Part shown: positions 1 through 64,000 of the stretch, in pieces
Position numbering within the stretch: the stretch's first letter is position 1
Layout: every line of letters starts with the position of its first letter
From: Ailanthus altissimus
Lineage: Eukaryota; Streptophyta; Magnoliopsida; Sapindales; Simaroubaceae
NCBI GenBank assembly: GCA_946807835.1
Contig: OX327686.1
Location: 2,542,001-2,606,000, forward strand
Direction: 5' to 3'
Length of the DNA stretch: 64,000 nucleotides
Notes under the pieces: generated by a model
Told to the model about the DNA's origin: nothing
What the model saw: the letters and a program-made list of their open reading frames with translations, nothing else
Database searches by the model: none
Translations under genes and position numbers: made by a program

Positions 1-561
1 TCATATTTATAAATGATGCTATTGTTACAAACTATTATATAAATTATTATGTAAATTAAATGTCTAGTGATCTATATAATTTTAAATAATTAGGGAGTAG
101 CCACAATATCCTTAATTATACAAAATTATATATTAAGTAGTTTAGGATCGCATATATAAATGACATTAATTATGGTTAATCATATTTATACGATTAATTA
201 GGATGGAATATCAAATTATATTTCCTAATTTACCCACAGGGATTTAGAAAAGAAACATAATTTGATGATTTTATCATAAAGATTAATAGGTCTAATTGAA
301 TTAAAACTTTTAGCCCACATGCAAGTTTTATGTCACTAGATTCATAATTTTTGGATCATAATTTATATAGATAAAACATGATATATTTATAGAATTTTGT
401 ATGAATCTACTTGAATTAGAAATTTAACCTACAAGAAATTTTTCTGTCATTTGATTCATATTTATATAGCATGATTTACATTCATAAAGCATGATAATTA
501 TTATTAGTCTCAATTTTATAACATAAGCATGTATGTTTGACTTTGTGCAATTGTACAACTT
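1..561 (+). other. AT-rich leader of the copia element
   Basis: Non-coding, very AT-rich sequence upstream of the gag-like reading frame. I found no clear tRNA-type primer binding site and no clear LTR end here, so it is either an untranslated leader or a decayed LTR/leader junction. The sequence before the second copy (57.0-59.7 kb) looks LTR-like and may be the missing 5' part. Confidence 0.5.
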
Positions 562-3500
562 GTGAATTATTCTGATTTTAAATGTGATATTCCCAAACTA
601 AAAGTTGATAATTATAAAGATTGGAAGGAAAGAATCCTTCTTCATTTGGGGTGTATAGATATTGATTATGCTATACGAAAAGATGAACCGTCAGCCATTA
701 CTGATACCGGCACTTCAATTGATATTGCTCTTTATAAACAATGGGAGCAATCTAATTGCCTCAGTTTGATGTTTATAAAGACCAAGATTTTTGTTGATTT
801 AAATGATTTAGTCGATCAGCATAATAATGTTCGAACATTACTGATGGCTATTGATGAATAGTTTAAAACTTCAGATAAAGCATTTGCCAACACATTGATT
901 ATGAAGTTTTTAAATTTAAGGCTCACTAGTATTAGAGGTGTGCGTGAACACATCATGCAAATAAGGGACATAGTGGCTCAATTAAAGACTCTTGAGGTTG
1001 AGATGTCTGATTCTTTCTTTGTGCACTATATATTGAACACCCTTCCACCATAATATGGACCCTTCAAAATATCTTACAACACAGATAAGGATAAATGGTC
1101 ACTTAATGAACTCATGAGCATGTGTGTTCAAGAAGAAGTGCGGCTGGTGATGAAATTGGGTGAAAGTGCTTTTATAACAACACAAAAAAAGAACACAAAC
1201 AAAGCTAAACAAAAGGAAAAGGGCAAAATACTTGTTCAGTCTCCCCAATCTGACATTAAGAAGGAATTCAAGTGCTTCTTCTATAAAAAATAAGGGGCAT
1301 ATAAAGAATGATTGCCTAAAGTTTTAGAAATGGCTTGAGAAAAAATGCAATTTAATCTCATTTGTTTGTTATGAATCTAATATGGTTAATATTAATCATA
1401 ACACTTGATGGATTGATTCTGGCTCTACAATCCATGTTTCGAATTTCTTGCAGGGTTTGCAAAACCTAAGAAAGCCAGTGGGCAGTGAGCAATGCATTTA
1501 TTCTGGAAATAAGAACATTCACATGTGGAGGCAATTGGGACATGTTGTTTAACTTTAAGTACTGGTTTTGTTTTGTATTTAGATAAGACATTTTATATTC
1601 TAAATTTCTCTAGAAATTTAATTTTTGTTTCAAAACTTGTACCTTTGGGATATTCCTTTAACTTTTCGAATGATTTGTTTAATATATATTACAAATCTAA
1701 TCTTGCTAGAAATGGTACATTGTCTAATACCTCCTCCAGACGGTTCTCACCATTTATCTTGTCAGGGCAGCAGCACGACAACTTCTGATTTGTCTTGGTG
1801 AGAAAAATGTTGAAGAAGCCTAATGGCTATTAGCTAATGTGAAAGAAAAGTGAAAGTGAAAGAAACATTGGTGGTCAGTTTGGTCTCGTTTTCATGTTTT
1901 TTTTTCCAGATTTTTTTAAGGCCAAAACAAAGTGTTTTAGCTAATTGGCAATGATTAATGAATCAATTTTCAGTTCGAGTGAACTCAAACCGAAACCTGA
2001 TTAAACCGATTGGTTTAGCCAAAATTGAACCGATCAGTTTAAGGGCTATGTAACTGAACTGAAACTAGTTCATTTGAATCGGTGCCTAGTCCTAGTAACA
2101 GTGTCTGATCCCACTATTAACCAACATCACATGATTACAAGATTAAAGGCTGGAATCTATAAACCTAAGATCTTACTTACTCGGGTGGAGGGTAATCCAG
2201 AACATACACCAATAACAACTTTGGAAGCATTAAAGTTGTCTCAACGAAGAAATGCAATGAATGATGAATTTCAAGCTTTTTTTAGAAACAAAACCGAGAA
2301 ACTAGTACCACCCAACCCTAATTACAAGATTGTTAGAAATAAATTAGTGTTTAAAGAAAAGAAAAATCCTAATGGTAGTGTAGCAAGAACCCTAATTACA
2401 AGATTGTTAGAAATAAATTAGTGTTTAAAGAAAAGAAGAATCCTAATAGTAGTGTAGCAAGAAACAAAACTTGGCTTGTAGCCAAAGGCTATAATTAGAC
2501 TTCTGGTATAGACTATAAAGAAACTTTTAGCCTTGTAGTAAAAGCTAGCACAATGAGAATGATATTAAGTCTAGCTATAACAAAGGGATGGAGATTAAGA
2601 CAGGTAGATATCAACAATGTATTTCTTAATGGAGATTTACTTGAAACTATGTATATGGAGCAACCTGAGGGGTTTTAGTAAAAGGAAAAGAAAGATATGT
2701 GAGCAAACTACAAAAGGCCTTGTATGACCTGAAACTGGCTCTAAAGGTATGGTATGATAAGTTGAAATTAGCCTTGGTTAAATGAGGTTTTGGAAATGTG
2801 AAGTTTAATACATCTGCTTTTGTTAAGCAACATAATTTTGGAATCACTATAATACCAATGTATGTGGTTGATATTATAGTTACAGGTGATGATGAGACTG
2901 AGGTACGAAAGGTGATAAATTAGTTGAATAAAAACTTTGCATTGAAAGAATTAGGTAAGTTGAATTACTTCATGAGGATAGAAGTAACAAAATTAGGTGA
3001 TTCTTTACACATTTCACAAACTAAATATATTGTTGACCTTTTGATAAAAATAAATATGGTTGGTGCATGCATTTGTCCTACTTCGATGAGTACAAGACTG
3101 AAGCTATCAAGAATAGAAAGAGAGAAGTTTAGAGAAGACCAAAAATTTCATTTGCAGTTAACAAGCCAAGTCAGTTCTTATATGCACCATCTAAACAAAA
3201 GTGCTAATGCTATAATAGAATACTAAGATATTTACGAAGAACAAAGAAGCATGGTTTAATGTTTAAACTTGGAAAAACGTTAAACTTTGTGGGATTTACT
3301 GATGTAGATTGGGCTTGTAATATAGATGGCAGAAAATTATTTGAAGGGTATTGTGTGTATTTGATGGAAACCTAGTATCTTAATGCTAAAAGAAACAAAG
3401 AGTAGTGGCAAGGTCTAGTACTGGATCTGAGTATAGAGCCTTGTCTCAAGTATCACCTGAAATAGCATGGATGTAGTCTCTGTTTTAAGATTTGGGTATA

Positions 3501-3775
3501 AAAATAACACGAGTTCTTGTTATATGATGTGACAACCAAGGTGCAGCTTCATTTACGAGAAATCTCATATTCTATAGTAGAATTAAGCATATTAAAATTA
3601 ATATACATTTTGTAAGAGACAAAATGTTAAACCATGAAATTGATAGTAGATATATTGATACTAAAGATCAAGCCGCTGATATATTTACAAAGGCACCGTC
3701 AATTTCCAAATTCAATGAACTAACATCCAAGCTCAATGTTACTTTAAAAAAATTGAGCTTGAGGGAGATGAAAAA
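562..3775 (+). pseudogene. Decayed Ty1/copia gag-pol (copy 1)
   Basis: A copia polyprotein remnant broken by many stops and frameshifts. In order I see: a gag-like N-terminus (562-861, stop, then continuing to about 1190), a damaged zinc knuckle near 1270-1315 with a stop inside it, and a protease start with a W-I-D-S-G-S motif near 1409. There is no integrase. Reverse transcriptase follows from about 2106, with [10 protein letters not shown] near 2604 and a YVDD-like block near 2861. RNase H runs from about 3235 and ends with ADIFTKA near 3673. A purine-rich tract (about 3755-3775) fits a polypurine tract. The missing integrase region is replaced at about 1790-2080 by unrelated sequence. It cannot encode a working element. 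Confidence 0.92.
2315..2462 (+). repeat. 74-bp tandem duplication inside the copia RT
   Basis: Bases 2315-2388 are repeated at 2389-2462 with a few differences. The duplication lies in the reverse transcriptase region and puts the frame into a stop, ending the 2074-2421 reading frame. The same duplication is present in the second copy at 62032-62179. Confidence 0.85.
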
Positions 3776-4190
3776 AAGAGTCTTGAGCCTAAACAGAACC
3801 AGTAACAGCTTCAGGTATAGCAGTTGCAATCTTTATGTAAGGTGCATCAGTATAAAGATATAATGCTGAAGCAAAGAGTAAATGATCATGATTGATGAGT
3901 AGAAGCTTGATGCACGTGGATCAATAAGTTAATAAAATTGGTTGATTAAAATGTAAACAGATTTAGTTAAAGAATTTGTTTTAAGCTTGTTAAAGTTAAA
4001 CTTTTTCCCGCATCTTTTAACTTCTTTTGTCGTGTAGTGCTAACAGATGTACATAAGCACACTTGTAATCAGTTTTGTATATACAATTAACCTTTCATTT
4101 TTCCTCTCAAAAAATCTTAATTCATACATTTCTTGGCTAACTTTCTTTCACTTTCATATCTTTTCCGACAAATCTATAAACTCTGAAATA
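3776..4190 (+). other. 3' flank of copia element, possible LTR remnant
   Basis: Non-coding. After the polypurine-like tract, a recognisable LTR start does not follow. The stretch near 4037-4110 has the look of a copia U3/R-U5 tail (pyrimidine-rich, a TGTATATACAATT-like segment), but I could not pair it with a 5' LTR. Confidence 0.35.
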
Positions 4191-4644
4191 CATAAATTCT
4201 CACTGAAAGAATCTTCATTCTTCTTAACACAACCTCTTCAATCTGAAATGCTACATTTCTCAGTCCTTGTTATTGAGTTATTTGGTGTTGTTGCAGAAAA
4301 GTGAAAATCTCCTAGGAAGATCTTCCTTAACAAGAAAATCACCCACAATTCTAAGCTTTGAATGTATTAATGTTTGTGGAGTTTCTATATTATTTCTTCT
4401 TTCAACTATAAAAATATCAGAGTTTCCTGCCGTTGATTGGATATTTGACAGTGTTTTCGTACCATCATTCACCATCTTCACTACATATTTCATTCGTGAG
4501 TCTAAATTACTTTCGAGCTTAACACTTTTCAGCATCATGGAATTAAGTGCTTTCTCTAAATTGATGTCTATCTCGTCACTCTTCGCAATGAAATGGATCA
4601 CAGTTACAATGATGCTGTCATTCTTGCTGATGCACTTGGTCATG
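4190..4644 (-). pseudogene. CHX antiporter 3'-end pseudogene fragment
   Basis: On the minus strand, 4643-4278 translates into about 120 residues that closely follow the last part of the intact antiporter at 49561-52427. Shared blocks include SKNDSI.VTVI.FIAKSDEI, LDSRMKY.V.MVNDG and GDFLV.EDLPRR. The match continues past the stop into the 3' flank (about 4190-4277 against 49475-49560). A short internal deletion removes about a dozen residues after ETPQT. The copy ends abruptly at 4644, where a CACTA-type terminus begins. It holds only the C-terminal cytosolic tail, without membrane segments, so it is non-functional. Confidence 0.92.
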
Positions 4645-5346
4645 CACTACTACAAAAATGAGTTTCATTGACACTATACTGCTGACACTTTTTTAAATGC
4701 TGTTAATGAATAAAAGTATCAATAAATTATTGATATCATAATATTAGAAACATGAAGTTTTAATGAAATGCTGATACTATAGTATCAAAAACATGAAGTG
4801 TCAGTAAATTAGTGATATGATAGTATCAAAAAGTTATTTTTTATTTAGAAATTTAATTATTAAAAATAATTAAATTTATAAAAATTATTATAATGTCCAA
4901 AAGGATATTGTTTTGGACTTTATAAAATAAAATAAAAAATTTCAAAACTATATCGCATTGAGGTTGAAAATTGAAAACAAAAATATAAAAACCCAAAACA
5001 GGTATAAAACTTGGCAAAATATAGGTTTTTTCGAAGTCTTATTCTTCTTATCAATTTCCCCAATCGTCGCCTGCTAACACCTCCCTCATTTAACATTCAT
5101 CACAATCAATGGGCGCTCACGATTTCACAGCCCTAATGTTCGATATCCTTACCAAAATCATCGTGCCATTCATACTTCATCAGCTACGGTATTTCAAAAT
5201 TGTATCATAATCTTCATCACCATTCTCGTTTAGAGTCTTCCGATTCTGGGATTTAGAGTCTTAGAAAATTCTCTTCATTCATTTTTTGTTTAGGTCCTCG
5301 TTCTCGTTCAAGTTCCAATACTAAATCTATAAGAAAGTCAGCTTCG

Positions 5347-5444
5347 ATGGAGTCTCCCGAGGATTCAAAACTGAAGATTGTGTGTGGTTCTTGTGGTTAT
5401 GTTCTAGAACACCTCATTTATTGAATTATATTCTCGATCTCCCT
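5347..5444 (+). pseudogene. PFK-like (6-phosphofructokinase) first-exon fragment
   Basis: Starting at the ATG at 5347, the frame reads MESPEDSKLKIV then GSCGYVLE. After a small deletion and frameshift it continues with PHLLNYILDLP, followed by a GTAAGT donor at 5445-5450. This resembles the N-terminal exon of plant cytosolic ATP-dependent phosphofructokinases (PFK3 type), whose conserved block reads GSCGYVLEDVPHL..YLP.LP. The frame is broken and no downstream PFK exon was recognised, so it is a fragment, probably captured by the surrounding CACTA element. The call rests on one short conserved block. Confidence 0.7.
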
Positions 5445-6565
5445 GTAAGTTGCTCTTTTTTTGGTTTTTATTTTATAGCCTATTTAACAAGCATTTGAAC
5501 TTTTATTAAAAAAAACTTGTGATAGAAAAAGAGCTTATTTTCCCTCTTTTATCAAGCCTGTAAGCTATTCTTTTTAAATCACTTACAAAATCATATCCTA
5601 TTAACACTAGAGAGTTTTTCAAATAATTAAAAGTACTCTAGGGATTTGTAGTTACTGATTGGTTGATTTTGTGATTGATGAAATTTTTGAAGTGGTTTAA
5701 TTTGTTATAAGTGCTAGATCCGATTTCATTGTGTTGAGTTTTCTTCATAATGTTTGAAACTCATGCTCTTTAGTTTTGATTAGTGATGGTGAAGTATAGA
5801 CTTTGAATACGTGGAATTAGTTAAAATGAGGTTATTCTTATTAGTCCACCATGTGTTTAATGATATGCTTGTATGTTCTGATGCATATTTGTTTTCTTTT
5901 TTTGAACTTGGATTTATTTTGTTTTGGAGAATTTGTTTTCTTGTTATGCCACTTGATTTTCTCCTCTTTTTATATGAATTTAAATTTCTTATGCTTGTTG
6001 GCATTAGCTATCATTCAGGGAATTAGCAGTTACTTTGGTTCAAGTCTCTTACAGGTATTTTTGGTTTAGTAAGCCTCAATTAATCCTTCATGCCATTTTG
6101 TCTTGTTTCAGGTAATGATCAGTGACCCTTTCAAATATGTTATGCATAGTTCAATACTTTAGGAGTGCATTTTCAAAGCCAAATGTTTAGAAGACCACAT
6201 GATTGTCAGTCCTAGCAAACAACATGCTATAAAAGAAATGCTAGATGTCTATTATCTGTTATGCATCATGATTTGTTTTTTACAAGAAATAGCCCTTTGT
6301 TGTTTTTGGATTTGTTATAAAGATCATAGAGTTTCTATCTCCCTATTTTCTCATTTTTGGTTAGTTTTTTGATCATATGCTTTTGGTAGAAAATTAAAAG
6401 CCCATAAGAAATGGAGGAACCAAAAGTAACCATAGTATAATTCTATTAAATTTTTGTTAAATACTTGTCCCATATTCATTAGTCATGGAAATAGTCATTT
6501 GTCTAAATTTTGTTAATCTATGTATATATTATATCTTGACTTGATTACTTTTGACCTTTGTTTAG
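5445..6565 (+). other. Intron-like non-coding sequence between captured fragments
   Basis: T-rich, intron-like sequence with several splice-like signals, for example an acceptor before 6017 and a donor after 6052 framing a 36-base open segment. I recognise no domain. The reading frames here are short and lack conserved motifs. Confidence 0.4.
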
Positions 6566-6673
<108 letters not shown>

Positions 6674-6805
6674 TAGTTAGATTTGTTATATGACTAATGG
6701 TTTGTACTTAAATTTAGTTATTTCTCTATTTCAAGTGTTTTTTGTTTTAGGATTACTCAAGGTACCAATTGTTGCCTTCGTAATCTCATATGTAGATAAA
6801 AGATA

Positions 6806-6949
6806 GTTAGGTATAATAAGTTCTAACTTAATCATAACATAATTTATCAACTGTAAGTCAATTATACCTATTGAATGCAAAAGTTAGGTACAATAAGTTC
6901 TAACTTAATCATAGCATAATTTATCAATTGTAAGTCAATTGTACATAAT
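6806..6949. repeat. 77-bp imperfect tandem duplication
   Basis: The segment starting GTTAGGTATAATAAG at 6806 is repeated from 6883 with a handful of substitutions. Both units are AT-rich and non-coding. Confidence 0.8.
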
Positions 6950-7099
6950 TTACTAGTTCTCTATTTATGTTATATTGGTCGATGAAGGTTAATAATGTTG
7001 TTGGTCTTTATCTTAGCATGTGTTTCATGACTTTTTTAAAAATAATTATTTATTATTGATAGAAAAGTTTTGTTGGGGAATTGATTGTGATCAAGACAC

Positions 7100-8100
7100 C
7101 TTTTTTTATGCATAAGAAACGGCGCCAAACTCGACTGAACCAATGCCGCAGTGTTGCTTGGCCAGTGCTACATTGTTGGGGCTAAGGCCTTCGGTGCTGC
7201 AGCGTTGAGGCCTGTAGTTGCCTCTACATTTTCGCCATTTTTCTTACTTTTAAATCTCTGTCTTACTCCTCCCTTATACGACTAATACGTACTTAACTTC
7301 ATGATTACTCTCTTCTTAATATTTATCTCAATTCATAATCATATATGATTGTTTAATTACCACTTCTAACAACTATGATTAGACATATTAATTTACTTTA
7401 CAACCTTAAAAGAGTCATTCAAACTTCATTTTTTTCGACAGCAAAGATTAATCGAAGTATTTAATAAAATATAAAGACTAAATAAATAATTTAATAAAAT
7501 TTAAGGGACGAAACTGGTTGAGTACTTCATTCTTCCCATGTTTGTATAGAAGACAATGCCAATACTTCCGTCAATGGATCTTGTATAGGATCTAATTTGC
7601 TGATCACATCTGATTATTTTTCTTACATTTCTTGAGTCTCTATTTTAATTATTTTCGAAAATTTTCCTGGTCGGATATAGTTGAGGAAGAGAAATATGTT
7701 AAAGGAAGACGAAATCTGATCTCATAAACAAGAGTACTTTTTTATTTCATATAAGAAGTTCACGTTCAGTTCTGGTTGCTAGAATATTTCTACATAATTG
7801 ATACTTCCAACATTTATTGTGCTTCATCATTCAACCGTGTAGGTTCAGACGACCATCACTTATTAAAATATTACTTCTTGCACTTGCCCTTGCAGAAGCT
7901 TCTTATTCTAAGTCATCACTCATGCCCTGAAAATAAATATTACAGAAACATTAATCATTACAATCTAATTCGTATATATTTTTGTCTTGTTAGGTTTCAT
8001 AACACCAAAATTCAATATTCTACAACAAAATTTAGAGTAAGTTCTTGTCACCTTAAAATATCTTTACCAAGTCTAATTTAGATTTTTATGCTATTAAAAA
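7100..8100. other. Intergenic: short GC-rich island, otherwise AT-rich
   Basis: A GC-rich stretch at about 7120-7235 resembles in composition the GC-rich core of the copia LTRs at 15.6, 17.8 and 30.2 kb and may be an LTR scrap. The part around 7365-7520 resembles the inner end of the Mutator-like element at 13.5-14.5 kb. From 7530 to 8100 I see no gene; it includes the 3' flank of the EG45-like gene. Confidence 0.35.
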
Positions 8101-8120
8101 AAAACTGTTGGTTCCTTATA

Positions 8121-8704
8121 TTATAACATGTAACTAATTTTTAGGGCAACTAGAGCATACGGGTTGTAATCAATCTGGATCTTTCCGGCATCAGGGTTTG
8201 CGATCTTGGAGAAAGCTTCTTTAGAGAGATCAATGGTTCCTTGGCATCCTGCCGGACAGTAATCGACTATCTTAACTACAATGGTGCCACTGCGGCAAGG
8301 CTGTGGTATGCCTTGGTTTGTGGCGCCGGTGCACTTGATTTTGTATGATTTGTTACAAACTGCCCCTTTGTTCCATAATGCATCGCTTGCAGCGGCGATC
8401 ATGACCCCATCATCTTTAAATCCATTGCATGCCGAGGCTGTGAAAGGAAATGAACGTTAGTTCTCACAGGACCTCTGTAAGAAAGATAATTTATACGTTA
8501 ATTCTCACATAATTTGTTATCAATCGTCATGCCATACATATGTAGAAGCACTTGTTCGTTTGGCATATGGAATTATGGTATGATATACTCACGGACATAA
8601 GGAGGAGTATAGAAAGTCGCAGTCCCTTGACTGGCATAAACAGCCGACTTCAGGCATATTGCCACGGTCATTATCATCATCAAAACTTTCATGGCTACAC
8701 CCAT
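8121..8704 (-). CDS. EG45-like domain secreted protein (plant natriuretic peptide / p12 type)
   Basis: Two exons on the minus strand: 8704-8593 and 8437-8121, joined across a 155-base intron with a GTGAGT donor and an AG acceptor. The result is 142 residues. Residues 1-25 are a hydrophobic signal peptide (MKVLMMIMTVAICL core) ending near YAS. The mature part starts GTATFYTPPYVPSACNG and has the family's cysteine pattern, including VDYCPAGCQGTIDLS and the C-terminal PDAGKIQIDYNP block. Relatives are small apoplastic expansin-related proteins without a pollen-allergen domain, known as plant natriuretic peptides or citrus blight-associated p12, linked to water and ion balance and stress. A few extra residues (KISYML) follow the usual end, giving a slightly long protein. 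All codons are intact. Confidence 0.9.
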
Positions 8705-8731
8705 TATATTTCCTTATTCCTGCAATATTTT

Positions 8732-8930
8732 CGTTGTTGGTGCAAAGTAGAGGAGGGTTCTCTCCAATTTATAGAGCAAAACATATCCTTCTAACTCAAT
8801 ATAAACGGCAAGTTAATTGCTGTGTCTACTCGTTTGTTGGTGCGAAGTAGAGTAGGGTTCTCTCCTATTTATAGAGCAAAACCTATCCTTCTTACCCAGT
8901 ATTTACAGCAAATTAATTGCTATGTCTACT
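8732..8930 (-). promoter_or_regulatory. Tandemly duplicated core promoter of the EG45-like gene
   Basis: Bases 8732-8830 are repeated almost unchanged at 8831-8930. Each unit carries, on the minus strand, a GCTCTATAAAT-type TATA box (near 8767-8776 and 8866-8875), so the gene has two candidate core promoters 99-100 bases apart. The proximal TATA lies about 65 bases upstream of the start codon, which suits a short leader. Effects on expression are inference. Confidence 0.8.
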
Positions 8931-9069
8931 CAATTTACAGACTTGTATACACTATTCCAAGTTACCCCACTACGAGATTGAGAAGACTTTACTAGAGTTG
9001 GCGATAGTGTAGTTACTTTCAAAAGTTGGCACATGGCTGCGTTCATTAATTTATTACTTCCATGACCTT

Positions 9070-10440
9070 GCATCTTTAACTCGAAGAAGAGGAAATACGA
9101 GGTTCATAGGTCATAGACGTGGAGTCATGAGCAGACGTGCATGGCATGGAAGTTATGAGATAATGGGAGACTTACATGACAACGTTGTAGAAGACTTGTG
9201 TGAGATAAGGAAGTTGAGCATGGATGGGAGGCTGACGTGCACGGCAATGTGAATGGCAGAGGTACGGGTGGAGAATTCCCCCTAAGGGTTGGGCCCAGTG
9301 GTGATCCACTAAATGCCGAGTAATTCGGATTATATTTTATATATTATTTTGGGATGGGATATGTATGGATACAATAAATTAAACTTGAATTAAATTTAAA
9401 TTGGGTTTAAAAATAAATTAATTTCTTTAAATTTACCTCAAATACTTGATTTAAAAATAAATTTTTTAAAAAAATTTAGCATAAAAAAAATTACTTATTT
9501 ATACAAATCAAAGTTATTACATGTTAAATTTAGAGATATAAAATTTACTTGCATTATATTTTTAAAAATTTTATTTTTTATTAATATTTTTTAATTTTTT
9601 AATTTATTTTAATTATATTTAATATTAGACACTTACTTCTAAATTAGAGTAAACTCATTTGTTAAAAAAAAAAGATAAAGGGGAATAAACAAAAGAGGTA
9701 AATAATTTTATTATCATTTTTAATTTTTTAGTTATTATCCATTTAACTCAAAATTTCTTTTACTTTATATTATAGGTTTACGAAGAATTTTAATAGAGAC
9801 TTGATGTTTGGATTACAAATGAAGTATGATGATTTAGATGCCAAAGTTTAGTAGAAATCATTAATTTTTGTGATTTTTAAATTTTAATTCATATTATTAA
9901 TTTTTAAAATTAGTAATTAAAAACTCGATATAATTTACATTTTCATGTGATGTTTATAATTTATTTTTGATATATTATGATTGTATGGAGTAAAAGACTG
10001 TTTCATAAAATTAAATTAGTACAAATAAAATAATATCTAAAAAGTAATTTAACAAATTTTGGTATGAGGTAGATATGGGGATCTCCATTCACATTTGGAG
10101 ATCCTCAACTTCAAACTTGAATTATATTTATTGGGTATGAGGACTCTTACACTCTTTAAGTGTGAGGATGTCATCCCAACCACCCCCCAATTACTACCCC
10201 TAAAGAGACATATGTTTATGGATAAGAGAAAACGTGTGAATGAATGGCTTATGGCAACCAACGTGAAGATGGGAATGGAAGTTGTTTAACAGGTAATTAT
10301 TGTAACGTGTTATTTACATATAACTAGAAGTTAGAAGTAGTTGTACCATTTATGTATTTAAATAGCATTTGAATACAAGAAAAAGGCAAGAAACATTATC
10401 CAAACTTGATTGTGATTTAATTCTCAGAGAATTTATTTTC
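9070..10440. repeat. LTR remnant split by about 1 kb of AT-rich sequence
   Basis: Two blocks, about 9070-9240 and 10215-10440, match consecutive parts of the unbroken repeat at about 12065-12420. The first shares GTGGAGTCATGA and GCATGGCATGGAAGTTATGA; the second shares GAATGAATGGCTTATGG and AACCAACGTGAAGATGGGA. So 9241-10214 interrupts an older LTR. The interrupting stretch is very AT-rich, codes for nothing recognisable, and begins near a short GC-rich segment (about 9265-9320). Confidence 0.7.
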
Positions 10441-10912
10441 ATGTGAAATTAGCATTTTTTTTCTTAAATCATCTAAAAACTACAAAGTCAAATTTCATTT
10501 AAATTAATCACTTTAACTAACCCTTTTTCTTTTGTATGTTATAAGCAAAAAAGTAGAAAGTAAAATAAACAGTACAACAATAATAAATACAAGAATATTT
10601 ACTTTTATAATCTCATCGTTTCTGTTTCATTTTTTTAACTTAACAATAACTTAGGATTTAATCTTTTAATCCTATAGAGATGACAAACCTTCTCTTGTAA
10701 ATTCAATAGGATGAATTACATTTCAATAATAGCGAATAGGATCAATATTATGAATAACAATATATGAGCTACTAAATCGATTCATCGTCGAGAATTGAAT
10801 AGTATAACATAGGCAAATTTTTTATCCACACTCTGAATACAAACTTTAATTCTTGATTTAATTAGAGATAGAATCAAATATTTATGACTAATTTATTCTT
10901 CCCCGTTTTTTA

Positions 10913-11063
10913 TTTTAGAATTAGATAGAACAAGGGAGGAAAAAAATGTGGATTCAACCTCAACGAAACTCAGGTTCAATTTTTTTTAGAATTAGATAGA
11001 CTAAGGGAGAAAAAAAAAAGGGTGGATTCAACCTCAACGAAATTCAGGTTCAAGCTCTAATTA
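10913..11063. repeat. 71-bp tandem duplication
   Basis: The segment beginning TTTTAGAATTAGATAGA at 10913 recurs at 10984. Both units contain GTGGATTCAACCTCAACGAA. Non-coding. Confidence 0.8.
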
Positions 11064-11304
11064 CAATTAATTAATTACAATATTGTTAAAAGAAAGTAGA
11101 AATAAAAATGTGGTTAAGGTAAGAGTATCATACAATGCAAGATAAGTAAATAAAATATTGGATTAGCAATATAACTAAAAATTAGTTTATTACTTATTAT
11201 TTATTATATTGATTGCAACAAGATTTTTATTTTAGAATATTATTTTAAGGGGTTAGCAACTTCTATTTTTTTGTTCTTTCCTTCTTATTCGCTTCGGATT
11301 ATAA

Positions 11305-12060
11305 TTTACTTAGTATCGGAGCATAGTTACAATGTCTACTAATAAGAAAAGAATCGAAAACTTAGAGGCAAGGCTAAAGGGAAACTAGAAGAGCACGAAC
11401 TGAATGGAAGCCACAGTTAGCAAGCTATCCGAATTGTTGCTTGCCAACTAAATCGAGCCAAGTAATGAAGATGATTACCATGGCAAATCCAGTAGCAACA
11501 AAGAGGGAACCGAATGGAGTCGTCAAATGTTTTCTTCCAAAATCGCCAACCTAAAATTCCTTAAATGTTCGGGTGACGATCCAACATAATGGTTTAACCG
11601 AGTGGATCAATTCTTCGAATATCAAGGAACGACAAAGGAATAGAAGATATCATTAGCTTCATTCCATTTAGAGGGAGAGGCTAATCAATGGTGGTAAAAG
11701 TTACACCATATGTACAAAGAAGAAAGAAAGGAGGTAACTTGAAAAGATTTTACAGAAGAGTTGTGGTTCGGGACTAATGACTGTGAGGGTGGAGTCTTGT
11801 ACGCCATCGGAAGGTGTACGCCATACGTACAAGCAAATAGGTTCACTTCACGATTATCAGAAGGAGTTTGAAAAGCTAGGCTATTGGGTGCGAGGCTGGA
11901 CACAAAAGGCCTTAGTGAAGACATTCATGGGAAATCTCAAACCAAAACTGTCAAAAGGAATCTGCATATTTTGACTCAAAATTTTGAAGGATGCCATCAG
12001 TTTCACGCGGATGAAGGATGAATAACTCATTTGACAATATGAACCTTGGGGACAGGGTTC
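11305..12060 (+). pseudogene. Ty3/gypsy gag remnant
   Basis: Read through several stops, this region gives a typical plant gypsy gag: a KFLKCSGDDP block near 11570, NRVDQFFEYQGT near 11600, a SLASFHLEGEANQWW motif near 11650-11695, and RGWTQKALVKTFMGNLKPK near 11890-11950. A tRNA-Met-type primer-site relic (TAGTATCGGAGC) sits shortly upstream near 11310. The coding part ends abruptly near 12050, where LTR-like sequence begins, so the whole pol region is deleted. It is a dead deletion derivative. Confidence 0.85.
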
Positions 12061-12064
12061 TTGT

Positions 12065-12440
12065 CGACCAAGAGAGAATTGATAGGCCATAGATGTGGAG
12101 TCATGAACAGACATGCATGGCATGGAAGTTATGAGATAATGGGAGACTACATCGCAACATGATAGGAGACTTACATGAGATAAGGAAGTTGAGCATGGAT
12201 AGGAGACTGGCATGCATGGCAAGAGAAAACGTATGAATGAATGGCTTATGGTAACCAACGTGAAGATGGGAACGTCAAGGAATGGAAGTTGATTAGCAGT
12301 TAATTATTATAACGTGTTATTTACGTGTAACTAGAAGTTAGGAGTAATTATACACTTGATGTATTTAAAAAGCATTTGAATTTTTAAAAAAAAGGCAAGA
12401 AAAATTATCCAAACTTAAATTGTTGTTTAATTCTCACCCT
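12065..12440. repeat. Unbroken LTR remnant of the gypsy relic
   Basis: Matches the two halves at about 9070-9240 and 10215-10440 as one continuous block. It directly follows the truncated gag. Exact ends and target-site duplications were not identified. Confidence 0.65.
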
Positions 12441-13494
12441 AAATTTTTTTTATTTTCATTACAATTTTGATTGGGACCTTTCAGAGGTTGAAAATATTGT
12501 GATGGATGAACAGAAAATTTTAAGAGTATAAATCGTTCTCGAGTGTAGATATTTGCATATTTTAAAATTCAAATTTCAATTATATAAAATTTAAAAGTGT
12601 TATTTCCTCTCGAGTTCTTCGAGCATCATGGGTCCGGTATCCGTGGGTAGCCTCAAACTTTGGGGTCGGCTTACTTAAACACCTACTCGAGAACCATTGC
12701 TATAAGTTGTTGAGATCCCTTCATCTGATGATGTCAATTAGCTGTGGATGGTAAGTTTCTGCCATTTCCTTCGTATGACAACGCTGCTCCGACTTCATCA
12801 TTTGTGTAAATAGTACTTATCGTAAGTTCGATATTGGAATATGTAACATCTCTTAAACCTTGGGCTAATGAAATTTTGGGGCAACATAAAACAACTAATT
12901 TAATATGGATGTAACCTATAATCTATATTTCATGATTTAGTTATTTGTTCATTTGGAAACTACCACTATTTATGGTAACTTATATAAAACAATTCTCCCA
13001 TCGTTCGATAAATACTTCAACAATGATGTGACTAGTGATCGTCAATTTGACATATTTTTATAGTTTCTTCTCTACTTTTTAGAAATTAAAATATTAATGT
13101 CCACACATATTAAAATTATAAATATAATTTAAATAATGTTATACAATTTACATTTAAATTTCACATCCTTTTTAAATAATAGAATTATAAATACAATTTA
13201 AATAATACTATACATTTTAAATTTAAATTAGACATCTTTCTAAATTATATAAAATTATTTTAAATTTTATTGTATTTTAAAAACGTGTGAAAATTTGCAA
13301 AACACTTCATGATGTAAACAAATGTTTGGCCCTTAGTTTATTTTTGTTATCAAGCAATTTATTCTTATTTAAATCCTGACTTATATACATGTAAGATTTA
13401 TGATATTGGAACGTGAGGCTAGTTCTTTAAATTGTGATGTTTATTTATTACATGAGATTAAAACGCCAGATTAAAGTAATTATAATTATAATAA
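12441..13494. other. Intergenic, nothing recognised
   Basis: AT-rich apart from a moderately GC stretch at about 12600-12830. No reading frame with a conserved motif and no RNA gene seen. Confidence 0.4.
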
Positions 13495-14505
13495 GGGTAA
13501 TTATCAATTTAGTTACTAATATTTTCTTAAATTATCCGTTAAATCTTTAAGCTTTTCAAAACATCCAGTTTAGTCCCTAATGTTGAAAAAATAATGTTTG
13601 AATTATAATTTTGTTAGTGAGATTCACATCATGTGGATTTAGGAGTTAATTTATAATTTTATAAAAGTTATGAACTTATATAAAATTAATCATTGAGAAG
13701 GTTGGATAAAATTTGCCATAAGTGCACAGTAACTAAAATGTTAGGTTCATGTTTTTGGTTTTGAGAAGATAGTGTGTGCAGAAACGGAAAAGAGAGAAGG
13801 TCGAGAGAAGAAGAAGAAGAAAAAAGAGAGTTAGGTTTTCAAAATTTCCTTAGATGATTAGATGATGATTAGAGCTCCGTTTTTGGTTAAATTTTGAAGG
13901 TGAGTTCCTAACATTTTATTCTACAATTTTATTGGATTTGATTTTTGATTTAACCTCTAATATAATAAAATCTAGTAAATGTATACTTGAGAAGAATTTA
14001 TTAGATTTATTGTTGTTGAACTAAAATTAATGTTCTTGATGTTATGGTGAGTCTCTAATATAATTATAGAGAGGATATTGTTGTAATCACATTATTATTA
14101 CATTGTAAAAGTGTTGATATCGGACTATGGTCCTATAATTTTTTTCGAATTGAATTTTCACGTAAAATTTTGGTGTTCATTTGTGCTTGATTGTGATTTA
14201 TAATTTATGGTAGTATTATTTTGTTAATTGTAGTGATACATTATCCATTTTAATAATACAAAGTGGGAAAAAAAATATTTTCACTGCGTAATATTTTATA
14301 ATCTTTTCCAACAAATTTTTAGACCAATATGATAAATTTGATAAATTATAGAATTATTTATTATAATTAGATATATCAATTTATCTTACAACCCTCCAGC
14401 AATACAATTCAATAGTTATATTTTCAACAGTAGAGACTAAATTGAGTATTTAAAACATTTATGGATAATTTAAGAAAAAATTAAGGATATAATTATTAAT
14501 TTCTC
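13495..14505. mobile_element. Non-autonomous Mutator-like element (about 1.0 kb)
   Basis: The two ends are inverted repeats of about 90 bases. Both outer parts share TTTTCTTAAATTATCC, and both inner parts read CA(G/A)TTTAGTC.CTA.TGTTGAAAA when read inward. The flanks TTATAATAA (13486-13494) and TTTTAACAA (14506-14514) agree at 7 of 9 positions, as expected of an aged 9-base target duplication. The interior has no transposase frame; it contains a purine-rich GAAGAAGAAG stretch. Confidence 0.65.
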
Positions 14506-15467
14506 TTTTAACAAAAATGAATCATTTACTTTGGATTTAGAACTTGTTAGGCGAAAATTCTATATTTTTTAGTGTACTATGCGAAATTTATAACTATAGA
14601 GAAAATATATAATGAGAAAATAGATTTAATATGAATTTGAGTAAGTTTTGTACGTGTTTGAGTAAATTTACAACTATTTAACTTTAAACCAAATTCCAAG
14701 TTGTTTTCCAAAGTCATGTCTCCAAAATAATATATGATCAGCAACTTTTAAAACAATTATATATATTGTAAAATTTTGTTAAATAATTATCTAAATATTT
14801 GTAGAGGCGGAACTAGAATTTAAGGTGGGAGAGATAGATGTTGAAATTAAAAATTATATTGTATTAGAATTTAATTATATAAAAGTTTTAGTGTCAAACT
14901 TGAAATTTTGAGAGATCAAATATAAAATACCCATTTAAAGGATAAAAATTATAAAAATATATTTATTAACCCTAAAATTTGATCATTTAAATATCAACAA
15001 TTAAATTTGTTAATGTTGTGAGCCATGGGTTAAAATTAACAAAATAAAAGGAAAAATTAGCAAGAACACTAAATTTGTAATGATTCAATTCAATATGAGC
15101 TTACGTCTATTTTTATTGAGCCTTATCAACTCTCTTAAATGTACTATAGAATATTGTGGTTATAACATATATATAAATATATATATATATATATAAATAT
15201 ATATATAAATATAGACAATGTCAATATGATATTAACAATCTTTATGCGAAATGTTTATTGTATAAATATTAACAATTAATATTCATACAATATTGAAATG
15301 GCACGTGAGCACCAGCTCTAACAAATTTTACCATATAATCATTCGACATCAAACTTGCATGCATATATTTTAACTAAGTTCAAAATGGTTTGATATATTC
15401 ATATATTTTCTTAACTGAATTATAAAATTTTACATAAGAGTTTTTTTTTAAAATATTTTTTTTGGTT
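14506..15467. other. Intergenic AT-rich sequence with an AT microsatellite
   Basis: No gene seen. A (TA)n-rich microsatellite with interspersed AAA lies at about 15167-15213. Confidence 0.5.
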
Positions 15468-16189
15468 TGAACTTATTAGAAAATTAGTGATTCAACAATC
15501 TTGATTAGATAAGAATTGAAATGAATACTAAAATGGAGAGTCACAAGACGCGAAGGAAGCGAGTAAAACGCACATAAGGGGTACCACGCGATAATGGCCA
15601 GTACTGCAGTGCCCAGGGATAAGCGCCGCGGCACCAGCAGCGTCAAGATCTCTGTTTTTTATCCGAATTTTAAGTTTTGAGAAGTTTTGGACTTCTAAAA
15701 CAAATGGACTCTTACTCCAATAAGAAATAGGGTTAGTAGGCACGAAATACACCCTATATAAATATTTGTAAACCCTTTAGTTGAGATTAAACATTAAGAG
15801 AGACTCTAAGAGAGGGGAAGAACTGGGCAAACACTAAATGCTTGTGTGCACTAGGGTGAAACTGTTGTTTGAGTGTTCATTGCTCGTGGTAAAGTAAGAG
15901 TTCACTAAACATTAGGTCCTTTTGAAGGTTCTTTATTGGATTTTCCTTGTAAAATCTTTAGGGAGTTAATAAGAGAGGCTAGGATTCTTGGATCCACCAT
16001 GGACGTAGGCAATTGGCCGAACTACGTAAGATTGTGTGTTGCTCTTTTATATTCTGCTTTGGATTCTTGGTATTTTTCTTGATTAACAGATTATTCCGCT
16101 GCGCAAGGAGGTTAGGATTTTAGGTTGAATCTTGAGTTCTTCGCTTCAACTTAATCTTAAGAGGGAGAAGGGCGATTCCTCCCTCAACA
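15468..16189 (+). repeat. 5' LTR of a deleted Ty1/copia element
   Basis: About 720 bases ending in CTCAACA, followed after a short spacer by a primer binding site. It contains a GC-rich core (15580-15650) and a CCTATATAAATA TATA box near 15752. It aligns colinearly with 17606-18320. The left boundary is approximate because the first 20 bases differ between the two LTRs. Confidence 0.8.
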
Positions 16190-16192
16190 AAC

Positions 16193-16204
16193 TGGTATCA
16201 GAGC
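16193..16204 (+). other. Primer binding site (initiator tRNA-Met type)
   Basis: TGGTATCAGAGC is the perfect complement-type sequence used by most plant Ty1/copia elements, placed three bases after the LTR end. Confidence 0.9.
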
Positions 16205-16241
16205 AAAAGGTTCGATAATACACACCTGAGGTATTTAAACA

Positions 16242-17540
16242 TGACTGCAATCAAGTAAGAAATAGAGAAGTTCAATATGATGAATGACTTCAATCTTTGG
16301 AGGAAGAAGGTTAGGGCTCTACTAGTGAAGGAAGGGCTAAACTCAGCCTTGGAGGAAGCCAACTCCTCAACTAGCGATAAGATGACAACCTCAAAGTCCG
16401 GGCATAAAAATTAGGATACGATTCAAAAAAAAGCTTACAGCACCATAATCCTAGTATTGAGCGATGAAGTATTAAAGGAAGTTGGTGATGAATAACCCAC
16501 TTTAGGGCTATGGAAGAGACTCGAGGCATTGTACATGAAGAAGTCTCTTGCAAATAGACTTCTTGTGAAAAAGAAACTACATCAGCTGACAATGTATGAG
16601 AGATTATCATTGAGAGCTCACATTGACGAGACAATGCCATTATCCTATTAAGTTCGTTGCCAAAGAGCTATAAGAGCTTTGTGGATATGCTACTGTATGG
16701 TAAGGAGTCTTTAACGATGAATGACGTCAAGGCATCATTGAACTCAAAAGAATTAACAAAGAAGTCCGAGAATAGAGCAGCATTGCTTGCACAAGGAAGG
16801 AAGAGCAACCAATCAAGTAGGAGATCCAAGAAGTGTTTCCTTTGTAATAAAGAATGGTACTTTGTGAAGGATTGTCCGAAATCAAAAGGCTAAGGAGGAT
16901 GGGTGGCAATCGGTACTGAGAAAGATATCAAAGATGTAGACACATTGGTAGCCTCAAGGAGAAAGTACGCTGGCAAATGAAGACTAGATTCGGGGTGCAG
17001 CGTCCATATGTGTCCAGATAGATCGATGTTTACCAATTATAAAGCCAAAAGAGGTAAAACTCTAATGGGGAATAACATGACTTGTGAGATAATGGGAGTT
17101 GGTGACATAAGGCTAAGGATGCAAGGTAGAGAAACTAAGAAATTACATAATGTAAGACATGTTCCTAAATTGAGGAGAAACTTGATATCCCTAGGCAAGC
17201 TCGATGAGAAAAGGTATTCGATTAGAGAAGAAAAAAGAAAACTAAAGGTAGGGAAATGACCTATAAGATTTGAGGGCGAAGAGCACAATTGGGGGCTCTA
17301 TGTACTTACTAGGATGGCCATGAGTGGCCTAACGCGGGGTGTTAGGGTAATGCAGACCACTAGGCGACATCAAAACCATGCTCATCGAGGTGATGAGGGT
17401 CGGAAAGGAATGCAATGCATACATACCTTATGCAAGGTGCACGAATGCCTTTGGAGACCAAAGTCACCAGTCCGGGGAAAGTTAAGTCTTGGTGGAGACT
17501 TAACTGACCAAGACTTAACTAGACTCAACTATAGGTAATA
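16242..17540 (+). pseudogene. Truncated copia gag-protease, rest of pol deleted
   Basis: The frame starts near ATG 16242. It shows a copia gag (FNLWRKKVRALLVKEGL near 16295; LWKRLEALYMKKSLANRLL near 16505), then LPKSYKSFVDMLLYGKESLT from 16653. A zinc knuckle CFLCNKEWYFVKDC follows near 16839, with its histidine replaced by tyrosine. The protease motif DSGCSVHMCP lies near 16986, and the pre-integrase block NVRHVPKLRRNLISLGKLD near 17150. Stops interrupt it several times. Integrase, reverse transcriptase and RNase H are absent. The 3' LTR follows within about 100 bases, so this is a non-autonomous deletion derivative. Confidence 0.9.
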
Positions 17541-17605
17541 GAGTATTGGTGTGGATCAGATCCCGAAGCCTTCTTATTTGGAAGATTTTAAATTAAGTAA
17601 GGATT

Positions 17606-18320
17606 TGTTGAAAAATTGATGATTCAACAATTTTAGTTGGACAAGAATTGAGATAAATACCAAAGTAGAGAGTCATAAAAAGTTTAGAACGTGTGGGATA
17701 CGTATGAAGAAGTTTAGGACGTGTGAGACACGAAGGGAGAAGCGAAACGAGACTCGAAGATGCGAAGGAAGCGAAGAAAACGCGCATAGGGGGCACCAAG
17801 GCTGAGCACCGCGGCCCTCAGCACAGAAGCCCAGCGCCAACAGCTTCAAGATGTCCGTTTCTAATCTGAATTTCAAGTTTTGGACTTCCAAAATAAGTTG
17901 ACTTTTACTCTAATAAGGAATAGGGTTAGTAGGCACGAAATACACCATATATAAACACTTGTAAACCCTTTAGTTGAAATTAACCATTAAGAGAGACTCT
18001 AAAAGAGGGGAAGAACTGGATAGACACTAAGTACTTGTGTGCGTTAGGGTGAAACCGTCGTTTGGATGTTCATTGCTCGTAGTAGAGTAAGAGTTCACTA
18101 AATATTAGATCATTTTAAAAGTTATTCGTTGAGTTTTTCTTATAAAATCTCTAAAGAGTTAATAAGAGAAGTTAAGATTCTTAAATTAACTGTGGACATA
18201 TATAATTGGTCGAACTATGTAAAACTGTGTTATATTATTTTATATTATACTTTAAATTTTTATTATTTTATTTAATTAATAAATTATTTTACTGCACAAA
18301 AAAATTATAATTATTCAATT
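17606..18320 (+). repeat. 3' LTR of the deleted copia element, distal part eroded
   Basis: Begins TGTTGAAAAATTGATGATTCAACA and parallels the 5' LTR, with the TATA box near 17946. From about 18100 onward it differs from the 5' LTR largely by C-to-T and G-to-A changes, and similarity is lost near 18320 before the LTR end. Confidence 0.8.
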
Positions 18321-19565
18321 TAACGTAACATATAAAAAAAAAAAATGCATTACCTACTCGACAAAACTCAATCTACATAAGAATATTTTAAGAGCTGACA
18401 TTTTTTAACTAAGTGAATCTGGATTATGTGATTTCTGAATTTCCCTGCACAGAGATAGAGACAGAGAAACAAGGCAACTCCAAAGTTGACTAAACTATAT
18501 GCTAATAATATTTAATGACGATGACAAAATGTTTTTTTCTTGCATGTTTCATATTTTCGCTGTCCTAAATAAAATCATCATGCTCCCACTTTTACCTCCT
18601 CTTTACTCTTAGATTTTAGCTTATTTCATTTTTCACCTTATATATTTTCCTTTATATTTGGCAAATTTCAGTTACAATAATACTTCCATTTTTAGATAGT
18701 GCTAATATCTTCTATTTATTATGCCATCTCTTGTCAAAATCTTTCTTGGTCAAAAGCATTGTGTCAATCCTGATCAAAAGGTCCAAACATGAAGATTATC
18801 TGACCCAGATGCTCTAGCCCATTTTTATTTTGCTGATTCTTTGAGGTATGTATTGATGTGGCTGTTGCATCATTAGATATATATTTTCTATTGGAAAATA
18901 TTTTGAAGTGGGTATTGGAGTTTTTGATTGTTGAAGAGATATTTGCAACTGGGTATTGGTGATTTTGATTCTTGAATGAAAAACTTGAATCGGGTATTGG
19001 AGATTTTGGTGTTTAGAAAATATTGTTCTCGAAGGAAATTTTGATCAAGGGTTGTGATTATTGAGCAAAACCTGGAATTAGTTGGTCAAAGCATTATATA
19101 TGCTCTTTTATGGAGAGAGATTTGAGTCCCCTTTTTTGTATGTTTATTGGGTTTTCTCGAAGTTCACGAGATCTTTAACTAATCTTTGAAAGCATTCACA
19201 TCAATATTCAATTTTTTTAATGCAAAGTTGAAGAGGGAGTGGTTCATTTCTTTTGTTGTTGTGTAGAATTAACTTTGAGCCTCTCCCTCTTTCTATCTCA
19301 ACGAGTGTCAAATCCAGTAAGATTCCAACGGCTACAACCAACAATTCTTAATGGAATTATGTGAGAGGCCTTATTCTTGGTTGTTACTTGTTTGGTAGAC
19401 ACGAGGAATTTTGTGTGTAGAAAAGGGTTACCTTCCTCCTTTTTGCATCATCTCCGTACATTTGTTGGATTGTTTTAAGGTTCAAGGATCAAAAGTCATT
19501 TGAACCGTTCCATTTATCAGTGTTAAGAGCCTTTGTGAGGCTGAAGAGTTATCTTGTTTCCCAAA
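18321..19565 (+). other. Upstream region and likely 5' leader of XBAT32
   Basis: No coding sequence recognised. The last few hundred bases before 19566 are less AT-rich and pyrimidine-rich in places, as in plant 5' untranslated leaders. I could not place a convincing TATA box or transcription start. Confidence 0.4.
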
Positions 19566-22500
19566 ATGAAATTTCTAAGCATTGTGGGTAATTCCTTCGG
19601 TTGTTCGGCTTCTGGGGAGCGTTTAGTTTCAGCTGCAAGAGATGGTGATCTGCAAGAAGCCAAGGCTTTATTGGAATACAATCCAAGACTAGCGAGATAT
19701 TCCACTTTTGGGGTTCGAAATTCACCTCTCCATTATTCTGCAGCTCAGGGCCACCATGAGGTATTCAATTATTTGATATGCAGAAAAAATGACATCTTGA
19801 ATGATCTATTGGCATTTTCTGAACTACATGTTTGCATATTTCTTATGGCATTGATTTATTTTTCTTCTTTCATGTCTATAGATTGTTTCTCTGTTGATTG
19901 AATCTGGGGTCGATATTAATCTGAGGAATTATCGCGGTCAGGTATAATAAGATTTATATACATAGAAACTTTTTATTATTCTGATCAAATATTTGGTTGT
20001 GATATTAGTTTTCTATGCCCTGAATATTCCAACTAGTTTCACATTCATGTGGATTTTAATTTCTTTACACCCGTGCTTTATTTATGATTCCAAAATCAGT
20101 TTATCATCACCATTGACAGTTGAGAATTCCTTTTTCATGTTGGTAAAACAGACTGCTTTGATGCAAGCTTGTCAACATGGTCACTGGGAGGTTGTTCTGT
20201 CCTTGATTCTTTATAAAGCTAATGTAAGGCATTTTACTATTGACCTATTTTCCCAGTTAATCATGAGAGTATTTTAAAGATTTGCAGATAATGTAATGAT
20301 AAACTTCTGGCAATCTGTTTTTAGATTCACAGAGCTGATTATCTGAATGGGGGCACTGCACTCCACTTGGCTGCTTTAAATGGCCACTCTCGATGTATCC
20401 GGCTACTTCTTGCAGATTATATTCCTAGCGTCCCCAATCTTCGGGACAGGTTGAGGAAAAAGTCGAGCAAGAATGAATCAATCTCAGAATTTGATGAAAG
20501 GTATTTTCATCTTAAGGCTCTCTTGCACTTAAGTGATCCTTCTTGAGTTTTTTGTTTGATTTTTCCTTTCTGCCATTTTGTTTGCACCAGTGCGCTCCAT
20601 GAAGTAATTAATAGAGCTGCTGATGGAGGCATAACTGCTCTGCATATGGCAGCACTGAATGGACATATTGAAACTGTGCAATTACTCGTGGACTTAGGAG
20701 CTTCTGTTTCTGAGGTCACTGTGGAAGACGGAACTACAATTGATCTAATCGGTACTCACTTTATCTCCTTCCTTTCTGAGTAATGACTTTTGTCCAATTA
20801 CATGTTATAGCAAATGTATTGTTGTTATTGGTCAGCATTAGAATTATCTTTAAACTTGAAAATTTTGTTCTGTATTTAAGTTCTTGACTCTTCTCTCCCT
20901 CTCTTTTCTCTTCCCTTAGTAACTCTTTGATAAATAAAGCCTCAGTTACTAATTTCTTATGGTTGCTCCTACTTCCCTTCAATATTTCTCTGTCGCATTA
21001 TGGGCGAGTTTATTCCCTTACATAAACTTCTTCTAATTTACATACTGACATTTTTACTCAAAGCCCTAGAAAATGGAAAAAAGAAAAAATGAACTTTACT
21101 TATTTGCTTCTCCTGCTCTACTCCTCAAATTGTGGGCAAGTGTCTGCAGAAGTGATTTGGTGTTCATTTCTAAATCTTTATTGGTTGATCACTGGAAGGA
21201 TGATGTAGGACATATCAGTTTTAGGTTTAGTTTAACTTGAAATGGGTGAAATGTTATCAGCATATATTTTAAGGATGTTGGGTTTATAGACATTTGATGG
21301 GTTTATTGAGCTGATATTCTTTTGATGGAAACTTTTAGTTGTCTGTTTTTCTGCTATTGAGAAATCAATAGCTCATTTATGGTTGGTGTGATTTTGACCT
21401 CCTTTTAACAAGAAAGCAACCTACACTTTTCTGGAAGATGTGTTCAAATAATTAACACTTCTTAAAGCTTCTTGATCCAAAATGTTCTATTCACTTCACA
21501 GTTGAATTGTTCATTATTAGTGCATGTCTTTGTCAATTGCAGGTGCTGGAAGCACACCCCTTCATTATGCTGCATGTGGTGGAAATGTACAATGTTGTCA
21601 AGTATGTTTATATAACTAATATCTGAAATTTGTTTTTTTTTTTGCTGTAATGTTTAAGTTGATGTTTTACAATTTCTGTATGTACTGTGGTCCAGCTTTT
21701 GATTACCATGGGTGCCAGTCTGACTGCTGAAAATGCAAATGGGTATGAATTTTATGTATCCTCTGCTCCTGTAATATTTAAAATTTATTGTTTCTGTACT
21801 GTGGATTCATTGGTTTGATCGTGTTTGTTTTAGCATAAAATTTTTTTTTGGGGGATTCTATTCGAGTTGGCTTCATGGGAGTTAATCATTTGACTTCTTG
21901 TGCCACTTGGTTTCTCTACAGATATCTTTTATTAGCTTAATTTTGTGATTTTGTGTGCGTATTTGAGGAAAAGATGGAAGAGCGACGTTTGTAATTTAGA
22001 AATTTTTTAGCTTTTTGAGAATTAACTGCAACAGCAGTCTACATTGTGGAAGGAACCCCTCTTAACTCCGAAACCCTTCGCTCCTTCCAGTTGGAACCAC
22101 AGAGCGTCCTAATTTGGAGTAGGAGACCAATTAGTTGCAGACGCTGGTAGTTTTGCATGTGGAGCGAGTTGAAATGGGGAAGAATTTAAGAATTTCTTGG
22201 CAATAGTGACTAAAAGACGAATAAGTAATAATCTATTGTCCTCTCTGTGTTCTGAATGACAGATTGATCGTGATGAATGACATGAGTAATGGTATGAATT
22301 TCCGAACCATTAAGCTGCTGCTTATCTTGGGTTCTAAATAACTGTCATCTTCTCCATTACATCTTGAACCTTCCCTTATCTTTCACCTGCGACTTTGCTT
22401 AGTTCCGTCACCGACACTCCGTGTAGAAGATCACTTAGTGATTCATCCTGTACTCAACAACTAGCTTAAGTGTAAATCAGGAATCCCATTTTATCTGCAT

Positions 22501-25500
22501 TACTTCTCTATGAAAAATTGGCCATATCGTCCCGCACCTAGTGTTGCTTAATTTGGTTAAAAATATGCTTGTTCAGTTACTGCTTGACCCAAACTTTCTA
22601 GTTATTGGGGTAAGCCCCAGTAGGAGTATTTAACGGTTGAAGACTCCCCCTTGTGTGCCAAAACACAACTGCCACAAACTAAACAAGAAATACCATGCTA
22701 TGTTATCAATTTACCTGAAAACTTGAGGTGTTAGGTAAGGACCTAGTAATAATATTGAAGCTCTAATAGTTAGAAATGTATTACTGATTGAACAAAAGTG
22801 GACAAAATAGGAGGCAAGATGAACAGCATTGAAGGGTACAGCAAGCTAGTCCTCATAATGATTATGGAGTTGAAGCATTTATGAAATCAAGTGTAGACCT
22901 GAATGAGTGATAACCAAAATTCTTTGATTCTTTTTTTTCACAAAGAAGGACTGAGGTTTTGAGGTATTAATATGTTATTCTAAATGGTGAACATGAAGAT
23001 CGTGTAATCCTTAGTTTATTTTCTTGGGGACTTAGATTAACACTTGTATCATCAAATGGAAATAGAGAAAATGATGAACAATTATGATAGTTGGACCTTC
23101 CATCCCATTGAAAGGATGATCCGTGCTCATAACTAATGTAATTAATAGTTATGACATTTCTTTCCATGTTCTATAACCGTCCCCTTTATTTGTCCATGCC
23201 TTCTGCTCCTTGCAACATGATTATACTAGTCATACTAACTTTCTTTGCTTTGTAATGGAATGTACTTTAAAGTTAGCTGTCTGTCTTCGAACCATGTGAT
23301 GCATGCACAGGTGTAGTGTGTAAATGTAGAACCTCCAACTCTTTGGTATCATTTAGTGAAGGCTTTTCTGGCCTCAATTTTTCCAAATTTTGTTTTTCTC
23401 TTAGTTAATGCTAGAGATGAGTACATTTAACTCCTTAAAAGATCAATTTGATTGTCTAATTCAAGCCATGGAATCCGTATACTTATAACTAACAAAATGG
23501 ATGTTGTAAAAAAGTTTGACAGTCACTAACAAAAGTTCTAATAAAGAAGATTTAATGTTATATCTCAGCTTATCTTTTCAAGACTTAATGAAACCTGCTG
23601 CATAGTGTTTCTGGATGCTTTATGATTTTGATATTGTCTCAATATATCCCAAGGCATTGGGAGAATGGTATTAAAGAGACAGAGGATATGCATTCCCAAG
23701 TTCTTTACATAGTTTCTTGTAAAAGGTCTTCTCGAGATATCAGCATTTTCAAAACTTCTTTCTTTTATTGGTTTAAAATAATTTTGATTTGGGAAATTGT
23801 AACCATGCCTCCATATGGTATAAAAAACAGATGCAAGATGTTGCTGAAACAACTTAACCTAAAAGTTTAAGCTATTAGGTAAGGGCCAACACTAATATTA
23901 AATTAACTCTAGCAAGGCCCCAGATGTGAAACATGGACGAGACCAGGATATGTGTGGATCTGATCGGACCAAGACCAAGATCAGGAATTGACTAGAAGTT
24001 GACTTCAATTGATTGAGACAGGGTGAGCTCATTGGGTTTCAAACATGAGAACTTACCTTTGATATCCATTTAATGAAGCCACTTGTCCCAAAAGCTTAAA
24101 CCATTAGGTAAGGGTCCAGTAAGTCAAGCTCAATATGAGACATCGTTGGATCAAGATCTGTTATTTTGTGATTTTCATGAAGATTCTTTGGGGATAGCCC
24201 TTTCTTTTTTCCTTAAGGTTAAGCATTGTGTTTCTTATGTGTTGATTAAAGGTAAAGGTGTTCACTCCTTGTAATCTTTCTTTTGTTCCAGATGGACTCC
24301 TTTGATGGTTGCTCGTTCATGGCATAGAACTGAACTTGAGGACATTCTTAGCACACAGCCAGAACGCCGATATGAAATTATTCCTTCACCATATCTAGCT
24401 CTCCCCCTTATGAGTATTGTCAAAATTGCTAGGTCAGTAAACTTTACCTTCCTCCATATTACTGTGCTAGCATATGTTGTACTCATGGCATATAAGCTTT
24501 GAGTGGTATTTTTCTTCTGATCAAACTTCTAAATGTGATTTTAGTTGCGCAATTAACATGATGCTCTGAACCAAAGGTTTTCTGAAATATGCTTTTGGAA
24601 CTTTTGTATCATCACAATTGCAAAACTGCAAATGAGAAACCGCTGAATTGCATGGAAGATCCCCTTCATTTTGATTCACGATTTTCGTCATTCATTTTCA
24701 GATAAGGTACTAATAGAATCTTAGGTATCTTATGTTTTACAGAATAGACAGAGCAGCTTTGTTGAACTCTGCAGATTTTGTACCCTATAAAGTTAATAAA
24801 ATACTCATATATTAAGCATTTTTTTCCAAACTTTTCAAACTCGCTCCATCTTAGCATGTCAAACAACAAATATTTGCATTGTATGTAGCCATGCAAAGAT
24901 GGAGCGAGTTTGAAAAGTTTGGAAAAAAATGCTTAATATATGAGTATTTTATTAACTTTCTATGTCTTATGTGCTTACTGGGTACATGATGAATTGAAGC
25001 TTAAAATGATATTCTTGTTGACAATGCCTTTTCTGTGGCATTTATGAAGACAACTTCTGGACAGTCTAGTTTTGCTTATTGTATGGTTAAAACTCATCTG
25101 TTTTGTGGTGATCTAACAAAAACCTTCCATTTCTCTCTCTCTCTCTCTCTCTCGTAGAAAATGCAGAGATAAATGACCAATATACTGTAGCAACATAATG
25201 ATGCACCTTACAACATACTCATCACGGGAAATGGATTAATTACATGTTAGATAAATTAAGCCATATATCTTTTATTTTGTCATTTTCAGAGAATGCGGAT
25301 GGAGGAATAGTGATTCTTTACCCACATGCCAAGATCCTTGTGTTGTTTGTTTGGAAAGAAAATGCACAGTGGCTGCGGAAGGTAAGTTACCTATAAGAAT
25401 ATAATTATCACTAATTTTCTTTCTCTCTCTTAAGATAGTTAAGATTCATGCAATTAAAAACTGTGAAGATGCATGGGGGATGGGAAAGATGATTTTCATC

Positions 25501-26845
25501 TATTGTATCTTAATATTTGTCATCTAGCATCCTGTGTTAAAGAAAAAACAGATGGAATCATTTTCTAGCAACCAATTATATCACACAAACCTAGGTAATG
25601 TGCACATGTAATTGGGCACACAAGCACAACAAAAACACACATTAACACTTGGCTCCATGGTATTAGCTGATGTAGGTGAGGGGTAGAACCAAAAGTAGTA
25701 CAGGAGTTTACCAGTTTGATGGCAGTATAGCATCTTGCGTTTTTGGTAGTTATTCTGTTAAAGGTGGCACCATTGTGGAATTTTATGGAAGTAGCAGCTT
25801 TGGTGCTGTCTAATAATGTAATAATGGTGCTGATGGTTGAAGTAGCATGGCATTTGGCAACATTAGTGGCGGTATGGATAGGTTTTCATTTATATAAATT
25901 ATATAAGAAAATTTAATTTGATTTCTCTGATGCAGCGTAAATTTTGTTAGTGTCTGCTAAATGATTTCTCTGTGAACATGAACACATACACAGAGGAAGA
26001 AGGAAAATGTACTGATATACATCCATAAATACAGTGTCTGCATCGAGGCAATTTGAGTTGAGCTCTTGCTTCTTTCACATTTATGCATTCCAAACTTGGT
26101 TTGCTACTTTGCTTAGTGACTCTATAAACTGGGGCTGAGCTTGGATTTTGATTTCTTTTCAATATAAATGAAGTTCAAACTGAGGATTGATTTTGTTGTT
26201 TTGCATCCTCACTATGTTGTACTCTCTTTTTTGACCATCAACACCTCTTATGTTAGTGATATTATAGCACCATTTCTATGTAAATCCTTTCACCATGCAG
26301 ACATTGAGACTATTTCTCATGGTGCAGGTTGTGATCACGAGTTCTGTACACAATGTGCCTTGTATCTCTGCTCTACTAACAATTCCTCCACTGTGGCTAA
26401 AGGGCCTGTCGGTTCAATACCTTGTCCACTCTGCCGGCATGGCATAGTTTCATTTCAAAAGCTTCCAGATACAAGACCAATTAAGGAGATTGCAAGAACA
26501 AGCTTGTCCCTGGCATTTTGCACCTGTTCTAGTGAGTTACAAGAGTCCACTTCACTAACAACAGCACTTTGCAAGCCGGGTTTCCATTGCACCCGAATTT
26601 CCCCTCTTAGTTCTTCTTTCCGCAGCCTAAGTTGCCAGAAGTTCCCGTCAATAAAACTGAATCCCAGCCTTTGCATGGGAGCTCCAGAAACTAGCTCTTC
26701 TTTAATTCCTTGCAACCGGAGTGTTCGAAACCACATGCTTCGATGTTCAAGATTGAACTTTAGGCGATCAGTTTCTAACACGGAGGGAAGAAGATCATGG
26801 TTCTCTGCACTCAATCAATATGTAACTACAGGCAGTGGGTGCTAA
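19566..26845 (+). CDS. XBAT32: Ankyrin-repeat RING E3 ubiquitin ligase, XBAT32 type
   Basis: Ten exons: 19566-19760, 19882-19941, 20152-20223, 20325-20500, 20591-20751, 21543-21601, 21696-21742, 24292-24432, 25290-25381 and 26328-26845. All have GT/AG borders and matching phases, giving 1,521 bases and 506 residues. The start [20 protein letters not shown] matches the family N-terminus; an in-frame ATG 12 bases upstream is less likely. Ankyrin repeats fill about residues 15-290 ([51 protein letters not shown]). A C3HC4 RING follows: C321, C324, C336, H338, C341, C344, C367 and C370. In Arabidopsis XBAT32 ubiquitinates ACC synthases ACS4 and ACS7, limiting ethylene and promoting lateral roots; the same role here is inference. 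Intron 7 is long (2.5 kb) and repeat-rich; intron 8 holds a large hairpin. Confidence 0.95.
21743..24291 (+). other. Long repeat-bearing intron 7 of XBAT32
   Basis: No exon was found inside. A short motif, variants of TTAAGCTATTAGGTAAGGG, occurs near 22724, 23868 and 24095, each followed by AGTAATA- or CAGTAAGTC-like sequence. This suggests fragments of one repeat family inserted in the intron. The stretch 23920-24080 (GATCTGATCGGACCAAGACC) looks transposon-derived, but I cannot assign it. Confidence 0.5.
24789..24959. repeat. 70-bp near-perfect inverted repeat in XBAT32 intron 8
   Basis: The left arm 24789-24858 and right arm 24890-24959 are reverse complements at 69 of 70 positions, separated by a 31-base loop. 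The transcribed intron would fold into a long, almost perfect hairpin. Arms of this quality imply a recent origin, either a foldback insertion or a template-switch inverted duplication. It could feed a Dicer-like enzyme; that is inference. Confidence 0.9.
25133..25153. repeat. (CT)n microsatellite in XBAT32 intron 8
   Basis: About ten uninterrupted CT units in the intron between exons 8 and 9. Confidence 0.9.
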
Positions 26846-27999
26846 ATTTTTTTGGTTTCTTTCCCCATTCATTAATGAAAATATTCTTTTCTCAACCTTT
26901 CTTTTTGTCCATATAGTCTTTGTGAAATCTCTCTTTCACTATGACCATTGGTTTGTACATATGAAAAATTTCTGCTGTTACTCAGAATGAGTCCGATGGA
27001 TTTCAGCTTCCTCAATTTTTGTAACAATTTGAACATTAAATATTGGATCAAATTATATAATATATGACATTAAGTCATCACATATTAAGCCATCCACAAT
27101 TTCTTTGTGATATAAGTTGGCTAACTGCTTTTTGCAGGAAGCACTTTTCATTGTATAGTGAAACATTGTAAAAACATCTCTATTGAAATGATCAAACATA
27201 TTTGTCATGATTATTCTACATCAAGTAACTTTAGCTTGTCAAGTCCCATATGTATGCTCTTGCTAATTCGCTGCATTTCATATTTGCTCACAAATTTTCT
27301 TACAAAATCATCTCAAGTGCATTTTACAGGAAGGACTTTTTTCGAACGGTATCTACAGAAACACTTCTAATATCATCCTGAAAGACTAATCGAACATACT
27401 TTTTGATGGCAAACACGCCCTAGGCCAAGAGACCATAAAATTGAACCGTAATAAGATTAATCAAACAACTGGATATGCAGCTACGAGAAGAACACGCGGC
27501 TCCAACATCAATTCTGTTTAAGAAGAACTTGAGATTCCCAGGCACCAACCACTATAATTTAGACACCAATATGAAAAGTTTAACACTAGCACAACATCTG
27601 AAATCTCGGCTAGTATTTTCTTCGTGGAAAGAATCCCCTAGTTGGATTATTACTCTCTTTTCTTTCTAGCATATTCCTTTCATAAATTCAATTCAAACAA
27701 ATCAATGAAATAATAAGAGCTTCGGGCTTCAGATTATTTTATCTAAAAAAAAACAGTTTTCTTCAAAGTGGTCGCCCTCCACTTACCAAATGAAAAATCA
27801 TTGAACACTTGCTCCCACCCCACCCATTCATATTTCAAATAAAACATCAAAATTGACAACCAAGTTCTTTTATTTTCTACTTTTTCAATATAATCATATA
27901 ACAGTCTACATTTAGCTTAAATCGAGGAAGAGGGATAGCATATTACGTGTAACTTTCAAGATGGGATAAGCTTTAGTCACACAGATTCTGCAGAAGCTG
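26846..27999. other. 3' flank of XBAT32 and intergenic sequence
   Basis: The beginning is the likely 3' untranslated region (AATGAAAAT-type signals near 26872). No conserved reading frame or RNA gene recognised up to 28.0 kb. Confidence 0.4.
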
Positions 28000-28990
28000 A
28001 AATAGCACCTGGTCAGGCTCAGGAATTGTAATGATAATATTGCCATAGCTGCATGTTCATATCTCAGTCTTACGTAGGCAATTTAATTTCACTGCAACAC
28101 AAAGAAAGAGAGGCAGAGATTTTGCTTAATAATAATAATAATGTATTGTCACATCACAAAGCTTTGTGATATTTATCGAGATTGAAAGCAATGCTTGTGA
28201 AAATGGAGTAATGGCTCTTTCTCTATCTCCTTGCTTCAAAAAAGACGAAGAGTAGCAACTAATCATCAACAAATACCCTAGCCCCTACTCTTGATTAGCA
28301 AAATATAAAAGGGATCACAAGAAGCAAATCTCTGCTGTAGGATTTTATAATTACCTCGCAGCCACTTTACAAAATTTATGGACATGTACATGCATTGGAA
28401 TGTTATTTGAGCCACTCTCACACTAAAGAGTTGTTATGGTGAAGATTCAAAAGCATCTTCTGTTTACTTTTTGAAATCTACCCGGCCTTATGTAATCCAA
28501 TCATACAACTTTATGTAAACAAAATTGCAAATATTAGATCAACTACAACATAATAACGCAAGGGAAAAACTTTAATGCCATCTAGCTACTACTAGATTAT
28601 TAAGTTGAACAGATGCTAGTGATAGTAGCTATTCAATTTTTTTTTATAAAAAACGTGTTTGAGCTAGACTGCTTGCTACTATTTTTCTTCTTACGTACTC
28701 ATTGCGATCTACACCATTATTGAATTGAATCTCCCTTTTTTTTTCCAAAAAAAAAAAAAATCGAGTCCCCAGGCTTCTTCTTTTTCCAAATTTACGTAAG
28801 TGAGAGGGCAAAAGATGTGAGGCAGACGATAGAGACCAAGCCAGAAAGAGAAGGAGAGCGAGATTGATCACATACGACAGGAATGACAATTGCTTTGCAT
28901 CGATAATATTCTTCCAATCTCCGTTTACCTTTTGATATACTTGATAAATCTAGACAGCTAGACTTCTTCGTTTATATTAGGATTACAAAA
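28000..28990 (+). other. Partial copy of the TAS3 upstream region, without the TAS3 body
   Basis: Two parts are colinear with the flank of the TAS3 locus. 28000-28350 parallels 30880-31420 (shared blocks near GTCTTACG.AGGCAA, ATTGTCACATCACA and GAAGCAAATCTCTGCT). 28640-28990 parallels 33475-33815 (GAATTGAATCTCCCTTTT, TTCCAAATTTACGTAA, AAAAGATGTGAG, ATCTAGACT/AGACTTCT). Beyond 28990 there is no miR390 site or tasiARF. It is a duplicate of the promoter side only. Confidence 0.75.
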
Positions 28991-29218
28991 TGAGCTGTAA
29001 ACCTTAAATTTATTAGAACTGGACTCTGATGAAAATGATTTTTAAGAATTGAAGTAGATTTAAAATATGTTTGATACGGATATAGAAAGTAAAAATTCAA
29101 AATAAATTTGAAATAAGTACGAATTTAATAAATTTTTTATAGATATTTGTTATAGATACTTACAGTTATTATTATGTTTAATTTTTTTTATTGTGTTTAT
29201 TTTTTTATTACTATCCCT

Positions 29219-29298
29219 CACGTTAAATGGACGGTGCAATTATTATTAATTAAAATGGCACGTTAAATGGACGGTGCAATTATTGCTAATTAAAATGG
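29219..29298. repeat. 40-bp tandem duplication
   Basis: CACGTTAAATGGACGGTGCA at 29219 repeats at 29259, with one internal difference (TATTATT against TATTGCT). Non-coding. Confidence 0.9.
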
Positions 29299-29529
29299 AG
29301 ATGTGACAAATTAGTGTTAAGATTTTTAATTTTAGACTTTGATTTTTTTTTTATTGTAGTGATTACTTTATGTATTTTATTTATTTATTTATTTGAGATT
29401 TTTTTTAAATATTAATTAAATTAGTATTATTATATTATATTTTGTTATGAATACAACTTAAATTTGTAATATGATTTGAATTGAGATATTGAATTTGATA
29501 ATAAAACTGTTGCAGATATCACGCATTTT

Positions 29530-30430
29530 AATTTGATACCTTAATGGTATCAATTAAGTCACAATTTTGATACTCTTTATATCCTATGCACAGCAAAAAA
29601 TCATAACTCACACCATAAGTAAGAACACATAAGATTAACAAAATAATAAAAATAAAGAAAACAAACTAATCATAAGACACAAGATATATGTGGTTCGGCC
29701 CAAATTACCTACATCCACGGAGGATCCATATTCCAACTTCTTACTATTGAAATAGATCACTAAGTATCTTCTTATATCATCAATGATCCCACAAGACCCC
29801 TTAGTATCTCTCATAGAGACCTCTAAGCATCTACCCTTGATAATTATGACTCCTTAAGACCTCTCAGTATCTCCTCATAAGATATTTTTATAAGAAATAC
29901 AAGAATAGCCCGAGCATCTAAGCCAAAAGAATTTATGGTGTTTCTCTTTTATTCACTCAAAGAACCTAAAGAAGAAAACACTCCCCAAAGGTTACACCTT
30001 AGTGCACTATGCACTTAGTGCCTACCTAACTCTTATATTCTCTCTTATAGTTACATCTTGAAACCTTAGATGCTTAATCTTAAACAAGAGTTTACAAGTG
30101 TTTATATAGAGTGTATTTCGTGCCTACAAATCCTATTTCTTATTGGAGTAAGAGTCCACTTATTTTGGAAGTCCAAAACTTTTCAAAACTCGAAATCTCG
30201 AACCAAAACGGACATCCTGACGTGTCTGAGCGCTGCGGCGCTGGAAGCTCTCGCGATTTCTTTGTTTCCTTTGCGTTTTTGAGTTCTGTTTCATTTCCAC
30301 CTTCGTGTCTCACACATCCTAAATTTCTCCATACATGTTTCACACGTTCTAAACTTCTTGTAACTCTCCACTTTAATATTCATCTCAATTCTTATTCAAA
30401 AAAAAATTGTTGAATCATTAATTTTTTAAC
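29530..30430 (-). mobile_element. Copia LTR in reverse orientation, probably solo
   Basis: Read on the minus strand from 30430, it starts TGTTAAAAAATTAATGATTCAACA, then shows the GC-rich core (about 30215-30250) and a TATATAAACACTTGTAAAC box near 30105. This is the same order as in the LTRs at 15468 and 17606. No internal region flanks it on either side, so it is probably a solo LTR. The inner end near 29530-29580 is approximate and no target duplication was confirmed. Confidence 0.75.
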
Positions 30431-30779
30431 AAAAATTTTAAATTCATAATAACTTTTAGAAAAAATTTATATACATTTTTTAAAGCGGATGTAAATTAAA
30501 AAAATTTATTCCAAAACCAATCCACTTCATGAAAATGAATAAAATTTGTGTGATCATTGATATGTGATCATTGATATTTCCAAAGAGGCTTTAATTTGGC
30601 TCCACAACTCAGATACTTTTAACGTATAGCATATCCTTTTAACACTTATTGATCAAAATGAACATGATCATTTGATATGCTAACTAATAACAGACCTGAA
30701 GGAGGGAAAAAAAATAAAAAGAAAAATATCTGCACATAAATTGAAAAGTATAAAAATTTGTTTTATTTCATGTTGTCCT

Positions 30780-33700
30780 CAGTCCTCATTGCGGAAGCAG
30801 CAAACAAGCCAGTGTAAGAGTAACAGGCAATAAATACGTATGAACAGTCACCTTCAATCTCCTTTCTGAAATGGACTACTTAGAAACTGTACCAGCAGCA
30901 GCTCGAGCTGGTCAGCCATGGAATTATAGATAGTGAATCTTAGTCTTACGCAGGCAAATTTACAACTTTTATTAAAGAAGAAAGAGAGTGCTGATAGCAA
31001 ATAGCTAGCTTGACCATCTATTGTCACATCACAGAGCTTGTGATGATTACAAAGTTAAAAAAAAAGCTCTGGCAGTAAAAAGATCCTAACCCTAACATGC
31101 AATTGCCCCTACATGCTCATTCTTCACATTTCTCGCCACTCTCTGATCTTTTGGACCCGAAAGTGCATTGATCATCTCGACGTGACTGTTCAGTTTTTAG
31201 TGCACTTTCTGCTATGGAGCGTGAAACCAAAAGTTTCCTACTTTCAGTAATGTCTGCCAAATTGGAATAATTGCACTTTTTTTATCTCCTTGCTTCAGAA
31301 AATGAACAAACAAAGTCAGCAAGATTAGCCCCAGCTTAGCTCCTACTAGCTTTTAATGCAAAACAGTATTAGCTGGGAAAAAAACAAAAGCAGAAGAAGT
31401 GAGGAAGAAGCAAATCTCTGCTTATGGGAAGTGTTTTTTTTTTGCAAAGCTGTTTCGTGTTTTTTTTGCTCAATCCAGAAAGCATAAAAAAGATATTGTT
31501 TGGCAGTCTATCAAATTTTGGGGGTTTGTGTGCTCATTAGTCATTCGTGGTCTGATATTTGAGAAAATTTTAGCTTATGCCCTGTTTTGCACGCATTCCG
31601 GATACATGCACGAGCTCTTAATCACTCAGCTGTTTCTACGTAGAATAAATCTATATGGTTTTGTTTTGGAAAGATTTTAATATTATATAAATTAAGATAT
31701 TACAAGAATTATTGTTATTAAGTAAAAAATTATTGAAATAATATAAATATATCTTATTAACAAATGTCTGGATTTAAAACTTTTCTTACAAAGAAAGATA
31801 ATAATTTTATTATTAGAGATTATTTATAAATAATTTTTTTTTATCTTTATTAAAGACAGAAAGTCTTATCCTCACTCAAAAAAAATTTTACAATCTCAAA
31901 AAAAAAAAAATCTACCCAACGAAAACAAAAATACAACAAAACAAAAAATTTGCAAAAATACCCTTACACTTAATACACATTTACTGAAAACTACCAATAA
32001 TCTAACAAAGACCATAAACAAACTATTGAAACTGAAAAAACTCCAGTAAGCGGGAGCTAGCGGTGGGTAGAGATAGGGGTTAGCGGCTGGATCTACATGA
32101 GTTAGGGGCAAGCAACGGGAGGCGGTCGATTTTGATCTTGCAAGGATTGTAGGATCTCGGCCAAGGTCGATCGAAATAACGTCGGGGACCATGAACTCAG
32201 ATGGTCCATTGAGGAGACATGCCAAAGTTCGAAGTAAACCAGCCAAGGCGAAACCAATCGGAGAGAGCTGAGAAAGTTGGTGGTGGTTGAAGGCGCAACG
32301 GCTCCAGCGGCTTTCGAAGCAACATCACTTGGTCAAGGAAACTGCCATTATTGGTCGGCAACACCGTCAAAAAACAGAGTCTAGAACGTAAAATAAAAGG
32401 CAACAAAAAATTAAACTAAGAAAATGAAAAAGAAGGGAGAAGGAGATATAATAAAAATGGGGGGAAGGGGAAGAATTTTTATTCGTCGGGCCCCTCCCCA
32501 ACGACATGAGAAAGGAGGGAACGACACAGTTTTTCTTTTGAGAGAGTTTGAGAAAAAAAAACTAGGGTTTTAAAATTCTAATTTTCTTTTTAATAAAACC
32601 TAAATGGTTACGAGCATTGAGTCGTGAATAAACCAATCAAAATGAATTCACAACATCTTGTATTAAACTATTAATGTTCATAGTGACATATATTATATTC
32701 ACCCACCAATTACATTTTTTTTTTATACTTTTCAATGTCACTACAACTTAAGAGGTTCAAAGAAATGCTTTCCAAAACTTTCACACCATCAAAACATGTT
32801 CTTATTTATTTATGATTATCATTCTTCAAATCAGTAAATTTATTAGAAATAGAAAATTGGAAGAATAAAGAGAAAGATATATAATGAACCTTATCTGCAC
32901 CTAAAAAACGATTTTTTTTAAAATTTTCAAAATAACAAAAATAAATAATGATATTTTTTAAAGGGTACATATAATAATCGGATAATATCACATTATACAT
33001 TAATAATATTTTGACCAAACAATCCCCACAAGAAAAAAAAAATGCACCACTTTTATATTTAAAAAAATATTGAACTCTTAATTAAATCCAAAATTTAAAC
33101 CCTTAACCAAAATCAAGGAGATACGTAGAGCTATCACCGAGGCAAGCACTCTAGTGTGAAAATAAAATAATAATATTATATATAATTATTCTCAAGTATG
33201 TTTATTTAAAGCACATTTTAAAATGTGTTGTTTTTGACTAAAATATAATTAAAATAATGTTATTTTGACAAATTTAAATTTAAATACATCTGCATATAAA
33301 AATTATTGTACACATAATAAATTTGAAAAAAAATACAATATATATCAATTAAAAATAAGCAAAAATATAGAATTATAATTGTAAGGTGGGTATGAAGAAT
33401 ATACATAAGACAAATATTGAAAGTCAAAGTGGCCAGCCTCGTATACAAGAGTGGAAACGGTGAGAGCAAGACAGAGTCAGTCTGCTTGTTACGATTTTCG
33501 TTTCTACGTATTCATTGCAAACCCATACTACTATTGAGATTGAATTGAATCTCCCTTTTCCTTTTTTTTCTCAAAAAACTTCAAAATTCGAGTCCCTGTT
33601 TGCTTCTTATTCTTCCAAATTTACGTAACTGAGGAGGTAAAAGATGTGAGACGACAGATAATGATCAATGATGACAGCTGCTAATGTTATCAGTACTGAT

Positions 33701-33850
33701 TGTTAAGTCAAATTACTTGCTCTCTCTGTCTCTGCTGCTATTCTTGTACTTTCTCACCGTTTTCTCTCAAATCAGATCTAGACTTCTCGTGTAATTTGCT
33801 TTTATTTTACACTTAATTAATTAAATATTTTCAGGGTTTTTTGATTTTTG
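30780..33850 (+). other. Upstream region of TAS3 with about 2 kb of extra sequence
   Basis: The outer parts (30880-31420 and 33475-33815) match the partial copy at 28.0-29.0 kb. There the two parts are separated by only about 250 bases; here they are about 2 kb apart, so 31430-33470 is probably an insertion. Inside it, 32040-32600 is unusually GC-rich and has minus-strand frames of 69-116 codons without recognised domains. The rest is AT-rich and non-coding. Confidence 0.6.
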
Positions 33851-33963
33851 TCATTTGGGTCCACGCCTTGCTTTAACTCTTTTTCTGAAACTAAACATAT
33901 ACTTTTGGAATGTCAGCTCCTTCTGTTTCTCATTTATTTCCCCTTGTCTTTTTTCCTTCCACC

Positions 33964-33974
33964 ACTATATAAAC
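33964..33974 (+). promoter_or_regulatory. TATA box of the TAS3 transcript
   Basis: ACTATATAAAC lies 85 bases before the first ATG and about 290 bases before the 5' miR390 site, which predicts a transcription start near 33995-34005. The placement is sequence-based only. Confidence 0.7.
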
Positions 33975-34061
33975 CTCCATCTATCTCCTCAACGAAGCAT
34001 CTCTTGTTTCCTTCTTATGTCACTTCATTCACTCACAGCAAAACCTTAATGTCACAACACA

Positions 34062-34259
34062 ATGCCCCTCTCAGCTCACTCCACGTTTGTCTATCTTTTT
34101 CTTTCTCTTGCTTGTGGCCATTGCTATTGCTGGTTTGCAGGAAGCTCCTTTCATTCGAATCAAGCTCATTTTCAATCTCTCATCATGATCTTGGCAAGGG
34201 AGTATGTGAATCTCCGATTCCATAACAAGATAAGAAAGAAAAAAATATCAAACCTTTGA
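34062..34259 (+). CDS. Short TAS3 ORF ending next to the 5' miR390 site
   Basis: A 65-codon frame starts at the second ATG of the predicted transcript and ends with TGA at 34257-34259, two bases before the 5' miR390 site. The first ATG (34049) opens a different frame of 58 codons that stops at 34225. In Arabidopsis TAS3, a short ORF ending just upstream of the 5' miR390 site lets ribosomes stall against the AGO7-miR390-SGS3 complex, and the position rather than the peptide sequence matters. The same geometry here supports a regulatory ORF. The peptide is hydrophobic early and basic at its end, with no known domain. Confidence 0.6.
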   Translation: MPLSAHSTFVYLFLSLACGHCYCWFAGSSFHSNQAHFQSLIMILAREYVNLRFHNKIRKKKISNL

Positions 34260-34261
34260 TG

Positions 34262-34282
34262 GGTGTTATCCTAACTGAGCTT
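34262..34282 (+). promoter_or_regulatory. 5' miR390 binding site (non-cleavable)
   Basis: GGTGTTATCCTAACTGAGCTT pairs with miR390 at both ends but is mismatched or wobble opposite miRNA positions 9-11, the slicing centre. That is typical of the TAS3 5' site, which binds AGO7-miR390 without being cut. Confidence 0.92.
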
Positions 34283-34341
34283 TTAATTCAAAGTTTCTTA
34301 CTTTTTTCAATTTTCTTATAATCTTTCTGTTTTTTTTTTTT

Positions 34342-34362
34342 TTCTTGATCTTGCAAGACTTT
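34342..34362 (+). ncRNA. tasiARF, register 5'D6(+)
   Basis: The 21-mer starts TTCTTGATCTTGCAAG and ends ACTTT. It equals the usual tasiARF except for T in place of C at position 8. It starts 126 bases (6 x 21) upstream of the predicted cut, exactly in phase. Confidence 0.92.
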
Positions 34363-34456
34363 TAAAGTTTTGTATTATCTTCATGGCTGCTCTCTATTCC
34401 GTTCTTGATTTTAATTTCCCTTCTCATCTTACTCAATCCTTCCATTTTCTTATTTC

Positions 34457-34477
34457 TCGTCTATTCCTCCTGAGCTT
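34457..34477 (+). promoter_or_regulatory. 3' miR390 cleavage site
   Basis: The site ends CTATTCCTCCTGAGCTT and pairs continuously with miR390 positions 1-17, with one G:U. Mismatches are confined to the miRNA 3' end. Cleavage is predicted between 34467 and 34468 and sets the siRNA phase. Confidence 0.92.
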
Positions 34478-34640
34478 CATGTAATGACACAATTTATGTT
34501 CACGTATCTTTGATTTGTATTGCTTTAGTTAATTTATGCAAATGTAACCCTCAGAAATGGCATAGAAGTTGTAATATTATTGTTTCTTTCTCTATATTTT
34601 TATAATAATTTTTTGTGCTTGTAATATTCAGAGTTGATTC

Positions 34641-35337
34641 TTAATTTAAAACCTTTTATTTTTCAGTGCCATTTACAACATGTATAACTAATGAAAGAAC
34701 ATTGATTAGAATCATTTTCATATCTCTTCAAAAAATCAATTAGCTCTTACAAAAGCCTAAGGTTTGCACTTTTTTCCTTGAAACTCTTTTCAAGCACTAG
34801 TTTAAAACTATGAAATGAACTGCAGAAGAAGGCATTGGCTATTTTTTTTTTTGAAAGAAGGCATTGGCTATTGAGATAAAAAAAATCGGAGAACAAAAAG
34901 AAAAAGCCACGTTTCTTATTTAACTTAGTACTTGTTTTTGCTTTGGTAATTCTACCGAGAAGGGTTTATGCTTTATATACTGTAACTGGATGCAGATAAA
35001 ATTCTAAAATACTTCTAGGATTTTTAAATTTTTCCTAAAGTTTATACTTATTACTGTTTCTTTGTATGTTTTTTTGGATCCTTTCACAAAATATATTCTT
35101 GTCGGTTGTTTCATTAATAGCTCTTAGATAAATTGCAAAAAATAACCTCAAATGTTAAAACTTGTAATTCAATTCGAACTCAAATGATCATGCGAATGCA
35201 ATGTCCTAAATGGCCACGAATAGTAAAACAACATATTATATTGCAAACACAAGAGAAGTTCTACTCTATTCAAATAAAAAGCTTTTAAAATTTCATTGGT
35301 TCAATCACCATTGAGCTAAAGTGTATTATTTTTAATT
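34641..35337. other. 3' flank of TAS3 and intergenic sequence
   Basis: AT-rich. A small tandem repeat of GAAGGCATTGGCTATT occurs at about 34829 and 34858. Nothing else recognised. Confidence 0.4.
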
Positions 35338-36532
35338 GAAAAAATAATATTTTAATTCTTTATTTTAAGAGTATATATTAATTTAATCTCTTATATTTTA
35401 ATAATTATCACAATAAAAATTACGATAAATTTTTTTTGTTAAATGAATAATTTTTTTATAATTTTTATTGAAATACTCTTTATGTAACAGATGATGGCTG
35501 TTAATGGGCCCATATAAGGAGTGAGAAGAAAAAAAATAATAAAATATATATTAAATTATTAAAATAATAAGATAAATTATGTTTCTTTTGTTTAGTTGTG
35601 AGCATTATAAACTTGTTATTAAAATAACAAGATAAATTATGTTTCTGAAAGTTAATAGTGCAATATTTATTGTTGTGGTGAGGCTTTGGAGTTGGCATTT
35701 TCAATCAAGTATGAATCTATATAAATTATATTTTTTTCTGCAACAAAAAAATTAGGATGCTAGGATTTTATGTTGTGAAAACATGCAAAAGAGGAGCTCA
35801 ACTTTTTATTGGGATCACTATCTAATTTAAGTATGATTTTATTTAGAGTAAAATTAGGTATTTTCATTCAATTCAAATACTAATATTTCAGAGAAGTATA
35901 GAAGTGACCGTGAAATCTATAATGTTATATTAGGCAATATAGAGAATATTTTAATAACCATAAAGAATATGTTGGTGATTGGGTTGATATTGTTGTATAT
36001 CTTAATAATGGTGTTTGGTCAAAATGATATTGTTCATCTATAACATTTGTATGTAAGAATATAAATAAAGTTTAAATCACCACTTGTATTTTGCAAAAAA
36101 TTGATAATATTAAATAAATATTATAAAATAACAGTTACAAAATGTTCTGAATGTCATACCAAAAACATTAATAAGTCTGAATGCCATACCAAAAATATTA
36201 ATAAGTCATGGTAGACAAATATATTTCGCCATTTATAAAATCTAAAGTATAATGGTTGGATTAAATATGATTGCACTCCAATAAGCCATACCCTTCTCTT
36301 ATTTACAATCCAAAAAACACAACACAAGTATTTTGTGTATCTAAAAAATAGAAGTATAACACTTATTATCATTTTTATTTCTCAATTTAAAAAATCTTTT
36401 ATATATTTAATTGTATAATTTCATTATGATTGGATAAAAGGGAATAAAAATATTGATCATTAGGGGCACATACCAATAATTTATAGACTTTTATAAAACA
36501 AACAAAGTTTACAAGGCAGATATCTTATTGAT

Positions 36533-36582
36533 AATATATTCAATTGCAATGTGCCGATAATATATTCAATTGCAATGTGCCA
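36533..36582. repeat. 25-bp tandem duplication
   Basis: GATAATATATTCAATTGCAATGTGC-type units repeat head to tail here, just outside the transposase tail. Confidence 0.8.
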
Positions 36583-37058
36583 ACAAAGGCCAGTTGGTTG
36601 CAACCTTAGATGTATAGGGCTGTCTTTTGTGGCTATTTGCAACAGGAGAACTTAGACCTTCATTCACGGGCTTCCTAAACCCTATTCTTTGACATGATTA
36701 TTTGGTGGCTGTCACTACGATTGGTTAGGAAATGTTTTGTTTCCAAGCAATTGCAAAGTGGCATCAAGAGATAATAATCATAGTAATTAAAAAAATTATT
36801 AAAATGAGCCAAATAATGAAAATGACCTTTAAATTGGTATTTAACAGATTGAGTTAATGCATTTTCACCCTTATGCATGGGGCAACTTCTCTTATTGTGG
36901 CTCGTTGTTTTACATTTTTCACAATTAATGTGTATCTCTTTCTGCCACTGCCACTTGAAGGTTTATTTATCTCTCAATTTTTTTTTTATCTTAGGTCTGC
37001 TGTGTGCTATATGCTTGATAGAAGGTAGTAGATCAGGTCTATTAAGCTTGGCCTACCT

Positions 37059-38445
37059 TAGGGATGATACAATTACCCACAAACTCTTAAATTCACTCGC
37101 ATTGAAAAATATTTGGTAAAATTTGAAGAGAATTTAGTATATAAAATTAAAATTCGTAACGAATTTGATACAAGTACGAGTTTGGTAAAAAATCTATTGA
37201 TACCCGCAACAGGTATCCACACATACTATATTTAAAAAAAATATTTTTTAGATAAAAATAAATGTTTTTGTATTTGTTATTAGCCTACATCAAAATGTCT
37301 AGATTTGGTTTGACGTCGTTCATTCCGTTTAATAAAAAATAAATAAAATTAGTTCAAAGGAATTAATGATTGTAATTGTATTTGTAATTGAAATTATAAT
37401 ATTTAATATAATTAAAATTAAAATTGAAATTAGAATTAGAATATTTGATATTTAACCTAATTAAAATTGGATTTGAAATTATAACATTTAAAATAATTGA
37501 AATTAGATTTGAAATGATAACATTTAATGTAATTGAATTTGAAATTGGATTTGAAATTAAAATATTTAACGCAATTGAAATTGGATTTGAAATTATAACA
37601 TTTAATGAAATCAAAATTGAATTTGGAATAATAATATTTAACATAATTGAAATCAAAATTGGAGTTATAATTATAATATTTTAATGTAATTGAAATCAAA
37701 ATTGAAATTAGAATTATAATATTTAAGTAATTGATGTCGAAATTAAAATTATAATTATAACATTTAACATAATTGAAATTGGAATTGGAATTGGATTTAT
37801 GACATTTAACGTAAGTTAAATTGAAATTATGACATTTAACGTAATTGAAATCAAAATTATAATTAGAATTATAATTTTTAACGTAATTAAAATATAAATT
37901 AGATTTGAAATTATAATATGTAACGTAACTGAAATTAATATTAGAATCAAAATTATAATATTTAACATAATTGAAATCGAAATTAGATTTAAAATTATAA
38001 CATTTAATGTAAGTGAAATCAAAATTGAAATAAAAATAAATATATTTAATGTAACTAAAATTAAAATTATGATATTTAACGTAATTAAAATCGAAATTAG
38101 ATTTGAAATTATAACATTTAACGAATTAAAATTAAAATTAGAATTAAAATTATAAATTAGAATTTAGAATTAGAATTGATATTATTTTAATTGCTATGTT
38201 TTATTGATTTCAATTAAATTAAGATTGTAATTTTTTTTATTATATTAATTAATTGAAAACCCATTTAAAATCCATAGATAACCTGTTGCGGGTTTAGTAA
38301 TGAGTACATACCCGCTAGTGTGGGTTTGGTAATAGAACTATAAACCCGTAATAGGTTTAGAAAGGATTTGATATTTTATTTTTTAAGCGAATGCGGATAT
38401 GAATTTAGGGGTATCCATACCAAACTCGATCCGCTGCCATCCTTA
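37059..38445. mobile_element. hAT-like non-autonomous element inside the MULE transposase
   Basis: The ends read TAGGGATGATAC (left) and TAAGGATGGCAG (right, reverse complement), matching hAT-type termini of the TAGGGATGGCA class. Flanks GCCTACCT (37051-37058) and GCTCACCT (38446-38453) agree at 6 of 8, an aged 8-base target duplication. MULE transposase homology stops at one side and resumes at the other, which confirms the insertion. No transposase is present; most of the interior is an AT-rich minisatellite. Confidence 0.75.
37365..38165. repeat. AT-rich degenerate minisatellite
   Basis: About 800 bases built from variants of TTTGAAATTATAACATTTAA and GTAATTGAAAT units. Frames stay open on both strands only because the repeat lacks stops in places, giving low-complexity I/N/F-rich peptides that I do not consider genes. 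Confidence 0.9.
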
Positions 38446-39200
38446 GCTCACCTTGCCTTATCTGGAATGGGAGTCAAAGTACCAGAATATGTTTGTAGAT
38501 ATGTCTCTCTAGTTATGCACTTATCAACATATTCACCAAGTTCCCCATATTTTTGGATGATGTAAGCCAAGGCGTGCTTGCATTACAAGCTACTTATTTG
38601 CCATCCTATACAATCACAGTACATATTCTTTAAATCAACCACATAATGCCTCTTATTGTCAAAAACAAAGTGAACTACCTCAAACTGAGTTATGTTTGCT
38701 TTGATTGCCATTAAATGTCTAGATTGTTTCCCATTTTTTGCCAAATTATATTTGAACCCTAAGAGGCACTTCTATATCATATGCCTCAACTTTCTCCCTT
38801 CTTATAATAATTCTTTTCATGATTTTAATCCTAATGAACTCAAACTATTCTAGCACTGGTTTCTTCTTACTTTCATTAAGGAAAGAATTCTGCGACTTCG
38901 ACATGTTATTTGTCATATGGTTAGATTTGTAAAAGGGATCAAAATAATGGCTGGCTCGTGTACTAGGGTCACTGTCCACCAACCACTGACGTGCCTTACT
39001 ACATTATAACTTAATTGCATTCATGGCAAGCTCAAAATCAAGCTTGTTGGTAGCTCTAGCAGCCTGCCAAAAGTACTCCTTTAGTATGTCATTGGAATGA
39101 TATCTTTTGAAATTAGCATACACATGTCTTTAACAATACCTCACTTTAGCATTGGGCATTAACTCTTCTATAGCAACAATTATACTTTTCTATTTATCAG

Positions 39201-40738
39201 TGTAATACACGTGTATTACAATAATACACGTGTATTATATATATAAAGATTAGTGTAAGTTAAAAAAAGAAAAGAAAAGAAAATATGAGAAATTGAAGCG
39301 GTGGGTTTGTTATATATATATATATATATGTTCTGTTTTGCTTCGTTGAAAAGAAGCAACCGAAACCGAGAGAAGAGAAAGCAAAAGCCGGAAGGGAAAA
39401 GAGAGAAAAGAAAGAAAAGAAAGAAAGGAAAAAGAAAAAGAAAGGGAAAGGAAGAAAAAAAAAATAGAAAAGAAGAGAGAAACCGAGAAGGAAGAAGAAG
39501 AAAAAGAGAAAGAGAAAGAGAAAGAAAAAGAAGGAAAAGAAAAGAAAAGAAAAAGAAAGAAAATAGGAAATTTTAAGAAATTAGTTGGGTAGTCAGAATT
39601 ATACCCAGTGGTTTAGCGGGTAATAGTTTTACGATATTAGAATATTTAGATTTTAATATTTATAATACATATCGATACTAATGATGTATTTTTATACCCT
39701 ATGATATAGGAGGTGTGCCGATAGCGGGTAGATCTCAGAATCCAGACCCAGCTCAGGATTAGCGCATTTTAGTGAGTGGATAACTATATATATTTTATAT
39801 GTTTTCAATACAGCCAATTATGATTTAATTACGCGTTATTAGATTTAATTATGATTTATTTTAGACAGAAAAATATTTATACTATTTAGTAGATTCAGAA
39901 ATATTTTAGAATTTATTATAGTACAGTTTATAATTATGTTCAGTACAGAAATAATTATTTCAGAATAATTATGGTCACAATATTATATTGTAGTAGTTTT
40001 TGAACCACTATATGCGTACCCTCCCCTTTAATGTAGTTGCTCTGCGTATGCGTTAGACCAGTTTAGTTTGCTCTGCCCGAGCGATGTAACATTCCACCGG
40101 GTTAGACCAGCTTAGATCCCCCGCTCTGCCTGTGCGTGAGTTACTCCGCCAGGTTAGACCAGATTTTCCCTGGGTACAAGTTTGGTGTGGTTTTCAGTAT
40201 ATATATGTAGTACATGTTTCCAGAGTTATGTTACATATATTCAGTTTGATAATAGATTTTATGATAGTTTGCGCTTTCAGATTCCAGTACTATGTCATGA
40301 TTTTAATTTCAGTACAGATTTTATGACAGTTCATATTTTCAGTACAAGTTTATTGATTACTCAGTATACAGTTTTATGATTATTTTATCATACAGATTTA
40401 TACGTGTACAATACATATAAAGTATATAATATTTTTAGATTATGTCCACTCACTGAGCCACAAGCTCACCCTTTTTCCTATTTTCCCTATTTTTCCCAGG
40501 TTGTCACAGGAATTTGTGCAGTGTGATACAGTCATCACATTTTGAGGTTGGGCCAACGTGCATAGCTGCATAAGTGTTTTAGTCTATGTATTTGTATATG
40601 TTTTTGTATATTGGATGTACACTTTTGTTGAGGCAGGTAGCCTCATTGTATCATATGTATGAGTAAAGAGTATATTAGTCACATGTCATCGCAGGATCTG
40701 TCTCGATTCTCGAGGAGAGGTCAGGTCGGGTCCTGTCA
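39201..40738 (+). mobile_element. Solo LTR (1,538 bp) with ATCAG target duplication
   Basis: Begins TGTAATACACG and ends GGGTCCTGTCA, flanked by ATCAG at 39196-39200 and 40739-40743. It disrupts the MULE transposase: joining the flanks restores the T-W-M-S-D-K reading across the site. It contains a purine-rich GA tract (39360-39570) and a repeated GTTAGACCAG motif near 40050-40160. A homologous LTR lies in reverse at 45584-47101. The family is probably Ty3/gypsy by its look; there is no internal region to prove it. Confidence 0.92.
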
Positions 40739-42300
40739 ATCAGACATCCATGTCACAACCATGTTATTGATGATGCCCATGTGCATCAATGAGCAGTTGC
40801 AAAAACTAGCTCCAATTATCCTTGGTTTCCTGCTCACAAATATATACAACCAAAGGAAATATGCCATTGTTGGCATCAATGGAAATAGCAAACAGTAACA
40901 TCCCTCTAAGAAGACCTTTGAGGTAGCAACCATCTAGGCCTATTATTATTCTACAACCTTTTATAAACCTATATTGTTAAGCTTTGAAGCCCAAATAGCC
41001 TTTTAAAATGAGAACCCCTATCTATTCTTATCTCATTCTGAAGTTTACATGTTGCCCGTTGTTTGTCATTAAAATAACATTTGTATAAGTTGGTAGAAAT
41101 GCATAAAATTTGGCAAAATCTTTTTCTGATAGCTGAAGTATCTTCTTTTTTTCCATATACAATCTTCTCTTATCTGTAGTAGTACCAAACCTCCTATGCA
41201 ACTCAACAGTCATGACAGAGGCTGCTATATTAGGATTATTCTTAATGTTGTTATAAAGTTTCTATGCCACCTATGTGCTGTTGACTTCAATAGTCTTACC
41301 AATCTTCAAGCAAGTGTTCCTTTCACCTTCCAATGTCTTCACCATAAAGTTAATTTTATCAACCATCGTAGATGTATGTATTCTCAACTTACAATCAACA
41401 AAAGCACATTTGACAGTTACTTTAACCTTATCATTTTTTATCCTTTTCAACATAACTCTCTTTTAGACTACATAATCTTTCAAAGCATTCCTTAATTTAG
41501 TGACATTCCTAAAGTCCTGACCAACTTCAAAGCTAATCTCCTCATCTCCAACTCTCTTAAACTACATTCTCTTCATTTCTCTAACCATTTCATCTACCAC
41601 AATGTCATTATGATGTTTAGTATTAGAAACTGTAACCTCATCTTCACTTTCCTAGTTAGAAAGCTCACTTTCTTTACTATTACTTAAAGCATTTTTAGGT
41701 TCACCCATAATCTCATTTTCATATGACCAATACATTGTGTCATCACTCTCTACATAATCTTCATCATCACTTGTAGATGTTTTAGCCATTGGTTATGTTT
41801 TAGGGTTAAGAGTTGCATATGTAGTTTGGGGTGTGTTTGCCATGGAGTCGGTTCTGTTTCAGGGTTAGGGGCTGGATTGAGAGTTTGAGGTACTTTTTGG
41901 AAGGTAGTTGATTCTGTTTCAGGGTAATGGGTTGGATTGGAAGTTTAGGGTGTTCTTTGGAATGAATGTGGCTCTATTTCAAACACATTTGGTGCATTTA
42001 GAGCATTAGGTGAAAATGAGTCAACTGGTAATAGATCCAACTCAAAATTAACTATCTTCTTCCTTTTTTCATAAGCCTTTGTAACAAATGTAATTAACTT
42101 CATATCAGTTTCTAAGAGATTTCTCCCACCATACCCTGATATTATCCCTCATATTAGAAACTGCTCTTCATGATACCTAACTCTTCCAAATTCCATCATC
42201 ATTACTTCATTAATGAAAGCCACCAAACTAATGTAGTCTAAATCAGCTTTTTCAGATCTATATCCTTCCCTTAAAATGATACTGTCATATCCAAATATGC

Positions 42301-43290
42301 CATCTAATGATTCACATTGCATAAAATATAATAGTTAATACATAGATAAAACATTTATTAAACTTTTCATTAAATGCACACATATTGCATAATGTCATTA
42401 AACATACACTATCATCCCCAAACATTCATCTAATAATTCACTGGATACACAAGCCACACTAGTTCTGTTTCACAGAGACTATTCCCTTGTTCAAAGGACA
42501 CAATCAGGTGAAGGACCATTCACAAACACAATTATAGATTCCATTCATACAACATATTCACAAAAAAACCCTTAACTCATTCCCCTGTTCAAACCCACGA
42601 AATTCACCCACTAAAATGTTCATGCAATTACCCTTGACCCATTCACTATGAACTAATATAACTCAACAATGGGTTCCTTAAAAATGAAAGTGTGAATATT
42701 ATAAATAACAACCACATTCATCCCGAGATTATTAACGATTCTAATATGCCATTCCCCAAGATTATTAGCGATTCTGATATACTTACCACAAGTTCTTCAA
42801 TTTGGTCTTGATTTGGACTTCAACCGTGTTCATTCAAATGTTCGATTCTTCAAATAATGGATTTATTTATTGGATATTTCTTTAAGTGTAAACATTAGGT
42901 TCGTTGCGATGGACATTGTTAGAAAAAGAGAAATTTTTTTATGGCTTCAAAGGATTTTTTAGAGCTTTTTCTTATTATTTTTGGTAGGAATTATGCAATA
43001 AATGAAGAGAACGAAACGTCTTTTTACGTCTACAATAATTGTCAGCTTTGTTTCAAAGAGGAAAAAAAAATACTCTTTTACCCTCCAAGACTACTTATTT
43101 AACGAAATTTGATTCATGGCAGGGATTAACATAGTAATTATTTGAACATGAGGGACTAAGTTGGTATATACCCTTAAAATAAGGAACTAAAATGTTATTT
43201 TTATTTTTTAATTTGATTGATCTCTTAAAGGTATATCTCATTATTATTTTATACATTAATCAACTCTTAATTGTTACAATTATCTTTTAG
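42301..43290. other. 5' part and right end of the MULE, non-coding
   Basis: Upstream region of the transposase and the right terminal inverted repeat (about 43085-43204). A short near-duplication (AAGATTATTA.CGATTCT) occurs at about 42724 and 42757. No other feature seen. Confidence 0.5.
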
Positions 43291-43800
43291 TGTGGTATGT
43301 AGCTTAGTTGATTAGAGCGTTGATCTTATGAGCCGAAGGTCACGAGCCACATCGGAACCAATTAGTTGTTGGGACCAATTTATTTACAAGAGTGATCTAG
43401 TTTGTTGCTAAGAGATCTCCGGTCTAAAATTGGGCTTAAACATATATTAATTATTTTTATAACTCATTTTTATGAGTTAAAGGTCACAATAGGATCAATT
43501 TAAATTACAACTTTGTATATGGTCTAGTTGATTATCTAGAGATCTCCGGTTCAAATTCGGGCTTAAATATATAAATCAATATTTAGTTGTTTTAAATTTT
43601 GTTTATAAAGTTTATTTAACTTATTTTTATGAATAGAAGGTCATGAGTTCTAGCCCCATGAGACTAATTTATTTACAACTTTGTATTGAGTGGTCTAGTT
43701 GGTTGTTTAGAGATCTGTGGTTTAAAATTGAGCTTAAACATTACATATATTAATTAGTTTTTATAATATTTTTGGTTGTTGGTTTAATTTTTTTATTATA
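43291..43800 (+). repeat. Three degenerate tRNA-like (SINE-like) units in tandem
   Basis: Units of about 150-175 bases start near 43297, 43470 and 43625. The first opens TAGCTTAGTTGATTAGAGCG, a box-A-like tRNA segment. Each ends with a box-B-like segment and GGGCTTAAA (GGTTCAAATTC at about 43547), and each holds a GAAGGTCA or AAAGGTCA motif. No cloverleaf can be closed, so these are not tRNA genes; they look like decayed tRNA-derived SINE copies. Confidence 0.55.
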
Positions 43801-43829
43801 AAAAGCTGATTTAATTTATTTTGTATATA

Positions 43830-44995
43830 TTAATTTAACTTTGTACGAGTAGCAAAATGCAATTGATTATTGTCGATATGGTTACACCATGTCTCCGTCT
43901 TCAAAAGATCATTGTAAACAATGTTGGTCTGCTTGCTGTTTCATATGGTGTTGAGCTTTTTCTACGTTTTCTTTCAGCAATCATATTATGACATTATGGT
44001 TTGTGTTGGTCTACTGTTGCAACTATAAAATCTTTACTATTACACAGGGATAGAGAATGAGCAGGTTGGCCATAACTATATCATTTGGAGTGAATTTAGT
44101 AGGAGAGTGCAAAAGCAGTGCTAAACCACCATTCTGCTAATGTCAACACAACTTAAACCAAGGCGATTTATGATGTAAGGAAGGTAATTTTCCAAGCAAC
44201 AATTGACAACCTCCGTCTGTCTGTTTGTCTATCTGTCTTGGGGTGGTAGTCGAGCTCACGCAGAGTTGGATGCCTTGTATCTAAAAAAGGGATATTCATA
44301 AACGTGTTGGTGAAGAATGAATCCATGTTGCTTATGAGTGTAGTAGAGATACCATATGTAAACAAAAGACATAATCTATGAAGAGTTTAGCCACCTCATT
44401 TGCTGAATACGGGTGACTTAGTACAATAAAGTGGTTGTATTTGTTAAGACGATCAAATACCACAAAAATGACATCTTTCTTATTAGAACAAGGAGGCCCT
44501 TCAATGAAATATCGCCCCAAACACGTGTGGGAATTAGTAGCGGTTGAAGTAGGCACAGAGAAGCAACATTTTATGGCTTATTGCATTGACATACATTACA
44601 TTCAATGACAAATTGATGAACATCTCACTTTAACCTTGCCCAATAAAAATTACACTTGATTTTATGGTAAGTTTCACCAATTGGGTTGTCGTGAATTTCA
44701 CCTATAACTGTAGCCTTGAGTGACAAAGTAGTGCTCAAGCCGAGCCATCCCTTGGATTGCAACTGGTTGTTTGACCTTGTATAACCACGCTTGCAATTTA
44801 GATAAAGTGTAATTGTATCAGTATTTGTAGTTGTGGATTCTATTGCCACTCTTCTTTTAAAGTCTCGAACCAAGTAGAAATAGGCGGTGACAAGGCCAAA
44901 AGTTGAGTACTAGAAGAATTTGTGGTTAAAGAATTCTTCCGGAATATAAGAAAGTGCATCGACTGCTTTGTTTTCCTTGTCACTATTGTTGACGG
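43830..44995 (-). pseudogene. Ty3/gypsy integrase relic
   Basis: Minus strand, from 44995 down: a KENKAVDALS RNase H end, an integrase zinc-finger remnant (EIHDNPIGETYHKIK, FYW near 44640), and the catalytic domain start FIEGPP...KKDVIFVVFDRLNKY near 44490. Then come H-P-K-T-D-R-Q-T-D near 44230, WWFSTALHSPTKFTPND near 44110 and the tail block LKENVEKAQHHMKQQADQH near 43960. It is broken by stops and frameshifts. Gag, protease and reverse transcriptase are missing. Confidence 0.88.
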
Positions 44996-45578
44996 AAACA
45001 CTTTATAAGTATGATAATTTGCGTCATTAAAAAAAGTATGAGAAGGTAAGAGGAAGTAAGAAAAAAAAATATATAAAAATTTACATAGTTTAATAATTGT
45101 TTACGTTCATAATAGATCAAAATTTACGCTCATTTTTTTTTAATCAAATAAGAAATCACAAAAAAAAAACTCTTTATAAGAATCACAAAACTCTCTCTCT
45201 CTCTCAAGGAATTAGAATTGATATCCCAATTTGCTAATGTTGACGATGTCTCTCAAGTCAATATAAAGACTTATTTATAATATTTAACTTCTTAAGTAAA
45301 CTTTAATCCAAGTTGTACAAAGAAAGAAAATTTAACTCAACTAAAATTGGAAGTCTGAAATAAGGCGTAATCATACTAGTGCCGCAACATTCATTTTATG
45401 GCATCACATCGCTGGTTTTCCATCTTCTAGCATCATGGCGTCGGACGTTCTGACTTTAGTGCTGTGATGCTCAGACTTGAAATCTGCTTCCAACTCTAAG
45501 CTGTTAGCTTTAGTCCCGTTTTTGTCATTTCACCTTATTTATCGACTCTGTATCGTTTTTTTCTCCATGGCTCGATTT
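44996..45578 (-). other. LTR-like non-coding segment
   Basis: Lies between the gypsy relic and the solo LTR. It contains TGTTGACGG near its left end, a (CT)n run near 45190 and a GC-richer core near 45380-45480, an arrangement like a copia LTR read on the minus strand. No partner LTR or target duplication found. Confidence 0.35.
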
Positions 45579-45583
45579 AAAAC

Positions 45584-47101
45584 TGACAGGACCTGACCCG
45601 AGCCCTCCTTGAGAATCGAGGCAGATTCTGCGATGACATGTGACTAACATACTCTTTACTCATACATATGATACAATGAGGCTACCTGCCTCAACAAAAA
45701 GTGTACACATGTGCTCCACTATATAAAACATATACAAATACACAGACTGAGACACTTATGCAACTATGCACGTTGGCTAACCTCAAAATGTGATGACTAT
45801 ATCACACTGCACAAATTCCTGTGACAACCTGAGAAAAATAGGAAAAAGGGTGAGCTTGTGGCTCAGTGAGTGGACATAATCTAACAATATCATATACTTT
45901 ATATGTATTGTACACGTATAAATCTGTATGATAAAATAATCATAAAACTGTATACTGAATAATCAATAAACTTGTACTGAAAGTATGAACTGTTATAAAA
46001 TTTGTGCTGAAATTAAAATCATGACATAATACTGGGATCTGAAAATTTGAAAGCGTAAACTATCATAAAATCTATTATCAAGCTGAATATATGTAACATA
46101 GCTTTGGAAACATGTACTAAATATATATACTGAAAATCACACCAAACTTGTACCTGGGGAAAATCTGGTCTAACCTGGCGAAGTAACTCACGCACAGGCA
46201 GAGCGGGGGATCTAAGCTAGTCTAACCCGGCAGAATGTTACATCGCTCGGGCAGAGCAAACTAAACTGGTCTAACGTATGCGCAGAGCAACTACACTAAA
46301 GGGGAGGGTACGCATATGGTGGTTCAAAAACTACTACAATATAATATCATGATCATAATTATTCTGAAATAATTATTTTTGTACTGAACATAATTATAAA
46401 CTGTACTATAATAAATTCTAAAACATTTCTGAATATACCAAATAGTATAAATATTTTTCTGTCTAAAATAAATTATAACTAAATCTTATAACGCGTAATT
46501 TAATCATAATTGGCTTTATTAAAAATATATAAAATACATATATAGTTATCCACTCACAAAAGCGCGCTAATCTTGAGCTGGGTCTGGATTTTGAGATCTA
46601 CCCGCTATCGACACACCTCATATATCATAGGGTGTAAAAATACATCATTAGTACTGATATGTATTATAAATATTAAAATATAAATATTCTAATATCGTAA
46701 AACTATTACCCGCTGAAATACATGGTATAAATCTAACTACCCAACTAATTTTCTAAAATTTTTTATTTTCTATTTTTTTTCTCTTTCTTCTTTTCCTTCT
46801 TTTTCTTTCTCTTCCTTCTCGGTTTCTCCATTTCCCTTTCTTTTTCTTTCTTTTCTTCTTCTTTTCTTTTTCTTCTTTCCTTTCTTTCTTTTCTCTCTTT
46901 TCTCTCTTTTCCCTTCCGGTTTTTGCTTCTTCTTCTCTTGTTTCTATTTGCTTCTTTTTAAACGAAGCAAAACAAAACAGCATGTATATATATATATGAC
47001 GGCACAACTTCATTCTTTCTTTCTTTTCTTTTTTTTTTCCTTTTTTTTAATTTTTTTTTATTGCCACTAACCAATATACATCAACTGATACGTGTATTAT
47101 A
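45584..47101 (-). mobile_element. Second solo LTR, reverse orientation, with AAAAC target duplication
   Basis: Homologous along its length to 39201-40738 but inverted. It is flanked by AAAAC at 45579-45583 and 47102-47106. The outer end on the minus strand reads TATAATACACG, so its first dinucleotide has mutated from TG to TA; the other end is intact. It has the matching polypyrimidine tract (46760-46960) and CTGGTCTAAC motifs. Confidence 0.9.
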
Positions 47102-47210
47102 AAAACTATATTCAACATGATTTTAATCACCATTCTTCACAATCCTATCTTTGATTCAAAATTTTCCTAGAAGCATTCATTGATCCATCTTTTCCGCGTT
47201 ACCTCTTTTT

Positions 47211-47440
47211 TTACATAGTGATGACTTGAGTTAAGTTCTTACATAGAATAAAATTAACTGAGGGTAGTGACTTAGTCAACATATTCATAGGATATTTAGA
47301 AGACAAAATCTTCGTTAGACTAATCTCGCCTCTTGGTACAATCTCTCTAATGAAATGCAGCCTCACATCATTATTTTTCGGCATCTCATGAAACACTTGA
47401 TGCTTACTTAAATATTCATTTGACGGTGAATAATAGTGGC
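47211..47440 (-). pseudogene. Ty1/copia RNase H end, relic
   Basis: The minus strand gives SKHQVFHEMPKNNDVRLHFI, then REIVPRGEISLTKI and NMLTKSLPSVNF. This is the C-terminal RNase H block of a copia polyprotein (canonical ...HIDVR.HFIRE and ..ADMLTK.LP). Nothing else of the element remains beside it; the solo LTR lies just downstream. Confidence 0.85.
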
Positions 47441-47469
47441 TGCAGGTCTCCCATCGTATTTAGTCACAT

Positions 47470-48165
47470 TTTGGGTTGAAAATGACCCCATCATTGTATA
47501 AATTAGAAAATATAGATTTCAATGATATAAATTTTGACTATTTTTTTCATCGAAGACCAATGGCCGACAATGGCCCATCGTCGAACGAATAGTGGTAAAG
47601 ACTATTATGTATTTATTTAATTAATAACTAATAATTATTTAACACGTGTCAAATTATATAACTATCTTCTTGCTAGGTTATAATATTGCCCTTTAATTGT
47701 CAAATCTAACGTAGTTGCCTAACGGAGATAGACAAAATTTGATCATTTAAAATAAATGAGCTAAATTTGGGTATTAGGCCAAATTATAGAGACAAAAATT
47801 TTCTTATCCTTAATGTATACCCTATATAAAGACCTTGAGTCTAAGTTCTTAGGCTGAGAGTAAAAGAGAAAGTGAAAAAAGAAAGACATAGAAGAGGAAA
47901 AAGTAAGTTTAGAGAGAGAAACTATCTAGAGAGAGAATGTGAGAGAACGTATTAAAAAAATCAATATAATTAATCTTTGTAATATATAGTGCATTTTTGT
48001 GTTTGAATGTTTTTTAATTTGAGAAAGTAGACATAGGTTTATAATAATCGAACTACTATAAATTTTGGCGTTCTTTCTTGTTTTTATTTTTATTATCAGT
48101 TAATTTTAAATATTTGATTATTTGAATCTTATATTGGACTGTGAATTTTCAACAAACATATTTGT
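47470..48165 (+). repeat. Probable copia LTR (plus strand)
   Basis: Starts near GGTTGAAAATGACCCC and ends near GAATTTTCAACA. It contains a CCTATATAAAGACCTTGAG TATA region near 47820, purine-rich GAGAGAG blocks, and AATCGAACTACTATAAATTTTGGCGTTC-type sequence seen in plant copia LTRs. No internal region adjoins it. The ends are approximate. Confidence 0.5.
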
Positions 48166-48400
48166 CCCCTTGATAGAATCATAAAAACCCCATTAATTTG
48201 TTTTATCAATTGAAAAGAGGTTTATAATAATCGAACTACTATAAATTTTGGCGTTCTTTCTTGTTTTTATTTTTATTATCAGTTTATTTTAAATATTTGA
48301 TTATTTGAATCTTATATTGGACTGTGAATTTTCAACAAACATATTTGTCCCCTTGATAGAATCATAAAAACCCCATTAATTTGTTTTATCAATTGAAAAG
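48035..48400. repeat. 183-bp tandem duplication
   Basis: 48035-48217 is repeated at 48218-48400 with, as far as I can see, a single base difference (GTTAATTTT against GTTTATTTT). It spans the end of the LTR-like segment and its flank, so it arose after that insertion. Confidence 0.93.
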
Positions 48401-49560
48401 ATGTGATTAACCTCTTAAAAGAGATGTTATGGCCACTATACCTTTTGTTAAATAGTTACATTACATAAAATTAGAACAAGATAATTTTATTTAACGACCG
48501 TTATAGTCTTAATTCATTAAATAAATTATATATAAGCATCCCTTCATTATGTGATTGCCTTCTAATTCAGCTTTTTTTGGGTTTTAATTTCACTCTAAGG
48601 ACATTATCGACTTTTGTGAAAATATCAGATACATTTGTAAATATGATATACCAAATTTAAGTAAGGACATTGTTGATATTTCGTCAAAATATATGTAGAC
48701 TCAATGTAATAAACTATGTTAAGTAAACTCATTAATGTGCATAAAGAATTAATAGTACATCTATCGAGGTCTGAGTTTAAATTCTCCTTCATAAAAAAGA
48801 AAAAAGAAAAGAAGTAAATTAAACATAGAACAAGTTAATCAATTGTTTTCCTCTTTACCTCACTAATAAAATAGAGCCATTGTTTCATTTTACGTTTATA
48901 AATTAACCATCGCATCTCCATCCCCATTTCTATTCCTAAAGAAGAGAGTGATTTGAGTTGTAGTTGCTGTATTTCATTGAGAGACAAGAAGTACATTTTT
49001 GCACAAGACTTGGTCCGTCATCAAATAGGAAAAAGTCTCCTAAATTATAGTCGTAACACACAGCCATACATTGTAGCAAACAGATGAGCGATAAATTTGT
49101 AATTATGATCCCTCGCCTTGCATATCGTGTGATTTTCTCCTTCGTAATTTCTACCTGTAAACAAACAAAATCAAAACAATTGTTTGTGTTGTTTTAGTGG
49201 TGCAAACCAGACAAATGATCTCTTCCAAGAGATCAGGAAGTAATCAGTAAGTCGTATATTAGCCTCCAGTTAAATGTGAAAACGGTCAGCTCATGATAAC
49301 AACTATCTCCAAGTTAATGATTTTTTTTCTCCTTTTTTGTTTTTGGTGGAATAAGAGAAAGCGCCTGTTGTTAGTCTAACAATTGGTCAGGAGCTTAGCT
49401 TTCATAAGTCTCAAAGACTCCAACCTTCCAACCTGTGAAGTGTTAAGCTGGAGAAGACAGGCTTGCAGTTGAGAATCACTATATGTAAATTGGGCAGGCT
49501 TGGAGACGAGTGAATTTTCGTTCTTCCTAATATAATCTGAGCTGCAGCATTTCATCTTTG
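48401..49560. other. Intergenic and 3' flank of the antiporter gene
   Basis: AT-rich. The last 90 or so bases before 49561 correspond to the CHX 3' untranslated region, as the copied flank at 4190-4277 also shows. No gene seen. Confidence 0.45.
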
Positions 49561-52427
49561 TCATTGAGTTATCTGCTGTTGTTGCACAACCAAAAGTGAA
49601 TATCTCCTAGGAAGATCTTCCGTAACAAGAAAATCGCCCACAATTCCAAGCTCTGGGAACTCTCTAAATGTGTTAAGACCTGATGTTTGCGGAGTTTCTA
49701 TATTATTTCTTCTTCCAACTATAATAATATCGTAGTTTCCTGCTATTGATCGGATCTTTGACAGTGTTTCCTTACCATCATTCACCATCTCCACTATATA
49801 TTTCATTCGTGAGTCCAAATTGTTTTCAGGCTTAACACTCTTCAGCACCTCGGAATCAAGCGCTTTCTCCCAATTGGTGCCTATCTCGTCGCTCTTAGCG
49901 ATGAAACGGATAACAGTTACAGTGATGCTGTCATTCTTGCTCATGCGCTTGGCCAAAGTCAATGCTTCTCGATCATCGCTACCTCCGAAAAAGATCAACA
50001 AGAATTCTTTGGAAACAAACCTGCGTAGAGAGCCACGGTCAATAAGAATCCCTACGGAGCAAGGTGCTCGGTCAAGGACACAGCAGTTGAGGGCTCTTCT
50101 TTGACTGTCATCCGATTCAAGAGATCCGTCGGTGAACCATTGTCGATGGAAGGGAAGCATTACAATGGATGCTAGCTTGTCAAGCGCCAGCATGCATATA
50201 TCCTCATCCATGAGTTTGGGTGGAGAGATTGCTGTGAATGGATGTACATATGCAGTTCCGCAGTTCTTTTCTTCAAACAGTTTAAAAGAAAGGATGACAT
50301 TCTCAGAGTAGGATCGGTTAGAGACGGTTTTTGTCTGCAATTTGTGGGAGATAAAGATGGGTGCAGTTCTACCGCGTAAATTTATTAGATGAAGGACATA
50401 AACAGCAACAGGGTCTCCTGTGATCGGACACGATGCTTGAAGTAAATTAATAATGGCAGGAATGTTATCCGGTCTGTAAATGCAAGCAAGAATCCGCAGC
50501 TCTCCACTGGCTCCTGAATGCATGATGTTTCTCTTCTGATAGCCTGCATACTTTCTTGAAGGATCGTAAAGGAATTTAACAGGGATTGGCACAATCATTG
50601 CAGTCACTAGAATTGTAACAATTAAGAGCCCAAACATTTGTTCGGTTATAGTCTGCAATTGATTAAGGAACAAAAATAGTAAAGGCATTAGCTATTATTT
50701 TGGATTCCAATAAGCACATTAATGCATAGATTAAGTGTGTATTTCATCGAAGAATGATATAAAATACCTCAACTTCTCTGCTGATGTTATAGTGGGATAT
50801 TTCAATGATGCCCTTGGAAATCATGATCACGGCAAATGCTAAAGCATCCCTTTTGGGTACTTTGCATAACAATAGAGGTATTAATGCAGCGAGAAATTTT
50901 GCCAAGATCACTAAGGCAACAATGCACACAGTACTCTTCATCAGATCGTCATCAAGTTTGATGCTTGGGAGATCAGCTCTCATCGAGACTGTGGCTACTA
51001 TAAGTGGGGTGAGCAGACCTGAGAGAAATGGATCGATTTTTTCAACAAGAGCGGAGCCTAGCGGCGGTCCATCTGGTACTCCCAAGCCAATAATAAACGG
51101 ACCAAAGAGGACATACTGACCAAAGATGTTAGATAAAAAGGCACTACTAATTGCGATCATGATTATATAGTGAATGTACAAGCTTTTGACGGGTTTTCCT
51201 TCGGGTGTTTGTTTAACAATCCAAAGCATTGCTGGCCTCAAGGCATAGACTACTGCAATGATATATGCCACCATCAATGCCAGGTTCCATAACGAAAATG
51301 ACTTGAATATACTTCCAAACCAGATAGAAAAACTTAAAACAATCAGACCAGTCATGCTACTGACCAATGAAGAAGACAATCCTAATCGGCCGAGTTCCGA
51401 GTTTGTAATCTTCAGATCATTAATGACGCAAGCAATGACAGGAAATGGGGTAAGAGAATGTGTTAAAACTACTGCAATGAGCTTCGACTTTTGATTGTTC
51501 TTTAACCCCCAATACGTGCCCACTTTTTCCATGGCTGCTAGGCCGACTACGAAAGGCATCACCACGGTCAGTATTCCAGTAAAAAATGACTTTTTCCCTG
51601 TTTTTGTGATCATGCCAACATCCATTTTAACTCCCATTATAAACGTGAACAAAATGTAACCTAATTTTGCTGCCAGATCAAGTATACCAAGATTAGTTTC
51701 TGAAAATAGGATGCCTCCGTAATGGGGATTCAGCGAGAGCACTACTTGTCGCAGGATCAAGCCAGCCTGCAGGGACAGAAACAATCACAATTTTTTAAGC
51801 ACAAATACTGCCAAACGAATTCATATATAACAATATTGTATCCAAAAACTGAAAATTGATCGTTCTTACAGAAATGACTTTTTTTTTTAACCCTCTAATC
51901 TCTGTGTGTGTTTATGCTCATCTTTTCCTTTTCAATAGATTGAAAAATAAAAATGATCACTGATGGAAATGTATCATGTTTATTGGTGTGAAAACAGGTA
52001 CAGGCATGGATGGCTTCTAACAAATTGAACGTGATTTTTCATGTTAGAATGCAGAAAATTGACCTAACATATCCTATCTTCATTAGCAATCAGAAATGGT
52101 GAATGAAACCAAGGTAATTAATCAGCATAGGCCGATAAAAAAATTTTGGGATAGAAGAGACCATACAAGAATCTGAGAAGCAAACATTGGAATTCCTATG
52201 CGCTTGAGAAAATAATGAGAAGCTTGTGTCACATAGAAAACTGCAATGAACTGCAACTCAAGACGCGGAAACGTTGCCTCCAAGGGATGACGTCTGTTCT
52301 TCTCAATGGCCTGCCAAACGCCATTTGAATTAACAAATGGGGGTATGGGGATGCAAAATCTTCTGCTCATACTCACACTATACGTGTCATTTGCGTCATG
52401 CAAAAAGCCCAGGCCTGTTGTTGTCAT
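49561..52427 (-). CDS. CHX-family cation/H+ antiporter
   Basis: Three exons on the minus strand: 52427-52167, 51766-50768 and 50652-49561, all GT/AG and phase 0, giving 783 residues. I chose the ATG at 52427 (MTTTGLGFLHD) because CHX proteins have a short N-terminus before the first helix; an upstream in-frame ATG at 52565 is possible. Residues about 50-430 form a dozen hydrophobic helices of the Na/H-exchanger fold, with GPFIIGLGVPDGPPLGSALV and SKGIIEIS near the end. The hydrophilic C-terminal half has the CHX pattern LYDPSRKYAGYQKRNIMH and SGELRILACIYRPDNIPAII. Relatives move K+ or other monovalent cations in endomembranes or plasma membrane. The subclass (CHX3/4/15-like) is uncertain. Confidence 0.93.
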
Positions 52428-52569
52428 TTTCCAGCCTGATGCCGGAGCTGGACGACCTCTCGGCGGCAGGCTGCCTTTGCGTGCCCTCCTCTGAAAAGGG
52501 AACTCAAGAAGGGAGAAATGAGAAAGGAGGAAGGATGATAATGGAAAGCTAATGTGCATCCTCAAAGGT

Positions 52570-53690
52570 GGTAAAAAGTTTTGGCTTAGGTATTTGTTGG
52601 GTCAAGGCTGAGTTGTTTTCCATTTTTTCTTAGAAATATTCTTTCGTAATAACATTTCACATATGACTTAAAATCAGGTGTCTATCTACATTTCAAAAAA
52701 TAAATAATAAAAAAAATAAAATAATCACGTGTCTATCTGGATTATAGCAGAATGTTAATGGCTCAAATTTTACCATGTCAACATTTACATCTGTAAAATA
52801 TCATTACTCTTGATCTTCTGCAAAAAGTTTGACTAATTAAGTGGACTCTTTTGTATCATTTGATTCATAATTACATACAAATTCCAAATAAGCTATTTAT
52901 GATAAGTAAAGTTGTATACTAATTTTATATTATTATTACATTAATAGGATTAATTAGTGCCGCGTCTAAATGTAGCATACTCGTTTATGATTAATGCTGT
53001 TAAATATAAACATTGTGATACTGTTTTATCATCCGGTATTCTTATTTTAGCTTTTAATTATTCTCTGCATATATTGTATTATCATCCACATGAAATTAGG
53101 GAGACATTTAAATAATATTTCTAAAATAAAAAGAAATTCATAAGAAACAAGCCCTAGATAATCCCATTTCACAACCTTTGTATAGTATAAGGGGTATAGT
53201 TAAAAGACTATCTCTACTAATATGGATGATGTGAAACTTGTGATAATGACATAATAAAGAATTTGTAATGCATATTTTCTCCAATTAATGGAAGTTTTGA
53301 GTAAGGGTGAGAAAAAAAAAATTAGAAAAATCGGATCAATCTAAACTGAACAGGTAGGTTCAATTTGCTTTTTATACTTTAAAAAATCATCTGGTCTTAT
53401 AATTCAAATAATCGATTAGTCTGGTTCAGTTATACATATAATTAGAATTGAATTGAAAAAAATTATTTTTTGTAATTATTAATATTTTATAATTTAAATA
53501 TAAGAAATAAATGTATTTTAGTTCAAAAACTAGTTTTAGTTGGTAGTGGAGGTAATAGCTCTCTTTGGTCCTTGGTTCGAATTCAACAGGTTAGTTTTTT
53601 TAATTATTAATATTTTAAAATTTAAATATCATATATATAAATGTGCTTTGATTTTAAAAAAAAAACATTAGCTCAGTTGGTAGAGTGAAA
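52570..53690. other. Upstream region of the antiporter and AT-rich intergenic sequence
   Basis: No gene seen. Two short tRNA-like pieces lie at about 53535-53590 (GGTTCGAATTC box B) and 53670-53690 (TAGCTCAGTTGGTAGAG box A), too incomplete to be tRNA genes. Confidence 0.4.
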
Positions 53691-53694
53691 GAAT

Positions 53695-54980
53695 TAATAG
53701 CCCTAATGTGAAGGAGAATGTTCTTCTTCAAGGAATTCTTAAAGGTAGACTCTATTAGTTGGTTACTTCTAAATTAGCTGGAAAGTTCATAACTCAAAGC
53801 ACTGCTTCATTCATCAAGTCAAAACATATTTCCGTTTTTGATTTCAATTCAAAAGTCTCCTTGTTTGTTGATTGTAACATAAATAATTCAATGTCGGATA
53901 AATCTGATGTGATCAGCCATTTTTTCTATAAAAATCAAGACAAATGTAGATATTGATGTATTGTATAAAAGATTTGGTCATCTAAATTAAGAAACACTGA
54001 AATGTATTCTTACAAGTTGTAATATGCATACTTCAATGGATAGATATTTGTTAAATAATATTTGTTCGTCTTGTGCATATGGCAAAAATCACAAATTACA
54101 TTTTGGCATGTCTAAAACAAAAACTTCACAACCTTTGGAAGTCATACATGCATATGTTTATGGTCCTGCCAATGTATTATTAGGGGATAGTTATAGGTAA
54201 TATTTGTGTTTGGTAGATGATTACACTAGGTTCACCAGGGTGTTTCCCTTACAACAAAAATCTCAAGTACTAGACACATTCAAAACCTTCCAAATTCACA
54301 TAGAAAGACTACTAGATAGAAAAACAAAGGTGTTTCAATCATATTATGGAGAAGAATTCATAAGTCTAGGAAAATACATGAAAAATGGTATAATACATAA
54401 ATTTTCTTGCCATTATACACACTATCAGAATGGAAGGGTAAAAGAAAACATAGGCATATAGTAGAGACTGGCCTTGCTCTACTTTCTTATAATGGCATGC
54501 CTTTGAAATACAGGTAGTATACATTTAGCACAACAACTTTCCTAATCAATAGGTTACCTTCTAACATTCTAAAAAATAAAACACCCATTGAGTTACTTTT
54601 CAATAGAAAACCAAATCACACCTTCTTGAAAGTATTTGGTTGTATTTGTTATCCACATTTAAGACCTTTGAAAAAACAAAAATTAGATTATCACACTGAA
54701 AAATGTACTTTTTTGGGATATAGTAGTCAGTACAAAAGATATCATTATATGACCTCAAAGGAAAAGTTTTATATATCAAAACATGTTATATTTGAAGAGT
54801 TTGATTTTCCTTTTTTATCTGATAAGTCATTTACTGATTCGAATATCACATCATCTACAATTACTCATAATTGCTCATGTAACACTCAATTCACTTTGTT
54901 TCTCTATGATTCTACTATAACCTGTTCTCCAAGTATAGAAAGCAACTCACATATAGCAATTCCAGCCCAATCTGAATAGA
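53695..54980 (+). pseudogene. Ty1/copia integrase relic
   Basis: Frames interrupted by stops give a pre-integrase start (VLLQGILKGRLY near 53720), a zinc-finger stretch (FGH, then CSSCAYGKNHKLHF near 54070), the catalytic start CLVDDYTRFTRVFPL near 54204, and FQSYYGEEF near 54335, where the second catalytic aspartate is replaced. NGRVKEN lies near 54430. The typical downstream blocks VFGCICYPHLRPLKKQKLDY and TFLGYSSQYKRYHY follow (54630-54740), then YISKHVIFEE. No RT follows. It is a dead internal fragment. Confidence 0.9.
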
Positions 54981-57020
54981 CACAAAGTAATCAATACACA
55001 AACATTACCCTCTCACCAACAGATCATAGCCAAAATAATTATACACAACCGCAATACTAACCAAATGAGTGGCACTTGAAAGGTAGAAAGAAAAAAAACC
55101 CAGACTCTTGCCAAACGAGATTCTCATTCTTTTTTCCAAGCCTAATTATTGAACCTATGCTCTACTCAATCTCAAGTACTCGTATATGCTACCTTCCTTG
55201 ATCGACCCAAAATATATTATCTGTTGTCGTGAATTCACTACACGAACATGTAACATATGAAATATAAATGAGATCCCTTGTATAAGTATGTTATTTCAAT
55301 CAATCCATGCTATCCGCAACACATGCATATTTTACCCATTACACAAGGTTATTCAATTTTATTTAATTCAAGACAAGAAAGGGTAGAAACGCTTTAAATA
55401 AACTACAATGGACTTATTATTTAGAGAGCCGCATAGACCCTCAATTTTGTTTAGAAACAATAAGATACAAACCTTGAAATAGAAACATCAAAAGCCACTT
55501 TGCAAAATACAGTACAAGTCAGGACTGGGCAAATTTGGATTCGATTCGGTTCGGGCTTGAACCTTGGATCTTAATCTTGATCCTCCTCATTCTTCTGTTG
55601 TTGTTGTTGATGATGAAGTTTTGGCCTTTCTGTGCACTTTTAAATCTAGAGGTGGAGGAGGTGGCATTGCACTTCATGCATTTCCTTGGTTCTTTCTCTT
55701 ATTAGACAAAAATGTAGCACTTTCTCTTTCTTGACTACCAATGATGAGAATACGTAGTGGTAGTTGTGTTTCCAATTCAAGCTCATTACATTTAGGTAAG
55801 CTCCTCGAACTCAAATTTGAATCTCCACTCATCGAAAAATAAATATAGTTCAAAGCATAAAAAATTAAAAATGTATGAGATTATAAGCCTATTTATAGTA
55901 GATTAGTTACAAGCCTACTCAATAAAGCAAATAACCCAAATCCTAATAAAACTACAATATAATAATTAACAAACTTTTTTTTATTAATAAGACAAGTTTT
56001 ACTAAAATAATAAATTATATAATAGACTTAAGTAAGAATAAATTATAATAACATGAGAATTTTTATTTGGACATTTTATTAAGCATTTGATGTGCTTAAC
56101 AATTTATTAACTTTCTTTTTATAATTTTTTTTACATACACTTCCTCAATCATCACAAAGTCACAATGCCATTTTATTTCTCAAATAGATCATGGTCAATC
56201 AATTTCATATACAAAATTACAAAAGTAGTGCATTTTTGCATTACAACTTAATATTATTAAATCAAATTAAAAAAATACAACAACATTATTAGAAAAATTA
56301 AATTCTATCTAACTTAAGAGTTTGAAGATTATTGCTATGCAAAACAAATAATTCATTAAATCTAACTGTTACTACTAATTTAATTTATTATTTTGTAAAT
56401 ATGAAAAAAAAAAAACACAAGTCACAAATAGTCAAACACAACAATTATTTTATAGGTAGTGTTTGGACCTTTGCTGGAGTAGCAGGAGCGAAGAGCTAAT
56501 CACAACAATTAAAAACACCGTCATTGTGAATTTGTGAGGGTTTGGAAGAGCCAAAAATGCAAAAACTTGATGTTTAAATCGAAATCAACATTTAGAGGTC
56601 AGAAAAACCATTCTTAATTAATTTTTGCATTTGATCTTTATGAATTTATGTTAAATTTGCATAAAAGATCATGTTTAAGGTTTCCTACAATTGGTATTAG
56701 AGCATGTATGCCTATGCCTTGAATATTTACAATATGAAAAATATATTCTTTATTATGGCCGAATTTGATTTGATTTAAAAATTATTATTTTAACATTGCA
56801 TGATGCAAATGATATTAGAAATCATTAGAAAACTAAATTGTGAGTATTTTGCAATTTGAAACATCAAAATCGGAGCTAAAATGAGGGAGATATGGTCAAA
56901 TTTTAGAAATGGGTCCAACGGGTCTGTAACTTTTACCGGGTTGAAGATGACTGGTGAATTTCATTCAGCCTCTCCTAGTTTTATAAATTATATTTTGACC
57001 TTAAAATGTATAGGTATTAT
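54981..57020. other. Repeat-derived non-coding sequence with a primer-site relic
   Basis: TGGTATTAGAGC at 56691-56702, two bases after a CA, looks like a mutated tRNA-Met primer binding site, so the sequence to its left is probably the end of an LTR. A short minus-strand frame (55832 to about 55677, 52 codons, MSGDSNLSSRSLP) has no recognised domain. The rest is AT-rich. Confidence 0.45.
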
Positions 57021-59717
57021 TGTTAGGATTTGTGCTTACGTGCCATCCCATTATGTATAAATATATAATGATAATATTTATACAATTATCATTTCTAATA
57101 AAATTGTTAATATTATTTATTATTAAATGGTAAGATGCTTGTAATGTGTCGGACATTGTATGATCTGAAGGAGTTCATATCTAGTATAAAAGAGTTTAAA
57201 TCAGTGCTAAGAGTTAGCAACGTTAATAGTTAAAAGTATTAAGAGTTAGTGGTGCTAAGAGTTAGCATGTTGTTAGAGTTAGCGAAATTTAAGGAGTTAG
57301 AGTCTTGTCTGAAATGAGACAATGACCTGAGAATATATTAGTAATGACATAGCTGCAAAGAGTTGCAAATGGTGCTAGAAAATATTATTATGCAAGTATG
57401 TTTTTAAATACTATATTCTTGATTTAATTTCATTGATATTGGTGGAACCTTTTAATATAGATTAGTGTATGTCTATATCTGGATGGTTCAGATAGTTATT
57501 CTTAGCAAACTATGAGCTTAGTGGAAGCTCGTATAGAGATACGGGTATTCAGTAAGAACTAGATATTGAACAGACTCACGAGAACCTCCAAGAGACATCT
57601 CATAAAGCCGTCAATAGAAGGTTTTTCGAGTTGAGTAGTATTTGTGGTCCTTTGACTTGAGCGCAATGGTGGGCTTATGAGTGATCCACCATGATTTAGT
57701 TCCATACATGTCAGAAACCTTTCATGGTCTGATCACTGGGTGTCACTAGGTATGGTTCGATGTTTAATGGAGTCTGGTATGCGTCGATATGAGATTCATC
57801 AGCTTATATGAGTGGGTTATATATCTCGATGCTCTAAGATTGTATTTCAGAAAGTCTTGTGGCCATAAACATAAACCTCAAAAAATATATTTCAAAGGAA
57901 TAAACAATATCACAAAAATGTTTATGGATATTGTTTAACAAAATATAAATCTGGAGATAAGTTCATGGTTAAGAAAATAGAGATTTGACGGTGATGATCT
58001 ATATCTTTGCTCTTCAAGGATATTAATGATAAAAGGATTATACGAATATGCAATAACCTCAACTTGCATGGTCTAACAGGCTAATTTGTAATATCCGTAA
58101 CGTGTGTGTGGGACATCGTTTACAGACGTATGGATAAGCCCCATATGACAAATCAGACATGGACCTAAAGAGTCTCACAATATGAAGTATACTTGTTGCG
58201 TACTAGGGTAGCGGATTAAATTGAATAATTCGATCCAATAAATTCTAGCAAAATAGAATAATTATTTCGGGATCCCTCGGGATATGCATTTGTCAAGATT
58301 TAACTGTTAAGTACATCATTAAATTAATTAATAAGAGTTGTTAACCAATAAGATGGTGACAAATAACAAAATCTAAGCCCTTCATTTTGTATCATGATAT
58401 ATCTATAAAATAATGCAAAAATAGTTTTGTTTTATTTTATAATATTATTATATACATTTAATCTACTAAACATTATCGTATAATTTAGTTGTATTAATTT
58501 TGTTTAATAGAATTAAATAATTTGTCATTATGAATAGTGGAGACATATTTTATTTAATGGTATTATTGTAGGCCATTAAATGAATTTGTATTCATTTGTT
58601 TCAAATTGGTGGTCGACCATCTCTTTGATAATGGAGGAAACACTTCTTAAAATATTGGTAATGGTTTAAGCATTAATTAAGTAGAGGGACTTAAGCTTAT
58701 TAATAATAAAATTGAGTGGCAGATTAACTACAATGATGGTAGGGAGAGCATTTGATATTGCTTGGCCATCATTTGAGAAAACAAGAATTGAATGAATTGA
58801 ATTCATTCTAGCAAGATGTAGGATTCGGCTAAGGAAGAAAAGAGAGAGTTTTGGATTTTGTTCTTTCAAGTGCTAGAAAAATAAATAAACTTCTCTTTAT
58901 CTCATTCTCTAATGGATGACTTAAAATGAGTAAAAGAAATGGAGAAAGAGAGATATAATTTGAGACAAGAGTTGTGCTAAAATTAATTATCCTATAGAAA
59001 TTGTTTCCATCTATTATACAAGAGTTGTATGTAAATATTTACCATCTCCATTTAAGAAACAACTATTTATATTCAAAGAGTTTGAATACATATTGTTGAA
59101 AATTATAAAACATAGCTACCATTCTAGCTCCGTAATCCCACCAAACCGTTATGAACTAGAATTGTTCAACAATATACTTCAAGGTGAGCTCTTCGCTTGG
59201 ATTGTTGGAGGACTTGAAGATTTTGTAAAGTTACATTCATTAGGTAAGTGTTCTTTACATTTTAATTTAAATACACAATTATTCATTATGTATATTTTGT
59301 ATAATAGTTATACTTGAGCATATATGTGATATATATGGTTAATTGTTAAATTGAGTATATTTGTTAATATAATTCCGTTGTGTGTAGTAATTTTTGAAGT
59401 TATGTATATACTCGTATGTCACACACTTGATTTCTAATAATTATCACTAAGGCCCCTCATCTTTTAAATAATTACAGTTTAACCTGAAGACTTTCAATAA
59501 TTTTAAAATAGGACCCTTATATTATTATATATTTTCTTTTAACTCCTCCAGATTTAGATAATTACAAATTATCTATAAAACTTTATGATATTTACGAATA
59601 GGTCGTAACTTGATATATACTTTATTTTATGTAGTTTATATCATTATATTCTACATGTTGATTTTGCATGCATAATTTATCATTTTTTTTTATTATGCAT
59701 ACAATTTGAATTTGTGT
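57021..59717 (+). other. LTR-like non-coding sequence before the second long repeat
   Basis: Begins TGTTAGGATTTGTGC, a common start of plant copia LTRs, and continues for over 2 kb without coding capacity, including a TTCAAGGTGAGCTCTTCGC segment near 59177 typical of LTR/leader regions. It may be the 5' LTR and leader of the copia relic at 60.3-63.5 kb, but I found no matching 3' LTR. Confidence 0.45.
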
Positions 59718-62700
59718 TCATATTTATAAATGATGCTATTGTTACAAACTATTATATAAATTATTATGTAAATTAAATGTCTAGTGATCTATATAATTTT
59801 AAATAATTAGGGAGTAGCCACAATATCCTTAATTATACAAAATTATATATTAAGTAGTTTAGGATCGCATATATAAATGACATTAATTATGGTTAATCAT
59901 ATTTATACGATTAATTAGGATGGAATATCAAATTATATTTCCTAATTTACCCACAGGGATTTAGAAAAGAAACATAATTTGATGATTTTATCATAAAGAT
60001 TAATAGGTCTAATTGAATTAAAACTTTTAGCCCACATGCAAGTTTTATGTCACTAGATTCATAATTTTTGGATCATAATTTATATAGATAAAACATGATA
60101 TATTTATAGAATTTTGTATGAATCTACTTGAATTAGAAATTTAACCTACAAGAAATTTTTCTGTCATTTGATTCATATTTATATAGCATGATTTACATTC
60201 ATAAAGCATGATAATTATTATTAGTCTCAATTTTATAACATAAGCATGTATGTTTGACTTTGTGCAATTGTACAACTTGTGAATTATTCTGATTTTAAAT
60301 GTGATATTCCCAAACTAAAAGTTGATAATTATAAAGATTGGAAGGAAAGAATCCTTCTTCATTTGGGGTGTATAGATATTGATTATGCTATACGAAAAGA
60401 TGAACCGTCAGCCATTACTGATACCGGCACTTCAATTGATATTGCTCTTTATAAACAATGGGAGCAATCTAATTGCCTCAGTTTGATGTTTATAAAGACC
60501 AAGATTTTTGTTGATTTAAATGATTTAGTCGATCAGCATAATAATGTTCGAACATTACTGATGGCTATTGATGAATAGTTTAAAACTTCAGATAAAGCAT
60601 TTGCCAACACATTGATTATGAAGTTTTTAAATTTAAGGCTCACTAGTATTAGAGGTGTGCGTGAACACATCATGCAAATAAGGGACATAGTGGCTCAATT
60701 AAAGACTCTTGAGGTTGAGATGTCTGATTCTTTCTTTGTGCACTATATATTGAACACCCTTCCACCATAATATGGACCCTTCAAAATATCTTACAACACA
60801 GATAAGGATAAATGGTCACTTAATGAACTCATGAGCATGTGTGTTCAAGAAGAAGTGCGGCTGGTGATGAAATTGGGTGAAAGTGCTTTTATAACAACAC
60901 AAAAAAAGAACACAAACAAAGCTAAACAAAAGGAAAAGGGCAAAATACTTGTTCAGTCTCCCCAATCTGACATTAAGAAGGAATTCAAGTGCTTCTTCTA
61001 TAAAAAATAAGGGGCATATAAAGAATGATTGCCTAAAGTTTTAGAAATGGCTTGAGAAAAAATGCAATTTAATCTCATTTGTTTGTTATGAATCTAATAT
61101 GGTTAATATTAATCATAACACTTGATGGATTGATTCTGGCTCTACAATCCATGTTTCGAATTTCTTGCAGGGTTTGCAAAACCTAAGAAAGCCAGTGGGC
61201 AGTGAGCAATGCATTTATTCTGGAAATAAGAACATTCACATGTGGAGGCAATTGGGACATGTTGTTTAACTTTAAGTACTGGTTTTGTTTTGTATTTAGA
61301 TAAGACATTTTATATTCTAAATTTCTCTAGAAATTTAATTTTTGTTTCAAAACTTGTACCTTTGGGATATTCCTTTAACTTTTCGAATGATTTGTTTAAT
61401 ATATATTACAAATCTAATCTTGCTAGAAATGGTACATTGTCTAATACCTCCTCCAGACGGTTCTCACCATTTATCTTGTCAGGGCAGCAGCACGACAACT
61501 TCTGATTTGTCTTGGTGAGAAAAATGTTGAAGAAGCCTAATGGCTATTAGCTAATGTGAAAGAAAAGTGAAAGTGAAAGAAACATTGGTGGTCAGTTTGG
61601 TCTCGTTTTCATGTTTTTTTTTCCAGATTTTTTTAAGGCCAAAACAAAGTGTTTTAGCTAATTGGCAATGATTAATGAATCAATTTTCAGTTCGAGTGAA
61701 CTCAAACCGAAACCTGATTAAACCGATTGGTTTAGCCAAAATTGAACCGATCAGTTTAAGGGCTATGTAACTGAACTGAAACTAGTTCATTTGAATCGGT
61801 GCCTAGTCCTAGTAACAGTGTCTGATCCCACTATTAACCAACATCACATGATTACAAGATTAAAGGCTGGAATCTATAAACCTAAGATCTTACTTACTCG
61901 GGTGGAGGGTAATCCAGAACATACACCAATAACAACTTTGGAAGCATTAAAGTTGTCTCAACGAAGAAATGCAATGAATGATGAATTTCAAGCTTTTTTT
62001 AGAAACAAAACCGAGAAACTAGTACCACCCAACCCTAATTACAAGATTGTTAGAAATAAATTAGTGTTTAAAGAAAAGAAAAATCCTAATGGTAGTGTAG
62101 CAAGAACCCTAATTACAAGATTGTTAGAAATAAATTAGTGTTTAAAGAAAAGAAGAATCCTAATAGTAGTGTAGCAAGAAACAAAACTTGGCTTGTAGCC
62201 AAAGGCTATAATTAGACTTCTGGTATAGACTATAAAGAAACTTTTAGCCTTGTAGTAAAAGCTAGCACAATGAGAATGATATTAAGTCTAGCTATAACAA
62301 AGGGATGGAGATTAAGACAGGTAGATATCAACAATGTATTTCTTAATGGAGATTTACTTGAAACTATGTATATGGAGCAACCTGAGGGGTTTTAGTAAAA
62401 GGAAAAGAAAGATATGTGAGCAAACTACAAAAGGCCTTGTATGACCTGAAACTGGCTCTAAAGGTATGGTATGATAAGTTGAAATTAGCCTTGGTTAAAT
62501 GAGGTTTTGGAAATGTGAAGTTTAATACATCTGCTTTTGTTAAGCAACATAATTTTGGAATCACTATAATACCAATGTATGTGGTTGATATTATAGTTAC
62601 AGGTGATGATGAGACTGAGGTACGAAAGGTGATAAATTAGTTGAATAAAAACTTTGCATTGAAAGAATTAGGTAAGTTGAATTACTTCATGAGGATAGAA

Positions 62701-64000
62701 GTAACAAAATTAGGTGATTCTTTACACATTTCACAAACTAAATATATTGTTGACCTTTTGATAAAAATAAATATGGTTGGTGCATGCATTTGTCCTACTT
62801 CGATGAGTACAAGACTGAAGCTATCAAGAATAGAAAGAGAGAAGTTTAGAGAAGACCAAAAATTTCATTTGCAGTTAACAAGCCAAGTCAGTTCTTATAT
62901 GCACCATCTAAACAAAAGTGCTAATGCTATAATAGAATACTAAGATATTTACGAAGAACAAAGAAGCATGGTTTAATGTTTAAACTTGGAAAAACGTTAA
63001 ACTTTGTGGGATTTACTGATGTAGATTGGGCTTGTAATATAGATGGCAGAAAATTATTTGAAGGGTATTGTGTGTATTTGATGGAAACCTAGTATCTTAA
63101 TGCTAAAAGAAACAAAGAGTAGTGGCAAGGTCTAGTACTGGATCTGAGTATAGAGCCTTGTCTCAAGTATCACCTGAAATAGCATGGATGTAGTCTCTGT
63201 TTTAAGATTTGGGTATAAAAATAACACGAGTTCTTGTTATATGATGTGACAACCAAGGTGCAGCTTCATTTACGAGAAATCTCATATTCTATAGTAGAAT
63301 TAAGCATATTAAAATTAATATACATTTTGTAAGAGACAAAATGTTAAACCATGAAATTGATAGTAGATATATTGATACTAAAGATCAAGCCGCTGATATA
63401 TTTACAAAGGCACCGTCAATTTCCAAATTCAATGAACTAACATCCAAGCTCAATGTTACTTTAAAAAAATTGAGCTTGAGGGAGATGAAAAAAAGAGTCT
63501 TGAGCCTAAACAGAACCAGTAACAGCTTCAGGTATAGCAGTTGCAATCTTTATGTAAGGTGCATCAGTATAAAGATATAATGCTGAAGCAAAGAGTAAAT
63601 GATCATGATTGATGAGTAGAAGCTTGATGCACGTGGATCAATAAGTTAATAAAATTGGTTGATTAAAATGTAAACAGATTTAGTTAAAGAATTTGTTTTA
63701 AGCTTGTTAAAGTTAAACTTTTTCCCGCATCTTTTAACTTCTTTTGTCGTGTAGTGCTAACAGATGTACATAAGCACACTTGTAATCAGTTTTGTATATA
63801 CAATTAACCTTTCATTTTTCCTCTCAAAAAATCTTAATTCATACATTTCTTGGCTAACTTTCTTTCACTTTCATATCTTTTCCGACAAATCTATAAACTC
63901 TGAAATACATAAATTCTCACTGAAAGAATCTTCATTCTTCTTAACACAACCTCTTCAATCTGAAATGCTACATTTCTCAGTCCTTGTTATTGAGTTATTT
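59718..64000. repeat. Long direct repeat, copy 2 (partner at 1-4283)
   Basis: Matches 1-4283 base for base wherever compared and runs to the window edge, ending inside the CHX 3'-flank-like sequence. See copy 1. Confidence 0.95.
60279..63492 (+). pseudogene. Decayed Ty1/copia gag-pol (copy 2)
   Basis: Identical to the relic at 562-3775, with the same stops, the same missing integrase, the same 74-base RT duplication (62032-62179) and the same RNase H end (near 63390). Shared inactivating lesions mean it was copied after decay, not inserted separately. Confidence 0.92.

Follow-up and report, generated by a model that had tools for sequence, protein, structure and literature searches.

A locus on the + strand of the window, the whole stretch of 64,000 nt that was analyzed, is very probably a TAS3 gene, perhaps of the Arabidopsis TAS3c lineage beside XBAT32; the gene content of the window points to a plant that is probably a eudicot. 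Judged by its sequence, it is almost certainly genuine and appears to be a further copy of a known gene family, an ordinary and well-formed plant TAS3, whose non-coding RNA is expected to be diced into small RNAs that tune the auxin response. Every feature of the TAS3 architecture that can be tested in a sequence was found and was in register, and recomputation gave the same coordinates for both miR390 sites and the tasiARF as the original prediction (Table 1). The original prediction was silent on the occurrence of a single tasiARF instead of a tandem pair, on a leader ORF abutting the 5′ site and on the TAS3c-like neighbourhood.

Table 1. Elements of the predicted TAS3 locus and the neighbouring gene, with positions in the window.
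Feature	Position	Strand	Remarks
XBAT32-like ankyrin-RING E3 ligase gene	19566..26845	+	10 exons, 506 aa; neighbour, outside TAS3
TATA-like element, candidate core promoter	33966..33971	+	TATATA within CCACTATATAAACCTC; consensus match only
10-codon ATG ORF	34017-34049	+	
58-codon leader ORF	34049..34225	+	weak ATG context, T at -3
65-codon leader ORF	34062..34259	+	A at -3; longest leader ORF
20-codon ATG ORF	34259-34321	+	spans 5′ miR390 site
5′ miR390 site GGTGTTATCCTAACTGAGCTT	34262-34282	+	score 6.0, rank 2 in window
tasiARF TTCTTGATCTTGCAAGACTTT	34342-34362	+	phase D6(+), between the two miR390 sites
33-codon ATG ORF	34383-34484	+	
3′ miR390 site TCGTCTATTCCTCCTGAGCTT	34457-34477	+	score 5.0, rank 1 in window

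Target sites were rated with a plant target score, in which a mismatch counts 1 and a G:U pair 0.5, both doubled at nt 2–13 of the small RNA. When both strands were scored, the two miR390 sites, which lie on one strand, were the two best of the window. Both exceed a score of 4, the usual cut-off. The 5′ site has mismatches to miR390 at nt 9 and 10 and G:U pairs at nt 11, 17, and 19, which confirms the predicted mismatch of the slicing centre; binding without slicing is expected at this site. The 3′ site is paired at nt 1–17 (G:U at nt 13) and unpaired at nt 18–21. Its description as well paired holds for the seed and the slicing centre but not for the last four nucleotides, and for the same reason the term “perfect” is a little strong. 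The predicted cut in the 3′ site between 34467 and 34468 sets the 21-nt register, and the cut positions of the two sites are 195 nt apart. The third-best miR390-like site (score 7.5) is located at 20530–20550 on the same strand, inside an intron of the XBAT32-like gene, and is probably a product of chance.

Counted back from the predicted 3′ cut, the start of the tasiARF is reached after exactly 6 × 21 nt (offset 0), in agreement with the six steps of the original prediction; relative to the 5′ cut it is out of register (offset 6). With the Arabidopsis ARF3 target site, which was taken from a primer printed in an excerpt of PMC4565019, it forms 18 Watson-Crick and 3 G:U pairs without a mismatch, resulting in a score of 2.0. 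This is the best match to the ARF3 site in the window, followed by one with a score of 6.5, and equals the values of the Arabidopsis D7 form and a longan primer sequence (both 2.0), the D8 form reaching 1.5. The tasiARF differs from the D7 form at 5 of 21 positions, and the variant TTCTTGATCTTGCAAGACTTT was not found in the searched literature, in which the spellings were those of the TTCTTGACCTTGCAAGAC form. A 21-mer at 44768–44788 also has five differences from the D7 form, but its pairing with the ARF3 site is poor (8.0). The tasiARF is single, since among the 196 start positions from 34262 to 34457, tested on both strands, the one at 34342 alone brings the score for the ARF3 site under 10. 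The next best candidate in this interval, at 34402–34422, is another TTCTTGAT start and could be chance or a decayed tasiARF; with a score of 10.5 and a position 3 nt off phase, it was rejected as a second, degenerate tasiARF and taken as chance.

Single words of these kinds do arise in AT-rich DNA. Of 200 simulated 64-kb strands, 18 contained a 21-mer with at most five differences from the D7 form of the tasiARF and 3 one with at most five differences from the miR390 complement. An arrangement of miR390-like and tasiARF-like words by chance deserves next to no weight, however, because order, strand, spacing, ARF pairing and phase are jointly vanishingly unlikely. In 6 Mb of sequence simulated with the dinucleotide make-up of the window, one miR390-like site was found at a score of 6 or less, one at 5 or less, and no ARF-pairing 21-mer at 2.5 or less. 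The expected joint number of about 1.7e-12 gives the order of magnitude only, as it is a product of one-event rates with the rate of the ARF match, none having been seen, set to a floor of one. Five tasiARF-like loci on IMG/VR contigs were considered as relatives and rejected, the best miR390-like sites within 300 nt having scores of 7.0 to 13.0; 0 of 5 is flanked by a good miR390 pair within this distance, which also argues against chance. Chance is thus not a credible cause of two sites with an in-phase tasiARF between them.

The transcript of the predicted TAS3 gene probably starts near 34000, downstream of the TATA-like element. A repeat of about 160 bases (28666–28821 and 33479–33650, 76% identical) has its second copy just upstream of this promoter region. 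That the locus has only two short overlapping ORFs, as originally stated, is correct for leader ORFs of more than 50 codons (58 and 65 codons), but shorter ATG ORFs of 10, 20, and 33 codons exist on the + strand. The stop codon of the 65-codon ORF is separated from the 5′ miR390 site by 2 nt. An ATG ORF of at least 60 codons stops 0–10 nt upstream of about 0.5% of the window positions on both strands, so the position of this stop deserves attention but would not decide the matter by itself. The A at position -3 of the 65-codon ORF would suit a short protein-coding gene with incidental small-RNA sites downstream. We regard such a gene as a negligible alternative, as neither leader ORF matches a Pfam family, the 65-codon ORF stops exactly at the start of the TAS3 5′ site and none of the TAS3 elements is disrupted.

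In TAS3, ribosomes meet the AGO7-miR390 complex, according to an excerpt of PMC5207768, and by analogy the stop of the 65-codon ORF so close to the 5′ site would be fitting for such a meeting. Mutations of the ORFs of TAS2 and TAS3 lower the amount of tasiRNAs, as stated in part of a review (PMC6572396). In TAS3a, TAS3b, and TAS3c lacking most ribosome-binding regions, small RNA abundance was drastically reduced, but secondary ta-siRNAs persisted, as far as described in an extract of PMC12127299. Because ta-siRNAs persisted after these deletions, the leader ORF may be dispensable, and a strict need for the 65-codon ORF should not be assumed.

While the two sites, the tasiARF, the register, and the leader ORF can be read directly from the DNA, the course of siRNA production proposed here follows known TAS3 biology. 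The RNA would begin near the inferred start and the 65-codon ORF would be translated, its ribosomes stopping against AGO7-miR390 on the unsliceable 5′ site. AGO7-miR390 would slice the 3′ site at the predicted position, the 5′ fragment would be made double-stranded by SGS3 and RDR6, and DCL4 would dice it from the cut in 21-nt steps. The sixth step would release the tasiARF, which would silence transcripts of the ARF2/3/4 type. The same architecture could have been inherited by a TAS3 pseudogene or by a duplicate that is almost silent, in which case the locus would yield few or no siRNAs. Such a copy would be in line with the presence of only one tasiARF, with its T at nt 8 instead of the C of the Arabidopsis form and with the unpaired end of the 3′ site. 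In addition, Arabidopsis TAS3b and TAS3c form minimal siRNAs in the wild type, according to the same extract (PMC12127299). This explanation is nevertheless quite unlikely, since leader ORF, register and ARF pairing are all intact, whereas drift should have damaged one or more of them.

The search against Rfam, which may hold no TAS3 model, resulted in no match at the gathering score in the whole window and in none at E ≤ 1 over 33900–34700. The predicted RNA fold of 34000–34540 is unremarkable (z = -0.64), as 27 of 100 shuffled sequences fold as well or better.

Several further structures were observed in the window. Its ends, 1–4283 and 59718–64000, are 100% identical over 4283 bases, with a period of 59717 and reaching both window edges exactly. 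The record may be circular and wrapped, or the repeat may be an artefact of the assembly or a tandem copy; in the last case, TAS3 may occur more than once. Pieces of a plant cation/H+ antiporter (CHX) gene are located on the - strand at 49561–51784, and a fragment of this region was found at 4240–4642 with 82% identity. An inverted repeat (39264–40738 and 45584–47038) with arms of about 1.5 kb, which are 88% identical and about 4.8 kb apart, is possibly a transposon. Tandem repeats that have diverged form a block at 37366–38256, in which both strands contain long open frames. Finally, an ORF on the - strand at 8121–8456 contains a double-psi beta-barrel (DPBB_1) and is presumably expansin-like or plant-natriuretic-peptide-like.

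The nearest recognized gene upstream of TAS3 is the XBAT32-like gene, which is transcribed from the same strand and ends 7.4 kb upstream of the 5′ miR390 site. All 9 of its introns have GT-AG borders, and its protein contains ankyrin repeats and an XB3/XBAT31-type RING in Pfam. This protein shares 68% identity with Arabidopsis XBAT32, a value that serves as a lead only. Two ORFs between this gene and TAS3 (28644–28949 and 31896–32324) match no Pfam family.

In Arabidopsis, XBAT32 is At5g57740 (excerpt of PMC6873611) and TAS3c is At5g57735 (excerpts of PMC4680215 and PMC3502350), so that their adjacency is read from the locus numbers only. The locus number of TAS3c is thus next to that of XBAT32, and here an XBAT32-like gene lies upstream. 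Arabidopsis TAS3c has two miR390 sites of which the 3′ site is cleaved and the 5′ site is not, as given in a passage citing Howell 2007; the present locus also has two sites, for which the same behaviour is predicted. In cultivated strawberry, PHAS21-48, a 21-nt PHAS locus triggered by miR390, coincides in part with a gene model that is annotated as XBAT32; a table of PMC9454143 gives the putative function of this locus as NULL and not as TAS3. The predicted miR390 trigger and the XBAT32-like neighbour of the present locus are comparable to these features, as far as a table entry allows this comparison. Within the searched literature, which omits most subscription papers, TAS3 and XBAT32 were named together only in this publication. 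The XBAT32-like neighbour, the At5g numbers and strawberry PHAS21-48 together suggest a conserved TAS3c/XBAT32 neighbourhood, and the present locus perhaps belongs to this lineage.

A third, eudicot-wide TAS3 type linked to XBAT32 can be imagined, in which a single tasiARF at D6 is combined with a 5′ site that cannot be cleaved and with a leader ORF stopping right in front of this site, but we consider it rather doubtful. If it existed, the number of tasiARFs and the cleavability of the 5′ site would evolve separately, and the position of the ORF stop would be under selection. TAS3 is among the most widely conserved small-RNA genes of plants and is overlooked by protein-based annotation, and the present copy is recognizable from its sequence alone. 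With the stop of the leader ORF, the mixed class traits and the XBAT32-like neighbour, it offers starting points for following TAS3 lineages through synteny and for tests of the way in which ribosome position matters. The accepted mechanism of TAS3 is unchanged by this locus.

Long and short TAS3 genes are distinguished in an excerpt of PMC3446319, and the same division is made in PMC3835848. In the former, the long apple TAS3-1 combines two tasiARFs with a mismatch of the 5′ site at nt 10, whereas the short apple TAS3-2 genes lack a mismatch at this nucleotide, contain a single tasiARF and leave about 190 nt for phased siRNAs; short genes are described there as absent from Arabidopsis. Cassava TAS3c also contains a single tasiARF, with 190 nt and a 5′ site that is cleaved (PMC4124141), and tea TAS3c and TAS3d have one tasiARF each (PMC10673657). 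Like the long genes (Arabidopsis TAS3a, apple TAS3-1, olive and tea TAS3a), the present locus has a mismatched slicing centre in the 5′ site, including nt 10, and its phase would be set by the 3′ site. However, the long genes of Arabidopsis, olive and tea carry two adjacent tasiARFs at D7 and D8, whereas a single one, at D6, was found here. This single tasiARF is shared with the short genes apple TAS3-2 and cassava TAS3c, and the 195 nt between the cut positions are close to the approximately 190 nt between the miR390 sites of the short class. In contrast to nt 9 and 10 here, the 5′ site of apple TAS3-2 has no mismatch at nt 10, and that of cassava TAS3c is cleaved and shows near-perfect pairing around this position. 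Because one tasiARF and 195 nt resemble the short class, yet the mismatches at nt 9 and 10 resemble the long one, the locus is filed by its sequence as a putative TAS3 in neither of the two classes.
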